Shown here piece by piece: positions 1-64,000 of a stretch of 64,000 nucleotides of DNA; within the stretch, counting starts at the first letter, position 1; every line of letters begins with the position of its first letter. Made by a program: the position numbers and the translations under genes. This stretch comes from Gonatopus flavifemur (taxonomy: Eukaryota; Arthropoda; Insecta; Hymenoptera; Dryinidae). The notes under the pieces were generated by a model. That model did no database searches and was not told where the DNA came from. It saw only the letters and a program-made list of their open reading frames with translations. The DNA lies in contig JAFFJZ010000053.1 of the NCBI GenBank assembly GCA_018340375.1, forward strand, positions 310,001 through 374,000, in the 5' to 3' direction.

Positions 1-162
1 GGTTAGGTCTTCTTCAAGTCGGGAAAAAAAACTTATCGTACAGTTGAGATATTTTATGTACCCTTGGTCGATGTTTCGAATGAATTCAAGTGCACTTTCA
101 ACCCGTTAAAAAAACCACCAGGCCGAATATCCTCCGATTTTTTGTCAATTTTTTATGTCAAA

Positions 163-640
163 TCATCATGGAGTAATCAGTCTTACGACTGGTTTGATGA
201 AACCGTCCACCCCTGTCTATTATCCGCCAAACGTTTAATTTCTACATATCTACTACATCCCTTTCCTTGTACGATTCGCTTCATGTAACTTGCTCTAGGT
301 CTACCTTTACCAGTTTTACCATTCATTTTCCCTTCCAATATTGTTTTCAATGAACTCTCATGCCATAATGTGTGTCCTATGAGATTGCTTCTCCTTTTCA
401 CGATGTGTTTCAAAATATTTCTTTCTCCATTCATCTGCTCGAGTACTTCTTCATCTCTGACTTCGTCTATCCATTTTATTCTGAGCATCTCCCCACGGGG
501 AGGGGCCATATAGGTATTCCAGCGCCATCTGAACGCAATTTCGTTCTCAGCAATCGAAAGAGCAACCTCGGAAATAGTAGGTGATGTATTTTTGTCATGA
601 GGTTTTAATAATTCATATATCATTTGCAGCGTTTGAAATT
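163..640 (-). pseudogene. LINE reverse-transcriptase C-terminal tail
   Basis: The open frame at 183-623 (146 codons) reads like the end of an endonuclease/reverse-transcriptase LINE ORF. It has the chain RIKWIDEVRDEEVL, then KRRSNLIGHTLWH, then GKGRPRASYMKRI, ending DNRQGW. This order is the usual post-RT tail of RTE/Jockey-type elements. The first ~25 residues do not fit the family, so the 5' side is truncated or fused to other DNA. The element ends at a short ATG/ATC-rich tail near 163-185, and a related fragment at 30903-31760 ends the same way. It is a dead 5'-truncated copy. Confidence 0.72.
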
Positions 641-714
641 ACGGTTGAAATCCTGCAATCTTCTCCGACTCAATGGATTCAAACTAATTTGACCTGAACA
701 TCCATCCACACCCG

Positions 715-1815
715 AGATAGAGAGGGAGAGAGAGATCACTCATCCATTCACTCTTTCCTATTCATTCACCCTCCCTGTTTCCCTTCTCCCTCCCTCCTCC
801 ACCCTCCTCCTCTCCTCCCATTCCTTCATCCACCTTTCTCCTCTCCCATCATTCATCAATATTCCCCTCACTCTTCCATCTAGTCTCACCTCTACCCTCC
901 GCTCGCACCTTTCCAAAACATGGTTACACTCCTCTCCCTCCCTACCACATGCATTGCATAACCTTCCATCTTCTCCCTCCCCTCATCTCATTCCCTATCA
1001 TGAATCTCACTATCCTCCCCACCCATTTTACCCTTCCACTCTCCTTTGAATACCCTGGAATCCCTCCCACCACCATACCCCTATACCAACAACTGTACCT
1101 CGATTCATTCATCCTCGACCTCCTCTCCTCTATCTGACTTCTTCTATCCCTCTCCTCCAACCCCCCCGCTCGCCACCCCTTCCTTCCTATCTCCAATTCT
1201 TCTCTCTCCATCCCTATTTCCTCCAATCCCTCCTCTCCTCTTCCCACTCCCCTCCCGCCCTCCTGTCTTTTATCTCCTTCCAGCATCTTATGGCCACTTC
1301 TCCCGCCTCCCCCCTCTCCAGTTTCCACTCACACCTTCATGCTCTTTCCCTTAATCCCCCCCTCATTTTATCCCCCTCACACTTCTCCCTTATCATGTAA
1401 CCTGGTGTCCTCCAGTCCAATCCCAGCATCCACCTCAAATACTTTTCCTGTATACCTTCAATTCCCTCCCTCTCATCCCACCCCCATATCTCCGCCCCAT
1501 ATTCCAATACCGTTCTCACTAACCTATTCTATATCCACAACCCCATTCTCCATCACCTCCATTTCCTTCCTCAGCCTTTCCCTTATCATCCCTTCCTGTC
1601 TTCCATTACTTTGTATTAAATACCCCAGATACGAATATTCCTTCACCTCCTCCACTACTTCTTCTCACCACTTCCATACTACTGCTTTCTTTCTCCGACT
1701 CCCCTCCTAAACCTCATGACCTTCGTTTCTCCTATATTCACCTCCAGTCCTTCCCTCCCAAAATATCTCATCAGGGTCCCTATCACATCCAGCAACTCTT
1801 CCACTGATCCAACCT
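715..1815 (-). pseudogene. 5'-truncated copy of the purine-rich LINE
   Basis: The plus strand here is almost pure pyrimidine, so the minus strand is purine-rich like the LINE at 23567-27068. The minus-strand peptide at 1337-1519 contains YGAEIWGW, then RTPGYM and KMRGGLRERA, which match the same positions of the longer LINE. The CT/GA run at 715-735 corresponds to the CT run just after that LINE's stop codon, marking the 3' end. The copy starts after the RT active-site region and has several frame breaks. The long plus-strand open frames here are artefacts of the base bias. Confidence 0.75.
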
Positions 1816-1904
1816 GATCTTCCATAGACCGGAAATTCTGGAGAATGAAACGATAGATTCACCCTGTTCACCCAATGTGTACAATACGACGCTCATCAGG
1901 CGGA

Positions 1905-1961
1905 AGAGAGATAGAGAGAGAGAACACATATTGTGTACCAAATAATGATATCTCCCTCTCT

Positions 1962-1992
<31 letters not shown>

Positions 1993-1995
1993 ATA
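1905..1995. repeat. (GA)n / (CT)n microsatellite pair
   Basis: A GAGATAGAGAGAGAGA run and a longer CTCTCTCT run are separated by about 45 bases. They are complementary and could fold into a hairpin. No gene is seen here. Confidence 0.8.
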
Positions 1996-2073
1996 GTCAA
2001 GGGTGCTCTCTGGTCGATTTTTCCCCAGAAAACTACTAGATCGTTTCAGCCGTTCCACATCATCAATATGCAA

Positions 2074-2666
2074 TTGAATACAATGATCTTCGTATGAAAA
2101 AATTCAGAATAAATCAGAAAATTCGGCTCTGGTATCAAAATAACTGTACATGGTTTATATTTGTTATCATATCGAAAAACCGAATGGAAGTTTCCAATAG
2201 GCTAACAATGAATTTTCGTTCCAATCAATTTTGATGATATCGCTGATCAACGAATAGACCAGACCGTAATTGTTTGAATAATTTTGAATCTTTTGATCCA
2301 AAGTTTGATGTAATTGATTGAACATCAATGACAAAGAATGGTTGAAACGATCTGGGAGTTTTCTAGTGAAAAAATTGACCAAGGTAATCCTTTGACAATA
2401 CTTTTCTATGAGAACGACCGTCAAATTGACGTCACTCTGATTGAATTTTAGTCAAAATCACGTCAAAACAAACTCATTCTGATGTCGATTTGATGTCATT
2501 CCGACAAGCTGTTCTCATACGGTTATTTGTTTCGGAATCACGGAAATACACAGAATGCTCGCTTCAGTATGAGCCACTGAATCTGACTCTTCTCATAATC
2601 TCTCAAGATTCATAAGGTCGAAGGAGGCGATGATAGAAATTTTTTTCAGATTCGTTGGTAAATCCA
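2074..2666. other. No gene recognised
   Basis: AT-rich sequence with short open frames on the minus strand that match nothing I recognise. No clear inverted repeat or RNA gene was seen. Confidence 0.5.
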
Positions 2667-2670
2667 GTTC

Positions 2671-2988
2671 CCAAGCAGCAACAGAAGTTCAAAGTACATA
2701 CGAAATGGACACGTGCGTAGAATGTACGAATGAGATACGAAGCACATATAAAATGAACGTTCATAGAATATTCAAATGAGACTGTTTCAAATACACTCAG
2801 GACGTACATAGTACATTCGAAATATACGATATTCGTTCAATCGACGTTCGATCAACGTACCGTCGTATATTTGATTACACACGTTCGATGAATATGCATA
2901 GGACCTATGAAACGGTCTCATTGGAATGTGCATAGAACATATTTCGAATATTCGGAGAACGTTCATAGTATATCCTAGTGCTGCTTGG
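2671..2988. mobile_element. MITE with CCAAGCAGCA termini
   Basis: The unit begins CCAAGCAGCA and ends TGCTGCTTGG, a perfect 10 bp terminal inverted repeat. GTTC occurs directly on both sides (2667-2670 and 2989-2992), a plausible 4 bp target duplication. The interior is made of imperfect repeats around 'CATAGAATATTCGAATGAGAC'-like motifs on both strands. There is no coding capacity. A second, cut-off copy starts at 3527. Confidence 0.72.
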
Positions 2989-2999
2989 GTTCATACACC

Positions 3000-3520
3000 A
3001 TGGTCATATCCCAGTGAACAATATGTTATCATCGAGAAGTCTTGAAGATCTCCCAAATATGTGTGAGAGGTCCGATAGACCTTCCAGAAGGTTATTATAA
3101 AGATATCAGACTGTTATCAGATGCGTCGATTTCTGATGAAAATAAGAGATAGTCAGAATGTTATCCAAACGAACTCTTCAAGAGGATTTTTTTCTGAGAT
3201 CTCAGAGAAAAGATACCATTCGGATATCAGTATGATAAAGTCACTAAAGTTCTTGTAAAAGACCTCTTATAGAGCTCGTCCTCTTATAAGTCTTCACGGG
3301 GATGTGTACATGGAGTAAATTTTACATAAGTTGAATGCATAATTCAATTTATCGTTGAACACAACCAACAAAAAAACGGTATCAAAATATAACAAAATTT
3401 CCCCGTGATATAAATATTTCAATCTCAATATCTTTACATTTCGTGAAACATTTAGATACACCTGGTTTCAAATCAGTAACGCACTCGCATGACACATTGA
3501 ATGCATTCTATCCATACTTT
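3000..3520. other. No gene; AGATATC-type repeat remnants
   Basis: The stretch contains scattered AAGATATC/TTATCAGA words similar to the repeat at 32437-36065, but no gene. Confidence 0.4.
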
Positions 3521-3526
3521 TTTTAC

Positions 3527-3678
3527 CCAAGCAGCAACAGAAGTTCAAAGTATATACGAATTAGAAACATTTGTAGAATGCACGAATGAGATACGAAGAA
3601 CATTTAATGAACGCCCATAGAATATTCGAATGAGACTGTTTTAAATATACTTAGAACGTACATAGTACATCTGAAATG
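3527..3678. mobile_element. Truncated second copy of the CCAAGCAGCA MITE
   Basis: Sequence from 3527 repeats the left half of the 2671 MITE in the same orientation, with scattered substitutions. It stops abruptly at the TA where the next element begins (3679-3680). The other terminus was not found beyond that insertion. Confidence 0.7.
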
Positions 3679-3680
3679 TA

Positions 3681-4684
3681 CAGTCGTTGGTCCAAGTGGT
3701 CATGTGGGGCGTCGAGAAAAAGTCGGAATTTTGAAAAACTGAAAATACTGGGTGATGGGGCTTGAAAAATCAATCCAAGTATCCGTTTATACTTTCCTTC
3801 TATGATCAATAGTTTTTGGGAAGAAGAATAAAAACTACCTATTTTTTGATTTGATTATATTAATATTATATTCATATCATATTCAGATGAATAATAAAGA
3901 ACTGAGAGAATGATTTGTATGAAATTTAGTCTTCACAAGAGAGAGTTTCGTTAAAGTAATTTTCCTACGAATTCAATAGTTTGTCCGTGGACACGTTATA
4001 AACAATCCATTGCTTATAAAAAAACAACAGATAACGAATCTTGTGAGAATAGTTTGATATTCGGATACTTCAATTCAAAAAACATAAATCCACGTTGGGA
4101 AGTCGGGGGAACACAACCTCTCATTCGAATCCTCATATTCTGCCGGTAAACGACTTAAGATGATGAAAATTTTCCGCCGCGGGCCAATAAATAAATCGCT
4201 GTATCTTCCGAACCAACAGTCCAACCGATCTGAAAATTTCCACAAAGTTTGTCCGTACACCAGCGAACAACTTTGTCGCTGGAAGTTTTTTGTAGCTCAT
4301 ACTGCCCCCAGCACTTTTTCAACGCAAAGCGTTGAAAACGTGGTTTTTATTCCGAATGGGAAATTTATTAATTTTTTATGAATTTTTGCAGACTTTTCTC
4401 ATGATGTCGTCTTTGGGGAAGCCTTACGAATCAGAATATGTAAGATTTATCTTGATACGTTGAAAACTGCTCGAGTTACAACGAGTTTGAGATTGAAAAA
4501 CATTGATTCTTAGTATGGAAAAATAGGTAGTTTTTATTCTTTTCCCCGAAAACTATTGATCATTGAAGAAAAGTATGAACGGATACTTGGATTGATTTTT
4601 CAAGCCCTATCACCCAGTATTTTTAGTTTTTCAAAATTCCGACTTTTTTTCGACGCCCCACATCACTGGTTGGACCAACAACTG
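3681..4684. mobile_element. Non-autonomous TIR element, TA target
   Basis: The outer termini are CAGTCGTTGGTCCAA and TTGGACCAACAACTG, flanked by TA on both sides (3679-3680, 4685-4686). Inverted similarity extends about 170 bp inward on each side. The interior (about 4075-4500) matches, in the same order, the right arm of the large element at 17549-23290. It is therefore an internally deleted derivative of that transposon. It has no coding capacity. Confidence 0.8.
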
Positions 4685-5006
4685 TAACGCGGTTCGAGCG
4701 CTCGACCGATTCATTGAATCCGAGGCCTCAATTGATGGAATATTTCATAGCATATTAAATATTTGTTTGATTGAATGAATATTTAATCGAGTAAACGAGA
4801 GTTTATTCAAATCAATCGAGTATTTCATGGCGACTATTCAACTAAATATTTCATTGTTCCCGGAAATTTTCTCTCTCAGTGCATGTACCACGATTCCTGA
4901 AAGTTCATGAAAATTGAGAATCTTCAATAAAATGATGCTGATAATTGAAAATGTAGAAACAGTGGTTTTTCTGATGATATAAGTGATAACTTATAACATT
5001 TGGTTT

Positions 5007-5173
5007 CCCAACAAACACAACGTCTGAAACTTCGCGGAAAATGCTTCCGTAAGACGTCTTTTACATATCTATGAGATATCTTCTAGACAATGCTCTAAAA
5101 GATGTCTGTCAAATATCTCAAAGACTTCTTATGTAACATTTTTTGCGAAGTTGTAGATGATTTGTTTGCTGGG
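5007..5173. mobile_element. Short MITE, CCCAACAAACA termini
   Basis: CCCAACAAACACAACG..ACTTCGC at the left is mirrored by GCGAAGTTGTAG..TGTTTGCTGGG at the right. The central part is built of AGATATC/AGACGTCTT words like the 32.4-36 kb repeats. There is no gene. Confidence 0.6.
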
Positions 5174-5514
5174 ATGGCTGTTCACCAAAGTTGATAGAAG
5201 TTTATTGATAAGTTATATCGAGGTGGAAAATGGAGAAAGCATACTGCATCTACGTTGGCGCAAAAACCATCAAAGATCAAATATTATGAATTCTCATCCG
5301 GGCTGTCGAATAAATAAATTTTTATTTAATCCTTTTTTATTTGTCCACGGAGAAAAATAAAGTTTAGAAAATTACTACGTTTCTACTAAATTGGCAGGAT
5401 ACGAGAAAACATGACTGTAATTGTTACACAGTGCAGTAAAAAACTGTACTTGATCATCTGTAACGTTGCATGCTCATGCTAAAGGGTGTCAGGCAAACCA
5501 TTCATTTTTACTAC
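5174..5514. other. No gene recognised
   Basis: Nothing recognisable; only a short open frame without family resemblance. Confidence 0.5.
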
Positions 5515-6083
5515 TAGGCTATTGAATATGTGCAAAAAAGGAACAATTGCATTCAAGGAGTTCTATTGTTCCATCCGTTCATTGGTAACCTGAAGATGAT
5601 AAAATCACAAAGTGCTATTAAATTCAGGTTTGCGTTTTTGAAAACGGGGTAAAAATGCTCATTTTTTAGTTTTTCCAACATAGCTCGAAAACTAAGCGAA
5701 ATTCGACAATGCTATCGGGAACCTTTTTTGTGGGAAATCAAATTTCCCATCGGAATAGCTCATTTATAAGGCAGAAAAAAATGTCTTATATGAAAAGTAA
5801 GGCAAAAACAAACCCAAAAAGAAGCGAAAAATCACGGAAAAATTTTGTTTTCACATGTTCACTGATAATGTTTTTCTGAGCGAAGATAGGTATATGAGTC
5901 TCTTCGGAGAAAAGGAAGCTGAGATTCCCGCCGTTAGAAAGACGGGTAATAGAAGTTTGTACGATCAAAATTAGCGAAGATATTGGTATCCAAAGTTCGT
6001 TATTTTTCGTCGTTTATGACCGCTCCCGCCACATACCCTGTTATTCACAATTTCATATGAAAAACTCCATTCTTTTCGAGTAT
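5515..6083. repeat. Left terminal inverted repeat of element A
   Basis: It is the reverse complement of 16905-17466 with scattered substitutions. Landmarks are GGAACAATTGC, GAAAACGGGG and CGCTCCCGCC. A mariner sits just inside it. Confidence 0.8.
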
Positions 6084-6087
6084 AATA

Positions 6088-7380
6088 CGAGGGTGGATTG
6101 ATAAGTTTCCGGCCTGACCAAGAAAAACAACGTTTTTAAGAATTTTTTTTTTTTTATTTCTCAACATAATCTCCTCCAAGGCTGATACATTTCTCATAGC
6201 GGTGTTCTAGTCTAGTAATGCCATCTCTATAGACTGATTCGTCAAGCTCCTCAAAATACCCATTTACAGCTTCGATTACTTCTTCATTGTCCGCAAATCT
6301 CTTACCGCCAAGCCATTTTTTGAGGTTAGGAAACAGATAATAGTCACTCGGGGCTAGGTCTGGAGAGTAGGAAGGGTGCGGCATTAATTCAAACTTCAGA
6401 TCGTTGATTTTAGCCATCGCAACGATTGACGTGTGCGCTGGTGCGTTATCGTGATGAAACAAGATTTTTTTCTTCGCCAGATGAGGTCGTTTAATTTTCA
6501 CTTCGTGGCTCAAACGTTGCAATAAGTCTGCGTAGTATTGACCAGTGATAGTTTTACCCTTTTCAAGGTAATCAATGTATATAATACCTCTTGCATCCCA
6601 AAAAACAGTAGCCATAACCTTGTTCGCCGAGAAAATTGTTTTTGCCTTCTTTGGAGTTGGTTCCCTGGTCCAATCCACTGTTTAGACTGTTCTTTGGTTT
6701 CAGGAGTGTAGTGGTGGACCCAAGTTTCGTCAACGGTTACGAATCGACGCAAAAATTCGCTTGGATTACGCTTATACAACGCCAAATTGGCGGTAGAAAT
6801 GTTCTTTCGAATCAATTTTTGGTCGACTGTTAGCAAACGCGGCACCCATCTTGCACAGAGCTTTTCCATATACAAATGTTGGTGCAAAATATTTTGTACA
6901 CGTTCATATGACATCTTACAGGTCTCAGCTATCTCACGAACTTTTAATCTGCGATCTTTCAGCACTATTTGATGGATTTTTTCGATCATATCTGGAGTTG
7001 TGACCTCAATGGGGCGTCCTGAGCGAGGCTCATCAGAGGTGCTCACACGACCCTTTTTAAACTCGGAAACCCACTGCTTAACGGTTGAATATGATGGGGA
7101 GGATGTCTCCAGTGTTGAGTCCATCTCTTCTTTAATTTCCTTCGGCGTTAACCCCTTCAAATAAAAGTATTTGATGACAGCACGATTTTCCAGCTTTTCC
7201 ATTTTTACGAAAAACACAGAGGCGTCTTGGTCAGCGTGCTCTCAAAACTAAACTAACATGGCGATCGGACTGAAACTATAGCTACAAGCTATCTAAGGAT
7301 GGTACTATAGAACGCCACCTCAAGGTAGGCCTAGTGGCGCCATCTCTTGGTCAGGCCGGAAACTTATCAATCCACCCTCG
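6088..7380 (-). mobile_element. mariner element, complete ends
   Basis: Termini CGAGGGTGGATTGATAAG and CTTATCAATCCACCCTCG form a ~33 bp inverted repeat and are flanked by TA on both sides (6086-6087, 7381-7382). The length of 1,293 bp is normal for mariner. It sits just inside the left TIR of element A, so it is younger than that element. Confidence 0.95.
6154..7217 (-). pseudogene. mariner transposase, one frameshift
   Basis: This is a Tc1/mariner DDE/D transposase that cuts and pastes its own TIR element at TA. The N-terminal part (7217 downward) has the paired helix-turn-helix region, with [17 protein letters not shown] and the linker. The catalytic core has VDETWVHH, then FHHDNAPAH, then PHPSYSPDLAPSDY. 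The last two Asp are separated by 34 residues, giving the mariner DD34D signature, and the C-terminus is GDYVEK. A single frameshift lies near 6670-6680, just after KEQSKQW, so the gene is probably dead. Full length would be about 353 residues, the usual size. Confidence 0.93.
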
Positions 7381-7461
7381 TAATGATGAGCGTGTTTCAG
7401 ATGGAATAAGATAAACTTATTAAAGTAATACAAGATACTTCAAGTAATGAAAAAAAAACAG

Positions 7462-8652
7462 TTACTTCGGGTGGAAGAATTTAACACCATAGTAAAATTT
7501 CAAAGTAAATTTAAATTTAATATCTTCATCAATATCGTCTCCAGATATCGCTGAGGCATTTGCATTCTCACAATTTATTCCTGCGCATTCTTTGCAAAAA
7601 ATGGAACATTTGATCCCCAACTTCCTACAACCATAGTTTCCGCGGCAGCCTTTCAAACATCCGCAAGCTATCTGCTCGAGCAAAATCTGTGGTGCAGGAG
7701 GCTGTGTGACAGGGATTGGCATCAATCCATTTCTACTTTTCTTCCAGCCCCATTGGAGAGGATTCAAAATGTTTCCCTGCCACTGTTGCAATTGACAGTA
7801 TGTTCGTAGCCCATGTAATTTTGCGGCATCAGCTGTTGGAGGTAATTGCGACGAACTGGATTTCGTACTTTTTGACAGTTTTCTAAAAGACATGAAACGA
7901 CATTTCGCCAGGCATTTATCATTAGATTTATTACCATATAAAGACGCTACAATAAATTCAGATGCAATGCCTATTCCTTCTTCACTTGAATTCTCACGTG
8001 AAGAAACTTGAATGTTCTTTTCTAAATATGTGATATTTTTCATGATGAATGTGACGAACCTTTTTTTGCCAATGTTGAAAAATGCAGATGTCGTATCACA
8101 ACCACTAAAAGCATGGATGAAGCCAAGAAAATTCTGACATTGTGGATATTGATAGCTATTGCGTCTATACAATTTTTCAGCCACCTTTCCAATACTTGGT
8201 TTTAATACAAATATATTTTCATATTGTTCTGATCACAGTGATAATAATACAAGAAGATCTATATCTTGGCTGACTATAACAACATTTGTTGATTCGGACG
8301 CCTTTTCTGTTGCAGTATGAACAATAAGCACATTTGCATCTTCTTCAGCCTGCGTTGTAGCGATACCAACTGCTTTGAATTTTCCCATTAAAAATGTAAT
8401 GAATTGCCTTTTATTATTTTCATTGGCAAAGAGTTTATCCGGTTTCGTTGAAGGCTTCAAATCATCCTTTATATACATCCCAGGATGAACTTGTTCATTT
8501 CGCCGTAATCTCTCTGCGCTTTTTGTAAGCAAATCAAAAGTGACGATACAAAAATCTTGTCCTGCAGCTTGTGATTTTTCAACAGCAACGTGCGAAGATG
8601 TGTAAATAGTGTCGTAGTCACTTGGAGGTGCATCAATGATCGGCAAATACAA
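7462..8652 (-). pseudogene. Element A protein, C-terminal PIN-like and Cys-rich part
   Basis: The frame runs from 8652 to 7462 with one in-frame TGA at 8233-8235. The first part has FLMGKFKAVGI, then EEDANVLIVHTA and IVSQDIDLLVLLSL, resembling the acidic strand-loop of PIN/FEN-like nucleases. The second part has FIHAFSGCDTTSAFFN, then LPPTADAAKLHGLRTY, ending in a Cys-rich tail (CGCLKGCRGNYGCRKLGIKCS..C..C). This combination recurs in transposon-derived proteins of insects and cnidarians. It is the C-terminal half of the protein whose N-terminus is at 14143-15919. Function in transposition is inferred. The 5' boundary is unclear, because sense-looking sequence continues above 8652 in the same frame. 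Confidence 0.65.
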
Positions 8653-8699
8653 AATTTTGCAACGAGCGCCCTCGTTTTGAGCCCTACCATGGTTATTGT

Positions 8700-9336
8700 C
8701 TTTCGGATCAGCCGATCTTACGTGTAATCCAGTTTAACCGTGGGAAGAAGACACACCCTCTCCGACACCTGTAACATCGTTAAGATTGATATTCAATAAT
8801 TTGACAGATTCGTCATACGTACCAGATAAAATCAAGTGATGGGCCCACGATGGCGATAAAAATGGTGAAGGCTTTACCTATAGGATCCTCCTCTTGGGTT
8901 TTACCTGTAAACATGTGAATATATTAGTGTAACTGTGTGAGTGAGAGCAAAAGGGAACGATACTTCTCCTTACCTATCGACACGTTTCACCAGATTAACC
9001 TGTAAGAGGAAGATATTGTGAGTAATGGATATTTAAGATGCGAGGTTAAGGAAGTGGAAGGTATTATAATTGCCTGTGTCAACCCTCGAATGAGTGTAGA
9101 ATTGGTCCACGAAAATCCAAACTCGTAACCACTCGCGAAATCAACGGTCGGTTCAACATAGATTGCACAACGCGAAGATGATACGAGAAAAATCCTAAAC
9201 GTGGTACACCCGCGAGATGAACGCTTTTATTGTCTTGTAGCGTTCACGAATTAGCACTAGCACTTACTTTCAATTTTATATCGCGTCGCGAACACAAGAT
9301 ATGGTTTGTTGACATACGTCAACAACGGCGACCATA
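8700..9336. other. No gene; possible LTR-type remnant
   Basis: There is no convincing gene. The minus strand contains CAATAAAAGCG followed by GC-richer sequence, reminiscent of a retrotransposon LTR polyadenylation region, but I could not find LTR partners or a primer-binding site. Confidence 0.3.
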
Positions 9337-9344
9337 TTGGATAT

Positions 9345-10069
9345 TGGGGGTGTGCGGGTAGCACTTTTTATCGGGTCGGGTTCGGGTATTTGTATTTCTT
9401 TTCGGGTCAGGTCGGGTCGGGTACCCGATTTAATCGGGTTTTCCAAGTAGGGTACCCGAATATAATAAAACCGCTTAAATTTAATAGTTTCGACTTCTAT
9501 TCGAAGTTACTATTGCCGTTGATATTTTAAGGACAAATTGTCTTGAGCGATTGTAGGAATAAGGGCATTTCATATGAATTCAATTCTAATATGAAGAATG
9601 CCATATTCACTACAAGTCTATTGGGGTTGTGAATCCATGTAATTGATTATGCAGCGCATTAAGAAATCTCCAAATTGCTTCATGGAATGTTTATATTTAT
9701 TTTTTAATTCAATTAGAAAATATAATCACATTTATATCTCATAAATAATATATTATCTATTTTCGTATTTAGTAACCACAATATAGAATCTTGAACATCA
9801 ATGAAAATAAATATTCTTCTTATAAATATCATTCTTCTTTCATGTTTTTAGTTTTGAATGGAGGAAGCACAACTCTTCCACATGTTTTGTCAGCAATCTT
9901 GATCGAGTTGCTGTCACAATATTTCCTGCTGAGGAAAACGTTTGCTATATTTGGATGACCCGAATGTAATCGGGTACCCGGAAAACTCGGGTAATTGAAA
10001 ACCCCGACCCAAGGGGTACCCGACCCGACCCGATAAAAACCCGATGACTCGGGTACCCGCACACCCCTA
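9345..10069. mobile_element. hAT-type MITE with exact 8 bp duplication
   Basis: Termini TGGGGGTGTGCGGGTA and TACCCGCACACCCCTA are inverted repeats with one mismatch. TTGGATAT flanks both ends (9337-9344 and 10070-10077). TIRs of the (T/C)A-GGGGTGTGC type with 8 bp duplications are typical of hAT elements. The subterminal ~100 bp on both sides are packed with CGGGTACCCG and GGGTCGGG words, which may be transposase-binding repeats. The interior is AT-rich and has no transposase. Confidence 0.92.
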
Positions 10070-11129
10070 TTGGATATAGTGCAAACTATTGCGCAGACGC
10101 AAGTTTGCGATCATCGAATTATCGAACGCGGATCGCACGATCGAAGTTCGCCGATAGTGCCGAAACTGAACACCAGATAACCAAGATTTCGTGTAGGGTA
10201 GGAAAAGTCAAAAAGTGTATAATTAGGGAGAATCGTGGCCCATTTCTTCACTTTCTCGTCTCGACCGAATCTACATAAAGGATAAAAGTGGGCAGTTGAG
10301 TGGAACTTGTTTCATTCACCCGGGACAGTAAGTCTATCGCACAGACCGGAGACAGGCATAAAGCCTCTCTAACCAGACCGGTAGGGTTGGATAGGTACGG
10401 GGGTAGGATCTAGTATAACCAGTTTCCCTCAGCTGCCGAGTCAATAGGGAAAAGAGGGGGAACTGAAGTTTCACTTTATGTTCCATTAGGGGCAAAGCTC
10501 AGCTCATCAAAAGGGGTACGGTAACGCCAGGGGGCATAAACTCAAATGCAAAGTTTTCAGAACCATATGTGGCGATCTCAAGCGTAGACTAATGGAACTT
10601 CCAATGGAATGCAGAGAGTGGGGGCTCTCATCTGTATTCACATACACATGTGCAATCTTATACTCACAAAAATCAATGAAACATATATCCGTGTGAGCTG
10701 ATTATTATAGGTTATGATAACCTCTTTTGAAATTTTGGATTATTTGTTAAAGTAGTTCGAGTTTCACTGATTTTTATCTTCACACTTCATTTATTGTGCA
10801 AGGATAAAAATAGGTCCACGACTGCTGTGAACAAGAAATCCGAAACAATAAAATGAGCACTTGAAATATATAGGCAAAATGAATATTCGTAAGACCAGAT
10901 TTCTCTTTGAACAAAGTGAAGATACTGATTTATTATGAAAAGTTTTTCACAGTATAATGATATACTCCACTGGTTAATGTACTGCTTATAGAGTATGCAA
11001 TTACATGATGGTAAAAAATACAACATGATTATATTCCATGCTCTGTACAATAACAATAAGGTATATAAACTCCTCTGATCTTCATGAGTTATACTGTTGT
11101 AAATTCATGTCAGAGAATTTTGGAAAAAA

Positions 11130-11490
11130 TCATTATTCATTGTAAGAGGAATTTTCTGTAAATTTCCTGTATAAGAATTGGAAATCACAATGTATTGTAT
11201 TACCACTATGCTCAGCATAGGGGAAATGCATTGAAACTTTGTAAAAGTCTTACGCTCAGAGTAATGATATTCACACATACTTGGAAATTGTTCATACTCG
11301 GTAGAAGTCGCTTTTTTCCTGTACTGAGTATAAACAATTTACAAGTCTGTGTGAATATCACTACTCTATACGTGAGACTTTTGCAAGTTTAAATACATTT
11401 CCTTTACGCTGAGCATAATGATTTTACAAAACACTGTGATTTCTGATTCTTCCACAGAAAATTTACACAATATTCTTTTCACAGTGTTGC
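11130..11490. repeat. Palindromic MITE-like sequence
   Basis: About 125 bp on the left, containing ATGCTCAGCATAGGGGAAATG and GATATTCACACA, is mirrored on the right with its centre near 11313. It would form a long hairpin. No coding capacity is seen. Confidence 0.7.
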
Positions 11491-11663
11491 TTGATATAAT
11501 AAGACAATAGGCACAGGGAGTTAATTATGAAAAGTGAGTATTGACAAACTTCATTATAGAATAGAAATCAAATCAAATCATCTAACAGCGATTAGATTAG
11601 TCATTGATATAATCCAAATCTGTGATTGAAGAGCCATATATGTTAGAAGTTATTAAGGAGGCT

Positions 11664-11716
11664 TCCGAAGTAGCTGATCCGGATCAACTACATCAGCTAC
11701 TTCGGAAGCTTCCTAA
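11664..11716. repeat. Short palindrome CTTCCGAAGTAGCTGA
   Basis: GCTTCCGAAGTAGCTGAT and ATCAGCTACTTCGGAAGC are near-perfect inverted copies about 18 bases apart. The same word forms the ends of the palindrome at 30691-30790. Confidence 0.7.
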
Positions 11717-12123
11717 AATAAAGTGATACCGTTTCTAATGTACAGAGGAGTACACATAGTTACAAATGAAAGCATCAAGTGAAGTTAACTTGTACAATAA
11801 AATTTATCAGTTTTCACTTCTCATAATCAATCCCCAGCAAGTGAACTCAAATTATATCCATGATGAGGGCACACTGGTTGTAAAAACATATCAAATACAT
11901 TTCAATCAGATATTGACAATCACTCCACTGCAGATATCTGATTCAAACATATCTGATACGGGTACGCAAAATGCACGATTGATGAATATCTAAACATTCA
12001 TACCAATCTTCAGAAATTCATGATTATTATGAATATGTAATATGTATATCAATTGCATCTAAATTTCAATTTACTCATAATAATAATAATTGATAATGAT
12101 ATTCCATATTCAGAACATTGCAG

Positions 12124-12426
12124 TCATAGAACATTTTTAATACAGCGAGTATTTCTACTTATAAGTATGCATTTACATTGAGTAAAAAAAGTCTGTGTCG
12201 ATCCAACGGAAAGATTTCTGGAATTTTGTTGTAGTTCGTAATATCGCGACCCTTCTGATGCATAATAAAAGCACCAAAACTCGTTTTCGTAGTTCATATC
12301 AGACGACAGTGAATTCTCAGCAAACTTAATCCATATCTGTCCTCGAATTGGATCCTTAGGGAATCGATGACCTTTTCCATTGGATCCAGAAGGACATCCT
12401 TGGACACAGCAAGTATTTCGCCGCAA
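12124..12426 (-). pseudogene. THAP zinc-finger fragment
   Basis: The N-terminus MRRNTCCVQGC followed by HRFPKDP and IWIKFAEN matches the start of a THAP DNA-binding domain (C-x-x-C near the start, then an FP motif and a conserved Trp). The second zinc-binding pair is hard to see; WCFYYASEGSRYYEL is at the right place but lacks the usual C-x-x-H. The tail does not look conserved. It is a partial or decayed exon lying in an inverted-repeat unit, so it is probably transposon-derived rather than a host gene. Confidence 0.55.
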
Positions 12427-12895
12427 ACCTAAAAATGTCCGATTAATTAATGTGTATTCAATGCAATTTTCATTCTATTTCAATGAAAGCATTATATATG
12501 TGTACAATTAGGAACCTGCTGATCCCAAAAAAACTAAATGGGAAACTACGAAGTTCCCAATGTAGCACTTTGCACTTGTACGAATTAGACATAAGTTAAT
12601 ACAGTAATAAAAGAATGACTCCTGTATTTCTTCAAAATATTTTAAAGGATATATTTGATTTTCAATTGAATGAAACAGTCGAATGAACTCGGATATATTT
12701 AGGGGGGATTTTGTATTTCATTGAATCAACAACATTGCTATGAATGCCTAATGTGAACGTGTAGAAGTTGAAAAAATTATAGTGTGTATATTATGTGAAG
12801 TTCATTACACCAAGTGAAATGGAATAAAAACATTATGAACTAATTTCATCATAAATTGAACATTTATGGTACTTACGTTGAGGCTCCATGTGTAA

Positions 12896-13025
12896 GGCTA
12901 CTCTCTCATGGACCGGAATTTTTGGGGGATTTGCAGGGAATCCTAGTAAGTCACTATCCATGAACCAATTGGGTCTGCGGATTCCGTTCCGTTCCCTAGA
13001 AATTCCGGCCCATGGGAGAGCAGCC
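12896..13025. mobile_element. 130 bp MITE flanked by TAA
   Basis: The left end GGCTACTCTCTCATGGACC and the right end GGCCCATGGGAGAGCAGCC form a ~26 bp imperfect inverted repeat. TAA is found on both sides (12893-12895, 13026-13028), a 3 bp duplication compatible with PIF/Harbinger. A related terminus (GGCCACTCTCTCACGG) appears at 13437. Confidence 0.75.
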
Positions 13026-13439
13026 TAAGACTTGTAGAATCCGCTGATGTTTCAACACTACTTTTATAGTATATATCCAACAACAAACATAAAAACAATG
13101 AAACAATGGAAATTCAAAGAACAAGAATCCACAATTTAATACCCTCAATATGTTTTTTACACTTTTCTCCTTTGTAGGTTATATTCGCATTCTTGCCAAG
13201 TTATAGCGTGGGCTCACGAATATACCTGAATTTCCATTTGCGTGAGTACAGCATTATACATGTGTTGGTGAATATGCATGAGAGCCCCCACTCCTACATT
13301 CCATTGGAAGTTCCACTAGTCCACGCTTAAGACCGCCACATATAGTTCTGAAAACTTTGCATTTGACTTTATGCCCCCTGGGTAACGTCAAGTTCACAAG
13401 GCTACCGTATAGGGACCACCCGCATGTGAAGTTTAGGGC

Positions 13440-14140
13440 CACTCTCTCACGGCCAATTACAGAACAGAACTCAAGTCACCATGTTTTCTAGTAAAATTTG
13501 AGTCCTTGAAGTCATAGACGTCCTCGTCTAAACCTATGTCTGTCTGTGTCTAATGGTTCCTTCTGAACCAATCACGTTATTACCGGGATTCCGTTGGATC
13601 CATCCGTGGATTTGGGGTTATATTTTTCGGTGCCTTCGCGTCGCGCATTCCCCCACGTGTGCACACGCTTAGGTTGCGATACTGATCAGTCAAAAACGAA
13701 TCTAACATAGATTGATTATATTTTAGCCATTAACGTTTTGTGTAAAATATGTAAAAGTAGTCTTGTATCTTACCTCACGAGTTTTCTGCCTTGTTTTATT
13801 GAATAAATTTATTCGTTATTTGAAATTTAATAACTCGTCTTGATCATTTCAATAATCTGTGACCCACGTTCTCAAACCAATCAAAACGGACCTTGGAACC
13901 GGCGAGCCAGAGGCATTCAAATTCGGCTAATTAATTTATTCAATTAGGATGTGAAATATCATCGATGCGCTGACAGTAACGAAACGCCACAATTCGGGAA
14001 ACTTCAAATGTTTTGTGCCCAGTTATTGATTCGAAATAACCATTCCGTCCTACCAATAATATCGAATCATTTAGTAAAGATGGATTTATATATGACAAAT
14101 AATAGCATTGAAGAAAATCAAACTTTAACAATTCAAAATT
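13440..14140. other. No gene; possible LTR remnant
   Basis: The segment ends in a GTGACCCACGTTCTCAAA..GGACCTTGGAACC stretch and contains AATAAATTTATT, giving a weak impression of a retrotransposon LTR edge. I could not find the partner LTR. It interrupts the element A gene between 14143 and 8652. Confidence 0.25.
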
Positions 14141-14142
14141 GA

Positions 14143-15919
14143 TTATTTTATTTCCAAAATGTACGAATACCGATTGTTATAACAATTGAACAAACCTGGT
14201 GTTTTTTCCGGAAACTTCCACTTCTTATAAAACCACATGCAATCTACACAATTCATTTCAATACGATGTGACTGTGGGTTAAGATCCTGCAAGTCTTCTA
14301 CCCTGATGGAAGATAATCCAGGCTTGATTTTATCGAATGGTAATACATCGATACGACCAAATTTTCCAACTTCTACACTATGCGGTAGTTTTTTAGGTCT
14401 TGAAATTGGAGATGTGAATATATTTTCATTTCCCGGTGTTATGCATTGAATTCCAGCCATTGCATGAAGAGTATCGCTTCCAGTCAAAGTACATAATTGA
14501 TGGTCAACGTTGTCAAAAACAAATTGAGTAAAACCTCGCTGAGAATTTTCTAAACTCGGTTGCACAATGCTAGAAATTTCAAACAATCTAGCTCCTGAAT
14601 AAGAGGCTGAAAACCCTAAAGACGATAATATATCTCAGAGGGTACTAGAACCAAATTGTTTAAATAAAAAACAACTCAGACCAGTGACAATTGATGATAT
14701 GAAGGATCGAGGTCTGACGGCAGATATAATTGCATGTAAAATTGATGTGATTTGCACTCTGCACTTATCTAAAACACCATGTTTATTTTTCAAAATAATA
14801 GTTCCGAGCAAAACCCGCAAAGAATCTGGAATATCATCTCCAGGATTGCTGAGAGAGGGTCATTGGAGATGGATAAGTGTCACAAGAATAAATCTTCGAA
14901 CGAATATCTTCAACAATAATTTCTCCCGCAGTTTTTACCAATCTCAACCGTTTATCTTCCAGTTTTTCTTCTCTTTTTCCATACCACGCTTTGTATAGAA
15001 TTTCATGTCCTGTATCTTCAACAGCTATAATTGGAGGTCGACCTTGTAACGTAGTAATTATTACATCGTTTTGATATTTTTCTTTTAATTTTTTTAAAAT
15101 CCATTTTTGACTTGGTTTTTCACCCTCGTAATTAGCTCACAGTTCATCGAGAGAAAACTGACATTCATCGCGGTGTTTGGCAAGTAAATCATATATATGA
15201 TCCATTGTCGCGAAAGTCTCTTCCGTTTCATTCATTCCTCGTTTTCCATCAGGTAGTTGTAATTTTCGGAAACAATTTTTATGATATTTAGCTCTCAGAG
15301 GAGTGATATCTCTGATATAAGGAATCCGATTCAATATATTTTGAGCATCAATGCTTTTTTATCACTTGCTAATTTAATAATAGTTTGTTGCATTGAACGA
15401 CTTTCTATAATGTGTACATCACCTAGTAAATTGCATCAATAATATTAGATTGTATTTCATTTACAACATACATTATAATAAAATAAAAAGTATAATTATA
15501 AAACTTTTTTTACATGATCTTAAGTGTTGGAAGAATTCGATTGATACAATGAAATCAATGTTACCTAGAGAGAGGCGCCCTTTCTTTCGTTTTTGTGTAT
15601 GATACATTTCTCCCGCTTCTTCGCCACGAATTACACAAAGATGTTTGAAGTTGAAATCAAACCTTTGCCTGCTTGGTTTCAGAGATGTTGAATATTCTTG
15701 ATTTGATTTCCTTTTTCTAGCCGCAGCAATATTTGGCTCAGAAATATAAGATTTGTAGTATGCATTGTGCACTTTAACGATTCCAACACCACTCAAAACT
15801 TGATGTTTGGCATCATCTCTCTTTCGGCTGGCAGTTATTACACTTCGTATACTTTTTGCTTTCAAAACTCTGCTTCCTCCAATTTCTAGGCGTTGATTGC
15901 AAAAGAAACATGTTTCCAT
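14143..15919 (-). pseudogene. Element A protein, N-terminal and middle part
   Basis: The N-terminus (15919) has METCFFCNQRLEIGG, a CxxC start typical of this transposon protein family, followed by RKRDDAKHQVL and VHNAYYKSYI. After a break, 15334-15137 gives AKYHKNCFRKLQL. Another frame around 15130-14900 gives KREEKLEDKRLRLVKTAGE. At 14820-14635 HAIISAVRPRSFISSIVTGL appears, and at 14586-14143 TQFVFDNVDHQLC followed by HAMAGIQCITPG. The order is consistent, but several stops and frameshifts separate the pieces. The downstream half is at 8652-7462. It is dead here. Confidence 0.65.
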
Positions 15920-16140
15920 GTTGAAAACTTCAATTTTATGTACAGGTATACATTGTTAGAAATAAGACAATAATGTGTACGCTCTCAACAGCACTCCAAG
16001 CATGAAGATGAAACAAATGAGTGTTGATAGCGATATGCCCATACAGCGATCGAATGTTTCGCGTACGAACTAGTATAAACAGCAAACTTCACTGGAAATA
16101 GTCAATCAATTGTCATATACTTTTTATTATTGGATTTATT

Positions 16141-16793
16141 TTAGAGATCAAATGAAAATTTCTGCCGAAAATGACTAACATTGAAGTTGTGACTATCGGT
16201 TTCGAGGAAAACTTGGAATTGGAGGTTGGAAGTGCACTGGTAGAAATTTCTAATTAAACTTCCAATTACATGTAATGGAAGAAAAAGTTATTTACGTAAC
16301 TGAAAAATTTATTGAAATTTCAATTACATCTGAATGAAATTTCAGTTACGGGAATATACATGAATGTGTGATATAACATCCTGAAAATTTCAAATTCAGT
16401 TACGTGCAAATGAATTCTCATTTCAATTGGAAATTTCATTTACAAATGTACTTGAAAAATATATTGAATTTGAAGACATTCCTAACAGTGTGTAGACAAG
16501 CTCCCTAATAATGCAATTATCATACTTATAATCCCATATCAATGGAATTAACAAAACACTTCCGATTTTCGGCTTATAATTTCAGTCGACAAGCATCGGC
16601 CGAAAATGTGAAACAAAAATCGAGATCGTTTTATTAATTACATTAATATTTGATCATAAATGTGATAATTGCGTTATTAGGGAGCGTGTCTACACTCCTA
16701 ACCTCCAATCCCAAGTTTTCTCCGCAACCAATAGTCACAACTTGGATTTTTGTCATTTTCGGCAAAAATTTTCGGCCGATCTCTAATTTATTC
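16141..16793. mobile_element. Composite MITE (nested inverted repeats)
   Basis: An outer pair (16141-16231 / 16698-16793) and an inner pair with CTCCCTAATAATGCAATTAT at ~16500 and its inverted copy at ~16665 form nested hairpins. A further insert at about 16236-16490, beginning CACTGGTAGAAATT and ending ATTCCTAACAGTG, looks like a younger MITE. No coding sequence is present. Confidence 0.6.
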
Positions 16794-16904
16794 GTTTCAT
16801 GTCTGTTTTCAAGATTCTATTAAAATGGTACAAATTACTGGCTCATTTTTCTCCGTGTATACGTTTAACAGCATCCAATAACTGTCAGATTGCATTGTAC
16901 TGAA

Positions 16905-17466
16905 TAATAATGAAGTTTTTCTTTTGAAATTGTGAACAACAGGGTATATAGGCGGGAGCGATTGAAAACGACGAAAAATAGCGAACTTTGAATACCAGTA
17001 TCTCCGTCAAATTTGATCGTACAGACTTCTATTACCCGCCTCTCTAACGGCGGAAATCTCAGCTTTCTCCTCTCTGCAGAGACTTATCTACCTATCTTCG
17101 CTCAGCAAAAAGTTATGCGTAAAAATGTAAAAAAAAATTTTTTCCGTGATTTTTCGCTTTTTTTGGGTTTGTTTTTACCTCGCTTTTCATATAAGAAAAT
17201 TTTTCTGCCTTATAAATGAGCTATTCCGATGGGAAATTCGATTTCCCATAAAACAGGTTCTCGGTAGCATTATCGAATTCCGCTTAGTTCTCAAGCTATA
17301 TTGAAAGAACCAAGAAATAAGCATCTTTACCCCGTTTTCAAGAACCTAAGCCTGAATTTAATAGCACTTTGTGATTTCATGATCTCCAGGTCACCAATGA
17401 ACGGATGGAACAATAAAACTCCTTGAACGCAATTGTTCCTGACTAAATCACATATCCAATAGCCTA
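16905..17466. repeat. Right terminal inverted repeat of element A
   Basis: Mirror of 5515-6083; intact, unlike the left arm region next to the mariner. The open frames seen inside it belong to no recognisable protein. Confidence 0.8.
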
Positions 17467-17581
17467 TAGCATGCATGCGGGAGAAATAGAATCGTCGCAG
17501 TCAGGGGAATCGTTTCACCCATACCTCATTCCGCTGTGAGGGAGTAAATTGAGGGTCCGGATGCGAGAACGGACGATACGC

Positions 17582-17806
17582 CAGTGTTGCCAGAAGGTTA
17601 CATTTGTTACATTTTACGTAACTTTCGACCCTCTTATGTAACATGGATGTAACATTTTTTTAAACGTTAACGTTCAAAACGTCAAACTTGACCGCAAAAA
17701 TGCAAGGCTGTATATTGCCGGGAAATATCATGTAACTTCTGAACTGGAAATGTAACTCTTTTCTAATCTATATGGAATATTTGATCAAGGTGCTCTGGCA
17801 ACACCG
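17582..17806. mobile_element. 225 bp hAT-type MITE with 8 bp duplication
   Basis: Termini CAGTGTTGCCAGA and TCTGGCAACACCG are inverted repeats. CGATACGC flanks both ends (17574-17581 and 17807-17814). The opposite arm of element B (~23262) shows the same site without the insert, as GCGTATCG on the plus strand. That proves the insertion and its duplication. Confidence 0.95.
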
Positions 17807-18469
17807 CGATACGCTCAAACTGCGAGATGAGTATTGTCCAAGCCGTGACGTCAGGGGTCAAAAAAATAATCGGAATTCCAAAAATTTGAAAATACTGGGT
17901 GATAGGGCTTGGAAAATCAACGCAAGTCTTCCCTTACAATTTTTCCCTATGATCAATAGTTTTTGAGGAAAAAAATGAAAACTGCCATTTTTTGCAACTA
18001 AATGTATGTTTTTCAATATTGAACTCGTCATAACTCGATCATTTTCTTATGTATCTTAGTCAATCTTACAGACTCTGATTTGTAAGACTTCCCCGATGAC
18101 GAGAATGTTGAACAAATTTGTAAAAATTTATAACAAATTTATAATTTTTCAATCCGAAGTGAAAAGCATGTTTTCTATGCTTCGGAATCGAAAAGTGGTG
18201 GGGGAAATGTGAGGTACAAAAAACTTCCAGCGACGGAGTTGTTCGTTAGTATATGGAAAAACTTTTTGGGAAGTTTCAGATCGATCGGATTATTAGTTTG
18301 CAAAATCCAGCGATTTGTTCATGAGCGCGCAACGGTTATTTCGCATTCCTCTACGATGTGTACCGGTTGAATATCAGAGTCCGCGGGGAAAATTGTATTC
18401 GTTCGATTTTCCAATGTGGATTTATGTTTTTTGAGTCATAAGATTCGAATATCGAACTATATTCACTAG

Positions 18470-20690
18470 ACTCGAAATTCTCTTTTTTTTATCAACAATT
18501 TTATTGTTTATAACGTTCTTATGGTCAAACTATTGACTTTGGAGAAAAATTGTCCCAATTAATGAAGTTTCTTATCCTTGTAAGGAAGAAGTTTTAAATC
18601 CGGGAATCAAACTATTTTGGCAAGGTTGCTCATTCAATTTTATAATAAACAATCGATTGGTTCAAAACAATGACATCTACAAAATATGGATTCCTTGAGA
18701 GAAGTATTGGAACAAAAAAGATTTCTTATCCTGTAACTGATCAATTTTGTACATATCATTTTTCAGGATCCGAGTTCTTCATTTAAATATAATTATGATA
18801 TTTAAATAGAGATGAAAATAATTCTCATAATTTGGTTTCTTCACATAGATTGAGATTCTTTAGGTTGAAAAATTGGGAAATTGAACAATTCCAATGGGAT
18901 CCAAAAACTGAATTATCAACGACGTCAGATCGTCTCGTGCGAGCAATAAAATCATTTCAGTGAAGGAAAACCATGGGTATCTGCTTGTAAGTGAGACGAA
19001 GGTGTACTGAAAAATACACTGATTACGTGGAATTAGAAAGATCGAAGTTTTTTTTGAGATTCAAAATTTGAAGTCAGATACTTTTCTCTTTTCATACGAT
19101 TTTGCGACTCATGTTGATAAACTTCAATTTCATTGTTTTCTGTTTTCATGATTCTTTTAGGCGAATTGATAATTGAGAAATCTATGTTGCGTGTATATAT
19201 ACACAAATTATAATTGAAAATCTAATGGAGTTATTCTTGATGAAAACTGCCACTGATGAAATACAATCTATCCTATTTTTGAAAGTTGCGCGTTGGCTAA
19301 CGTTTTTTATTTATTATGATAATCTCCAGTCATCTTCGTGGTCGTTCTATTTTCTTTTGTTTTGATCACTTAGTATCAAAACTTGGCATTCATGATATTC
19401 ATCCCTCAACGTGCATGAACATTTATGAACAAGGAAGAATTTGTGGTGTTGTGTCTTTCTTTATTTTTCTTTATAATGTTTCTGAAGTAATTGATAATTC
19501 ATCATTCATCAACGGATAAATATGGGTGATGAGGAAATGCGAAGTCCAACAGAATCACAAAAAGGCCGAAAAAGAACAAGGAATGAAAGTTCATGGAAAC
19601 GTGATATCGCAAAATAATCTCGGAACCAAGTATGTATTTGATTAAAAATTTTGAATTCCAAATAAAATGTGTGATCAAAATACCCCCTACTTGATATTTT
19701 GGTATTGAAGTCCTGTTCATAATGCCTCATGTCGAAAGTGTAAATTCCAAATCAATCTGCAAAACATACATTTACCAAGATTGGACATTGAATTGTGCTA
19801 ACATTTAAAAGTAGCTGCCTATACGAGTTTCATCAATGCCGACACAGAACACTTGCCTCGATGTGGTCATGAAGAATCCTTTATGAATCCATTGTGAGAT
19901 TCTTCAAAAGTCTCTGTTATGATAGTTTAGAATAAACGCTTTATGCATCGCTGGTGTTCAAAAAGACCTTTTGAGAATTCTCAGGAATGCATCACGAATT
20001 CTTTCGGAACTAACATAACGAGAGTTCATTTGGAACATGTGCCGTGTAGATAATTACTTAAAATAACTACAATGTTATTATATAACGATACTCATTCAGT
20101 AAATGCAGCTACAAGGAATTCTCTATACAAAAGACATGTGATTTGTTGTGTTTGTTGCATTAGGTGCACTACACTTGAAAAAATGTTTTGTAAAAAACAA
20201 CAAAATAATGTTTCCGAAATGTCATCAAGCAAAGAATGTTGTTATCCCAGCAAAACTTTTGTGGTTCAAACAAAAGAATTTGGTTGACCTTTTTTTCCAG
20301 GAATCATTTTTATTTTCAATACCAAAGGTTTAGTTGAGAAAACAAAAATCTTTTCGGAATAACAAAATTTTCTGTTGATCCCATTTCGGAAAAGTATGTT
20401 TTTCAGTATATGAAGCCTCAATGTCTTCAGAATATCTCTGTAATATTTTTGAGGTATTACCGACACAGCACTGAAGTTCAGAAAGAGTTTTCAATGCGTG
20501 CATTTTGGATTTTTATAGTTCCAAATGAATTTGTTACAAACTCTTGTTGAAGTGGTGTGCTTATGGATACTGAGACGTTTCAATATTTCCAGAATATTTC
20601 TGTGATATTCTGTGAAACATTAGTGCTGTATGGATGTTTTGATAGATTTATACTGTTGCTTTTGAATTCTGTAGGGGAAAGAATACAGAT
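18470..20690. other. Interior of element B without recognised gene
   Basis: AT-rich sequence; no frame with family resemblance was found. It may contain the decayed 5' region or introns of the transposase gene that begins to be recognisable at about 20699. Confidence 0.45.
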
Positions 20691-20698
20691 CTCCATCA

Positions 20699-22155
20699 AT
20701 GGGGAAAACCGTCCCTGCGAGAGAATTTCGGGATATCGTCCTTTGCTGTGGGAGAAAATGCTACTTGGAAATTGAGAGCCAGCAGCAGAAAAAAGTGCAC
20801 GATACTTTTTGGAAACTTGGGGATTATGCGTCACAAAATGTTTTTTTAAGCACACTGATGAAGCAGACAGTCTGCTGCTGGTAATGACTCAGTAAAATAT
20901 ATACGATGGCATTACTATTTCCCTCATCTGTTTCAAGCTCATGGTGAATTCGAAATTTGTCAAAGTTTTTTACTCGCAGTCATTGGTATCAAAAGAGCTC
21001 GATTAATAACGGTCCAAAATGAACTGAAAAATGATGAAGGCCTTCAGGATATGCGTGGGAGAACTTTTGATCATTTCACAACATTAAACAATGATCTGAA
21101 AAGGCTCATTCTTCAGCACTGCCAAAGTCCTTCTCATTCAAAATCGCATTATACGACTTCGGAATTGAATTATTTTCGTGATGGTCATTCGGGTTTAACG
21201 GGTGTATATAAAAAATTCCTTGATTACTACAAATCCGAAACTGGAAATGATGACGTTCCACTAACAGAATTTACGTATTCTAAATATTTTAATCATTTTG
21301 TGAATTTCACATTCGATGTTCCCAGAACGGATTGTTGCGACGAATGTTATGAGAATGAGAAACTCGGGAAGCAAAATAAACCAGCTGTGAGAGAGCACAA
21401 ACGAAAAATTGAAGCACATGAAAATTTGAAGGACACAACGTTAGCAACTTGTGGAGAAAACTGATGCCTCGAATTCGATTTTGGACAGAATCTTCCATTA
21501 CCGAAACTTCCGGTTTCAGCTCAGTGTTATTTGTGGTTGATTTGGCTTCATATATTTAACGTCCACGTTCATGTTCCTACTAGTAGTGTATCACCAAGCT
21601 CAATGTTTTTTTTCATGGAAGGATCCTTGAAAAAAGGCGGAAACACGATGTGCAATTTCCTGCTGCTGCATGTTATTTTGGGGAATCATTCAAGTTGCAT
21701 TGTTACAATAAAATATTTCTGTTCTCTGATTCATGCGGCGGACAAAATAAGAATTATACAGTGATGGTGTTCTCATCACTCTTGTCACAGAAATTTCAAG
21801 TTCCCATTCATCATTTGTTTCCCGTTAAGGGACACTCATATTCCCGTGTGATAGGAGTTTCGGCATGTACGGTCAAAAGAAAAAAATGGTAGGAACTATT
21901 GAAACTGAGAAAGAGTAAATCGAATTAATCAGGAATGCGAGAAGTCCACCTTTTACTATAGTGGAACGAGAGAGCTGTCTCGTGAAAGATTTTGAATCTG
22001 TGATGCAGGGTAGATATAAAATTCCGAAAGACCTGAAGATTACAAAAGCTGTGATAATTGAGTATTATCCGAACGGTAATGTTGATGTTTATGAAAATTA
22101 TAAGGGCACTCCAAAGACGTATTTTATCGACAAGTCAGTCATATATGATGATTGA
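20699..22155 (+). pseudogene. Element B transposase-like protein, frameshifted
   Basis: Successive frames spell one protein of a recurrent insect transposon family. Reading along: CCGRKCYLEIES and FWKLGDYASQNVFLSTL (20699-20884); LAVIGIKRARLITV and DMRGRTFDHF (to 21464); FDVPRTDCCDECYENE; FDFGQNLPLPKLPVS (~21475); EGSLKKGG; and SDSCGGQNKNYTVMV followed by HHLFPVKGHSYSRVIG (~21725-21860). The Ser-Asp-x-Cys-Gly-Gly-Gln-Asn segment and the later G-H-S motif look like part of an RNase-H-fold catalytic core. At least three frame breaks make it dead. I do not assign a named superfamily. Confidence 0.7.
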
Positions 22156-22159
22156 AGAA

Positions 22160-22604
22160 ATGCTCCACCCGCCCAACAAATAGGAATAAGCGCAGAAAAA
22201 ATTAAAAATTTCAAGGCTTTGTTGAAGTTTTCAACTCCTGAAGGGAAAGAATATTTCGAAAAATACATGACAGAAATGAGTGTGAAAAGTGAAAACACCA
22301 AAGAGTGGAACAAGAGAAAATACAGTCCACGGATTTGATGAGTACTTGCATTATCGAAAACTGTGATATGAGGTAGAATGTTCAGTATCACTTACAATTC
22401 ACTTTATGATTGATAACTCTGATCACTCTGTAAGACGCAGAACTATAATGTTACAAAAAAATAGTATCTTTCATGATATATGAAGGTATATTATGTAAAA
22501 CAGTATAAAAAGACTTTATATACATATTTTTCTTCACATTGGTGTGTAAGTTTTTTGCGATAAAATTATTTATAAAAAACGAATTGGTGAGGTGGCTTGC
22601 AAAA
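22160..22604. other. 3' interior of element B, no gene
   Basis: AT-rich sequence between the transposase remnant and the right arm. A few more residues of the same protein may continue to ~22340, but conservation is not evident. Confidence 0.4.
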
Positions 22605-23290
22605 ATAGTTCGATATTTGAATTCTTTGACCCAAAAATATAAATCCACGTTGGGAAATCAAACAAACACAATCTTTCTCACAGATGTCGATGTTTAGCGG
22701 GTACACGTCGTAGAGGCATTCAAAATAACCGTTGCGTGCTCATGAAAAAATCGCTGGATTTTGCAAACTAATAATCCGATCGATCTAAAACTCCCCAAAA
22801 AGTTTATCCATATACCAACGAACAACTTCGTCGCTGGAAGTTGTTTGTACCTCACATATCCTCCACCATTTTTCCATTCCAAAGCATAGAAAACATGCTT
22901 TTCACTTCGGATTGAAAAATTATAAATTTGTTACAAATTTTTGCAAATTTGTTCAACATTTTCGTCTTCGGGGAAGTCTTACGAATCAGAATCTGTAAGA
23001 TTGACTAAGATACATGAAAAAATGAACGAGTTATGACGAGTTTAATATTGAAGAACATTGGTTTGGGTGCAAAAAATGGGTAGTTCTCACTTTTCTTCTC
23101 AAAAACTATCGACCATAGGGAAAAATGGTGAAGGAAGACTTGTGTTGATTTTCCAAGCCCTATCACCCAGTATTTTCAAATTTTTGGAATTCCGATTTAT
23201 TCTTCGACCCCTGACGTCACGGCTTAGACAATACTTATCCCGCAGTTCAAGCGTATCGTCGGGTCTTGCATCCGGATCCTCAATCGTTAA
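22605..23290. repeat. Right terminal inverted repeat of element B
   Basis: Mirror of 17549-18470 minus the MITE. Also homologous to 4075-4680 in the 1,004 bp element. Confidence 0.85.
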
Positions 23291-23566
23291 ACCCTGTGCG
23301 ACTCAAACGCCAAGCGCGCTGAAGATGCTGGTCAGCCGTGACCCGATATGGCGATGTGGATAGAAATCTTTTTCCATAGACTGTGGCAAGTATAGTTGAT
23401 AAAATACATGGAATATCCTTCATTTATGATAAAAATTAATTATTATTATCATTATTACTAATATTCTCATCATTAACAAATCTCGTTCATTAGAAGTATA
23501 CAAACCTTTCTTACATTAACGTCATGAATATTATTACAAGTGTATGTATGTTGTTTATGAAATTGA

Positions 23567-26500
23567 CATAGGGGGAGAGAGAAAGGAATAGAGAAAGAGG
23601 AAGTGAAAGGCAAGAAAAATGGGAGGAAGAAAAAGAAGGAAAGGGGGGTAAAAGTTGGTTTTTGGAACGTGGCAGGTTCAGTAAACAAACAAGAGGATTT
23701 CTGGAAGGAGATAGAGGGATGGGATGTAGTGAGTTGGTAGAGACGTGGATGGAGGAGAAGGGCTGGGGTGGAGGAGAAGGGTTGAGGTGAAGTGAAGAGG
23801 AAACTGCCAAAGGGATATGTCTGGAAAACACAATGGGCAGAAAGGAAGCATAGAAAGGGGAGGGCAAGTGGAGGGATTTTGATGGGAATTAGGAAGGAGA
23901 TGGAGACAAGAGAGGAGAGAAAGGAAAGGATAGAGAAGAAGGGAATGCTGATGGAAGAAATGCTTATAGGGAGGGGGGGAAGGGAGAGTAGCAACAATGT
24001 ATGTAAATGGAAATATGGAGGGAATGTTGGAGAATTTGAGCAAAGGGTTTGGTGAAAGGGGTAATATTGAGAGGGTAATAATAGGAGGGGACTCCAATGC
24101 GAGGACGGTGGATTTTGAAGGTCTAGTATGGGAAAAGGGAGGAGAACATAAGGGGGCTGGGAAAAGCAAAGATAAGAGGATAAACAAGGAAGGGAGAATA
24201 CTACTGAAGATGATAGAAGAAGAAGGTTGGGGAATTCTGAATGGAGCGGTTTTGGGGGATGAAGAAGGAGAACTAACATACGTAGGGGTGAATGGGCTGA
24301 CAGTAATAGATTGCGTGATAGGAGATGGGAAAGCGTGGGAGGGGTGTAGGAAGCTGAAAGTGGGAGAAAGTGAGGAATCGGATCATATGCTGATTATTTT
24401 GGAATTGGAGGGGGCAGAGGTGAAAAGGGAAAAGGGCAAGGAGTGGGTAGAAAGGTGTGATTGGTCGGAGGAGGGTATAAAGGAGTATAAGAGAAATATG
24501 GAGGGGTGGGAAGGGGGTGGGGTAGAGGGTCAGTGTCTAAGAAGGAGAATAGCAGAGAAGGTGAAAAGGACGATAAAGTTGAAAAGAGTTAGAGTAGGAA
24601 AGGGGTATAGAAAGAATAGTTGGTGGGACGAGAGTTGCAGGAATGAGGAAAGGGAGGTGAGAAAGAAGATAAGGGAGTGGAGAAAATGGGAAGGCTCGAT
24701 AGAGGGGATAATGGAAGCGAAAAAGGGTTTCAGGCAAATATGTGAAGAGAAGAAGAAGGAGAAGAGAGAAAGAATGATAGAAGAGATAAGAAAAGGTAAA
24801 GGATCAGAGACCGGTGTGGGTTTGGGTTAACAGGGAGAGAAAAAAGAGGAAAGAGATAAATGAGGGGATTGGGATGGGGGAATGGAAAGAGTATTTTATG
24901 AATCTGCTAGGAGGCGCAGAGAGGAGGGTGAGAACAGGGGACAGGGGTGTTGAGATAGAAGAGTGTGCGCAGATAGAGGAAAGTGAATTCGGGGAGTTAT
25001 GGAAGGGTTTGAAGAAAGGTAAGGCGGCGGGAATAGACGGGCTACAAAATGAATGTCGGATGTATGGGGGTAGACGGCTAAGAAAAGAGGTGGAAAAGGT
25101 GATAAAGGGTATTTGGGAGAGTGGAAGGATACCGAAGGGATGGAGAGAGGGGTGCATAATACCAATGGTGACAAAGGGGAAGGGTAAGAAGGTGGAAGAT
25201 TACAGGGGGGTGACGCTGATGTCGACAATGTATAAGTTGTATACGACACTGCTGACGAGAAGGTTGAAGAAAGAAGTGCAGGAGAAGGGTATGTTGGCAG
25301 GTAATTAAACTGGGTTTAGAAAGGGAGTAGGGACAATGGACAATATATACGCCTTGAATTATTTGATAGGGAGGGAGATAGAAAAGAGAGGGAAGTTAGC
25401 GGCGTTGTTTATAGACTTGAAGGCGGCTTTTGATTCGGTAGATAGGGGAGTTCTGTGGAAATCAATGAAAAAAAGAGGGGGAATGAGGGTTTGATAGACA
25501 GCGTGAAAGAAATTTATAGGGAGACGAAAGTGAGGGTAAAGATAGGAGATAAGTATACGGAGCAATTTTGGTCAGCGAAAGGGATTGGACAGGGTTGTCC
25601 TCTGAGTCCGTTATTGTTCAATTTAATGATTGCGGACTTAGAAGAAGAGATGGCAAGGAGTGGGATAGGTGGGGTAAATGTAGATGGGAGGAAAATATGG
25701 ACGCTGAGTTACGAGGATGATGTGGTAGTTTTGGCGGGAGAGGAAGATTTGCAACTGGTGCTAGGAGAACTGAGGAGATATTTCAGGATTAAGAGGCTGG
25801 AAGTAAATGTGGGGAAGACGGAGATTATGAGGTTCGGGAAAAAAGGGGGGGGGGGAAGAGGAATGAAAGATTGGAGTGGGGGGAAGGGGAAATAGAGGAA
25901 GTGAAGGAATTCAGGGACTTGGGGTATGTATTTAGGAGCAATGGAAAGCAAGAGGCACAGATAAAGGATAGGGTTAGGAAGGCAAGAGGAGTGATGGGGG
26001 TCATTTGGGGGATAGGGGAGAGGATTTTTAAGGGGGATTGGAGGGGGAGGATATGGTTATGGGATAAACTGGCTGGGAGTGTAAATGAATATGGGGCGGA
26101 AATTTGGGGATGGAAGGAACGGGAAGAGGTGGAGAGGTTCCAAGAAAGGTATATGAGGTGGTTACTGAAGTTAAATAGGACACCAGGATACATGGTCAGG
26201 GAGGAGTTCAAGCGGGACAAAATGAGGGTGAGGTTGAAGGAAAGGGCAATAGAGTTTGAGAGGAAATTAAGGGAAGGTAGGGCGGGAGAGGTAGCATTGA
26301 GATGTGGGAAGGAGATGATGAAAGAAAGAGGTACATCGAAGTGGGAAGAAGAAAGAAGGGAAGGATTAGAAGGTGTAAGCTTGTTAGAGGAGGTGACGGG
26401 GGATATGAGGGATACGAGGGTGGGGGAAATGGGATGGATGGAAAGGGACAGGGAGATGCAAGCGATGGAGAGATGGGAAAGGGAAGTGGGATCGAGATAT

Positions 26501-27068
26501 AATAGATGGTATGAGGAGGTGATGGTGGAGGGGGTACCTAAGTATTTGAAAGAGGGAGGGAGAATGGGAAGGGGGAGGAGAATAGCGAGGTCTAGGTTAG
26601 GGAATGAGATGAGGGGAGGAAGATACTGGGAGATAAGGGAGGAGGAGGAGGAATGTAGGGTGTATGGGATGGAGGAAGAAAATTGGGAGCATGTGTTAGA
26701 GGTGTGTATGGGAATGGATGACAGGCAAATGAGGGAACAGATCAGGGAAATATTAGGAGAGGAGGAGAATGGGGGGGAATGGATGGTTAGGTTGGAGAAA
26801 AAGAGGAAGGAAGGATTTGAGGGGGAAGGGGAATGCGTGGATGTATGGAAGGACGAATGAAAGGATCTCTCTCTCTCTCTCTAAAGAATGATGTGTGGTT
26901 AGTGATAAGTAGATTAGGGAGATTAGGTTAAGGAGATAGGTTAAGTTGAATTAGGTTAAGATAATTGTAAGAAGAAGAGTGTGAGGAGATGTAATGGAGG
27001 CACCTGTAAGTTCTGTAAACAGGCGCCGAAAAAAAATAAATATACATACATACATACATACATACATT
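23567..27068 (+). mobile_element. Purine-rich LINE with 16 bp target duplication
   Basis: TTGTTTATGAAATTGA occurs immediately before (23551-23566) and after (27069-27084) the element. The 3' end has a short AATAAATA segment and a (CATA)n tail. The plus strand is dominated by A and G over 3 kb. It begins at or near the start of the endonuclease domain, so the 5' end, including any ORF1, is missing. It landed inside element C. Confidence 0.9.
23645..26860 (+). pseudogene. LINE endonuclease-reverse transcriptase (ORF2)
   Basis: ORF2 of an APE-type LINE nicks target DNA and copies its RNA into the nick. The endonuclease starts near KVGFWNVAGSVNKQEDFW (23650), continues with GGILMGIRKEM, then IIGGDSNAR (~24080), YVGVNGLTVIDCVIGDG (~24280) and SDHMLIILELE. 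The RT part has KAAGIDGLQNE (25025), VEDYRGVTLMSTMYKLY, LKAAFDSVDRG (~25420), GQGCPLSPLLFN (25590) and SYEDDVVVLAG, the YADD box with E for A. The C-terminus has YGAEIWGW and a CCHC-like C..YG..EEN..H.LEVC. Frameshifts and stops near 23740, 24830, 25305, 25490 and 25890 inactivate it. The same family left the fragment at 715-1815. Confidence 0.88.
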
Positions 27069-28036
27069 TTGTTTATGAAATTGAGAAAAAATGTGTACAT
27101 CACGTTTTCTTAATTTTTTTCTGAAGTTTTGGAAACGATTCGCTATTTTGGTATTTAGTTGGGTTAAAATACCACATTCATTCACCAACTGCTTGGCTTT
27201 CCTTGCTTGGCGTTCAGAAGCACCGAATTCTGTAGCTAATTTTCTTCGACCCCAAGACTTCGGTGCGAGAGTGAGAAGTGTTAGTCTTGCCGAATGACTT
27301 TTTGAATCCGCAAATTTTCCTTCAATTCGATCTAAAACCTCAACTACCGCCAAATGTTGTCCGTTCCCACCATCGTTTTCTGGTTTTCCATACTTTGAAA
27401 CAGAAGGGCTCTCGAAAATATCAATACCTTGATGATTGTCGAAAACTTGGTGGTCTCTTTCTTCATCATCACTCTAAAATTGTAATTCCGGAAAACCGGT
27501 CGAGTCCATCCTATAATCAGTTTAATAGAATATTTTACAAGTCGCGAATAAATTGGTGGCGTGAATATACTGATTCATACAATGCTGCATTTTCTACACT
27601 TTTTGTCCCCTCCCTTCCACATTTTTCATCATCTGTTCTATAAAGTATGACCAGAAAGTAATAGAACAGTCCTACAGCTAGTGGAAACGATTCTCCGAGC
27701 AATCGCTCCTGGGTAACGTATTGCTGGATTCAGGAATACATTTAGAATTCTTTGAGTATAATTTTTTGATCTCAACATTAGCATTGGTTCGAGTTGAATG
27801 TATAGTGGCGACATAGCCGCAAGATCAGTCATTTTTTTTCGACAGGTTCCGCATATTTTAGTATCTTTTGGTGAAAAAGGTATGTTTCCTGAAGACTTTC
27901 GGGAATTGTTCTCAATGCTCCAGAAAACGCAGGGTGTTGGGCGTTTTCGAGGTGGTTGGAACAGCGAGACCCAAAACTTCTCTTCTCCATCATGAAATTG
28001 GAATGCGGTCCATTTGGATGAACATCGTATCTTCAT
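26928..28036 (-). pseudogene. Transposon protein N-terminal fragment (element C)
   Basis: Two minus-strand frames belong together. The upstream one (28036-27638) ends its conserved part with DTKICGTCRKKMTDLA. The other (27353 downward) has LTLAPKSWGRRKLATEFG, then ERQARKAKQLVNECGIL, a helix-rich segment found near the N-terminus of recurrent insect transposon proteins. Beyond ~27085 the frame enters the LINE, so the rest of the protein is lost or lies left of 23551. No function beyond transposon origin can be assigned. It may be the N-terminal type that goes with proteins like that at 20699-22155. Confidence 0.5.
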
Positions 28037-28400
28037 TCAATTCGAGTGAGACGTAAGAGTAACGTAACGTAGACAATATTCACTTCGGATCGTAAATGAC
28101 GGATACACTTGATAATTGACAATTCAGTTTACTTTACACGGAACAAGATAATGTTGAATTCACAGCATTCTTCGAATAAATAGGTCTCCAGCAAAATTGA
28201 GATGTGCAGTGCTTTTATTTTTACAATGTAAACATTGAACATTGTGAAGATAGCTCCACATTGATGTTGAAACAAAACAATGTTCACGACAACTTCAGTT
28301 AAACATGAAGAGTGTTGTGAATTCTATAGTATTATGTTGTTGTGTGTAATATAGTGATGTTGATGATTTTACTGTTTCATAAAGATGATCAGAACAATAG
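28037..28400. other. No gene recognised
   Basis: AT-rich, no frame or structure recognised beyond the arm of element C further right. Confidence 0.45.
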
Positions 28401-28556
28401 TATCATGGCAGGAATGAAAGATTACATTTCGATGAGAAGAGCTAATTGATCTCGTGAGCGATTTCAGAAAAGCTTGATTTCATGTAGATGATGAGAATAT
28501 TAATAATAATAATGATAATAACATCGCCATACCGGATCACGGCTGACCATTTTCAG

Positions 28557-30195
28557 CCCCTAGTAAAAATGAATCATATAAGAACATACATGGAGCATAT
28601 AGAAACCATACATGGTCATATATGACCATATATAATTCATACGCAATCCATGTTGAATCCGTATATGATCATATATGGCCCATACAGAATCCATATATGA
28701 CACTTCAATGCAAGACTTTCCCATACATGTGAAAAAATTCTGTCACATATGAAATATTTTTCGTATATGGATTTTATATGGATTATATATGAGTCATATA
28801 TGATCATATATGAATCACATACAGGGTGTCCCATTTTAATCTTTAAATGCGAATATCTCAAAAACATGCATTTCAAACCGAAAGTTCTTCATACCAAAAA
28901 TGTTATACAAAGAGGGGACCACAAAACTACGATATCAGTTCCATCATAGATGGCGTTATGATCGATTAAAATGGGGTCAACATCATTCTTTTGAACGGGA
29001 TCCCCACTTTTTATTGCATATCTTGATTCTAAGCAAAAAACTGAGTAACTCTTGCTCGAAACATTTTTCTAAATTTTTGAAGATGGCGCCACAATCGATG
29101 AAAAATAAAGTCTCTGAAACAATATGCGGATATCTTGAGGAATGCATCCGAAAGCCGAAACATCTCATTCGGATGTTGTTGTTAAGAGAGGGGATGACAC
29201 AATGGCGATATCAGTTCCATAGTAGATGGCGCTGTGGTCGGTGGAGATGAGGTCAACTTCAATTTTTCAAATGGAAACTCCTACTTTTCATCGCATATCA
29301 TGATTCTACGCGAAAAAATGAGAAATCTTTGTTTGAACCTCCTCAGGGTGCACATTGGGTAACGCTTATGCCGACGGCCTACTGATGAGCGGGGGAGGAG
29401 GGGGAGGGGGTTATATGGGAATTTGTTACACCGCAATCCTCGGAAGATGAAAACAAAACCTTCAAGAGTTGAGCGTTGCTTTACACATAATGCAGTAGAA
29501 CTTTCTCATCAACCTCACTTCCCACCGTTTCCATCTTCAAGGATTTAAGGAGAATGTTTCGAACAAAAATTCCTCATTTTTCCGCGTAGAATCATCATAT
29601 ACGATAAAAAGTGAGAGTTTCCATTTGGAAAATTGAAGTTGACCTCATCTTCACCGACCACAGCGCCATCTACTATGGAACTGATATCGCCATTGTGTCG
29701 TCCCCTCTCTGAACAACAACATTCGAATGAGATATTTCGGCTCTTGGATGCATTCCTCAAGATATCAGCATATTGTTTTATAGACTTCATTTTTCATCGA
29801 TTGTGGCGCCATCTTCAAAAATTTAGAAAAATGTTTCGAGCAAGAGTTACTCAGTTTTTTGCTTAGAATCAAGATATGCAATAGGAAGTGGGGGTTCCCG
29901 TTTAAAAAAATGATGTTGACCCCATTTTAATCGATCATAACGCCATCTATGATGAAACTGATATCGTAGTTTTGTGGTCCCCTCTTTGTATAACAACTTT
30001 GGTATGAAGTACTTTTGGTTCAAGATACATGTTTTTGAGATATTTGCATTTAAAGATTAAAATGTGACACCCGGTATGGATTAAATATGGATTGTATATG
30101 ATTCTATGTATTTTCATATATGAATCATATATGAATTTTATATGTATTATGTATGGATTATGTATGGGTCATATATGTTCGTTTTCTACTAGGGG
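28557..30195. mobile_element. Foldback element with CATATATGA arrays
   Basis: Ends CCCCTAGTA and TACTAGGGG. The outer ~260 bp (left) and ~110 bp (right) are arrays of CATATATGA/TCATATATG words in many variants, and the middle is a second foldback (28822-30074). It interrupts the right arm of element C: the left arm at 23300-23350 shows the uninterrupted sequence across the insertion point (TTCAG joined to CGCGCTTGG). Confidence 0.75.
28822..30074. mobile_element. Giant-hairpin MITE, arms ~525 bp
   Basis: Sequence 28822-29348 is mirrored at 29547-30074 with about 10% differences by eye, leaving a ~200 bp loop. Ends CAGGGTGTC / GACACCCGG are flanked by TA (28820-28821, 30075-30076). It inserted inside the CATATATGA element. 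Within each arm two related sub-blocks occur (GATATCAGTTCCAT.AT.GATGGCG at 28936 and again at 29201), so the arm itself arose by duplication. Confidence 0.85.
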
Positions 30196-30239
30196 CGCGC
30201 TTGGCGGTTGGATCACGCCGGCTTGTTAAACTATTGTAT

Positions 30240-30684
30240 TCACTGATGAGTTCATGAGAGCACATGTTGCATGAGCAATGATTTTGAAAGGAAAAGAATG
30301 AGCATTCATTTGAGCGTCATTAAGAAATTTTCAAGATTGCCGATCTTCGAAAAAAATCGGAAAGAAAAATAAAAATCACTTCTTTTTGCACAAATAATTA
30401 ATTCGGAGAATCGTCTCAGTTTTCATTGGGAGGAACGGAAAAAACCAACGAGAAACGTAACTCGCATTTTTTTTAAAAGGAAATATAACCGAGTTATAAT
30501 TTAACGGAGATAAACATGCCCGAAACTTTGAGCCCCTGTATCTCGGCAACCCGTCGATACTTCCCCCCCCCCCTTTCTACACAAATTATGTAGTCCAATA
30601 GTACAACAACTCCACGAAGTTCCATCAAAATCCCAGCGATTAAGGTTTTCACGTGGGTACACTGGACGTGAAATGCCCCATAGA
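30240..30684. other. No gene recognised
   Basis: Contains a run of C at ~30566 and AT-rich sequence; no frame with family resemblance. Confidence 0.45.
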
Positions 30685-30690
30685 AGTCTT

Positions 30691-30790
30691 CCGAAGTAGC
30701 TGACCTGATCATCTGGTCATGACCAGATCAACTTGGATTGGTTGAGAAGTAATGTGGTCATGACCAGATGATCAGGTCAGCTACTTCGGA
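30691..30790. repeat. Palindrome with CTTCCGAAGTAGCTGA ends
   Basis: CTTCCGAAGTAGCTGACCTG and its inverse flank a short centre. CCATAG occurs on both outer sides (~30679, ~30796). Same family as 11664-11716. Confidence 0.7.
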
Positions 30791-30902
30791 TGGCTCCATA
30801 GAGTGAGTTTTCCTCGAATATTAGCACAGAATACTTCAATGGAGTAAATTTTACTCTGAAAATAGTCATTCATACATTCACTGAGCCATAGTCATTCATA
30901 CA

Positions 30903-31760
30903 TTGAGAACAATATTACTAGAAAAGTATTGTATGAATATAAATGAAGACAAAACAAACTTCATGATTTGTACAACAGCGGAAACATCAAGAAGAACGAG
31001 AATCAAAATAGATAGAGAGACAATTCAACAAGCGAAAGAATTCCAATATCTAGGAAGCATAATTACAGAAAACGGTAAAAGCGGAAGAGATATGAGAGCG
31101 AGAATAGCACAAGGAAAACAGGCTTCCTACCAGAAGAAACAGTTACTATGCTCAAAGAATATTGGCTTAGCAGTGAGAAAGAAATTCTTGAAGAGTCACG
31201 TTTGGAGCCCACCATTGCTGTATAACTTTTGGTTTTGGTTGCGAAACTTGGACAATTGGAAAAACGGACCAACGAAGACTTGAAGCTTTTGAAATGTGAT
31301 GTTATAGAAGGTTGCTTAGAATGAAGTGGATGGAGAAAGTAGAAAATGAAGAAGTACTTGAGAAGGTAAATGAGAAAAGGAGTCTTTTGAAACATGTCGT
31401 AAAAAGAAGAAGTAATCTGATAGGACACGCATTAAGGTATGATAGTTTATTGAAAACAATATTGGGAGGAAAAATGAATTGTAAAACTGGCGAAGGTAGA
31501 CCCAGATGAGGTTATATGGAGCCAATTATACAAGATAAGGGTTGTCGTAGACAGTGTTCGGAACTCCTAGGATCGTACACGATGTTTATTGGTCAATTCT
31601 TATAGAGCAACCAATCACCTCCAACATTCTATGAGAAGCGATCAATCAGAATCGTGTACGATCCTAGGAGTTCCGAACACTGGTCGTAGATATGTAGAAA
31701 TCAAGCGTTCAGCGGATAATAGACAGGGTTGGAGGATTCCATCAAACCAGTCATGAGACT
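30903..31760 (+). pseudogene. LINE reverse-transcriptase C-terminal fragment
   Basis: The first frame (30903-31283) has INEDKTNFMICTT, then EFQYLGSIITENG, GRDMRARIAQGKQA and SHVWSPPLLYN, the region after the RT active site. After a frameshift near 31280, RMKWMEKVENEEVLEKV and KRRSNLIGHALRY follow (31312-31509). The tail continues past a MITE insertion (31552-31682) and ends in an ATG-rich tract near 31760. It is the same family as 163-640 and is 5'-truncated. Confidence 0.85.
31552..31682. mobile_element. 131 bp hAT-type MITE
   Basis: Termini CAGTGTTCGGAACTCC and GGAGTTCCGAACACTG are perfect inverted repeats extending ~30 bp. GTCGTAGA flanks both ends (31544-31551, 31683-31690). It sits inside the LINE fragment and breaks the Cys-Arg region of its tail. 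Confidence 0.95.
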
Positions 31761-31981
31761 GATTACTTCATGATGATGATTGACTGAGCAGTGAAGTAAG
31801 CGCATTCCTATTCATTTTTCTCAGAAAAGCGTGTTTTTTGAGTACCCATTCAAATTATGACCACCACGCAAAAATAAATAACTATTCTTTAATTATCCTC
31901 GTGGTGGTCATCCACAGATTCAGATGCAAGGATCATCCAAGAGGTTCGCACGGTCACACTACTTGCAATACTTTCATTATA

Positions 31982-32386
31982 TGTGACCTGGTCTACGAAA
32001 AGGGGGCTTGGGTGTGAAAACAAGTTTTCGAGAAAACAGCTGTTAAAGATAAACAAGTCATTTTATCAGTCTCACTTTAGTTGTTCGCTCCTAATGTTCC
32101 AATTTAAATGTGTGAATTTTTATGTAAAATGACGGGGTTTTACCTTGAAATAAAATTTTTTAACATATGAAATGATGTCTATTATTTTATAATTCAATCT
32201 CCGAATTTTTTTTCATTTCCAATCATCTCTGCTCTCCTTTTTGTACATTTTTAGCAAACTTCCCTACCAGTTGGAAACTTCTGGTTTGCGCCATTCGAAA
32301 GAGCATATTTTACTCCATCCAAATCGTCAAAAAAGTGAAAAATGATTTTTTCACACCTAAGCCCACTTATCGTAGGCCAGGTCACA
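31982..32386. mobile_element. MITE, TGTGACCTGG termini
   Basis: TGTGACCTGGTCTACG at the left and CGTAGGCCAGGTCACA at the right, with further inverted similarity (GGGCTTGGGTGTGAAAA). TATA borders both ends. No coding capacity. Confidence 0.8.
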
Positions 32387-33263
32387 TATATCCTCTTTCC
32401 ACCCTGGCCTCATTTTTCTCCACTCTTTCAGTAACTGCCCAATACACATAAATGTCTCGAATATACATTTAAGACATCCTCACAAAAATATTTCTAAGAC
32501 GTGTCGTAAAGATATCTTAAACACAACTTCAACAAATGAAATGGACACGTCGGATTTGAAATGGATACAAGATGTCTCGAAAACATCGTAATTAAGATAT
32601 CTTCGGGATACATTCCGAAGATCTCTTTTAACAATCCTAAAGTTATAAAATGAAGATATCTTCTGTAAGATACCGGAAAGATGTAACAGTTCCATCTCTC
32701 CATGAAGATATTTTCAAGAGCTTTCGTAAAGATATCTCTAAGATAATATTCAGAAATCAAATTAAAATGCCGGATTTGAGATGTATACAAGACGTCTTGA
32801 AAACGTCCTAATTGAGGTATCTTCAGAAAACATCCCAAAGGTTTCTCTCAGACATCTTCAAGTCATGGAACGAAGATATCTTTCATGAGATACCGAAGGG
32901 TGCGGTGGTTCCATACCTTCACAAAGATATCTTCAAGATGTATCTGAAGATAACTTTGAGAATTGAGATTAGTATGCTGAATTTGAGACGGATACGAGAT
33001 ATCATCAGAACATCTTGATTGAAATATCTTTGGGATGCATCTCAAACATCTTTTTCAGATATCTTGGAGTTATTAGGTTTTACAAAATTTTTGAGAAAAT
33101 GCTCTCCTGAAATTCGGGTTTTGTACGACATTAGATGAAATATTGGATTCATTCCTCGAAAATTCCAGACATTTTCATGAAATACGTTCTGAGGAGTTTT
33201 ACATGAAAGAAAATTTGACCAGTTGTATACCGTTAAGGCCTTAAGTGATAATAAGTCACTATA

Positions 33264-34233
33264 CAGGGTGATCCAAAATTCCCGCACTCTTTTTTGGGAG
33301 TAGATTCCTGATGAAATTCCAAAACGATTTGTCCTTTTGCACAATGCTCTCCGACGCATAATTTCCTAGATATAATTAATTGAAGTTGACTAATTATGAG
33401 GTGGATCCATCGGTCATTCAGGAGCGTCATAACAGAACAAGAGAGGAAGGTGCTTGTAGAGGGCGCTTATACGATCAGCTGATCGGTATAATCGATACGA
33501 TTTACCAGCATACAAATTGGTACATTTTCTATGTAGAACGATTGAATTCGTCGACACTGTGGAAAAATTGATCATCGTCATGAATTCTTATCACGATATG
33601 CTGTAGGTGAAAGTTGTAATTTCAGTAATGATTTTTATTACGCAGACAAATGTAAAATAGTGTTATTTCGTAGGGGTAGGGATTCAAGTGGGAGAAAAAA
33701 GTATAACTACTTGTTTTCAATCAGAATTTCCATGTGAAAAAGAAAACATGAGAATTTTCATTCATCCGATACCCAATTTGAACGGTTTGATTAGTAAGTT
33801 CAACACGAGAGATTGGATTCCGAATCCTGTATTCTGATTGGTCGAGAATCAATGTATGTTAGATCAATCCTCGGCCGTTTCAAATGATTCTTCTGAAGAA
33901 TGTGTTTTCGACTCATCTCAACCACAACATTGAACAATGATGTCGACGAATTCAATCGTTCTACATAGAAAATGTACCAATTTGTATGCTGGTAAATCGT
34001 ATCGATTATACCGATCAGCTAATCGTATGAGCGCCCTCTGCAAGCACCTTCCTCTCTTGTTCTGTTATGACGCTCCTGAATGACCGATGGATCCACCTCC
34101 TAATTAGTCAACTTCAATTAATTATACCTCGGAAATTATGCGTCGGAGAGCATTGTGCAAAAGGACAAATCGTTTTAGAATTTCATCAGGAATCTACTCC
34201 CAAAAAAGAGTGCGGGAATTTTGAATCACCCTG
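33264..34233. mobile_element. Foldback MITE, arms ~290 bp, TA target
   Basis: CAGGGTGATCCAAAATTCCC at the left and its inverse at the right end, with TA on each side (33262-33263, 34234-34235). The arms 33264-33552 and 33939-34233 are about 95% identical by eye. The ~390 bp loop has no gene. TA target and CAGGGTG-type ends suggest a Tc1/mariner-type driver. Confidence 0.88.
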
Positions 34234-34410
34234 TATAATTAGATGGCGCATGAGCCCAAGCTGTTAAGACTAGTTCTTGAGGTAGGTGATGGGTTAAGTA
34301 GGAAGGTTCGGAACCCTCTCGAGGAATACAAATTTCTCAGACTGGAAAAGCATACCTCAGATCTTAACCAACAGGGATTACAGTAAAATTCCGGGAAGAA
34401 TCATGTTTTA

Positions 34411-35696
34411 TTAGGTGTACAACTTTGCTTCCACCGTTTTGCAATGGATGCCTGTAGCGGTAAGTCGTAGCTGAAATAAATAGATCATAGATGTCATACA
34501 ATAAGCTCAGGTATTTGTAAACATAACGCCATCGAAATATCAGTCGATTTGTGTCCGCATCATAAAGTTATTCTCGATTGAACATGTCAGCTTACGAGCC
34601 AAATTCTCCTCATTTGTGGGAGGTTTCAATCTTCTGCTTTAATATGAAGAAATCTGCGGCTGAGGCTCATCGAATGCTCTCAAGTACCTATGGTGAGGCC
34701 GCTATTGGTGGAAGAACGTGCTGAGAATGGTTTCAACGCTTCGAAAACGGTGATTTCAACGTCGAAGACCAGCATGGTGGTGGAAGAGAGAAGGTTTTCG
34801 AAGATGCAGAATTGGAGGCATCACTTGATCAAGACTTGTGTCAAACGCAACAAGAATTGGCAGGATCATTGGGAGTGACGCAACCAGCCATTTCAAAACG
34901 CCTGAAAGTCATGGGAATGATTCAGAAACGAAGGAATTGGGTGCCGTACGAGTTGAAGCCGAGAGATGTTGACGGCGTTTGTGTGTTTGTGAACAGCTGC
35001 TTGCAAGGCAAAGACGGAAGGGTTTTCTGCATCGCATTGTGACTGGGGACGAAAAATGGGTTCATTACGATCATCCCAAGCACAGAAAATCATGGGGATA
35101 TCCCGGCCATGCTTCCACGTCGACGGCCAAACCGAAAATTCACGGTTCCAAGGTTATGCTCAGTATTTGGTGGAACCAGCTCGGCGTAGTGTATTATGAG
35201 TTGTTAAAACCGACTGAAACAATCACAGGCGATCGTTATCGAACGCAATTGATGCATTTGAGCCGAGCATTGAAAGACAAACGGCCGCAATACAACGAAA
35301 GACATTATACAGTGATTTTACAGCATGACAATGCCCCACCCCATGTTGCGAAAGTGGTCAAGACATACTTGGAAACTTTGAAATGGGAAGTCCTACCCCA
35401 CCCGCCGTATTCTCCAGACGTTGCTCCCTCGGACTATCACTTTTTTCGATCAATGGCACACGGCCTAGCTGACCAGCACTTCCAGTCTTATGAAGGAGTA
35501 GAAAATTGGATCGATCCGTGGATTGCTTCAAAAGATGACCAGTATTTCCAACGTGGGATTCGTATGCTGCCCGACAGATGGAAGAAAGTAGTGGCCAGCA
35601 ATGGACAATACTTTGAATCGTAAATGTATCACCAGCTTTTTACAATAAAGCCTCGAATTTCGGAAAAAAACGGCGGAAGCAAAGTTATACACCCAA
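34411..35696 (+). mobile_element. Second mariner element
   Basis: Ends TTAGGTGTACAACTTTGCTT (left) and the imperfect inverse AAGCAAAGTTATACACCCAA (right), flanked by TA (34409-34410, 35697-35698). 1,286 bp. It belongs to a different mariner lineage from the one at 6088-7380: different TIRs and a different core motif set. Confidence 0.93.
34584..35623 (+). pseudogene. mariner transposase with stop and frameshift
   Basis: The start ATG at 34584 opens an N-terminal helix-turn-helix region. An in-frame TGA lies at 34722-34724, just before EWFQRFENGDFNVED. The frame then holds HGGGREKVFEDAELEA and QELAGSLGVTQPAISKRL. A frameshift lies at about 34965-34980. The core then reads IVTGDEKWVHYD, LQHDNAPPH and PHPPYSPDVAPSDYHFF, with 34 residues between the last two catalytic Asp (DD34D). 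The C-terminus is SNGQYFES. Full length is about 345 residues. It is inactive because of the two breaks. Confidence 0.92.
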
Positions 35697-36065
35697 TATG
35701 TTTATGAAAATTATCATTTTTGCATTGTTATCGTTTACGACATCTTGAATTTATCGTGAAAAGATCTTAAACATATCTTGGAGATGACTGTGAGATGTCT
35801 TGAAGATATCTGGGAGATAATTTTTAGATATCTTGAAGATATCTTAAAGATATCCCAAAGATGTCCAAAATGAGAGTATGTACGATGATCCTAATTCCAT
35901 CTTGCGGAAGATTCTTTAAAGATATCTCGAAAGGCATCTGTAAGTTACTCAATTATGTTGTATAAGCCATCTCTTATGTATCTTGAAGATAAACCCACGG
36001 AAAAATCTTGAGATATCTCAAGATCCATTCGAATATCTTGAACATATCTCTTTGTTTATTGGGTG

Positions 36066-36832
36066 GTATCTTACATAACTACCTGAATTTCTAAAGTCGT
36101 CTGATCAAGGTTTTCCCTGAGTTGTTACGCAGTTCAATAAAGTACCCTAGCAAGTTCGTGATACGTATCTCTCAGGTATATTTCCGGTATTAATGAGGTT
36201 GCGTATCTTGGAGGTATCATAGAAGTACACTTGAGGTATTTATACTCAACTGCAACCTCGATAATACGTTTCAAATTGTCAAAAATTATACTTAAATGAT
36301 ACGATAATGAAACGTAACGTACGAGTATATGATACGTGAATGTAACCTTGCTCTCAAGTATATGATATACATGTATACAATATCGAATACGATGTAAGAA
36401 AAGTTACATCCAAGTATCTGTGATACTTCTCGTATAATGTGACGTGTGAAACGTTAAATTTATACTCCTGAGTAAGCCGTAAAGGGCGATCAATTGTATT
36501 CAATGTTTAAATTAAGAGGATACGAGGCTACCGACCAAGAAAGGTTTTTTTCAATCAAATTACTCGGAACTGAATTCATAAAATGATCTGAAATTTTCAA
36601 GGATGATTCTTTGAGACTTCATCTACGTTCCTATAGAGCCCGAATTTTGAATTTTGGAAAAAAAATTCTCAAAGAATTCTCAAAGAATCATTCCTGAAAA
36701 TTCCAAATTCTCTCATGAATCCAGTTTCGAGTCATCTGATGAGAAATATCCTTACTCGGTCGGTAAGCTCGTATCCTCCTAAAATTCGTCTGAACTCACA
36801 TAAGATTGCATATATATAAAGGAGCGAATCCA
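36066..36832. other. No gene recognised
   Basis: AT-rich; contains GTATCAT/ATGATAC words and TGATACG repeats around 36160-36430 but no coding frame. Confidence 0.45.
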
Positions 36833-37015
36833 GGAATGAATTTTGTGGAGGAGGGGGGGGGGCGAGCATGTTTTGTGATCTGATGAACTTTTTCAGGTCA
36901 GATTAAATTATTCCAAAATTCATTCTAGAAATTAATTTTGCTTAAGGGGTTGGTGAGGGGTCACGACTCATTTGTCTCCTCTTACCCCCCCCCCCCCTTT
37001 GGATCCGCGCCTGTA
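36833..37015. mobile_element. Possible MITE with G-run and C-run
   Basis: GGAGCGAATCCAGG at the left and CTTTGGATCCGCGCCTG at the right are loosely inverted. Each is followed inward by a homopolymer (G-run near 36850, C-run near 36987), so the two sides can pair. Target duplication was not clear. Confidence 0.5.
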
Positions 37016-37481
37016 GAGACAGAAAAAAGGATTCCTATGAATGTAAGAAGAACCTTATTTGAATCGGTTCCAATAAACATTTTTTCGACCAAAGTAAATA
37101 TTCTTTTTATGAAAACAAATTTCTCATTTGAAGCAACAATCAAATGATACATTTTTTGTAGATGGACAAAATATATATTTCTGTCAGAGAAATATTCAAT
37201 TGGACTTAATCGAATAACAATGTTTTAGATTTAAAGGAATACTTTTTGTTGTGTAGGCACACGTTGTTTTTTACATTTTTCTTTCAAGGCAAACAGCAAT
37301 GGAGGATATAACGAAATAATCGTGTTGACGTGTGTATGTAATTTATTTTTTACATCTCTACAGTATCACAGATTTGTCACAGAACCCATTTACATTTACT
37401 GAAAATAACATTTGCGCATTACGTTCATGAGAAATGAATTTTTTGAATTGAAATTATTCAGTTATAAAAAAATATATTGAT

Positions 37482-40057
37482 TCAATCTGATTCCCAATAA
37501 TTAGGAATCATAGCAATACGACTTCCCGTAGCGGTGTTCAGTAGTATTGCCGGTGAGAGAACCGTCTCGCTTGATACATAGGCCACAGTTTTTGTTGGTT
37601 GAATATTTTTCATATAGTAAGAACCAAACGGGTCGCCAGTTAGCTGAAAAGGTTCAACAGACAATCCAGAAATTGTCCGACCTTCGTGAATAAAACTAAC
37701 AATATCAATAATTTCACAGAATCCTATATCATTGCGATACACTATTGAATTATTGAATTTAGTAGTTACATTAACATTTCTACAGCGACATTCAATTCCA
37801 TTTATCACTGCTTTTTTAAGAAAGTGCAGTGTTATATTATTATCATATCCTGTGAGAATAAGCGCTCGGAGTGCAGTACAAGTTGCAACTAATTCTTGAG
37901 ATTTCCCAACACCGATAAATTGATATCTGTGTTTTAGAAATTTCCGCTTTGTAAACAAAGAACGGAGAGAATCACGAGTACGTTCGGTCAAAGAATTATC
38001 ATAAATCACTGCGGCAATTGATCTATCCATTAAAAATCTTGTAACAATTTGCAATTGTCTGCTATGCGCACTTGTGACGTTATCAAGAATTTTTTTGTTC
38101 CACGATTCGAATACGAAAGCATTGTGTCCCCAAATTGGGCCCCAATTTCGAACAGTATATGGCAAGTGTTGTAATAAATGTACATTAAATGTCATGTTAA
38201 CTTCTGTAAACTGTTCCTGATATTCTTTCACGTATTTTTCCAAAAGACATTTCGCTTTTTCAAATTCATCCATCGTAATCGAACTTTTATTAAAAATATA
38301 TATCGCTCTCACAAACATACTCAAAGATCGAGATAAGATTTATCTATAATATCTTCAAGACAAGGAAAGCAGTAGTAATGAGCCCAGTTCCTCCATTCTG
38401 AGGCTTTCCACAATTTATAAGTTTCAATTGGTCTAGGTTTTCTGGAAATGCAACTAGGGGGTCCGGAATTGAGTAACCGCTTATTTATTCTCTTCAAGTT
38501 ACGCGTATTCCCAAAGTATCAAGAAGCACTTGATGGTCCAAATGAAAGGAGCTCAGTATGTTTTTTTATCACTCCTAAGAATGCATTGTGCATTGCCTCA
38601 ACGACAACGCCGGATGAAACTTGAAACTCCGGTAAGGTCATCAAAAACGATGGGCCTTCAACACCTCGTATTATATTCGAACTATGTGCGGCTTGTAACA
38701 TATCAGAGCGTAGGTCTACTTCATGTCTTAAATTAATTTTCTTCTCATATGGGTAAAATCTCCGGAGATGATTTTTTCGTAAAGTTTTTCCAGGAGCGTA
38801 ACAAAAAGTGCACCCAAATTTGCCATTCGAGTGTCTCATGTTTAAAACGGGAGCACGAGCTTTCAAATCTACACTGCAAAGGATTACTGCAAATTTACTT
38901 TGAATTTCCGCATTTTCAGATGTTTTCCATACTATACCTTGTTCATATAGTTCTTTCAATTCTTTGACAATAGGCAAAAAAAATTCGTTCATGATTGGAT
39001 GCTTCTCATCGATCCATAGTCCCGCTAAAATCAAATATCTCTTTCGACTATCAGGGGGCAATCCATTTATTTGTAAAAACACGGGCCATGCATTACCTTT
39101 AGAAGAATTAGCAAGGCTGCACCCGTCAGTGAAGATATTAAAAGTAAAATTGTGAGGATTACTTAAGAAATTTCCTGGAAGACAAAGTTTTTTATACTGT
39201 TCCCCATCGTAAATATTATCCAAAGAATCCTGATTTTTTTTTACCCGTGAAAATCGATGTTGCAATAGTTTTTGAATATTAGGAAATCGAAGTAACTTCT
39301 CCAGTTGTGCTTTGCAAACAACTTGTAAGGAGTATTTCAAGTACTTTTTATTTTTCCCTGGCCCACTTTTCCCACATGAGCACTCTATACTAACAACATC
39401 ATCTTTTCCAACACATTTCAGACAATTGTAACAATAAATATGACGCGTCATAACGGAATCATTCCGACGTAGTAACTTTCATAAAGTTTTCATAGTTCCT
39501 GGCAACTCGTTTTCCAAGTGATTTTGCTTAGCTATTTGGATTAGCGATATTACAGCTTCATACGGTAACTTAAATCTTACAGCAACTGCAATAAGACTAA
39601 CAAAGTAGTATTTTGCAGAACATTCTGGTTGTGGTGTCATAGGCTTCAATAGCTCCTTGAGACTGAAATCTAAAAATGAGTTTGGTTTATCCATTTCGTT
39701 AATTCCAACCTCCACGTTATCTCCATTGGATTCCCTCACTTTCATCTTCATATGATTTCTTTCCAACATTCCCAATTCTGGTAGTTCAACTGAATGTTGA
39801 AACTGATCTTCCTGCTCTAAATTATCATCCTCAACTGAAGTATTATCAAAGTTTATACAGTTACTGCTCAACATTTCTTCTGAATGCAGTTCCTCATTTT
39901 CCGCAGCACTGAGATCTTCTTCTGACAAGTGATCGATAAGATTTCTTTCTTTGCAATCTTCTGTATCTTCTGCATGAGATATATCGCTCTCATTACCTAC
40001 ACTGAAATTATTCATTATTTTTAATAACCCACATGAAAATGTCATTAAATAGTTCAT
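37482..40057 (-). pseudogene. Tnp2-type (EnSpm/CACTA-like) transposase
   Basis: The protein is split in three. The first part (40057-39479) has a long acidic N-terminal region and then SLIAVAVRFKLPYEAV. An in-frame TGA follows (39479-39481). The next part (39451-38519) has YCYNCLKC (zinc-binding start), then NIFTDGCSLANSSKGNAWPV, LAGLWIDEKHPIMNEFFLP, APVLNMRHSNGKFGC..C and EAMHNAFLGV. These match the Tnp2 transposase fold of EnSpm/CACTA elements. After a frameshift near 38519, 38324-37482 has VHLLQHLPYTVRNWGPIWGH and FVFESWNKKILDNV, like the DUF4218 C-terminal region. Only two breaks separate it from an intact ~850-residue protein. Terminal CACTA repeats were not identified. Confidence 0.72.
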
Positions 40058-41832
40058 TATGTGTGAAAGAAATTACAAGATACCCATCAATATCCATATT
40101 ATCCTCTCCATCATTTGTACAACAGGATTTAATATTTGTACTTTGACCCCTGTAATGAAAAAACGTTTGTGATTTTTCACAACTCATAATACGTCTGAAT
40201 AATCTATTCATTATTTTGGGGAGATGTGTTTGGCAAAATTTGATTCTGAAAATTTATCGATCCAACTGGATACTTCACTCATGTCCAACCTACCTCTTTG
40301 AAATGTTGTAGGTCAAGTGTCTCAAAACATCCTCTGGAAAAAGTGCACCGTGCAGTGCATATAATTGTCATAATTTTTATTTCCGCATCGGGGAATTTTT
40401 TCTGGAAAGAGGAACAAAAAAATGTTTACATAATCAGAAAAGTAATAAGACGCAATTGGGAAGATGTAGATGTTATTTTTTGTCTCTGTCAGAATTCTCT
40501 TATCCCGAGAAAACAAAAACCTCTAATTATATTCAAACACATCCACTTGACTTACTTGGAAGTGTGTGCTTTCTTAGCGTAGTACTACATGGACGTTTGA
40601 AACATTCTATGAATATCTATAGAGTACTTTCATACGTTTCGAATATTCTATTGATGTTCATAAAATATGTACAAGCGTAATAACGTGTTCTATGCACGCC
40701 CATAGAATATTCTCATTATTCTTATATTACTTGGATCATTAGATGAAGATGTTTACTCGCATAATGAATATACTTACTGAGTGGCGAATTTTTTTATTCA
40801 ACACGTCGACTTATTCATTTAGACTTGTAATGTATCTATATATTGAGTGGTAGTAGTTTTCCACTTCATTGATGAAAATGTACGCAGATCCAAATTTTCA
40901 AAGTGCCAACAGGAAAAATGAGGTTGAGTAGCACTTGTCACACGACACGTGAAATCCATACGCAGTTATGTAAAAATCAAGTTTCATCAATTGTGAATTC
41001 TTAAATTCAAATCTACAGTGCATTATTCTTTTGAATTGAGACAATACACAATGACTGATCACAGTAAACAATAAATGTCGCAAAATTTGACTTCGTTTTC
41101 AAGAATTTAGATTTGAATGAGCTGAAGATGCTTTCAACTACAAAACGGTTATTAATCGTTATGAGAAACGATCGATCGCCACACTCACGGTAGGAATCGG
41201 TTATTATATTATTATCGTCGTTGGTGAAACTTTTTCTCGCCAATAAGCACCATAGTTACAAAAGATTGACCAATGATTTGTGCAGTATGGGAAATCTCCA
41301 ACACATAGACAACACTGCGAACAGCTATCGATCAACATTGTTCAGTCAAGTGTTTCGTGCAATTTCCGTTTCCGATCTTTTTCGTCACCATCATTGATCA
41401 CGTTGTTTTGAGCACGTGTGAGAAAAGATTTATATTGAAATTCTTCCCCACGGACGGTTTTGTAAAAATTCTCCAGAGTGACCAGGAACGAGGAATGGTT
41501 TGATAATTAGTTCTGAGGATGAAGTTCAATAATTTCACGAGAGTTTCAACTTAACAAACTTAACAAAAAGGTTTATTAAAAAACCGACTCGATCTCAAAG
41601 ATCGTACAGTTAAAGGGTACCAATGGTATGTACATGTGATTCTTATCACCATCGAACGACGTTTTGTATCCACGTTAATCGAGCGGTCAATTTTCCGTTC
41701 GTTACAGTTCGTGGATTTTCGTCAGTTTTACATTAATGAGCGCTTAGTTCAAAACTGAGGAGTATGTACGAAAAATAGATATGGGGTAGGCGTTTAATCT
41801 AATTAGATGTTTGATCTCTTGCGAATGAATAC
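40058..41832. other. No convincing gene
   Basis: An upstream minus-strand frame (40211-40008) could be a 5' extension of the Tnp2 gene. A stretch near 40540-40740 resembles the CCAAGCAGCA MITE interior (CATAGAATATTC). The rest up to the LTR edge at 41833 shows no gene. Confidence 0.45.
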
Positions 41833-44658
41833 TGTTACGTCAAAACTATTAGCCTTTTAGTTCTTTATGTAACCTTCGATAGTTAAAGGAAGGCATTGGA
41901 TCATCGAGTCCAATGTTCCCTTTAATACCCCACTTTAGCTAGGATAAAAACCCTAGACGAGGACTGGGGAGAGGATATTGTTTGAAATAATATAAAGATC
42001 AATTTTTATACTGAAATGCAAGATGGTATATTCTAAAAAGAAAAACAATGATGTCTTGAAATTACAAAGTTACTAAAATAAAATCTTAACTATCATAAGT
42101 TCATAAATTCAAATTCAAATTAAGTTAAAGATCTTTTCTGTTCAATATAAGAAAGAGAAATATTCACTTAATCTTTGAAGAACTTGGATCTTGTTTTAGA
42201 TGAATTCAATAATTCATCGAATTTCGATTCACTTTAAACAAAACAAAAAAATAGGGTTAGAAAAGATCAGAAGTGAAAGTATTCCAAAGAAATAGGAGAA
42301 ATAACTCTGAGGGTTGCTCAGTAGATTAATTTCTCTTCAATGGAATGAAAATAGTTTAATTTCATGCATTAGGTTTGAGATTTTCAAAAAAAAATACAAG
42401 TATGGAAATAAGGGATTTTGGGAAGGGAGATGATCACTCAGAACCCGAGAAATATTAAGATTTCATAATCGATTTTTCATCAACGTAATCGATGGAAATT
42501 TAAGGTAGGGAGAGGAAAGGTAAGAGGAAAAATATCCTGAAAAATAAACGTTGTTATCGATTATTCTGAAAGAGAAAATTAAAAGGAATATAAAAGAATA
42601 GATTATAGTTAAAATACCTGTTTCTTAAATTCTGAATTTCAGAGCCTCTTTGAAATTTGATAAATTCTCTAATTCCTTTCTTGAGAATTCTAAAATTTTC
42701 TCGTCATAAGAAAGGTTGTTCAAAAATTTATTCCTTGCTGGACCCGATGAAGGAATATCATTATCTCTAATTTTCCTATGTTTAATTTTTATTCTTTTGA
42801 TAATACAAAATATTTTCCTCTCAAGATTGTTAATTCTTTTGTTTACTTCTTGCTCCACTAAAACCAAAAGAAAGGAGCAAAAGCTATTAATTAAAATTTC
42901 TAAAATATGACTTTATTATTCAGAGTTTTTAATAAAATTCTATATTCAAAGAAAATATTTGAAAGAAACATTCCTAAATTAGAATTTTCTCTTTCCACAT
43001 GTATGAAATTATGTTGCAGTCTTTCAAAATCAATCATTAAAGAAAAGAAATTAGGAAAAAAGTAATAGGAAGAAGGAAAAGAAAAGATTTTTACTTACTT
43101 TTGTAGAATAACAGGAAAGTTTTCGTTGCTCCACACAAGTCTTATTCAAACCTTTATTGAGTGAATGAATATTAGAATCGTGTGTGGAGTTTAACACCTT
43201 TTCGAATTCTTTTAATTTCACACAATTTTCCTACTGTAAATTTGAAATATTAACTTCACTTCACTTTAACTTTTAGAAACGGTAATTAGAATTTGAAATG
43301 TTAAAACTTTTCTGTAAGAGTATTGAATTGAGATTTTGAATTTGAACTTGTAAATTTTAGAAAACTGATTGAACCTTTTTAAAAGAAAGCACGAACAAGA
43401 GTGAGTTATTCATGCATTTTCGCTCAATTCTCAGCTCGGTTTTTAGATGGTGAGGGAAAATTTCAATAGTAGGGAAATGTGGGTGGGAATAATAGAATTT
43501 CAGAAAGAAGAAAATGGAGTTCAGATAGGTTGAAGTAGCATGGAATCGTGCATTACCTGAGGGTAGGCTTGTCCTTGAAAAGGAAATTCTCCATTTTCTT
43601 TAATTGGGACAACCCACTTACCCTTTCTCTTGAGCATAATGCCTAACTTATGCTCTCTTTTTAAAATGTATATATTTCTCTTTCTTGATGTACTATTCTA
43701 CAGAATTCTTATTTTAATTCAAAATCAATTATTAATTAGAAAATTGTTAGTTGTCAATGATTATTTAAATTATTCACTACAAGAACATTTCAAAAAAAAT
43801 GATAATTTTCTATTCTAATTATTGTAACAAGAATTTCAATATTTATATTCGTTTTGGTTACCTTCAACTTACCAATACTTACCATTTCAAGAACGTGAAC
43901 TTTCATTATTTTAAATAATGTTCCATTCTGGTTTAAACTTAGAATTTTGCATTATAGAGATGCTAGATTGGGCCAGCATTGGCAGCCAATCTTGAATTTC
44001 TAAACCAATGGTTAAATTGGTGTTAGAATCTGAATTTTCATGTGTATTAACATGTTCAAGGCTGAATTTAACCAAGATCGACGAAGATCGGCAAACGATA
44101 CTTCGCCAACCCTGGACCAACCTTGGCCCAACGAAGAGTATTGGGGCTTTTTCATTATAAATAAAAAAAAGAAACAAATTGAATATTTGTCGTATTCTTT
44201 ATAGTGAATTTACTTGAGAAATTTCCAGACAGAGTTGGCGACACAATTCTTCGCTCTAATCCTCTGCTGTCTACATTTCAATGAGGTTTTTATTACGGGG
44301 TAATTTGGAATTTGATTTTATTTGGAAAAGGATGTAATAAAAGAGGAAGAAAAGGGTCTCTGGTTTTCCAGATTTACTTGTCCCTTTTACATACGGCACA
44401 AACATAACGGGAACACAAGTTGTTCTCAACTTGTGTTTTAAAGGGAGACTCCTTTTTCTCTATAATTTGAGTGTAAAGAAATCTTCCTTTACCGTATGTG
44501 TAATTCTCCTGGGTCGAATTTATCGATAGGGCAACAGATATTCTGTTTTACCCTATTGATAATTCGTTCATAGAAATTTAACAGAAGGAAAGATTCAAAA
44601 AAAACAAATAGAAAGAGAAAGAGATAAAATTTGGAAGAAATTTTACGTTCTCGTTACA
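41833..44658 (-). repeat. 3' LTR (2,826 bp)
   Basis: On the minus strand it starts TGTAACGAGAACG at 44658, right after the polypurine tract, and ends GACGTAACA at 41833, giving TG..CA ends. It is identical to 62002-64000 apart from few changes. An AATAAA polyadenylation signal lies at ~43152-43157 on the minus strand, in a CTCAATAAAGG context followed by GTGTGGAG. A GTAAGT and a pyrimidine-rich ..TTTTAG downstream in the same strand look like splice signals. A LINE-free, AT-rich LTR of this length is unusual. Confidence 0.9.
43152..43157 (-). promoter_or_regulatory. Polyadenylation signal in LTR
   Basis: AATAAA on the minus strand followed by a GT-rich segment; position would place the R region ahead of ~43.1 kb. 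Present in both LTRs. Confidence 0.5.
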
Positions 44659-44675
44659 CCTCCCCCCTTTTTTTG
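44659..44675 (-). promoter_or_regulatory. Polypurine tract
   Basis: On the minus strand AAAAAAAGGGGGGAGG directly precedes the TG of the 3' LTR. This is the expected plus-strand DNA primer site. Confidence 0.85.
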
Positions 44676-44761
44676 ACAAAATCCCGTAGGGAATTTGACA
44701 AAAGATCAGAGATCGGCATTGGTAGCTGTGGTAAGTTGAATTTGACAAATTATTCTAATGA

Positions 44762-44816
44762 TTAAATTGATAATAATAATAATCATAATAATAATAATAA
44801 TAATTTAAAAAAAAAT
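44762..44816. repeat. (AAT)n tract
   Basis: AATAATAAT repeats between env and the polypurine tract. Confidence 0.8.
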
Positions 44817-44851
44817 GTCAATATGATTATAATAGTAATAATGATGGAATT

Positions 44852-46822
44852 TTACACATTAAGTCCATAGGGGCGTTTTGGCATTTCAGACTCTGTTGGC
44901 AATTTGTTTGACGGGTAGAGTGGTTCGTGCTGTTTGTTGTCATCTGTTGGTGATTTTAGGTCCGGAGTAGGAGCTTCGTTCCGTTTCGTGAGCTTTCTCT
45001 GGTTGATGTGCAATAATAGATTGGTAGCAGAATCCCATAGCGAAACCACTAGATATGGTGACCAGCCATATACAGAATGTAATGCAAAAACATGTATTGC
45101 GGTATCAATTATCAACTTGATGATTTTGCAAGTGAGAATAATTCCCAATATTCCTGCACTGAATGTTCCGAAAGTACTGAAACCGATCCAGAGCTTGTTC
45201 CAGGTTGAATTTGCAATATGCTCCAGGGTCTTCTCATCCAAAATCGAACTCCAGCTTATTCCACGTAGTTCTGTAGGTTCTCCAGTAGCTGCGCGAATTA
45301 TGTTATTCACAATCGATGGTTGGTCAAAAGGCGACATGATATATTTATTGAGCCTTTCAATATCGTCTTCAGTGTAAATTCCTTGTTTGGCCAGATTTCC
45401 AGGGTTACGGTAGATCCAGGTTGGTGTGGTCAGGGGCTTCATGGTGTACGGTTCGGTAGTTTATGATAAAAATGGTAGCAATTTATACCAGACTCCTTCA
45501 ATTTCATACATTGGTGGAATCAGGTTATTACATGGAATTTCTGTCCCTTGGTTTTTCAAAATATGTGTTTTAGGCATCATGAAGTAATTATTTTCGCCTT
45601 TCTTTACCGGTAGTTCCTGGTAACATCGTGTGGTCGAGGTAATTTTAACTTCCACTGGTACGCATTTAATTAGTCGGATGACTTCGCCGGTGATGATTGC
45701 GGTATAACCAGGGCCTTTTTGGAAATTGAATGCAAATTCTTCTGGTCTCATTAAAGCCAGGGTTTGTGCATTTAGAAGAACTTCTCTTTCCAGTTTACAT
45801 CTCTGCAGCATAACGTCCTTGTATAATCCGTTGATTTGGGTCCGGATGTACTGCTCGACGTAAACGAATTTGCTGTTTACGTACGTAAATAGGTCCAGAT
45901 TTTGAGTATTCATGGGTTTTGGTCGTGAGAAGAAACTCTCACGTCTTCCTTCCAAGATGAACAGCTTCGGATGTTGAGTCTTGATAATTTGGTATCCGCA
46001 TAACGATTGTGATCGTTCAGCGGTCAGGGCAAAAGTGATGTCTTCGGTTTTTGCGGTGTATATAGTTTCAGGGTAGTGTTGAGATAAATCCTGTAGTTTT
46101 GTAGAGTATCCTTCATAGAGTACTCCATATCGACTGAACTGGCAAATTTCATGGGGTATGGCGTCCCAGTACATGTATCCTCCGGTGATGTCCATACAAT
46201 GTCCAATGCTTAAGGTGCATTGTGTTCCTGATTGAAGATATAACACGTTCTTCTCTACATCTGTTTTGGCATAGTATTCTATTAAGGTGACTTTAATTGA
46301 TCCTTGGACGACGACACCATTCCAGTTTCCGTATGGATCACTGTATTGTGTTCCATCACAATCTCCATCAGATGTGATTTCTCCCGCTAAAGTTAACGTG
46401 AAAGTTGAGGTGGCGTTAACTTTAATTCCGTCGATGGTGTTTGATCCTATGGTTAAGCGTCCTGTTTCGTGTAATCTTTTGCAGTTGTCCCTGGTAGTCT
46501 CTTGAATGTATTCTGCAATCCCTTTGGTTACAGCTCCAGCATGTGAAAATAGTCCGCAATGGTGGATTTCTCGGAATATATCCACTTTGCATAGTTGCAC
46601 GTGGGCAAAACCAAAGTCCATAAGTTGTAATAGTTGAATGTAAGTTGAGGTCTCATTAACTATTGGTTCCGAGATATTACAATCTCCTATTTTATTCAAG
46701 GAAATTGTCGTGATATTCGCATTGGGAGCTGCACAATCATATGCAATCAATCCGTCAGCAGATCCTGAGTATAGTCCGATGATGACGATGCTGAATTGCC
46801 ACAGAACCGTCTGTAGTGCCAT
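44852..46822 (-). CDS. env: Envelope glycoprotein, chuvirus/mononegaviral type, one in-frame TAA
   Basis: Membrane fusion glycoprotein of the element. The likely start is the ATG at 46822, followed by a hydrophobic signal peptide (WQFSIVIIGLYS). An upstream in-frame ATG at 47002 precedes a pyrimidine-rich CACCCCCAACAG splice-acceptor-like site, so it is probably not used. The ectodomain is Cys-rich, with N-glycosylation sites. An in-frame TAA lies at 45461-45463 (about residue 454). The same frame continues to 44852, and the transmembrane anchor and cytoplasmic tail (hydrophobic stretch near 45060-45200) lie after the stop. Composition and Cys layout remind me of chuvirus-like glycoproteins captured by insect retroelements, not of the baculovirus-F-like env of gypsy. 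This is from memory and needs a search. Confidence 0.72.
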
Positions 46823-47100
46823 TTTTTTTTTCTGTTGGGGGTGAGTTGGATTTAATTCAGAATAAAAATATAATAAGGGTTGAATATAATACAGAATAAA
46901 AATATAATAACTAAAATAAGGCTCGAATATTGAGCTTAATTTTAACAACATTAATATTTGAAAAAAGTTGATTATTCTGTTTTTTTTAATAGTTTTTATC
47001 AAATTTTATCCTTTTTTTTCTTGTTTTTTTTTTTTTCAATATATCTTTATATATACTCATTTACATGTAAGTAGTGAGGAAAAGAAATATCTGTATTTAG

Positions 47101-47137
47101 AATATATATATATATATACCCATATATATATATATTC
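47101..47137. repeat. (TA)n tract
   Basis: TATATATA runs in the spacer between env and the accessory ORF. Confidence 0.8.
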
Positions 47138-47155
47138 GTGTCGTGCAAAAGAAGT

Positions 47156-48805
47156 TTACTGTGATTTTGGCATTTTCATACCACAGTTTGAACAAAAGTT
47201 AACTGCCATCTGATTAGTTAATCTATACAAATCTATTCCACAGTGCGAGCAAAAGATTTGCTGTGGGTTTGAATTTATTAATGGGGAACACCTGATGGCA
47301 TATTTATTACAATTTACTTTAAATGAATTATTGCACTTAGAATGTACAGGGAGTCGATTTGATATTTTTGTAAAGTTTTGAACTTTTGACACTTCTATTG
47401 TTACTTCATCTGAAGTTGTTTTATCTTTCTTGTAAGGGTTTGTGAATTTACATTTGGATGGCAACATCAATGGTTTCTCTGCTATGCTCTCATTTGCATC
47501 TATGAATCTTTTTGCAATTATATCTTTTGACCTTTCAATGGCAACTTGCAATGCGAATCTTCTAAACCGCCATTCTAATGCATCTTTCTGATGTACACAT
47601 ATGTAACAAAAATCACGTGTATCAAAGTCATTGAGGAAAGCATGTCCTTGGATCTTGGTCCAGCTCTTATGATTTGAGTCTTTACAACGCAGGGAATTGA
47701 ATAATTGTTTATCTACTCCTACAATGGTATCGTCTTTCCAAATGATTTTGTCACAATAGGTTGTTTTACCTTTGGGTGGCTCTACTGGTTGAAATCTTTC
47801 AAAAATACTAGGGATCTTAATTGGGGCAACGTATTTTTCCAAAAAACTGCTATCATTATTAGGAGCGGTATAACGGTAGTATATTGTTAAAATTTCAAGA
47901 ATTTGGCATCTTCGATTCCATTCTATCTGATTTGATGATTTTATGCAGATTTCGCAAAAATCACGAGGGTTCAAATTACACATACGTGCCTTCATTTGTA
48001 ATTGAGTTTGATTGTGAGTTTTTTCTTGACATTTTATTTTACTGAACTTAATATTGCCTATTCCTTTTATTCCATCTAATTCCCAATGTATTTGGTCGTT
48101 CAGTTCATTATCGAACATTCCCTTTTTGGCCAAAATTTTATAATATTCCAAGTCTTTAGAAAATGAATTTTGGTCGGATTCAAGATGAGCTTTGTTATCA
48201 ATAAAAATGTTCGAACTCATCAAATCACTGCGAACGGTTGCTAAATACAAGGTGTCTTTTCGGAATTTCCATTCCCTAATATCCTTTTTATAGACACACA
48301 AATGACAGAAATCTCCAAAATAAAGGTCATGTTGGTTGGCTTTTACTTGAATGGGAGTCAGATCAATATGTTGATGTGAGAGATCACAAGTGAGAGCAGA
48401 AAACAGTTTTTCATCCATACCTCTGATGTTACCATTATCCCAAATAAGTCGATTACAAACTCGTGTTTGTTTTTGAACGGAATATTCGTGAATCATGGCA
48501 TTTCTATTGATAGCTAGAATCTTCTCTGGGGGTTCCCCAGTAAAAGTCGCATCATAGATATTAACATTTGATTCTCCTTTTGCACAAATTGGGACTGAAA
48601 CATCTTGATTTCTAGTGAATTTATAATGAATCTCATTAGAATCTACATTTATTTTATCGTATTTTAAGAAAAATGACGGTTAAATTAATGGTTTTTCTTC
48701 CGTTTTTTCGAATTCCATATCTCCAGGGTCGCTGGATGATAGGGGGTCCTTGTAGTTGTTTGCAAAATATTCCATAGGGAAATCTCCGGTTTTTAGGTAT
48801 TCCAT
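47156..48805 (-). CDS. Accessory protein: three Cys/His modules plus zinc ribbon
   Basis: I do not recognise this family. From the ATG at 48805 there are 41 codons, an in-frame TAA at 48680-48682, then an unbroken frame to 47156; an internal ATG at 48496 gives 446 residues. Numbered from that ATG, three tandem modules share I-x-W..G..F..C-x(3-4)-H..D-F-C-x-x-C, followed by a basic W-R/K-F-R helix. They have C37/H41/C64/C67, C156/H161/C181/C184 and C271/H276/C297/C300. Modules 1 and 3 also share an upstream Cys (C14, C248) exactly 23 residues before the next Cys. The C-terminus is a zinc ribbon, C416-C419..C435-C438. The gene lies between pol and env, where complex retroviruses keep regulators. 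An RNA- or DNA-binding role is inference. Confidence 0.75.
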
Positions 48806-49456
48806 CTCTGGGTGTCAGAGTATGGGATTGGTACGCGTATAAAAAGTGCGTGATTTTACTGTGAGGAAAAATAATAAAAGATTATTAATAAATGAATTTA
48901 TGAAAATTATATAAATTTATACTAACTTTTGATTTTATGATGAAAGAAGGAAAAGAAAAAAAAATTTGTAATTTTAGTTAATATACAATATATTAATTTT
49001 GACAGGGAATTTTAAGAAAACTTATTTATGAATATTTAAAAAAAAATGAATTTACATTTATTTATAATTATAAAATTGTTATCCCAAATGAATGATAATA
49101 ATAAAAACAAAGAGAAAAGAAAAAATATAGGGGTGATTATAGTGATATTATATGAAAATTATTTAAACAACTAATAAGTAGTTATAAACTGAAATAGTCA
49201 GACATTGTTAATAACTTTAAAATTTACGTTAAGATAGATAAATGCGTTTATAGTCTGACATATAATTTGAGTTATTTTGCACTATAATATGTATTTTTTT
49301 TTTTTTTTTTTTTTTAAGAAATATTTTTAGAAAAAGAAAAAGGATAGAAATATGGAGGTTAAATTTTTTTATCTGAAAGGTTAGAAATTATATATATACA
49401 ATCATACACACATTCATACATTCATACATGTGTAAAGATTCAAATTGAATTAATAA
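48806..49456. other. pol-accessory intergenic region
   Basis: AT-rich with a T-run at ~49290-49315; no gene. It may contain the splice acceptor for the accessory mRNA just upstream of 48805. Confidence 0.5.
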
Positions 49457-52400
49457 CTAATCATTACTGTTATCATCTTGGTTATTGAATAGAACTATTC
49501 TGTCGATAGAAACTACTTTATCTCGTTTTCCTATTTGCAATTTAACGTTCTTATCGTTAAGAATTTCCATTATCTTGTATGGACCTTCATAAAGATTTTC
49601 CAGTTTCATAGGTTTCATTCCTTTTTTCAAAAGAACCATGTCTCCTGCTTTGAATTTTATAATCTTAGTTGTTCGATCATAATAATTCTTTGCCTTTTCC
49701 TTGGCGATTCGCAAATTTTCTCTGGCTTCACGCTGAAATTTATCTAGACGAGCCATTAATTTGATCAAGTATTCGTCATAAGTTTTTAATTGTTCAAACG
49801 AAGGCAAAGGTTCACTAGAAGGTAGCAAAGGAAATTTTCCAAAAATTAACTCATATGGAGTACGTTTCGTTCCTTCGTGTATACTAGTATTATATGACAA
49901 CATTGCTAACTCAACCCATTGATCCCATTCGGAGTCTCGCGACACATATTGCCGGAGATATTCTGCTAAAACAGCATGTGATCTTTCCAAGGAACCGTTG
50001 GTTTGTGGGTGGAAAGCAGTTGTATTTAATTGTCTAATTTGTAGTCTTTTAGTTATAGTTTTCATAAATTTAGAAATAAAATTAGAGCCCTGATCTGTAA
50101 GTATTACTTTTGGTGCTCCATAGATGCATACAAAGCGTTTTAGAAAAGCATTCGTTACAGACGAAGCAGTTGCATTTTGTAAGGGGACTCCTGTACAATG
50201 TTTTGTTAACAAACACTGCATCGTGAGTATGTATCGATTTCCTTCTTGTGTAGGCGGGTTAATAGGTCCCACAATATCTAGAGCGATTTTTCCAAAAGCA
50301 TAACCAGGTGTATCGGTTATCATCATTGGTTGTCGAGTTCGGGTTCTAGTAACCTTTTTCAATTTACATGGGAGACATCCAGAGATATAATTCTGAACGT
50401 CCTCTTTAATGTACTCCCAGTAGTAGTTCAGTCGTAATCTATTGAAGGTTTTGGCTACTCCTTTGTGTCCTCCAGCAGTGGAATCATGTGCTTCTTCAAT
50501 TAATTTTCTTCTTATTGATATCTCGGGAATTTTCACTATTCCAAGACAAAACGTAAGTTTTATTGGAATGTGGCAGAATTCTTTATTGAACTCAATCACG
50601 ACTCTGTCCCAATCGAGTTCATTCGTGATTTCAATTTTCGGGACACAACAACTGCTTATTTCATTTAGTCTCATGAATAATTTCATTTCTCGGATACAAT
50701 TTTGTAAATTCATCATGGTTTCTCTCGGTGTAGGGATTCTATCAGATGGTTCAATATAAAGGCCAAACCACCATCTAATCCCTTTTTTAATTGCGACGCA
50801 TCTTCCTAGATTTGTTGGTTGGAAACATCCAATGTCGAATTTTTCTGAAAATTTTTGAATAACTGGTTCAAAGGGTTTTCCTTGATCATTGAGAAAGAAT
50901 GTATAGTTATCTTTTTTCAACTCTAAAGGATCTCTCGATTCATATATATTCGAACCTAAAATTAGTTTATTCAAATCTTTGTACAAATTCTCATAATTTT
51001 CCTCTTCATCAGATTCTTCGTATTCTAAGTTTTCATTCTCATCTATAAATTCAGGTGAATTTTCATGAACAAATTCATCATCAGATTTTTCACTACATTC
51101 ACTATGTACAGAAGGTAAGTCATGGCTTAAGTCGTTGTAACCTTCTACCGTATCTCTATTGAGACGTTCGCAATGTAAATCTTCATTTTCTGATTCATAA
51201 TTGGGAATTCTTTCTTCGGACTCATTTTGATCCATATCATGTATGCTGTTATTGTAATATTCATGATGTTCAGTTATCAATTCTTGATTATTTGAATGAT
51301 CAGAATGATTTTTATGTTCATTCAATGGATCTCGATCATCATTAAATTTTTCGATGAAGTCATTGAGCTTTTCCAAAGATTCTTTCTCAATTTGACGATT
51401 TTTTCTTTTAATTTCGTTGCGGTATTGTTGTCCTTTTTCTGTAAGTTTTGGGATTCTCGTCGATCTTCTCGGTTGTGGTGCATTTACATTATATAATATT
51501 CTAATATCTTCGACTATTTCCTTGTTATTTACAAAATCTTCTCTTAAAAACGGTGGATTTCTAGAAAGAGCATCTGCATTGACATTTGTCTTCCCAGCTT
51601 TATATACGACATCGAAGTCATATTCTTCCAATTTCAATCTCCATCTGGTTAAACGAGAAGTTGGATCTTTCGCAGTCCTCATCCATATTAGTGGTTTGTG
51701 ATCCGTTACAATTGTGAATTTTCTTCCATATAAATAAGGACGAAATTGGGACACACTATAGAGGATCGCAAGTGCTTCTTTTTCGTATGTACTATATTTC
51801 ATTTCTGTTTGATTTAATAGTCGAGATACATAGGCGCACGGCTGGTCCTTTCCAATTGGTCCTTGGCTCAAAATGCCGGCTATTGCATAACCACTTGCAT
51901 CCGTAGTTAGCAAAAATGGTTTGTCAAAATCTGGATACTTTAATACAGGTTTTTCGCATAAACAATTTTTTAAAGTTTCAAAAGCTTCTTGTTGCTCTTG
52001 ATTCCATTCGAATGGAACATCCTTCTGTAATAATTTTGTTAACGATTTAGAAATTTTTGAAAAATTATGAATGAAGCGTCGATAATATCCAGCTAATCCC
52101 AGGAATTGCTTGATATTTTTAGAATTCTTCGGGATCGGAAAATGTCGAACAGCTTCAATCTTCTTCGGATCTGGTTTTAATCCTTCATCAGAAATTACAT
52201 GTCCGAGATAGGCAACTTCTCGACATAAAAATTCACATTTATCTGGTTGAAGCTTGAGATTTGCTTCTCTTAATCTTGTAATAAAATTCAAATATTTCTT
52301 CCGATGTTCACTCAGAGTTTTTGCATAAATTACTACGTCATCTAAGTAAACAAATAATTCAGTTCCTTGCAGCCCAGTCAACACAATATCCATCAGGTGT

Positions 52401-53074
52401 TGGAAGGTTGCAGGTGCATTTTTTAAACCAAACGGCATTCTTACAAATTCATAATGTCCATGAGGCGTGGAAAATGCAGTTTGATGTCGGTCCTTATCAC
52501 TCATTTTGATCTGGTGAAATCCAGATGCAAGATCAAAGGTGCTGAAATATTTTGCATCTCCTAGTTGATCTAAAATTTCCGTTATATTAGGTAATGGATA
52601 AGCGTTATTAACAGTTTTTTCGTTTAACGCTCGAAAATCTAGGACAAGTCTCCATCGTTTGTTTCCATGACTGTCAGCCTTTTTTGGTACAATCCATACA
52701 GGAGTATTGTATGGGGAAGTTGATGGTTGAATTATGTCATTATTCAATAATTCGTCAACTTGTCTAATAATTTCATCCTTCAAATTTGGAGGAAATCTAT
52801 ATTGTTTTGTGTGAATTGGTTTATCGTCCGTTGTAGATATTTCGTGATCCAATACATCCGTGTGAGTCAATTTATCTCCAGGAATATGGAATCGATCTAA
52901 GCTGTGTTTAATTAGAATTTCAACTTCTTCTCTCTCTTCTTGATTTAGATGGTCTAACCTCAATAGTTGTTTCGTTTTCTTCCCTAGTAAAATTGATGGA
53001 TTTCTGTGAAATTTTATATAAGTTTCGTTTCTTCCGATTCGTAGTTCGCCGTCGGATAGTTTGAGTAGTTTCAT
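49457..53074 (-). CDS. pol: pol: reverse transcriptase, RNase H, integrase
   Basis: 1,205 codons without a break. Residues ~90-260 are the RT: WIVPKK, LDFRALNEKT, FSTFDLASGFHQI and the active site YLDDV at ~243. RNase H follows at ~370-500 (LTTDASGYAIAG, TDHKPLIW, DALSRNPPF). Next is an unusual acidic spacer of about 250 residues. A tether domain comes before integrase, containing FFLNDQGKPFEP and LGRCVAIKKG as in the macro-like region of Ty3/gypsy pol. The integrase has an HHCC finger (H..GGHKG..CLPCK), and the core is ALDIVGP, LTDQGSNF and GSLERSH, with 35 residues between D and E (DD35E). The frame is that of gag, +1 relative to pro. Confidence 0.96.
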   Translation of the reverse strand: MKLLKLSDGELRIGRNETYIKFHRNPSILLGKKTKQLLRLDHLNQEEREEVEILIKHSLDRFHIPGDKLTHTDVLDHEISTTDDKPIHTKQYRFPPNLKDEIIRQVDELLNNDIIQPSTSPYNTPVWIVPKKADSHGNKRWRLVLDFRALNEKTVNNAYPLPNITEILDQLGDAKYFSTFDLASGFHQIKMSDKDRHQTAFSTPHGHYEFVRMPFGLKNAPATFQHLMDIVLTGLQGTELFVYLDDVVIYAKTLSEHRKKYLNFITRLREANLKLQPDKCEFLCREVAYLGHVISDEGLKPDPKKIEAVRHFPIPKNSKNIKQFLGLAGYYRRFIHNFSKISKSLTKLLQKDVPFEWNQEQQEAFETLKNCLCEKPVLKYPDFDKPFLLTTDASGYAIAGILSQGPIGKDQPCAYVSRLLNQTEMKYSTYEKEALAILYSVSQFRPYLYGRKFTIVTDHKPLIWMRTAKDPTSRLTRWRLKLEEYDFDVVYKAGKTNVNADALSRNPPFLREDFVNNKEIVEDIRILYNVNAPQPRRSTRIPKLTEKGQQYRNEIKRKNRQIEKESLEKLNDFIEKFNDDRDPLNEHKNHSDHSNNQELITEHHEYYNNSIHDMDQNESEERIPNYESENEDLHCERLNRDTVEGYNDLSHDLPSVHSECSEKSDDEFVHENSPEFIDENENLEYEESDEEENYENLYKDLNKLILGSNIYESRDPLELKKDNYTFFLNDQGKPFEPVIQKFSEKFDIGCFQPTNLGRCVAIKKGIRWWFGLYIEPSDRIPTPRETMMNLQNCIREMKLFMRLNEISSCCVPKIEITNELDWDRVVIEFNKEFCHIPIKLTFCLGIVKIPEISIRRKLIEEAHDSTAGGHKGVAKTFNRLRLNYYWEYIKEDVQNYISGCLPCKLKKVTRTRTRQPMMITDTPGYAFGKIALDIVGPINPPTQEGNRYILTMQCLLTKHCTGVPLQNATASSVTNAFLKRFVCIYGAPKVILTDQGSNFISKFMKTITKRLQIRQLNTTAFHPQTNGSLERSHAVLAEYLRQYVSRDSEWDQWVELAMLSYNTSIHEGTKRTPYELIFGKFPLLPSSEPLPSFEQLKTYDEYLIKLMARLDKFQREARENLRIAKEKAKNYYDRTTKIIKFKAGDMVLLKKGMKPMKLENLYEGPYKIMEILNDKNVKLQIGKRDKVVSIDRIVLFNNQDDNSND

Positions 53075-53687
53075 GGTTCATTTTCTCAATTTCTTCTAAT
53101 TTGAGTATAGGAATAGATACTTGGACTTCTTCAGTGGTGGTGTTGATTATAGGCATGTATATGTATCCATTATGATTTTTGACAACTGCATTACCCATAT
53201 ATACACCATTGGTTATAGTTGCACGGGGTATATAACCTTCCGATGAATTGGTCTCTTCAATTTGGATTTTCACAATTTTTCTAATTCGTGGGGGAATTGT
53301 ATAAACTCTAGTTTCTTGGATGAAAGGAATTTTCTTTGAATTATTCAATTCTAAACAGTTTTCTGCCCAGTTAATTTTGGCTTTCTGTTCTGACAAAAAG
53401 GTGATTCCGATAATTCCATCATGTTTAATGGGAAAATCGTCAGGCACTACATAAAATGTGGTTATGTGTCCGATAAAATTCATATCGAATTTTCCTAAAG
53501 TTGGCACCTTTTCCGGTGATATTCCTGTTAAATACAGTATCTCATCAGTATCAATTGCAGTCAAGTCTTCTATCACGTTTTGTTTGATTAGACAAACTCC
53601 AGCACCTGAATCTAATAGAAAGGTGCCGATTCGAGGTCCGATTCTTACTTGAATTGCCGGAGAATGCAATTCCAAAGCTAATTTCAC
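52920..53687 (-). CDS. pro: Retroviral aspartic protease
   Basis: TFLLDSGAGVCLI carries the catalytic D-S-G, and a hydrophobic flap and HDGIIGITFL (the second conserved loop of pepsin-like retroviral proteases) follow. It matures Gag and Pol. The frame is -1 relative to gag: gag stops at 53684-53686 within the overlap, so it is likely reached by ribosomal frameshifting. It overlaps pol by about 155 bases in a third frame. Confidence 0.9.
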   Translation of the reverse strand: MKLALELHSPAIQVRIGPRIGTFLLDSGAGVCLIKQNVIEDLTAIDTDEILYLTGISPEKVPTLGKFDMNFIGHITTFYVVPDDFPIKHDGIIGITFLSEQKAKINWAENCLELNNSKKIPFIQETRVYTIPPRIRKIVKIQIEETNSSEGYIPRATITNGVYMGNAVVKNHNGYIYMPIINTTTEEVQVSIPILKLEEIEKMNHETTQTIRRRTTNRKKRNLYKISQKSINFTREENETTIEVRPSKSRRERRS

Positions 53688-55738
53688 ATCAGTGGTTCGA
53701 TTGTATCTTCCGCGTGGACCATTGCATGGTGTATGCTTTGATTCGATCGGATAGTATTTTGAGTTCTCACCATATTCTGATTTTGAGTATTTGCCTCCCT
53801 GCGAGGGAGGCTCTGGGAGTTTCCCGAGCTCCTCAAATTTTGAGCGTCTTTCCGGACTCTACACTCTTCAATAGTGTGAGTATTATTTTTGCAAAATGTG
53901 CAATAACTTCCATTACTTTGTCGAGATTCCAGTTGATAACAGTTTTCCGCGGTGTGCCCGATTTTTTTACAAAATTGGCATTGCACAGTCGGCCTCAGAT
54001 TCCTTGTTGGAATTTCCGGACAGCGATCTGCTTCGTGTCCATTTCTTTTACACAATTGGCAATTGACGGAGCTTCTACAATCTTTTGCAAAATGTCCGAA
54101 TTTATTGCATTTTAAACAGGTTTTATTCAAAGGACAACTTTCAGTGATGTGATTTGTCGAACTACATTTTTGACATCCTCTAGGTTGCATCATTTGGATG
54201 GGTACGTAATATCTACATTCATCGGCCCTATGTCCGATTTTTTTGCAAATTTGACAGGTGTCCGAACTTCTTTGAAACGAGTCTCTGCACTCGCGGATTG
54301 TATGTCCGTATTTTCGACAGTTGTTACATCTCACATTATTTTGACTTCTGCATGATGTTGCTGAATGTCCGAATTTTTTGCAAATTTGGCATTGAATTTG
54401 CTCATTATCTCTGATTTGTTTATATTTGTGGCATTGTGTGGCAGTATGCCCTTCCTTTTCACAAATTTGACACTGGTCATTGTTTTTGAGCTTTTTCCCG
54501 CTTATAATCGGACAGTCACTTGATTGATGTCCAGGTTCTTTACAGAGAAGACATTTTTCTTCCTTAAGGGCCAATTTTCTCAATAATTTTTGAGCTTCAA
54601 TCTCCTTTTCTTTCGTAATTGCCTCTGGTCCAGCATTATTTAGATCTTCTTTTTCTTCCATTTGATTGAGTATCTCTGGTTTCAAGCCTCGTACAAAAGC
54701 TTTACATACAGCAGTTTCAAGCTCTTGTTTTTTAGCATCTGTGATAACATTGGTATTCTCATTTTTATAAGCTTCGATTATTTTAGAACCCAATCTTCTG
54801 GCTCTATTGAAATAAGTGGCCGCGTCTTCATGTGTTTGTTGACATAATGTGCCGAGCTTTCCGATAAGATCTATGCTAGATTCACGAGTAGCATAGATTC
54901 CTTTTAGAACATTTATTAATTGAGCAACTGTTTCAGAATTTGAGGTGCGAGCAATATGTAGTGCTCCATCTCGTAATTTTGATCTTATCATAGTAGTGAA
55001 ATTCTTTTCCATTGCTGGGTCAATAAGTGTCCTAGCATCAGTGCAAGCTGCTGCAAATTCGCTGAAATTGGCTCCATCACGAGTTCCTGAAAATACAGGA
55101 ATCATTGATATGGCATCTTGTATTTTCACATAGTTGTTCGCCATTTTTGTAGTTTTCCTAGTTTTCTTAGTAGATTGATTTCGTATTTTTCTGTGAAGCT
55201 TTTTCTTGCCCTTATTGGTACCAGGAATAGTAACTCTCGAGCTTATACTCAGATTACTAGTTGTCACGTTTCCCTTGAGTGGAGTACTAGTGATAACGGT
55301 ATTTTCCAATGAATTTGACCAGTCGTCTTCCGTTTCTACGTCAGCGTCGTTTGATAAAACATCAGTTGTAGTATCTTCCAAAGTACTAGTATTTTCCTCT
55401 TCTTCAGTATCCTCTTCTTCTGTCTCACTAGTTTCTTCTATTATTTTATCAATGGTACTAGTATTTTGCAAGTCGTTCTGATTTCTTTCACCTTTTCCTA
55501 TAGGATCGAGTTGGGTATTTTCACCAACGTTTTTCTCTTCTTTTTCTGCTTCTACTTCTTTATTATTCTTTTTCTTCTTAGGAGTTCGTGTTATCTTAGA
55601 TTTTGAAGCGAATGGATCTTTTACGTTGTTGAAATCCTTTTCTTCTTGATGTTCCTTCGATGTCGACGGGTCTTGATCACGAGATTTTAACGTTTCCTCT
55701 AGTTTCTTCGTTTGACTACGAGTATTAACGCCTGACAT
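53684..55738 (-). CDS. gag: gag with ten CCHC zinc knuckles
   Basis: 684 codons. Residues 30-140 are highly acidic and Lys-rich (low complexity). A capsid-like helical region follows (PVFSGTRDGANFSEFAAACT..KLRDGALHIA..ATYFNRARRLG..AFVRGLKPEI). Residues ~396-626 (53861-54553) hold ten C-x2-C-x4-H-x4-C zinc knuckles, from CLLCKEPGHQSSDC to CTFCKNNTHTIEEC. Retroviral Gag proteins usually have one or two. The knuckles bind genomic RNA in known families, and the expanded array may increase capacity or specificity. The start is the first ATG of the frame, 6.2 kb downstream of the 5' LTR. Confidence 0.95.
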   Translation of the reverse strand: MSGVNTRSQTKKLEETLKSRDQDPSTSKEHQEEKDFNNVKDPFASKSKITRTPKKKKNNKEVEAEKEEKNVGENTQLDPIGKGERNQNDLQNTSTIDKIIEETSETEEEDTEEEENTSTLEDTTTDVLSNDADVETEDDWSNSLENTVITSTPLKGNVTTSNLSISSRVTIPGTNKGKKKLHRKIRNQSTKKTRKTTKMANNYVKIQDAISMIPVFSGTRDGANFSEFAAACTDARTLIDPAMEKNFTTMIRSKLRDGALHIARTSNSETVAQLINVLKGIYATRESSIDLIGKLGTLCQQTHEDAATYFNRARRLGSKIIEAYKNENTNVITDAKKQELETAVCKAFVRGLKPEILNQMEEKEDLNNAGPEAITKEKEIEAQKLLRKLALKEEKCLLCKEPGHQSSDCPIISGKKLKNNDQCQICEKEGHTATQCHKYKQIRDNEQIQCQICKKFGHSATSCRSQNNVRCNNCRKYGHTIRECRDSFQRSSDTCQICKKIGHRADECRYYVPIQMMQPRGCQKCSSTNHITESCPLNKTCLKCNKFGHFAKDCRSSVNCQLCKRNGHEADRCPEIPTRNLRPTVQCQFCKKIGHTAENCYQLESRQSNGSYCTFCKNNTHTIEECRVRKDAQNLRSSGNSQSLPRREANTQNQNMVRTQNTIRSNQSIHHAMVHAEDTIEPLM
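53861..54553 (-). other. Ten-knuckle zinc array in gag
   Basis: Ten consecutive CCHC boxes spaced by 5-18 residues. The repeats are similar (CQICKKxGHxAxxC is the commonest form), which suggests expansion by internal duplication. Confidence 0.95.
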
Positions 55739-55879
55739 TGACTTTCATTTGGTTATTATAATTTATTTAATGTAGAATTTATTTATTGCATATTCATTCA
55801 CAATATGTTGATATTGTAATATTTGACATATGTTTGAATTTATTCGATTCTCGATTTATGAGAAGATACGTGGCCAAAT

Positions 55880-56640
55880 TACCGAATATAATTGTTCATT
55901 TAACAATTCATTAATTTATTTAACAACAATTTATTTGTTTGTTTGTTTTCAATATCATGTCAAACACATGAAGCGATCTTGTTCGTACGTTTGTCAGAAA
56001 TTTGTGTTCTGAAGTGATAATTTATTTGTTCATAAAAATTATTTATTTAGAAAGAAAGAAATTATTTGATATTTTTCGAAGCAAATCGATTGATTTGGTA
56101 TCATCCAATCTCGTTGGCAATCGTTTCATTTGAATTCTAAAATTGAATTCATTCATAATTATTTATTTATGAAAAATAATTTTCCTTAACAAATTTGTTA
56201 TTGATTTTCCGTATATCCATTCAAATCAGCTTATTCCCGTTTACTGAGATTTTGAACAAAGAATCCACTTATAATTTGTTTATTTATGAAAATTATTTAT
56301 AACAAATTGTTGAAACAAATTTTCGACATCTAATATCCAATGTAGTTTTCTTGGAGAATTCGCGGTTTTATCAAAAATTTTCAAATTATTTATTCATAAA
56401 AAAAAGAATTTGTTTTGAAATTTGTTTATTTAACAAATTTTTAATCTGAGTCTGACCCAATATGGTCCTTTTCTACTTGCAATAAAACAAAAATTTTGAT
56501 TAAAGATAAATTTTATATAATTGTTTATAACAAATGAAATTTGTTTATTTAACAAGTTTTCATTGATTCTCAATATAGCTGATAATGAATAGTTCATTAA
56601 TAAATTTTCATCTGTGCAAAATACTTGCAATTTCCTTCTT
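55880..56640. repeat. AT-rich repeat cluster upstream of gag
   Basis: Variants of AATTTGTTTATTTAACAAA and TTATTTATGAAAATTATTTA recur six or more times, ~60-130 bp apart. The layout recalls the clustered binding sites of the Drosophila gypsy leader insulator, but the sequence is different. Confidence 0.5.
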
Positions 56641-56799
56641 CATTTATCTAATTATTCAAAATACATATACGTGTATAACTCACTCAACTAAAAATCATTC
56701 TCAATTTCCAGAACCTATTCAATAATCATTTATTAAATTGTGTTATTATTCTCATTATCAATATACGAACGAAATACTTATCGATCTACACCTTGAAAT

Positions 56800-57910
56800 A
56801 CTCATCAGCAAATTCTCGTAATGCGATAAGCTTCGCGCTAGTAAGTTCCTAAAAGTTACTAGATTTTCTCAAAACACGTGGACGCGTAACACAATGTGAA
56901 CGCACCACTCTTGAACACGTGTGTTCTCAAGTCGCGTGGACTGCTAGCAGACGAAAACAAAATAGCGGCGTCTATGTTTCGACCCGTGTGAACAAACCGG
57001 CATCGTTATCGCGCATCAAAATACTAATATTTAATATCACGAAGTCGTGAACGATAAAGTATGTTAAAAGTGAGTGTAGTTTGATAAAGTGCAATGAATC
57101 TAGGATTGAAACACGGACCGTGTTTTCGTCACGAGTCAGATAAGTATTAGAACATTTGAAACAATAATAAAAGAATTATTGCTTTGTGTCAAAATTTTTA
57201 ACTCTTTTTTCAGCAATTCAAAAAGTAAGAAGGATGTCGGAGTAATGTTTCTGGAGGATCAAATATTCGCCTCAATATTGGACAAGTTCAACTGAAAATA
57301 ATATACACAGTGAGTATTTTTATGCATGTAAAACTTTCAAGCAAACTTTTCAAAGTTGAACTTTCTAAAAAAAAATTGAAAGAAAGTTCATACGGTTCAA
57401 CAAATCCAAGTTTTTATTCTACTAGTGATAAAAATGGAAAAAATCTATATAATCGGTAGTAGTTGTTCACGCAATATTCCAATTCAATGATATAGCGAGT
57501 ATAAAAGAAAGTAGTTAATAGAGTCACATGAACTGTATGTACTCGCTTTTACTCAAAAAATGATTTATCGTTGGTTAAAGTATCATATTCATCTAATGTA
57601 TCACATATTTATCGTCCACAGCAGTTAAAACCAGGGATAATCAGTGATCCAGAGGACGATTGGTGAAGAGACGTCAAAGAAAAGGATCAATTATGATGAG
57701 AGACGACTGAAGCGCACCAGGAATACAAAGTTCTGAGTATGCAGCGTCAAATATAAAACAGATTTCAGTCTACCCGTTGATACTCTGAGTCACACACTCC
57801 CGTCGTGTATGAACTTTCACCAGGATCACTCTCGGAGGAGGAAATTCAAGTTCTATCGAGAACATCTACAGTCCATGTTCTTATGATGGTAACGTTATAA
57901 GTTTTGAAGA
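56800..57910. repeat. Leader duplication, copy 1
   Basis: Diverged direct repeat of 60790-61740. Shared landmarks in order: an ACGCGTG/CACGTG-rich block with GAACACG..TCTCAA..CGCGGACT, a GTGTGAACAAACCGG-type stretch, TATAGCGAGTATA, and TT(A)TCGTCCACAGCA. Plus-strand splice-like sites: GTGAGT at ~57070 and ~57309, ..TTTTTTCAG at ~57213, CCACAG at ~57621, GTAAGA at ~57912, TTTACAG at ~58154. Confidence 0.6.
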
Positions 57911-60789
57911 TGGTAAGAATAATGGATGCTTTATTCATTCGTTTTCTATCAGATATTTATCTTTCTAATAATGATTTCGTTTAATTTGAATTCATGAATC
58001 GTTATCTATGTGTATTTATTTGAACCAAAGTTCTTAGACGTTGGTTTCTTTGATAGAGTTTTAATACTTGAAATTTTATAAATGGTATTTATTTGAATTT
58101 TTCAAAAATATACATTGTTCATGAGTGAAATTTATTCATATATTCTTTTTACAGGGTTCGATTCACTCACGACAACTCTATAGTACCTTAGGAATACTAT
58201 ATCAGTGATTACCGAGTAACGGAGGAAGATTTCAGTTCAAGTTGGGCTCGGAAGAGGGTGAACACTCTATCTCATTCAACGTACTTCCTATTCTGGATTC
58301 GAGATCACTGGAATTTCTATTCCTCAAAGTGAATATTACAAGATAGGCCAGGAGGAATACTTTGTTAGTGCTACGTGTGTCAAAACAACGAAAGAAAAAA
58401 GTTATAGTGGAGTGTTGTGTTAAAAACAACCAAGTGATATGTGCTTCAAGTGAAAACGTGATTAGTGGATACAAAACAACAAATAATGTGAATTCGTTCT
58501 AGAGTGAATTTCTTTTCGAACTTCGTAGTTTTTACAGCTTGTTATTAGTACAAGAAATTAGTTAGTCAAACATTTATTCCATTCAGTTTAATAGCGTGTA
58601 TGTTCAACTAAGAGTTTAGACTATCTTTGTAGTTAATGTTCTTCTATATCCATAGAATTTTCAAATTTTCCTTTCCTCTTCGTGACAAATTTTCCAGATT
58701 CACTTCTAACGATTACTTATTCGCTTGATTTTATTATTCATTCATCGATAAAATTTGCTTCACTTAAATTTCTTCGTTTCAATATTTCAGACTCTCTATT
58801 CATTTGAGTTTTCTTATCGTTATCAATTTCTTGTTTTAAATTCATTTATTCATTCTTATATTGTTCATACCTTTTCAATTTCTTTGATATTCTTTGTATG
58901 TTTTCAAATCTTTTATATTTACTTGATTCTTCAAATTCTCAAAACACATCAATTTTTCAATATTCTTTCCCAATTTGAATTCGTTTTCCAATTACTCTTC
59001 AATTACTTTTTGTTTCTTTTATGATTTAATGATTCATTTCAAATTTTTGCAGGATGTACTTCTGCTTTTACTTTTGTTTCTAACTTTCTTTTATGTTTTA
59101 TTTCAATTTCTTTAATTGTTCATTTCAAATTTCTTTCTATCTTCAAATAATTTCATTTACTGTTATTTCAAATCTTGCGTAATGCAAATTCTAATTCTTG
59201 TGAGTCATTCACGTACATTAACCTTTTAGTTATGGTTGTTATTTGCATTTATCGCATTTCAATACTGAGATTTTAGTTTGAAATACGAAAGTTTACCTAT
59301 CGTGCGGTTGCAGTCAACATTATACGTGAATGAACTTAATTCTTCCAAATATTGTGAGTTAACCTGTCGTTGCGGTTGTTTTTCAACATTTTACAATATC
59401 TGAAAGAGCAAGAATAGAGTAACTTGCACTTTTATGATATAATCATTTAATTGAATTCATTTTTTGTTAGTTTTCATAGAATCTATTCATACGTATACAC
59501 ATATATTCAGTTATTCGCAACGATTCCTGACATTTATAGTCACTTTTTGCTACGTAACTTCAATTTCTATTCCATTGAATTTGGATATCGATGTAGAATT
59601 TATTTGAATTGTTTTAGAGTACACATTTAATAAAACTTGATATTTATTCTATTCATTCGTGGTTGAAATTCAGACACAGTTTATATCTAGTTAAAACTCG
59701 CATTTATCACAATCTTTTTAGACAGAAGTAGTTTAGAATCAGTCCAGGCATCTATGTATTTATGATATTATGAGCAGGCCCTTTTTTTTTGAACTCCACT
59801 TTATGATCTTTTATGGACGAAAAGGTCTGGACATACAATTATTGTCAGATTTTATCTTTGATGTTTGCATCGGTTGTCTGTAAATATTCCTTAATCCGGA
59901 AATTCTCATTTATCTGTTGTCTCAGGTTAGTTTTTCCTTTAGGTTAAACCAGCAATACTTCATTTCAATATCACAAATTTCTGTTTTTCATGTACACAGA
60001 AGACATATTAGTTGATGATATTCTAACTCTGAATGGATACGCTAAGAGGCTCAACATATATATACATTTTTAAACGCTTGAATATTTAACAATATTTAAA
60101 GAAGAAAGAACGTTTATTTTTCTGGATAAGGATTCATAGAATGTTCAGTTTTCATGCATCGATTGGAATTCTTTGAAGTTTTAGGTACACAAGAATAGGA
60201 AAGTATTCAACGAATACTTGGATAGTCAGTTATCGTGCACCTATACGTGGGAAGAAATGGACTCGATGAATAGAATTTTCAAGAATCTTCACATCGTTAT
60301 TGCATTGCAACTTAAATTTGTTCACGCTTTCATAATTTCTACTTGAATCATGGGAATTCAAGCACTTTTCACTTGAAATATTCAATTTCCTATTATAATA
60401 AGGTAATTTTCTCTGTTTTTTCTTGTGGAAAGATATATTCCTACATAGATTCAATTTTGCAGGCAAAAACAAACTCAAAATCTGTTCAGACCTTATGGGT
60501 TTATGGGGTTTCAGGTCTATAAGGATAGGAGATGTTTTTATCACGTGCAAGAGATTATCATGTTTTACCAAGGGTTTCTTGGTTAAGACAAGAATAATCA
60601 TGGAAATGAGAAATACTTTCGGTTTCTCTTTTACAGGTATATACGTATATTTTCAAGTTATGAAATATACACGTATTACAGGAAATATATATATATAGGA
60701 ATTTGTATGAAAGAATAAAATTTATACATATTATAGAAGAAAATATCATGTATATTTGAAATTTATGTTTCAGATTTCATTTCCTCTTC

Positions 60790-61740
60790 AAAAAGAGAAA
60801 AACGCAGAAGTTCTTAGATTTCTTCTAGACGCGCGAACACACGTTGTGATAAAAACACACCACCTTTGAACACACCCGCTCTCAAAACACGCGGACTCCT
60901 ATTATCGTTGTCACGTGTATAAACACACCGGTAAACATAACCGTGTAATCGCGTGTAATATAATCAAATATAAAATTCCGATGTTAATGAAGTGTATCGA
61001 TTAATGAATAATTAACAAAAGTGCAACAATTATAAAGGTCTATGCAAAAGGATATTTTCGTTTGCCGTCACCATCAGATGTGTATACAAAACTGTGAATT
61101 TATAAAAGAAACTATTTCTTTGTTGAAGAATTTTTACTTCTTTTTCAGTGTATGAAAATGGAATAAAAATTACGATGAGCTTTGTCAAATGAAGGGAGAA
61201 TGCTTCTTCTTATTAGTCAAAAGAAATCCTGATACGTAAGACCAAAAATGGTATTTGCGGTAAGTAAGTGTATGTATTTTCTTGAAACCGAAGATAGAAA
61301 TTTTCAGAACATGAATTCTAGATCAATAACAGGTTGTATACATTTCGTGGACACCATTAGATTCCTTTCTATTATGAAATAAAGGTCCGAAATCTGCTAA
61401 TGCAAATAATTGTATCCGTAATATACAATTTAGCGATATAGTGAGTATAGAAAGGTAATCAGTATGGTCAAAAGTGAATTGCATACACCTATAATTGGTC
61501 TGAAATTGAATATCGTTACTAAAATATTCATTAAAACTGAATATGGTATATGTTTATTGTCCACAGCATTCAAAGTCGGAGACTACATGCTTGGAAGAAA
61601 GAAAAAATTCCATTTATCGTGCTGCGCTCTTCATATCTTGAACTCCAGGGACGCAAAAATTCTATTCTGAAGGATCGTGGCTGGAGTATCGACTTGAAGA
61701 GTTGTGTATTATGTGTTTCGGGTTTCATATATTGTGGATT
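60790..61740. repeat. Leader duplication, copy 2
   Basis: Counterpart of 56800-57910 in the same orientation. It keeps the plus-strand TTTTTCAG (~61149), GTAAGT (~61260) and TCCACAG (~61566) in the same relative places. Confidence 0.6.
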
Positions 61741-61966
61741 TATGGTGTGAAACGACTAAAGTGAGAAGACTGAGTCGTATAAAGAAGTGAATTAGTGTGT
61801 GTGTGTGTGTTCGCTAAAGAAATCTTTTCAATTTTATTCTTCGGAACAGCCAATGTGGTTGTACCAACTTTTATTCTTTTAATAAGTGATAGAAGTTTGA
61901 AAATAATGATATTTATTCAATATTTGAAAACAGAATTAGAAACATTTCAAACGATATCCTCGCGTG

Positions 61967-61983
61967 TCCTACCGACTGCGCCA
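61967..61983 (-). promoter_or_regulatory. Primer-binding site, tRNA-Ser
   Basis: On the minus strand TGGCGCAGTCGGTAGGA, 18 bases inside the 5' LTR edge. From knowledge of tRNA-Ser 3' ends (..CGACTGCG plus CCA) this is a perfect complement. Several insect Ty3/gypsy elements use tRNA-Ser. Confidence 0.85.
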
Positions 61984-62001
61984 AAATTTTTAACTATCGT
62001 C

Positions 62002-64000
62002 TGTTACGTCAAAACTATTAGCCTTTTAGTTCTTTATGTAACCTTCGATAGTTAAAGGAAGGCATTGGATCATCGAGTCCAATGTTCCCTTTAATACCCC
62101 ACTTTAGCTAGGATAAAAACCCTAGACGAGGACTGGGGAGAGGATATTGTTTGAAATAATATAAAGATCAATTTTTATACTGAAATGCAAGATGGTATAT
62201 TCTAAAAGAAAAACAATGATGTCTTGAAATTACAAAGTTACTAAAATAAAATCTTAACTATCATAAGTTCATAAATTCAAATTCAAATTAAGTTAAAGAT
62301 CTTTTCTGTTCAATATAAGAAAGAGAAATATTCACTTAATCTTTGAAGAACTTGGATCTTGTTTTAGATGAATTCAATAATTCATCGAATTTCGATTCAC
62401 TTTAAACAAAACAAAAAATAGGGTTAGAAAAGATCAGAAGTGAAAGTATTCCAAAGAAATAGGAGAAATAACTCTGAGGGTTGCTCAGTAGATTAATTTC
62501 TCTTCAATGGAATGAAAATAGTTTAATTTCATGCAATAGGTTTGAGATTTTCAAAAAAATACAAGTATGGAAATAAGGGATTTTGGGAAGGGAGATGATC
62601 ACTCAGAACCCGAGAAATATTAAGATTTCATAATCGATTTTTCATCAACGTAATCGATGGAAATTTAAGGTAGGGAGAGGAAAGGTAAGAGGAAAAATAT
62701 CCTGAAAAATAAACGTTGTTATCGATTATTCTGAAAGAGAAAATTAAAAGGAATATAAAAGAATAGATTATAGTTAAAATACCTGTTTCTTAAATTCTGA
62801 ATTTCAGAGCCTCTTTGAAATTTGATAAATTCTCTAATTCCTTTCTTGAGAATTCTAAAATTTTCTCGTCATAAGAAAGGTTGTTCAAAAATTTATTCCT
62901 TGCTGGACCCGATGAAGGAATATCATTATCTCTAATTTTCCTATGTTTAATTTTTTATTCTTTTGATAATACAAAATATTTTCCTCTCAAGATTGTTAAT
63001 TCTTTTGTTTACTTCTTGCTCCACTAAAACCAAAAGAAAGGAGCAAAAGCTATTAATTAAAATTTCTAAAATATGACTTTATTATTCAGAGTTTTTAATA
63101 AAATTCTATATTCAAAGAAAATATTTGAAAGAAACATTCCTAAATTAGAATTTTCTCTTTCCACATGTATGAAATTATGTTGCAGTCTTTCAAAATCAAT
63201 CATTAAAGAAAAGAAATTAGGAAAAAAGTAATAGGAAGAAGGAAAAAGAAAAGATTTTTTACTTACTTTTGTAGAATAACAGGAAAGTTTTCGTTGCTCC
63301 ACACAAGTCTTATTCAAACCTTTATTGAGTGAATGAATATTAGAATCGTGTGTGGAGTTTAACACCTTTTCGAATTCTTTTAATTTCACACAATTTTCCT
63401 ACTGTAAATTTGAAATATTAACTTCACTTCACTTTAACTTTTAGAAACGGTAATTAGAATTTGAAATGTTAAAACTTTTCTGTAAGAGTATTGAATTGAG
63501 ATTTTGAATTTGAACTTGTAAATTTTAGAAAACTGATTGAACCTTTTTAAAAGAAAGCACGAACAAGAGTGAGTTATTCATGCATTTTCGCTCAATTCTC
63601 AGCTCTGTTTTTAGATGGTGAGGGAAAATTTCAATAGTAGGGAAATGTGGGTGGGAATAATAGAATTTCAGAAAGAAGAAAATGGAGTTCAGATAGGTTG
63701 AAGTAGCATGGAATCGTGCATTACCTGAGGGTAGGCTTGTCCTTGAAAAGGAAATTCTCCATTTTCTTTAATTGGGACAACCCACTTACCCTTTCTCTTG
63801 AGCATAATGCCTAACTTATGCTCTCTTTTTAAAATGTATATATTTCTCTTTCTTGATGTACTATTCTACAGAATTCTTATTTTAATTCAAAATCAATTAT
63901 TAATTAGAAAATTGTTAGTTGTCAATGATTATTTAAATTATTCACTACAAGAACATTTCAAAAAAAATGATAATTTTCTATTCTAATTATTGTAACAAGA
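62002..64000 (-). repeat. 5' LTR (partial, runs off window)
   Basis: Direct repeat of 41833-43831. The remaining ~830 bp, including the upstream promoter part, lie beyond the window end. The small open frames inside it are not conserved in frame between the two LTRs. Confidence 0.9.

Follow-up and report, generated by a model that had tools for sequence, protein, structure and literature searches.

A probable accessory gene with a triplicated Cys/His module between pol and env of a Ty3/gypsy-type retroelement in the hymenopteran Gonatopus flavifemur

The Metaviridae carry between one and three genes: gag, pol and, in some of them, env (PMC7879559). Extra genes have been described for several individual elements. 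Cer1 of C. elegans encodes CERV, a separate Ty3/gypsy protein made from a spliced mRNA, which is needed for export of the genomic RNA, possibly contains a C4 finger and is described alongside Rev (PMC10309623). The MDG1 group of Drosophila elements possesses sORF1 and sORF2, short reading frames upstream of gag (63-107 aa for the sORF2-like proteins); the excerpted account of this group holds no splicing evidence, describes the elements as being without a fusogenic Env and proposes a role in cell fusion for sORF2 (PMC11952523). Burro, a giant Gypsy element of planarians, combines a mononegavirus-like fusion glycoprotein, encoded in frame between gag and pol, with extra domains (MATH/TRAF, BCL2-like and others) located in the polyprotein or in an upstream ORF (PMC6431247). 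The plant elements Retand and Grande harbour an extra gene downstream of pol, which is suspected to specify a DNA-binding regulator, contains a TRP28 domain and runs antisense to gag-pol (PMC11963269). Finally, type III fusion glycoproteins are known in some gypsy elements (PMC13172572), and envelope proteins of the chuvirus class are known in BEL/Pao elements, including Anakin of mosquitoes (PMC7642597).

Here we describe a locus in Gonatopus flavifemur (Hymenoptera, Dryinidae), studied in a window of 64,000 nucleotides (contig JAFFJZ010000053.1 of assembly GCA_018340375.1, positions 310,001 to 374,000). The minus strand from 41833 to 64000 is most of one Ty3/gypsy-type, endogenous-retrovirus-like LTR element (Table 1), as classed from domain order and the likeness of Pol rather than from an RT tree; the order found by Pfam, protease-RT-RNase H-integrase, is also common to BEL/Pao elements and retroviruses. 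As in the Metaviridae, there are two LTRs with a primer binding site (PBS) and a polypurine tract at their inner edges, the 5' LTR lying partly inside the window. The PBS presumably corresponds to the 3' terminus of insect tRNA-Ser. Over the 2004 alignment columns in view, the LTR pair is 99.55% identical and differs by 2 mismatches plus 6 gap openings; the element is young and its LTRs are nearly identical. If both LTRs are equal, the full element would span about 23 kb.

Table 1. Positions of the features of the element within the window (all on the minus strand)
Feature	Coordinates	Strand	Remarks
5' LTR, part inside the window	62002..64000	-	element continues past window end
Primer binding site	61967..61983	-	
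gag with ten CCHC knuckles	53684..55738	-	
Aspartic protease, PF00077	52920..53687	-	
pol: RT, RNase H, integrase (PF00078, PF17917/PF17919, PF17921, PF00665)	49457..53074	-	
Splice-acceptor-like site, pyrimidine tract and CAG	48859..48871	-	54 nt upstream of ATG 48805
Acidic N-terminal stretch, 41 codons	48683..48805	-	pI 4.1, charge -6.5
Accessory ORF, stop to stop, 507 codons	47156..48679	-	between pol and env
Longest ATG-started form, 446 aa	47156..48496	-	first ATG below the TAA is 48496
Module 1, ORF residues 54-152	48224..48520	-	
Module 2, ORF residues 180-270	47870..48142	-	without the extra first Cys
Module 3, ORF residues 291-386	47522..47809	-	
C-terminal CxxC-x15-CxxC zinc-ribbon motif, ORF residues 477-499	47183..47251	-	in basic tail
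Splice-acceptor-like site	46832..46840	-	directly before env ATG (46822)
env, Monjiviricetes-type fusion glycoprotein PF24664, two in-frame pieces	44852..46822	-	TAA 45461-45463 between the pieces
Polypurine tract	44659..44674	-	adjoins 3' LTR directly
3' LTR, TG...CA	41833..44658	-	about 2826 bp; inner edge placed by polypurine tract

The genes follow each other on one strand in the order gag, protease, RT/RNase H/integrase, accessory ORF and env, and the gag and pol frames are uninterrupted. Gag (53684-55738) bears ten CCHC zinc knuckles; one or two is the usual number. In Pol, approximately 360 residues (about 50525-51607), which include an acidic linker, lie between the Pfam matches of RNase H and of the integrase zinc domain. 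A macro domain spotted there by eye, at 50525-50932 between RNase H and integrase, was dropped, as Pfam, NCBIfam and PDB sequences lend it no support. The gap between the PBS and gag (55739-61966) measures about 6.2 kb and contains neither an Rfam match nor, on either strand, an ORF longer than 123 aa started by ATG, GTG or TTG. Beside the element, at 37482-40057, lie three ORFs, one of which matches PF02992 (Transposase_21). Further away, at 23400-27000 and 1-2000, ORFs named by eye as LINE-like are found on a strand extremely rich in G over C (GC skew as high as 0.72), and the C-rich segment 972-1504 aligns in inverted orientation with 26087-26623 at 67% over 552 columns.

The two env pieces match PF24664 with 559.3 and 171.1 bits (cut-off 27; E 1.1e-167). 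The baculovirus-like F-protein family that would be expected in the Env of an Errantivirus (Drosophila gypsy clade) does not occur among the Pfam matches of env. A search of 5.77 billion proteins with the first piece (453 residues) returned 403 relatives at E<=0.001, the best with 59% identity. Among the 120 of these that were listed, 114 comprise 628-785 residues and 6 comprise 482-570, and the 16 that were aligned extend 210-243 residues beyond the last shared Trp versus 8 here. Because the relatives are longer and continue past this Trp, the env stop at 45461-45463 is, by comparison, a lesion or sequencing error of this copy. Eleven of the 120 listed relatives carry a species name (sawfly, ants, parasitoid wasps and bee), and all are what we take to be Hymenoptera; the genera represented include Athalia, Cardiocondyla, Trichogramma, Linepithema, Trachymyrmex, Venturia and Andrena. 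A survey from 2023 reported Gypsy fragments adjoining chuvirus-type glycoproteins in Hymenoptera, and, in the excerpted text, a clear capture by Gypsy was not found (PMC10084718); the present element is an LTR-flanked gypsy-type element with an Env of the chuvirus class. Env of this class (here PF24664) is shared with Anakin, which is not a Gypsy element and in the main text of whose description the words “accessory”, “zinc” and “additional ORF” are absent (PMC7642597).

Between pol and env lies the accessory ORF, and the map of genes and Pfam domains agrees with this placement in the original prediction. Its position and orientation also match the spot where complex retroviruses keep regulatory genes, and an acceptor-like site precedes it. 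The interval first proposed, 47156..48805, held up in that an ATG does lie at 48805, but the frame meets a TAA (48680-48682) after 41 acidic codons, and the open part is 47156-48679. Over the latter stretch the frame contains 0 stops, whereas each of the five remaining frames has 26-59. The accessory gene is interrupted in this copy. The 61 codons between the TAA and ATG 48496 remain open, which fits a once-continuous frame; the TAA may be a lesion, a sequencing error or a normal part of how the gene is read. Overall, the 507 residues make up a basic protein (pI 8.9, charge +16), with most of the charge in the tail (+9.9), while module 1 has a pI of 6.6.

The ORF had been predicted to contain a Cys/His module in three copies, and pairwise local alignment bears this out. 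The module pairs score 89 (1 versus 2), 165 (1 versus 3) and 116 (2 versus 3), against shuffled means of 26.8-27.7 (s.d. 4.6-5.3) and a shuffled maximum of 54, and none of the three scores is attained in 1000 shuffles; on this evidence the modules are homologous. The ligand pattern reads C98-x3-H102-x22-C125-x2-C128 in module 1, C217-x4-H222-x19-C242-x2-C245 in module 2 and C332-x4-H337-x20-C358-x2-C361 in module 3, so that the H-to-C distance, put at about 20-22 residues beforehand, comes close to that range and measures 19-22. The CxxC of every module is followed by an E-W..R stretch, and 18 columns are invariant in all three. The additional Cys that modules 1 and 3 were said to hold at identical spacing is present (C75 and C309, each 22 residues from the next Cys) and is absent in module 2. 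The predicted C-terminal zinc ribbon stands as a pattern, C477-x2-C480-x15-C496-x2-C499, whereas the match to Zn_ribbon_3 in Pfam stays under the cut-off of 27 (23.7 bits, E 3e-5 for the ORF; 25.3 bits, E 9.5e-6 for the tail alone).

The modules resemble no known family: a Pfam/NCBIfam search with the three of them gave a single chance match (E 4.2), and the same search with the whole ORF gave sub-cut-off matches only, all within the tail. Derivation of the module from the integrase H-H-C-C domain was considered and rejected, as the spacing is loosely similar but a Pfam match is lacking. A module profile recovers the three copies in the ORF, i.e., the same sequences from which it was built. 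Scanned against 1546 six-frame peptides of at least 25 aa from the window, together with five shuffled control sets, it produced two further candidates (10.0 and 9.0 bits) that are due to chance, since the shuffled sets have best scores of 7.2-10.7 and two of the five exceed 10.0.

AlphaFold2 modelling from the three-row module alignment yielded a best mean pLDDT of 67.7 (66.6 to 43.7 for the other four models), with block means of 75-84 over residues 41-90. The predicted module begins as a hairpin, has short helices near the Cys/His residues and continues as a long helix after the CxxC; a small zinc domain could look like this. The 446-residue ATG form, modelled alone, was uninformative (pLDDT 31). 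Searches with the module model by Foldseek and VIA-align retrieved no known fold and 0 PDB chains, and three viral Foldseek matches at E 6-10 were judged to be chance; for a predicted model, a missing fold match falls short of proving a new fold.

Relatives of the ORF were sought in 5.77 billion proteins, and none appeared at E<=10, either with the whole ORF (2143 candidates) or with residues 300-400 (15 candidates); the search requires shared 5-residue words and 0.55-1.75 times the query length, and distant or far shorter relatives escape it. Together with the modules' lack of a family match, this agrees with the original description of an unrecognised accessory protein. Since the same database returned the 403 relatives of env, it does contain kindred elements, or their envelopes at the least. 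The ORF would be either restricted to a narrow lineage or much faster in divergence than env, or else any relatives have no exact 5-residue word in common with it, and the result speaks mildly against an old, widespread gene. IMG/VR and GTDB contigs likewise contain no relatives of the ORF; env is missing from both and pol from IMG/VR, and therefore the silence of these collections on the ORF says little. Ten matches to phage records (best E 2) were judged to be chance. Further hits were attributed to chance or composition: three PHROG matches (E 0.12-0.19), PDB sequence matches of the ORF (best macrophage migration inhibitory factor, E 0.79), 15 PDB matches of the module profile (lactoperoxidase first, E 0.074) and 10 of the tail (protein kinase C first, E 0.064).

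Between the modules, pS amounts to 0.670/0.701/0.745, compared with 0.70-0.71 for random codon pairs, and pN to 0.425/0.494/0.537, compared with 0.72-0.73, on an alignment built on amino acids, which itself lowers pN somewhat. Synonymous sites appear saturated and amino-acid-changing sites conserved, which are signs of purifying selection, and they speak for the lineage since the triplication and not for the present copy. Codon preference in the ORF, at 0.056, exceeds the mean of -0.128 in the non-coding leader but falls short of the 0.166-0.252 in gag, pol and env, and another frame of the same region reaches 0.066; in the upstream 61 and 41 codons, another frame likewise leads (0.176 versus 0.101 and 0.369 versus 0.186, respectively). 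These results count against the ORF being a gene, on a crude measure that fails equally to separate the frames of gag (0.212 versus 0.205).

Among 54 YAG sites in 46700-49460, the acceptor-like site ending at 48859 has the top pyrimidine count, and the next ATG after it is the one at 48805. A scan for donors with a strict 9-base pattern, one mismatch being allowed, detected no convincing site in 49000-64000; two one-mismatch sites both fall in the 5' LTR. An intron removing the TAA was also considered and abandoned, as no good donor was found by eye across 48859-48680. Translation of the ORF probably proceeds from a spliced, subgenomic mRNA that uses the acceptor near 48859, and on balance of the features above it is probably a genuine fourth gene of the element.

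Tentatively, we favour a real, probably spliced accessory gene whose product is a zinc-type, nucleic-acid-binding post-transcriptional regulator acting on the RNA of the element. Its three repeated domains would each probably hold one zinc via C-x3/4-H...C-x2-C, and the basic tail with its zinc ribbon would complete the protein. Such a protein would bind nucleic acid and most likely escort or export the very long unspliced RNA of the element, like CERV of Cer1 and Rev of HIV-1; a very long element with at least two acceptor-like sites would need nuclear exit of its unspliced RNA. As far as a comparison by description allows, the ORF resembles CERV in being separate, beyond Gag and Pol, in size (517 aa versus 507 codons) and in a possible zinc finger. 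It differs in that splicing of the CERV mRNA is documented and its own only predicted, in that the first three exons of CERV lie in the gag frame, in that CERV has a helix-hairpin-helix domain, and in its triplicated modules, which the excerpted description of CERV does not include (PMC10309623).

Alternatively, the protein might act in transcription: the modules would bind LTR DNA (2.8 kb), with the acidic N-terminus recruiting the host transcription machinery, in the manner of Tat or Tas. Three tandem zinc-type modules plus a ribbon, the acidity of the 41 N-terminal residues (pI 4.1, charge -6.5) and a very long LTR that might house binding sites would suit such a transactivator. Yet, in this copy the stop cuts the acidic stretch off the modules, and neither a DNA-binding family nor a fold is matched, which makes this reading unlikely. 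Slightly less probable again is a suppressor of host small-RNA silencing, whose modules would shield the element by binding either RNA (small or double-stranded) or a factor of the piRNA/siRNA pathways. Ovarian somatic piRNAs target envelope-carrying gypsy elements in a number of insects, a stingless bee among them (PMC13172572), and rapid divergence would suit both an arms race and the absence of relatives, but no known family, solved structure or fold points there and nothing in the sequence favours it specifically.

It is more doubtful still that the zinc modules bind protein instead of nucleic acid and that the product serves as a protein-degradation adaptor or another antagonist of host proteins, similar to Vif or Vpx. 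Small zinc modules are often protein-binding, and module 1 is near neutral. Ubiquitin- and apoptosis-linked accessory domains are described for the giant Gypsy element Burro (PMC6431247), but the modules here match no RING or similar Pfam family. That the ORF is cargo, either a host gene picked up by the element or part of a different element nested between pol and env, with no role in the cycle of this one, is improbable. Gene capture by LTR elements is known, and pol and env can flank the captured gene (PMC6431247), and no relatives of the ORF were found in other env-bearing elements; set against this, no host or TE relatives came to light in a database that includes NCBI and UniRef proteins, the ORF is on the strand of the element with its own acceptor-like site, and the inverted repeats in 46850-49460 (25 listed out of 27) are mostly A/T-rich or short pairs, none of which flank the ORF ends like transposon termini. 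A non-functional relic whose open frame is already decaying is very improbable: the in-frame TAA in both the ORF and env and the weak codon-preference signal would fit, but 507 codons without a further stop and an amino-acid divergence between modules below random argue against it, and with gag and pol open and the LTRs nearly identical any lesions would be recent.

The locus can be compared with the extra-gene elements named at the outset. sORF1 and sORF2 are likewise accessory proteins of insect Ty3/gypsy elements, and differ in being short and upstream of gag (PMC11952523). Burro, too, belongs to the giant Gypsy elements and has both additional domains and a viral-type fusion glycoprotein, but differs in the position of both (PMC6431247). 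Retand and Grande also have their extra gene downstream of pol, and differ in its antisense orientation (PMC11963269). The claim that no such protein was known from insect Ty3/gypsy elements holds so far for the protein itself, unmatched in these searches, but not for extra genes as such, given Cer1 CERV, MDG1 sORF1/2, the plant elements and Burro. As judged from literature and sequence searches, and with no claim as to its absence from print, what looks new is a protein with a triplicated CHCC module, of which no relative was found, between pol and env.

Complex retroviruses are marked by regulatory genes in addition to gag, pol and env. The element possibly represents a lineage of complex insect retroviruses, i.e., Ty3/gypsy elements with an Env of the chuvirus class that built their own regulator by triplication of a new zinc module with no counterpart among known families or folds. 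If true, retroviral complexity would have arisen independently in an insect element with a self-evolved regulator, and the element would be a test case for the origin of such genes through internal duplication. It would also offer a defined protein for asking how, in insects, retroelement RNAs of approximately 20 kb achieve nuclear exit or escape silencing by piRNAs.
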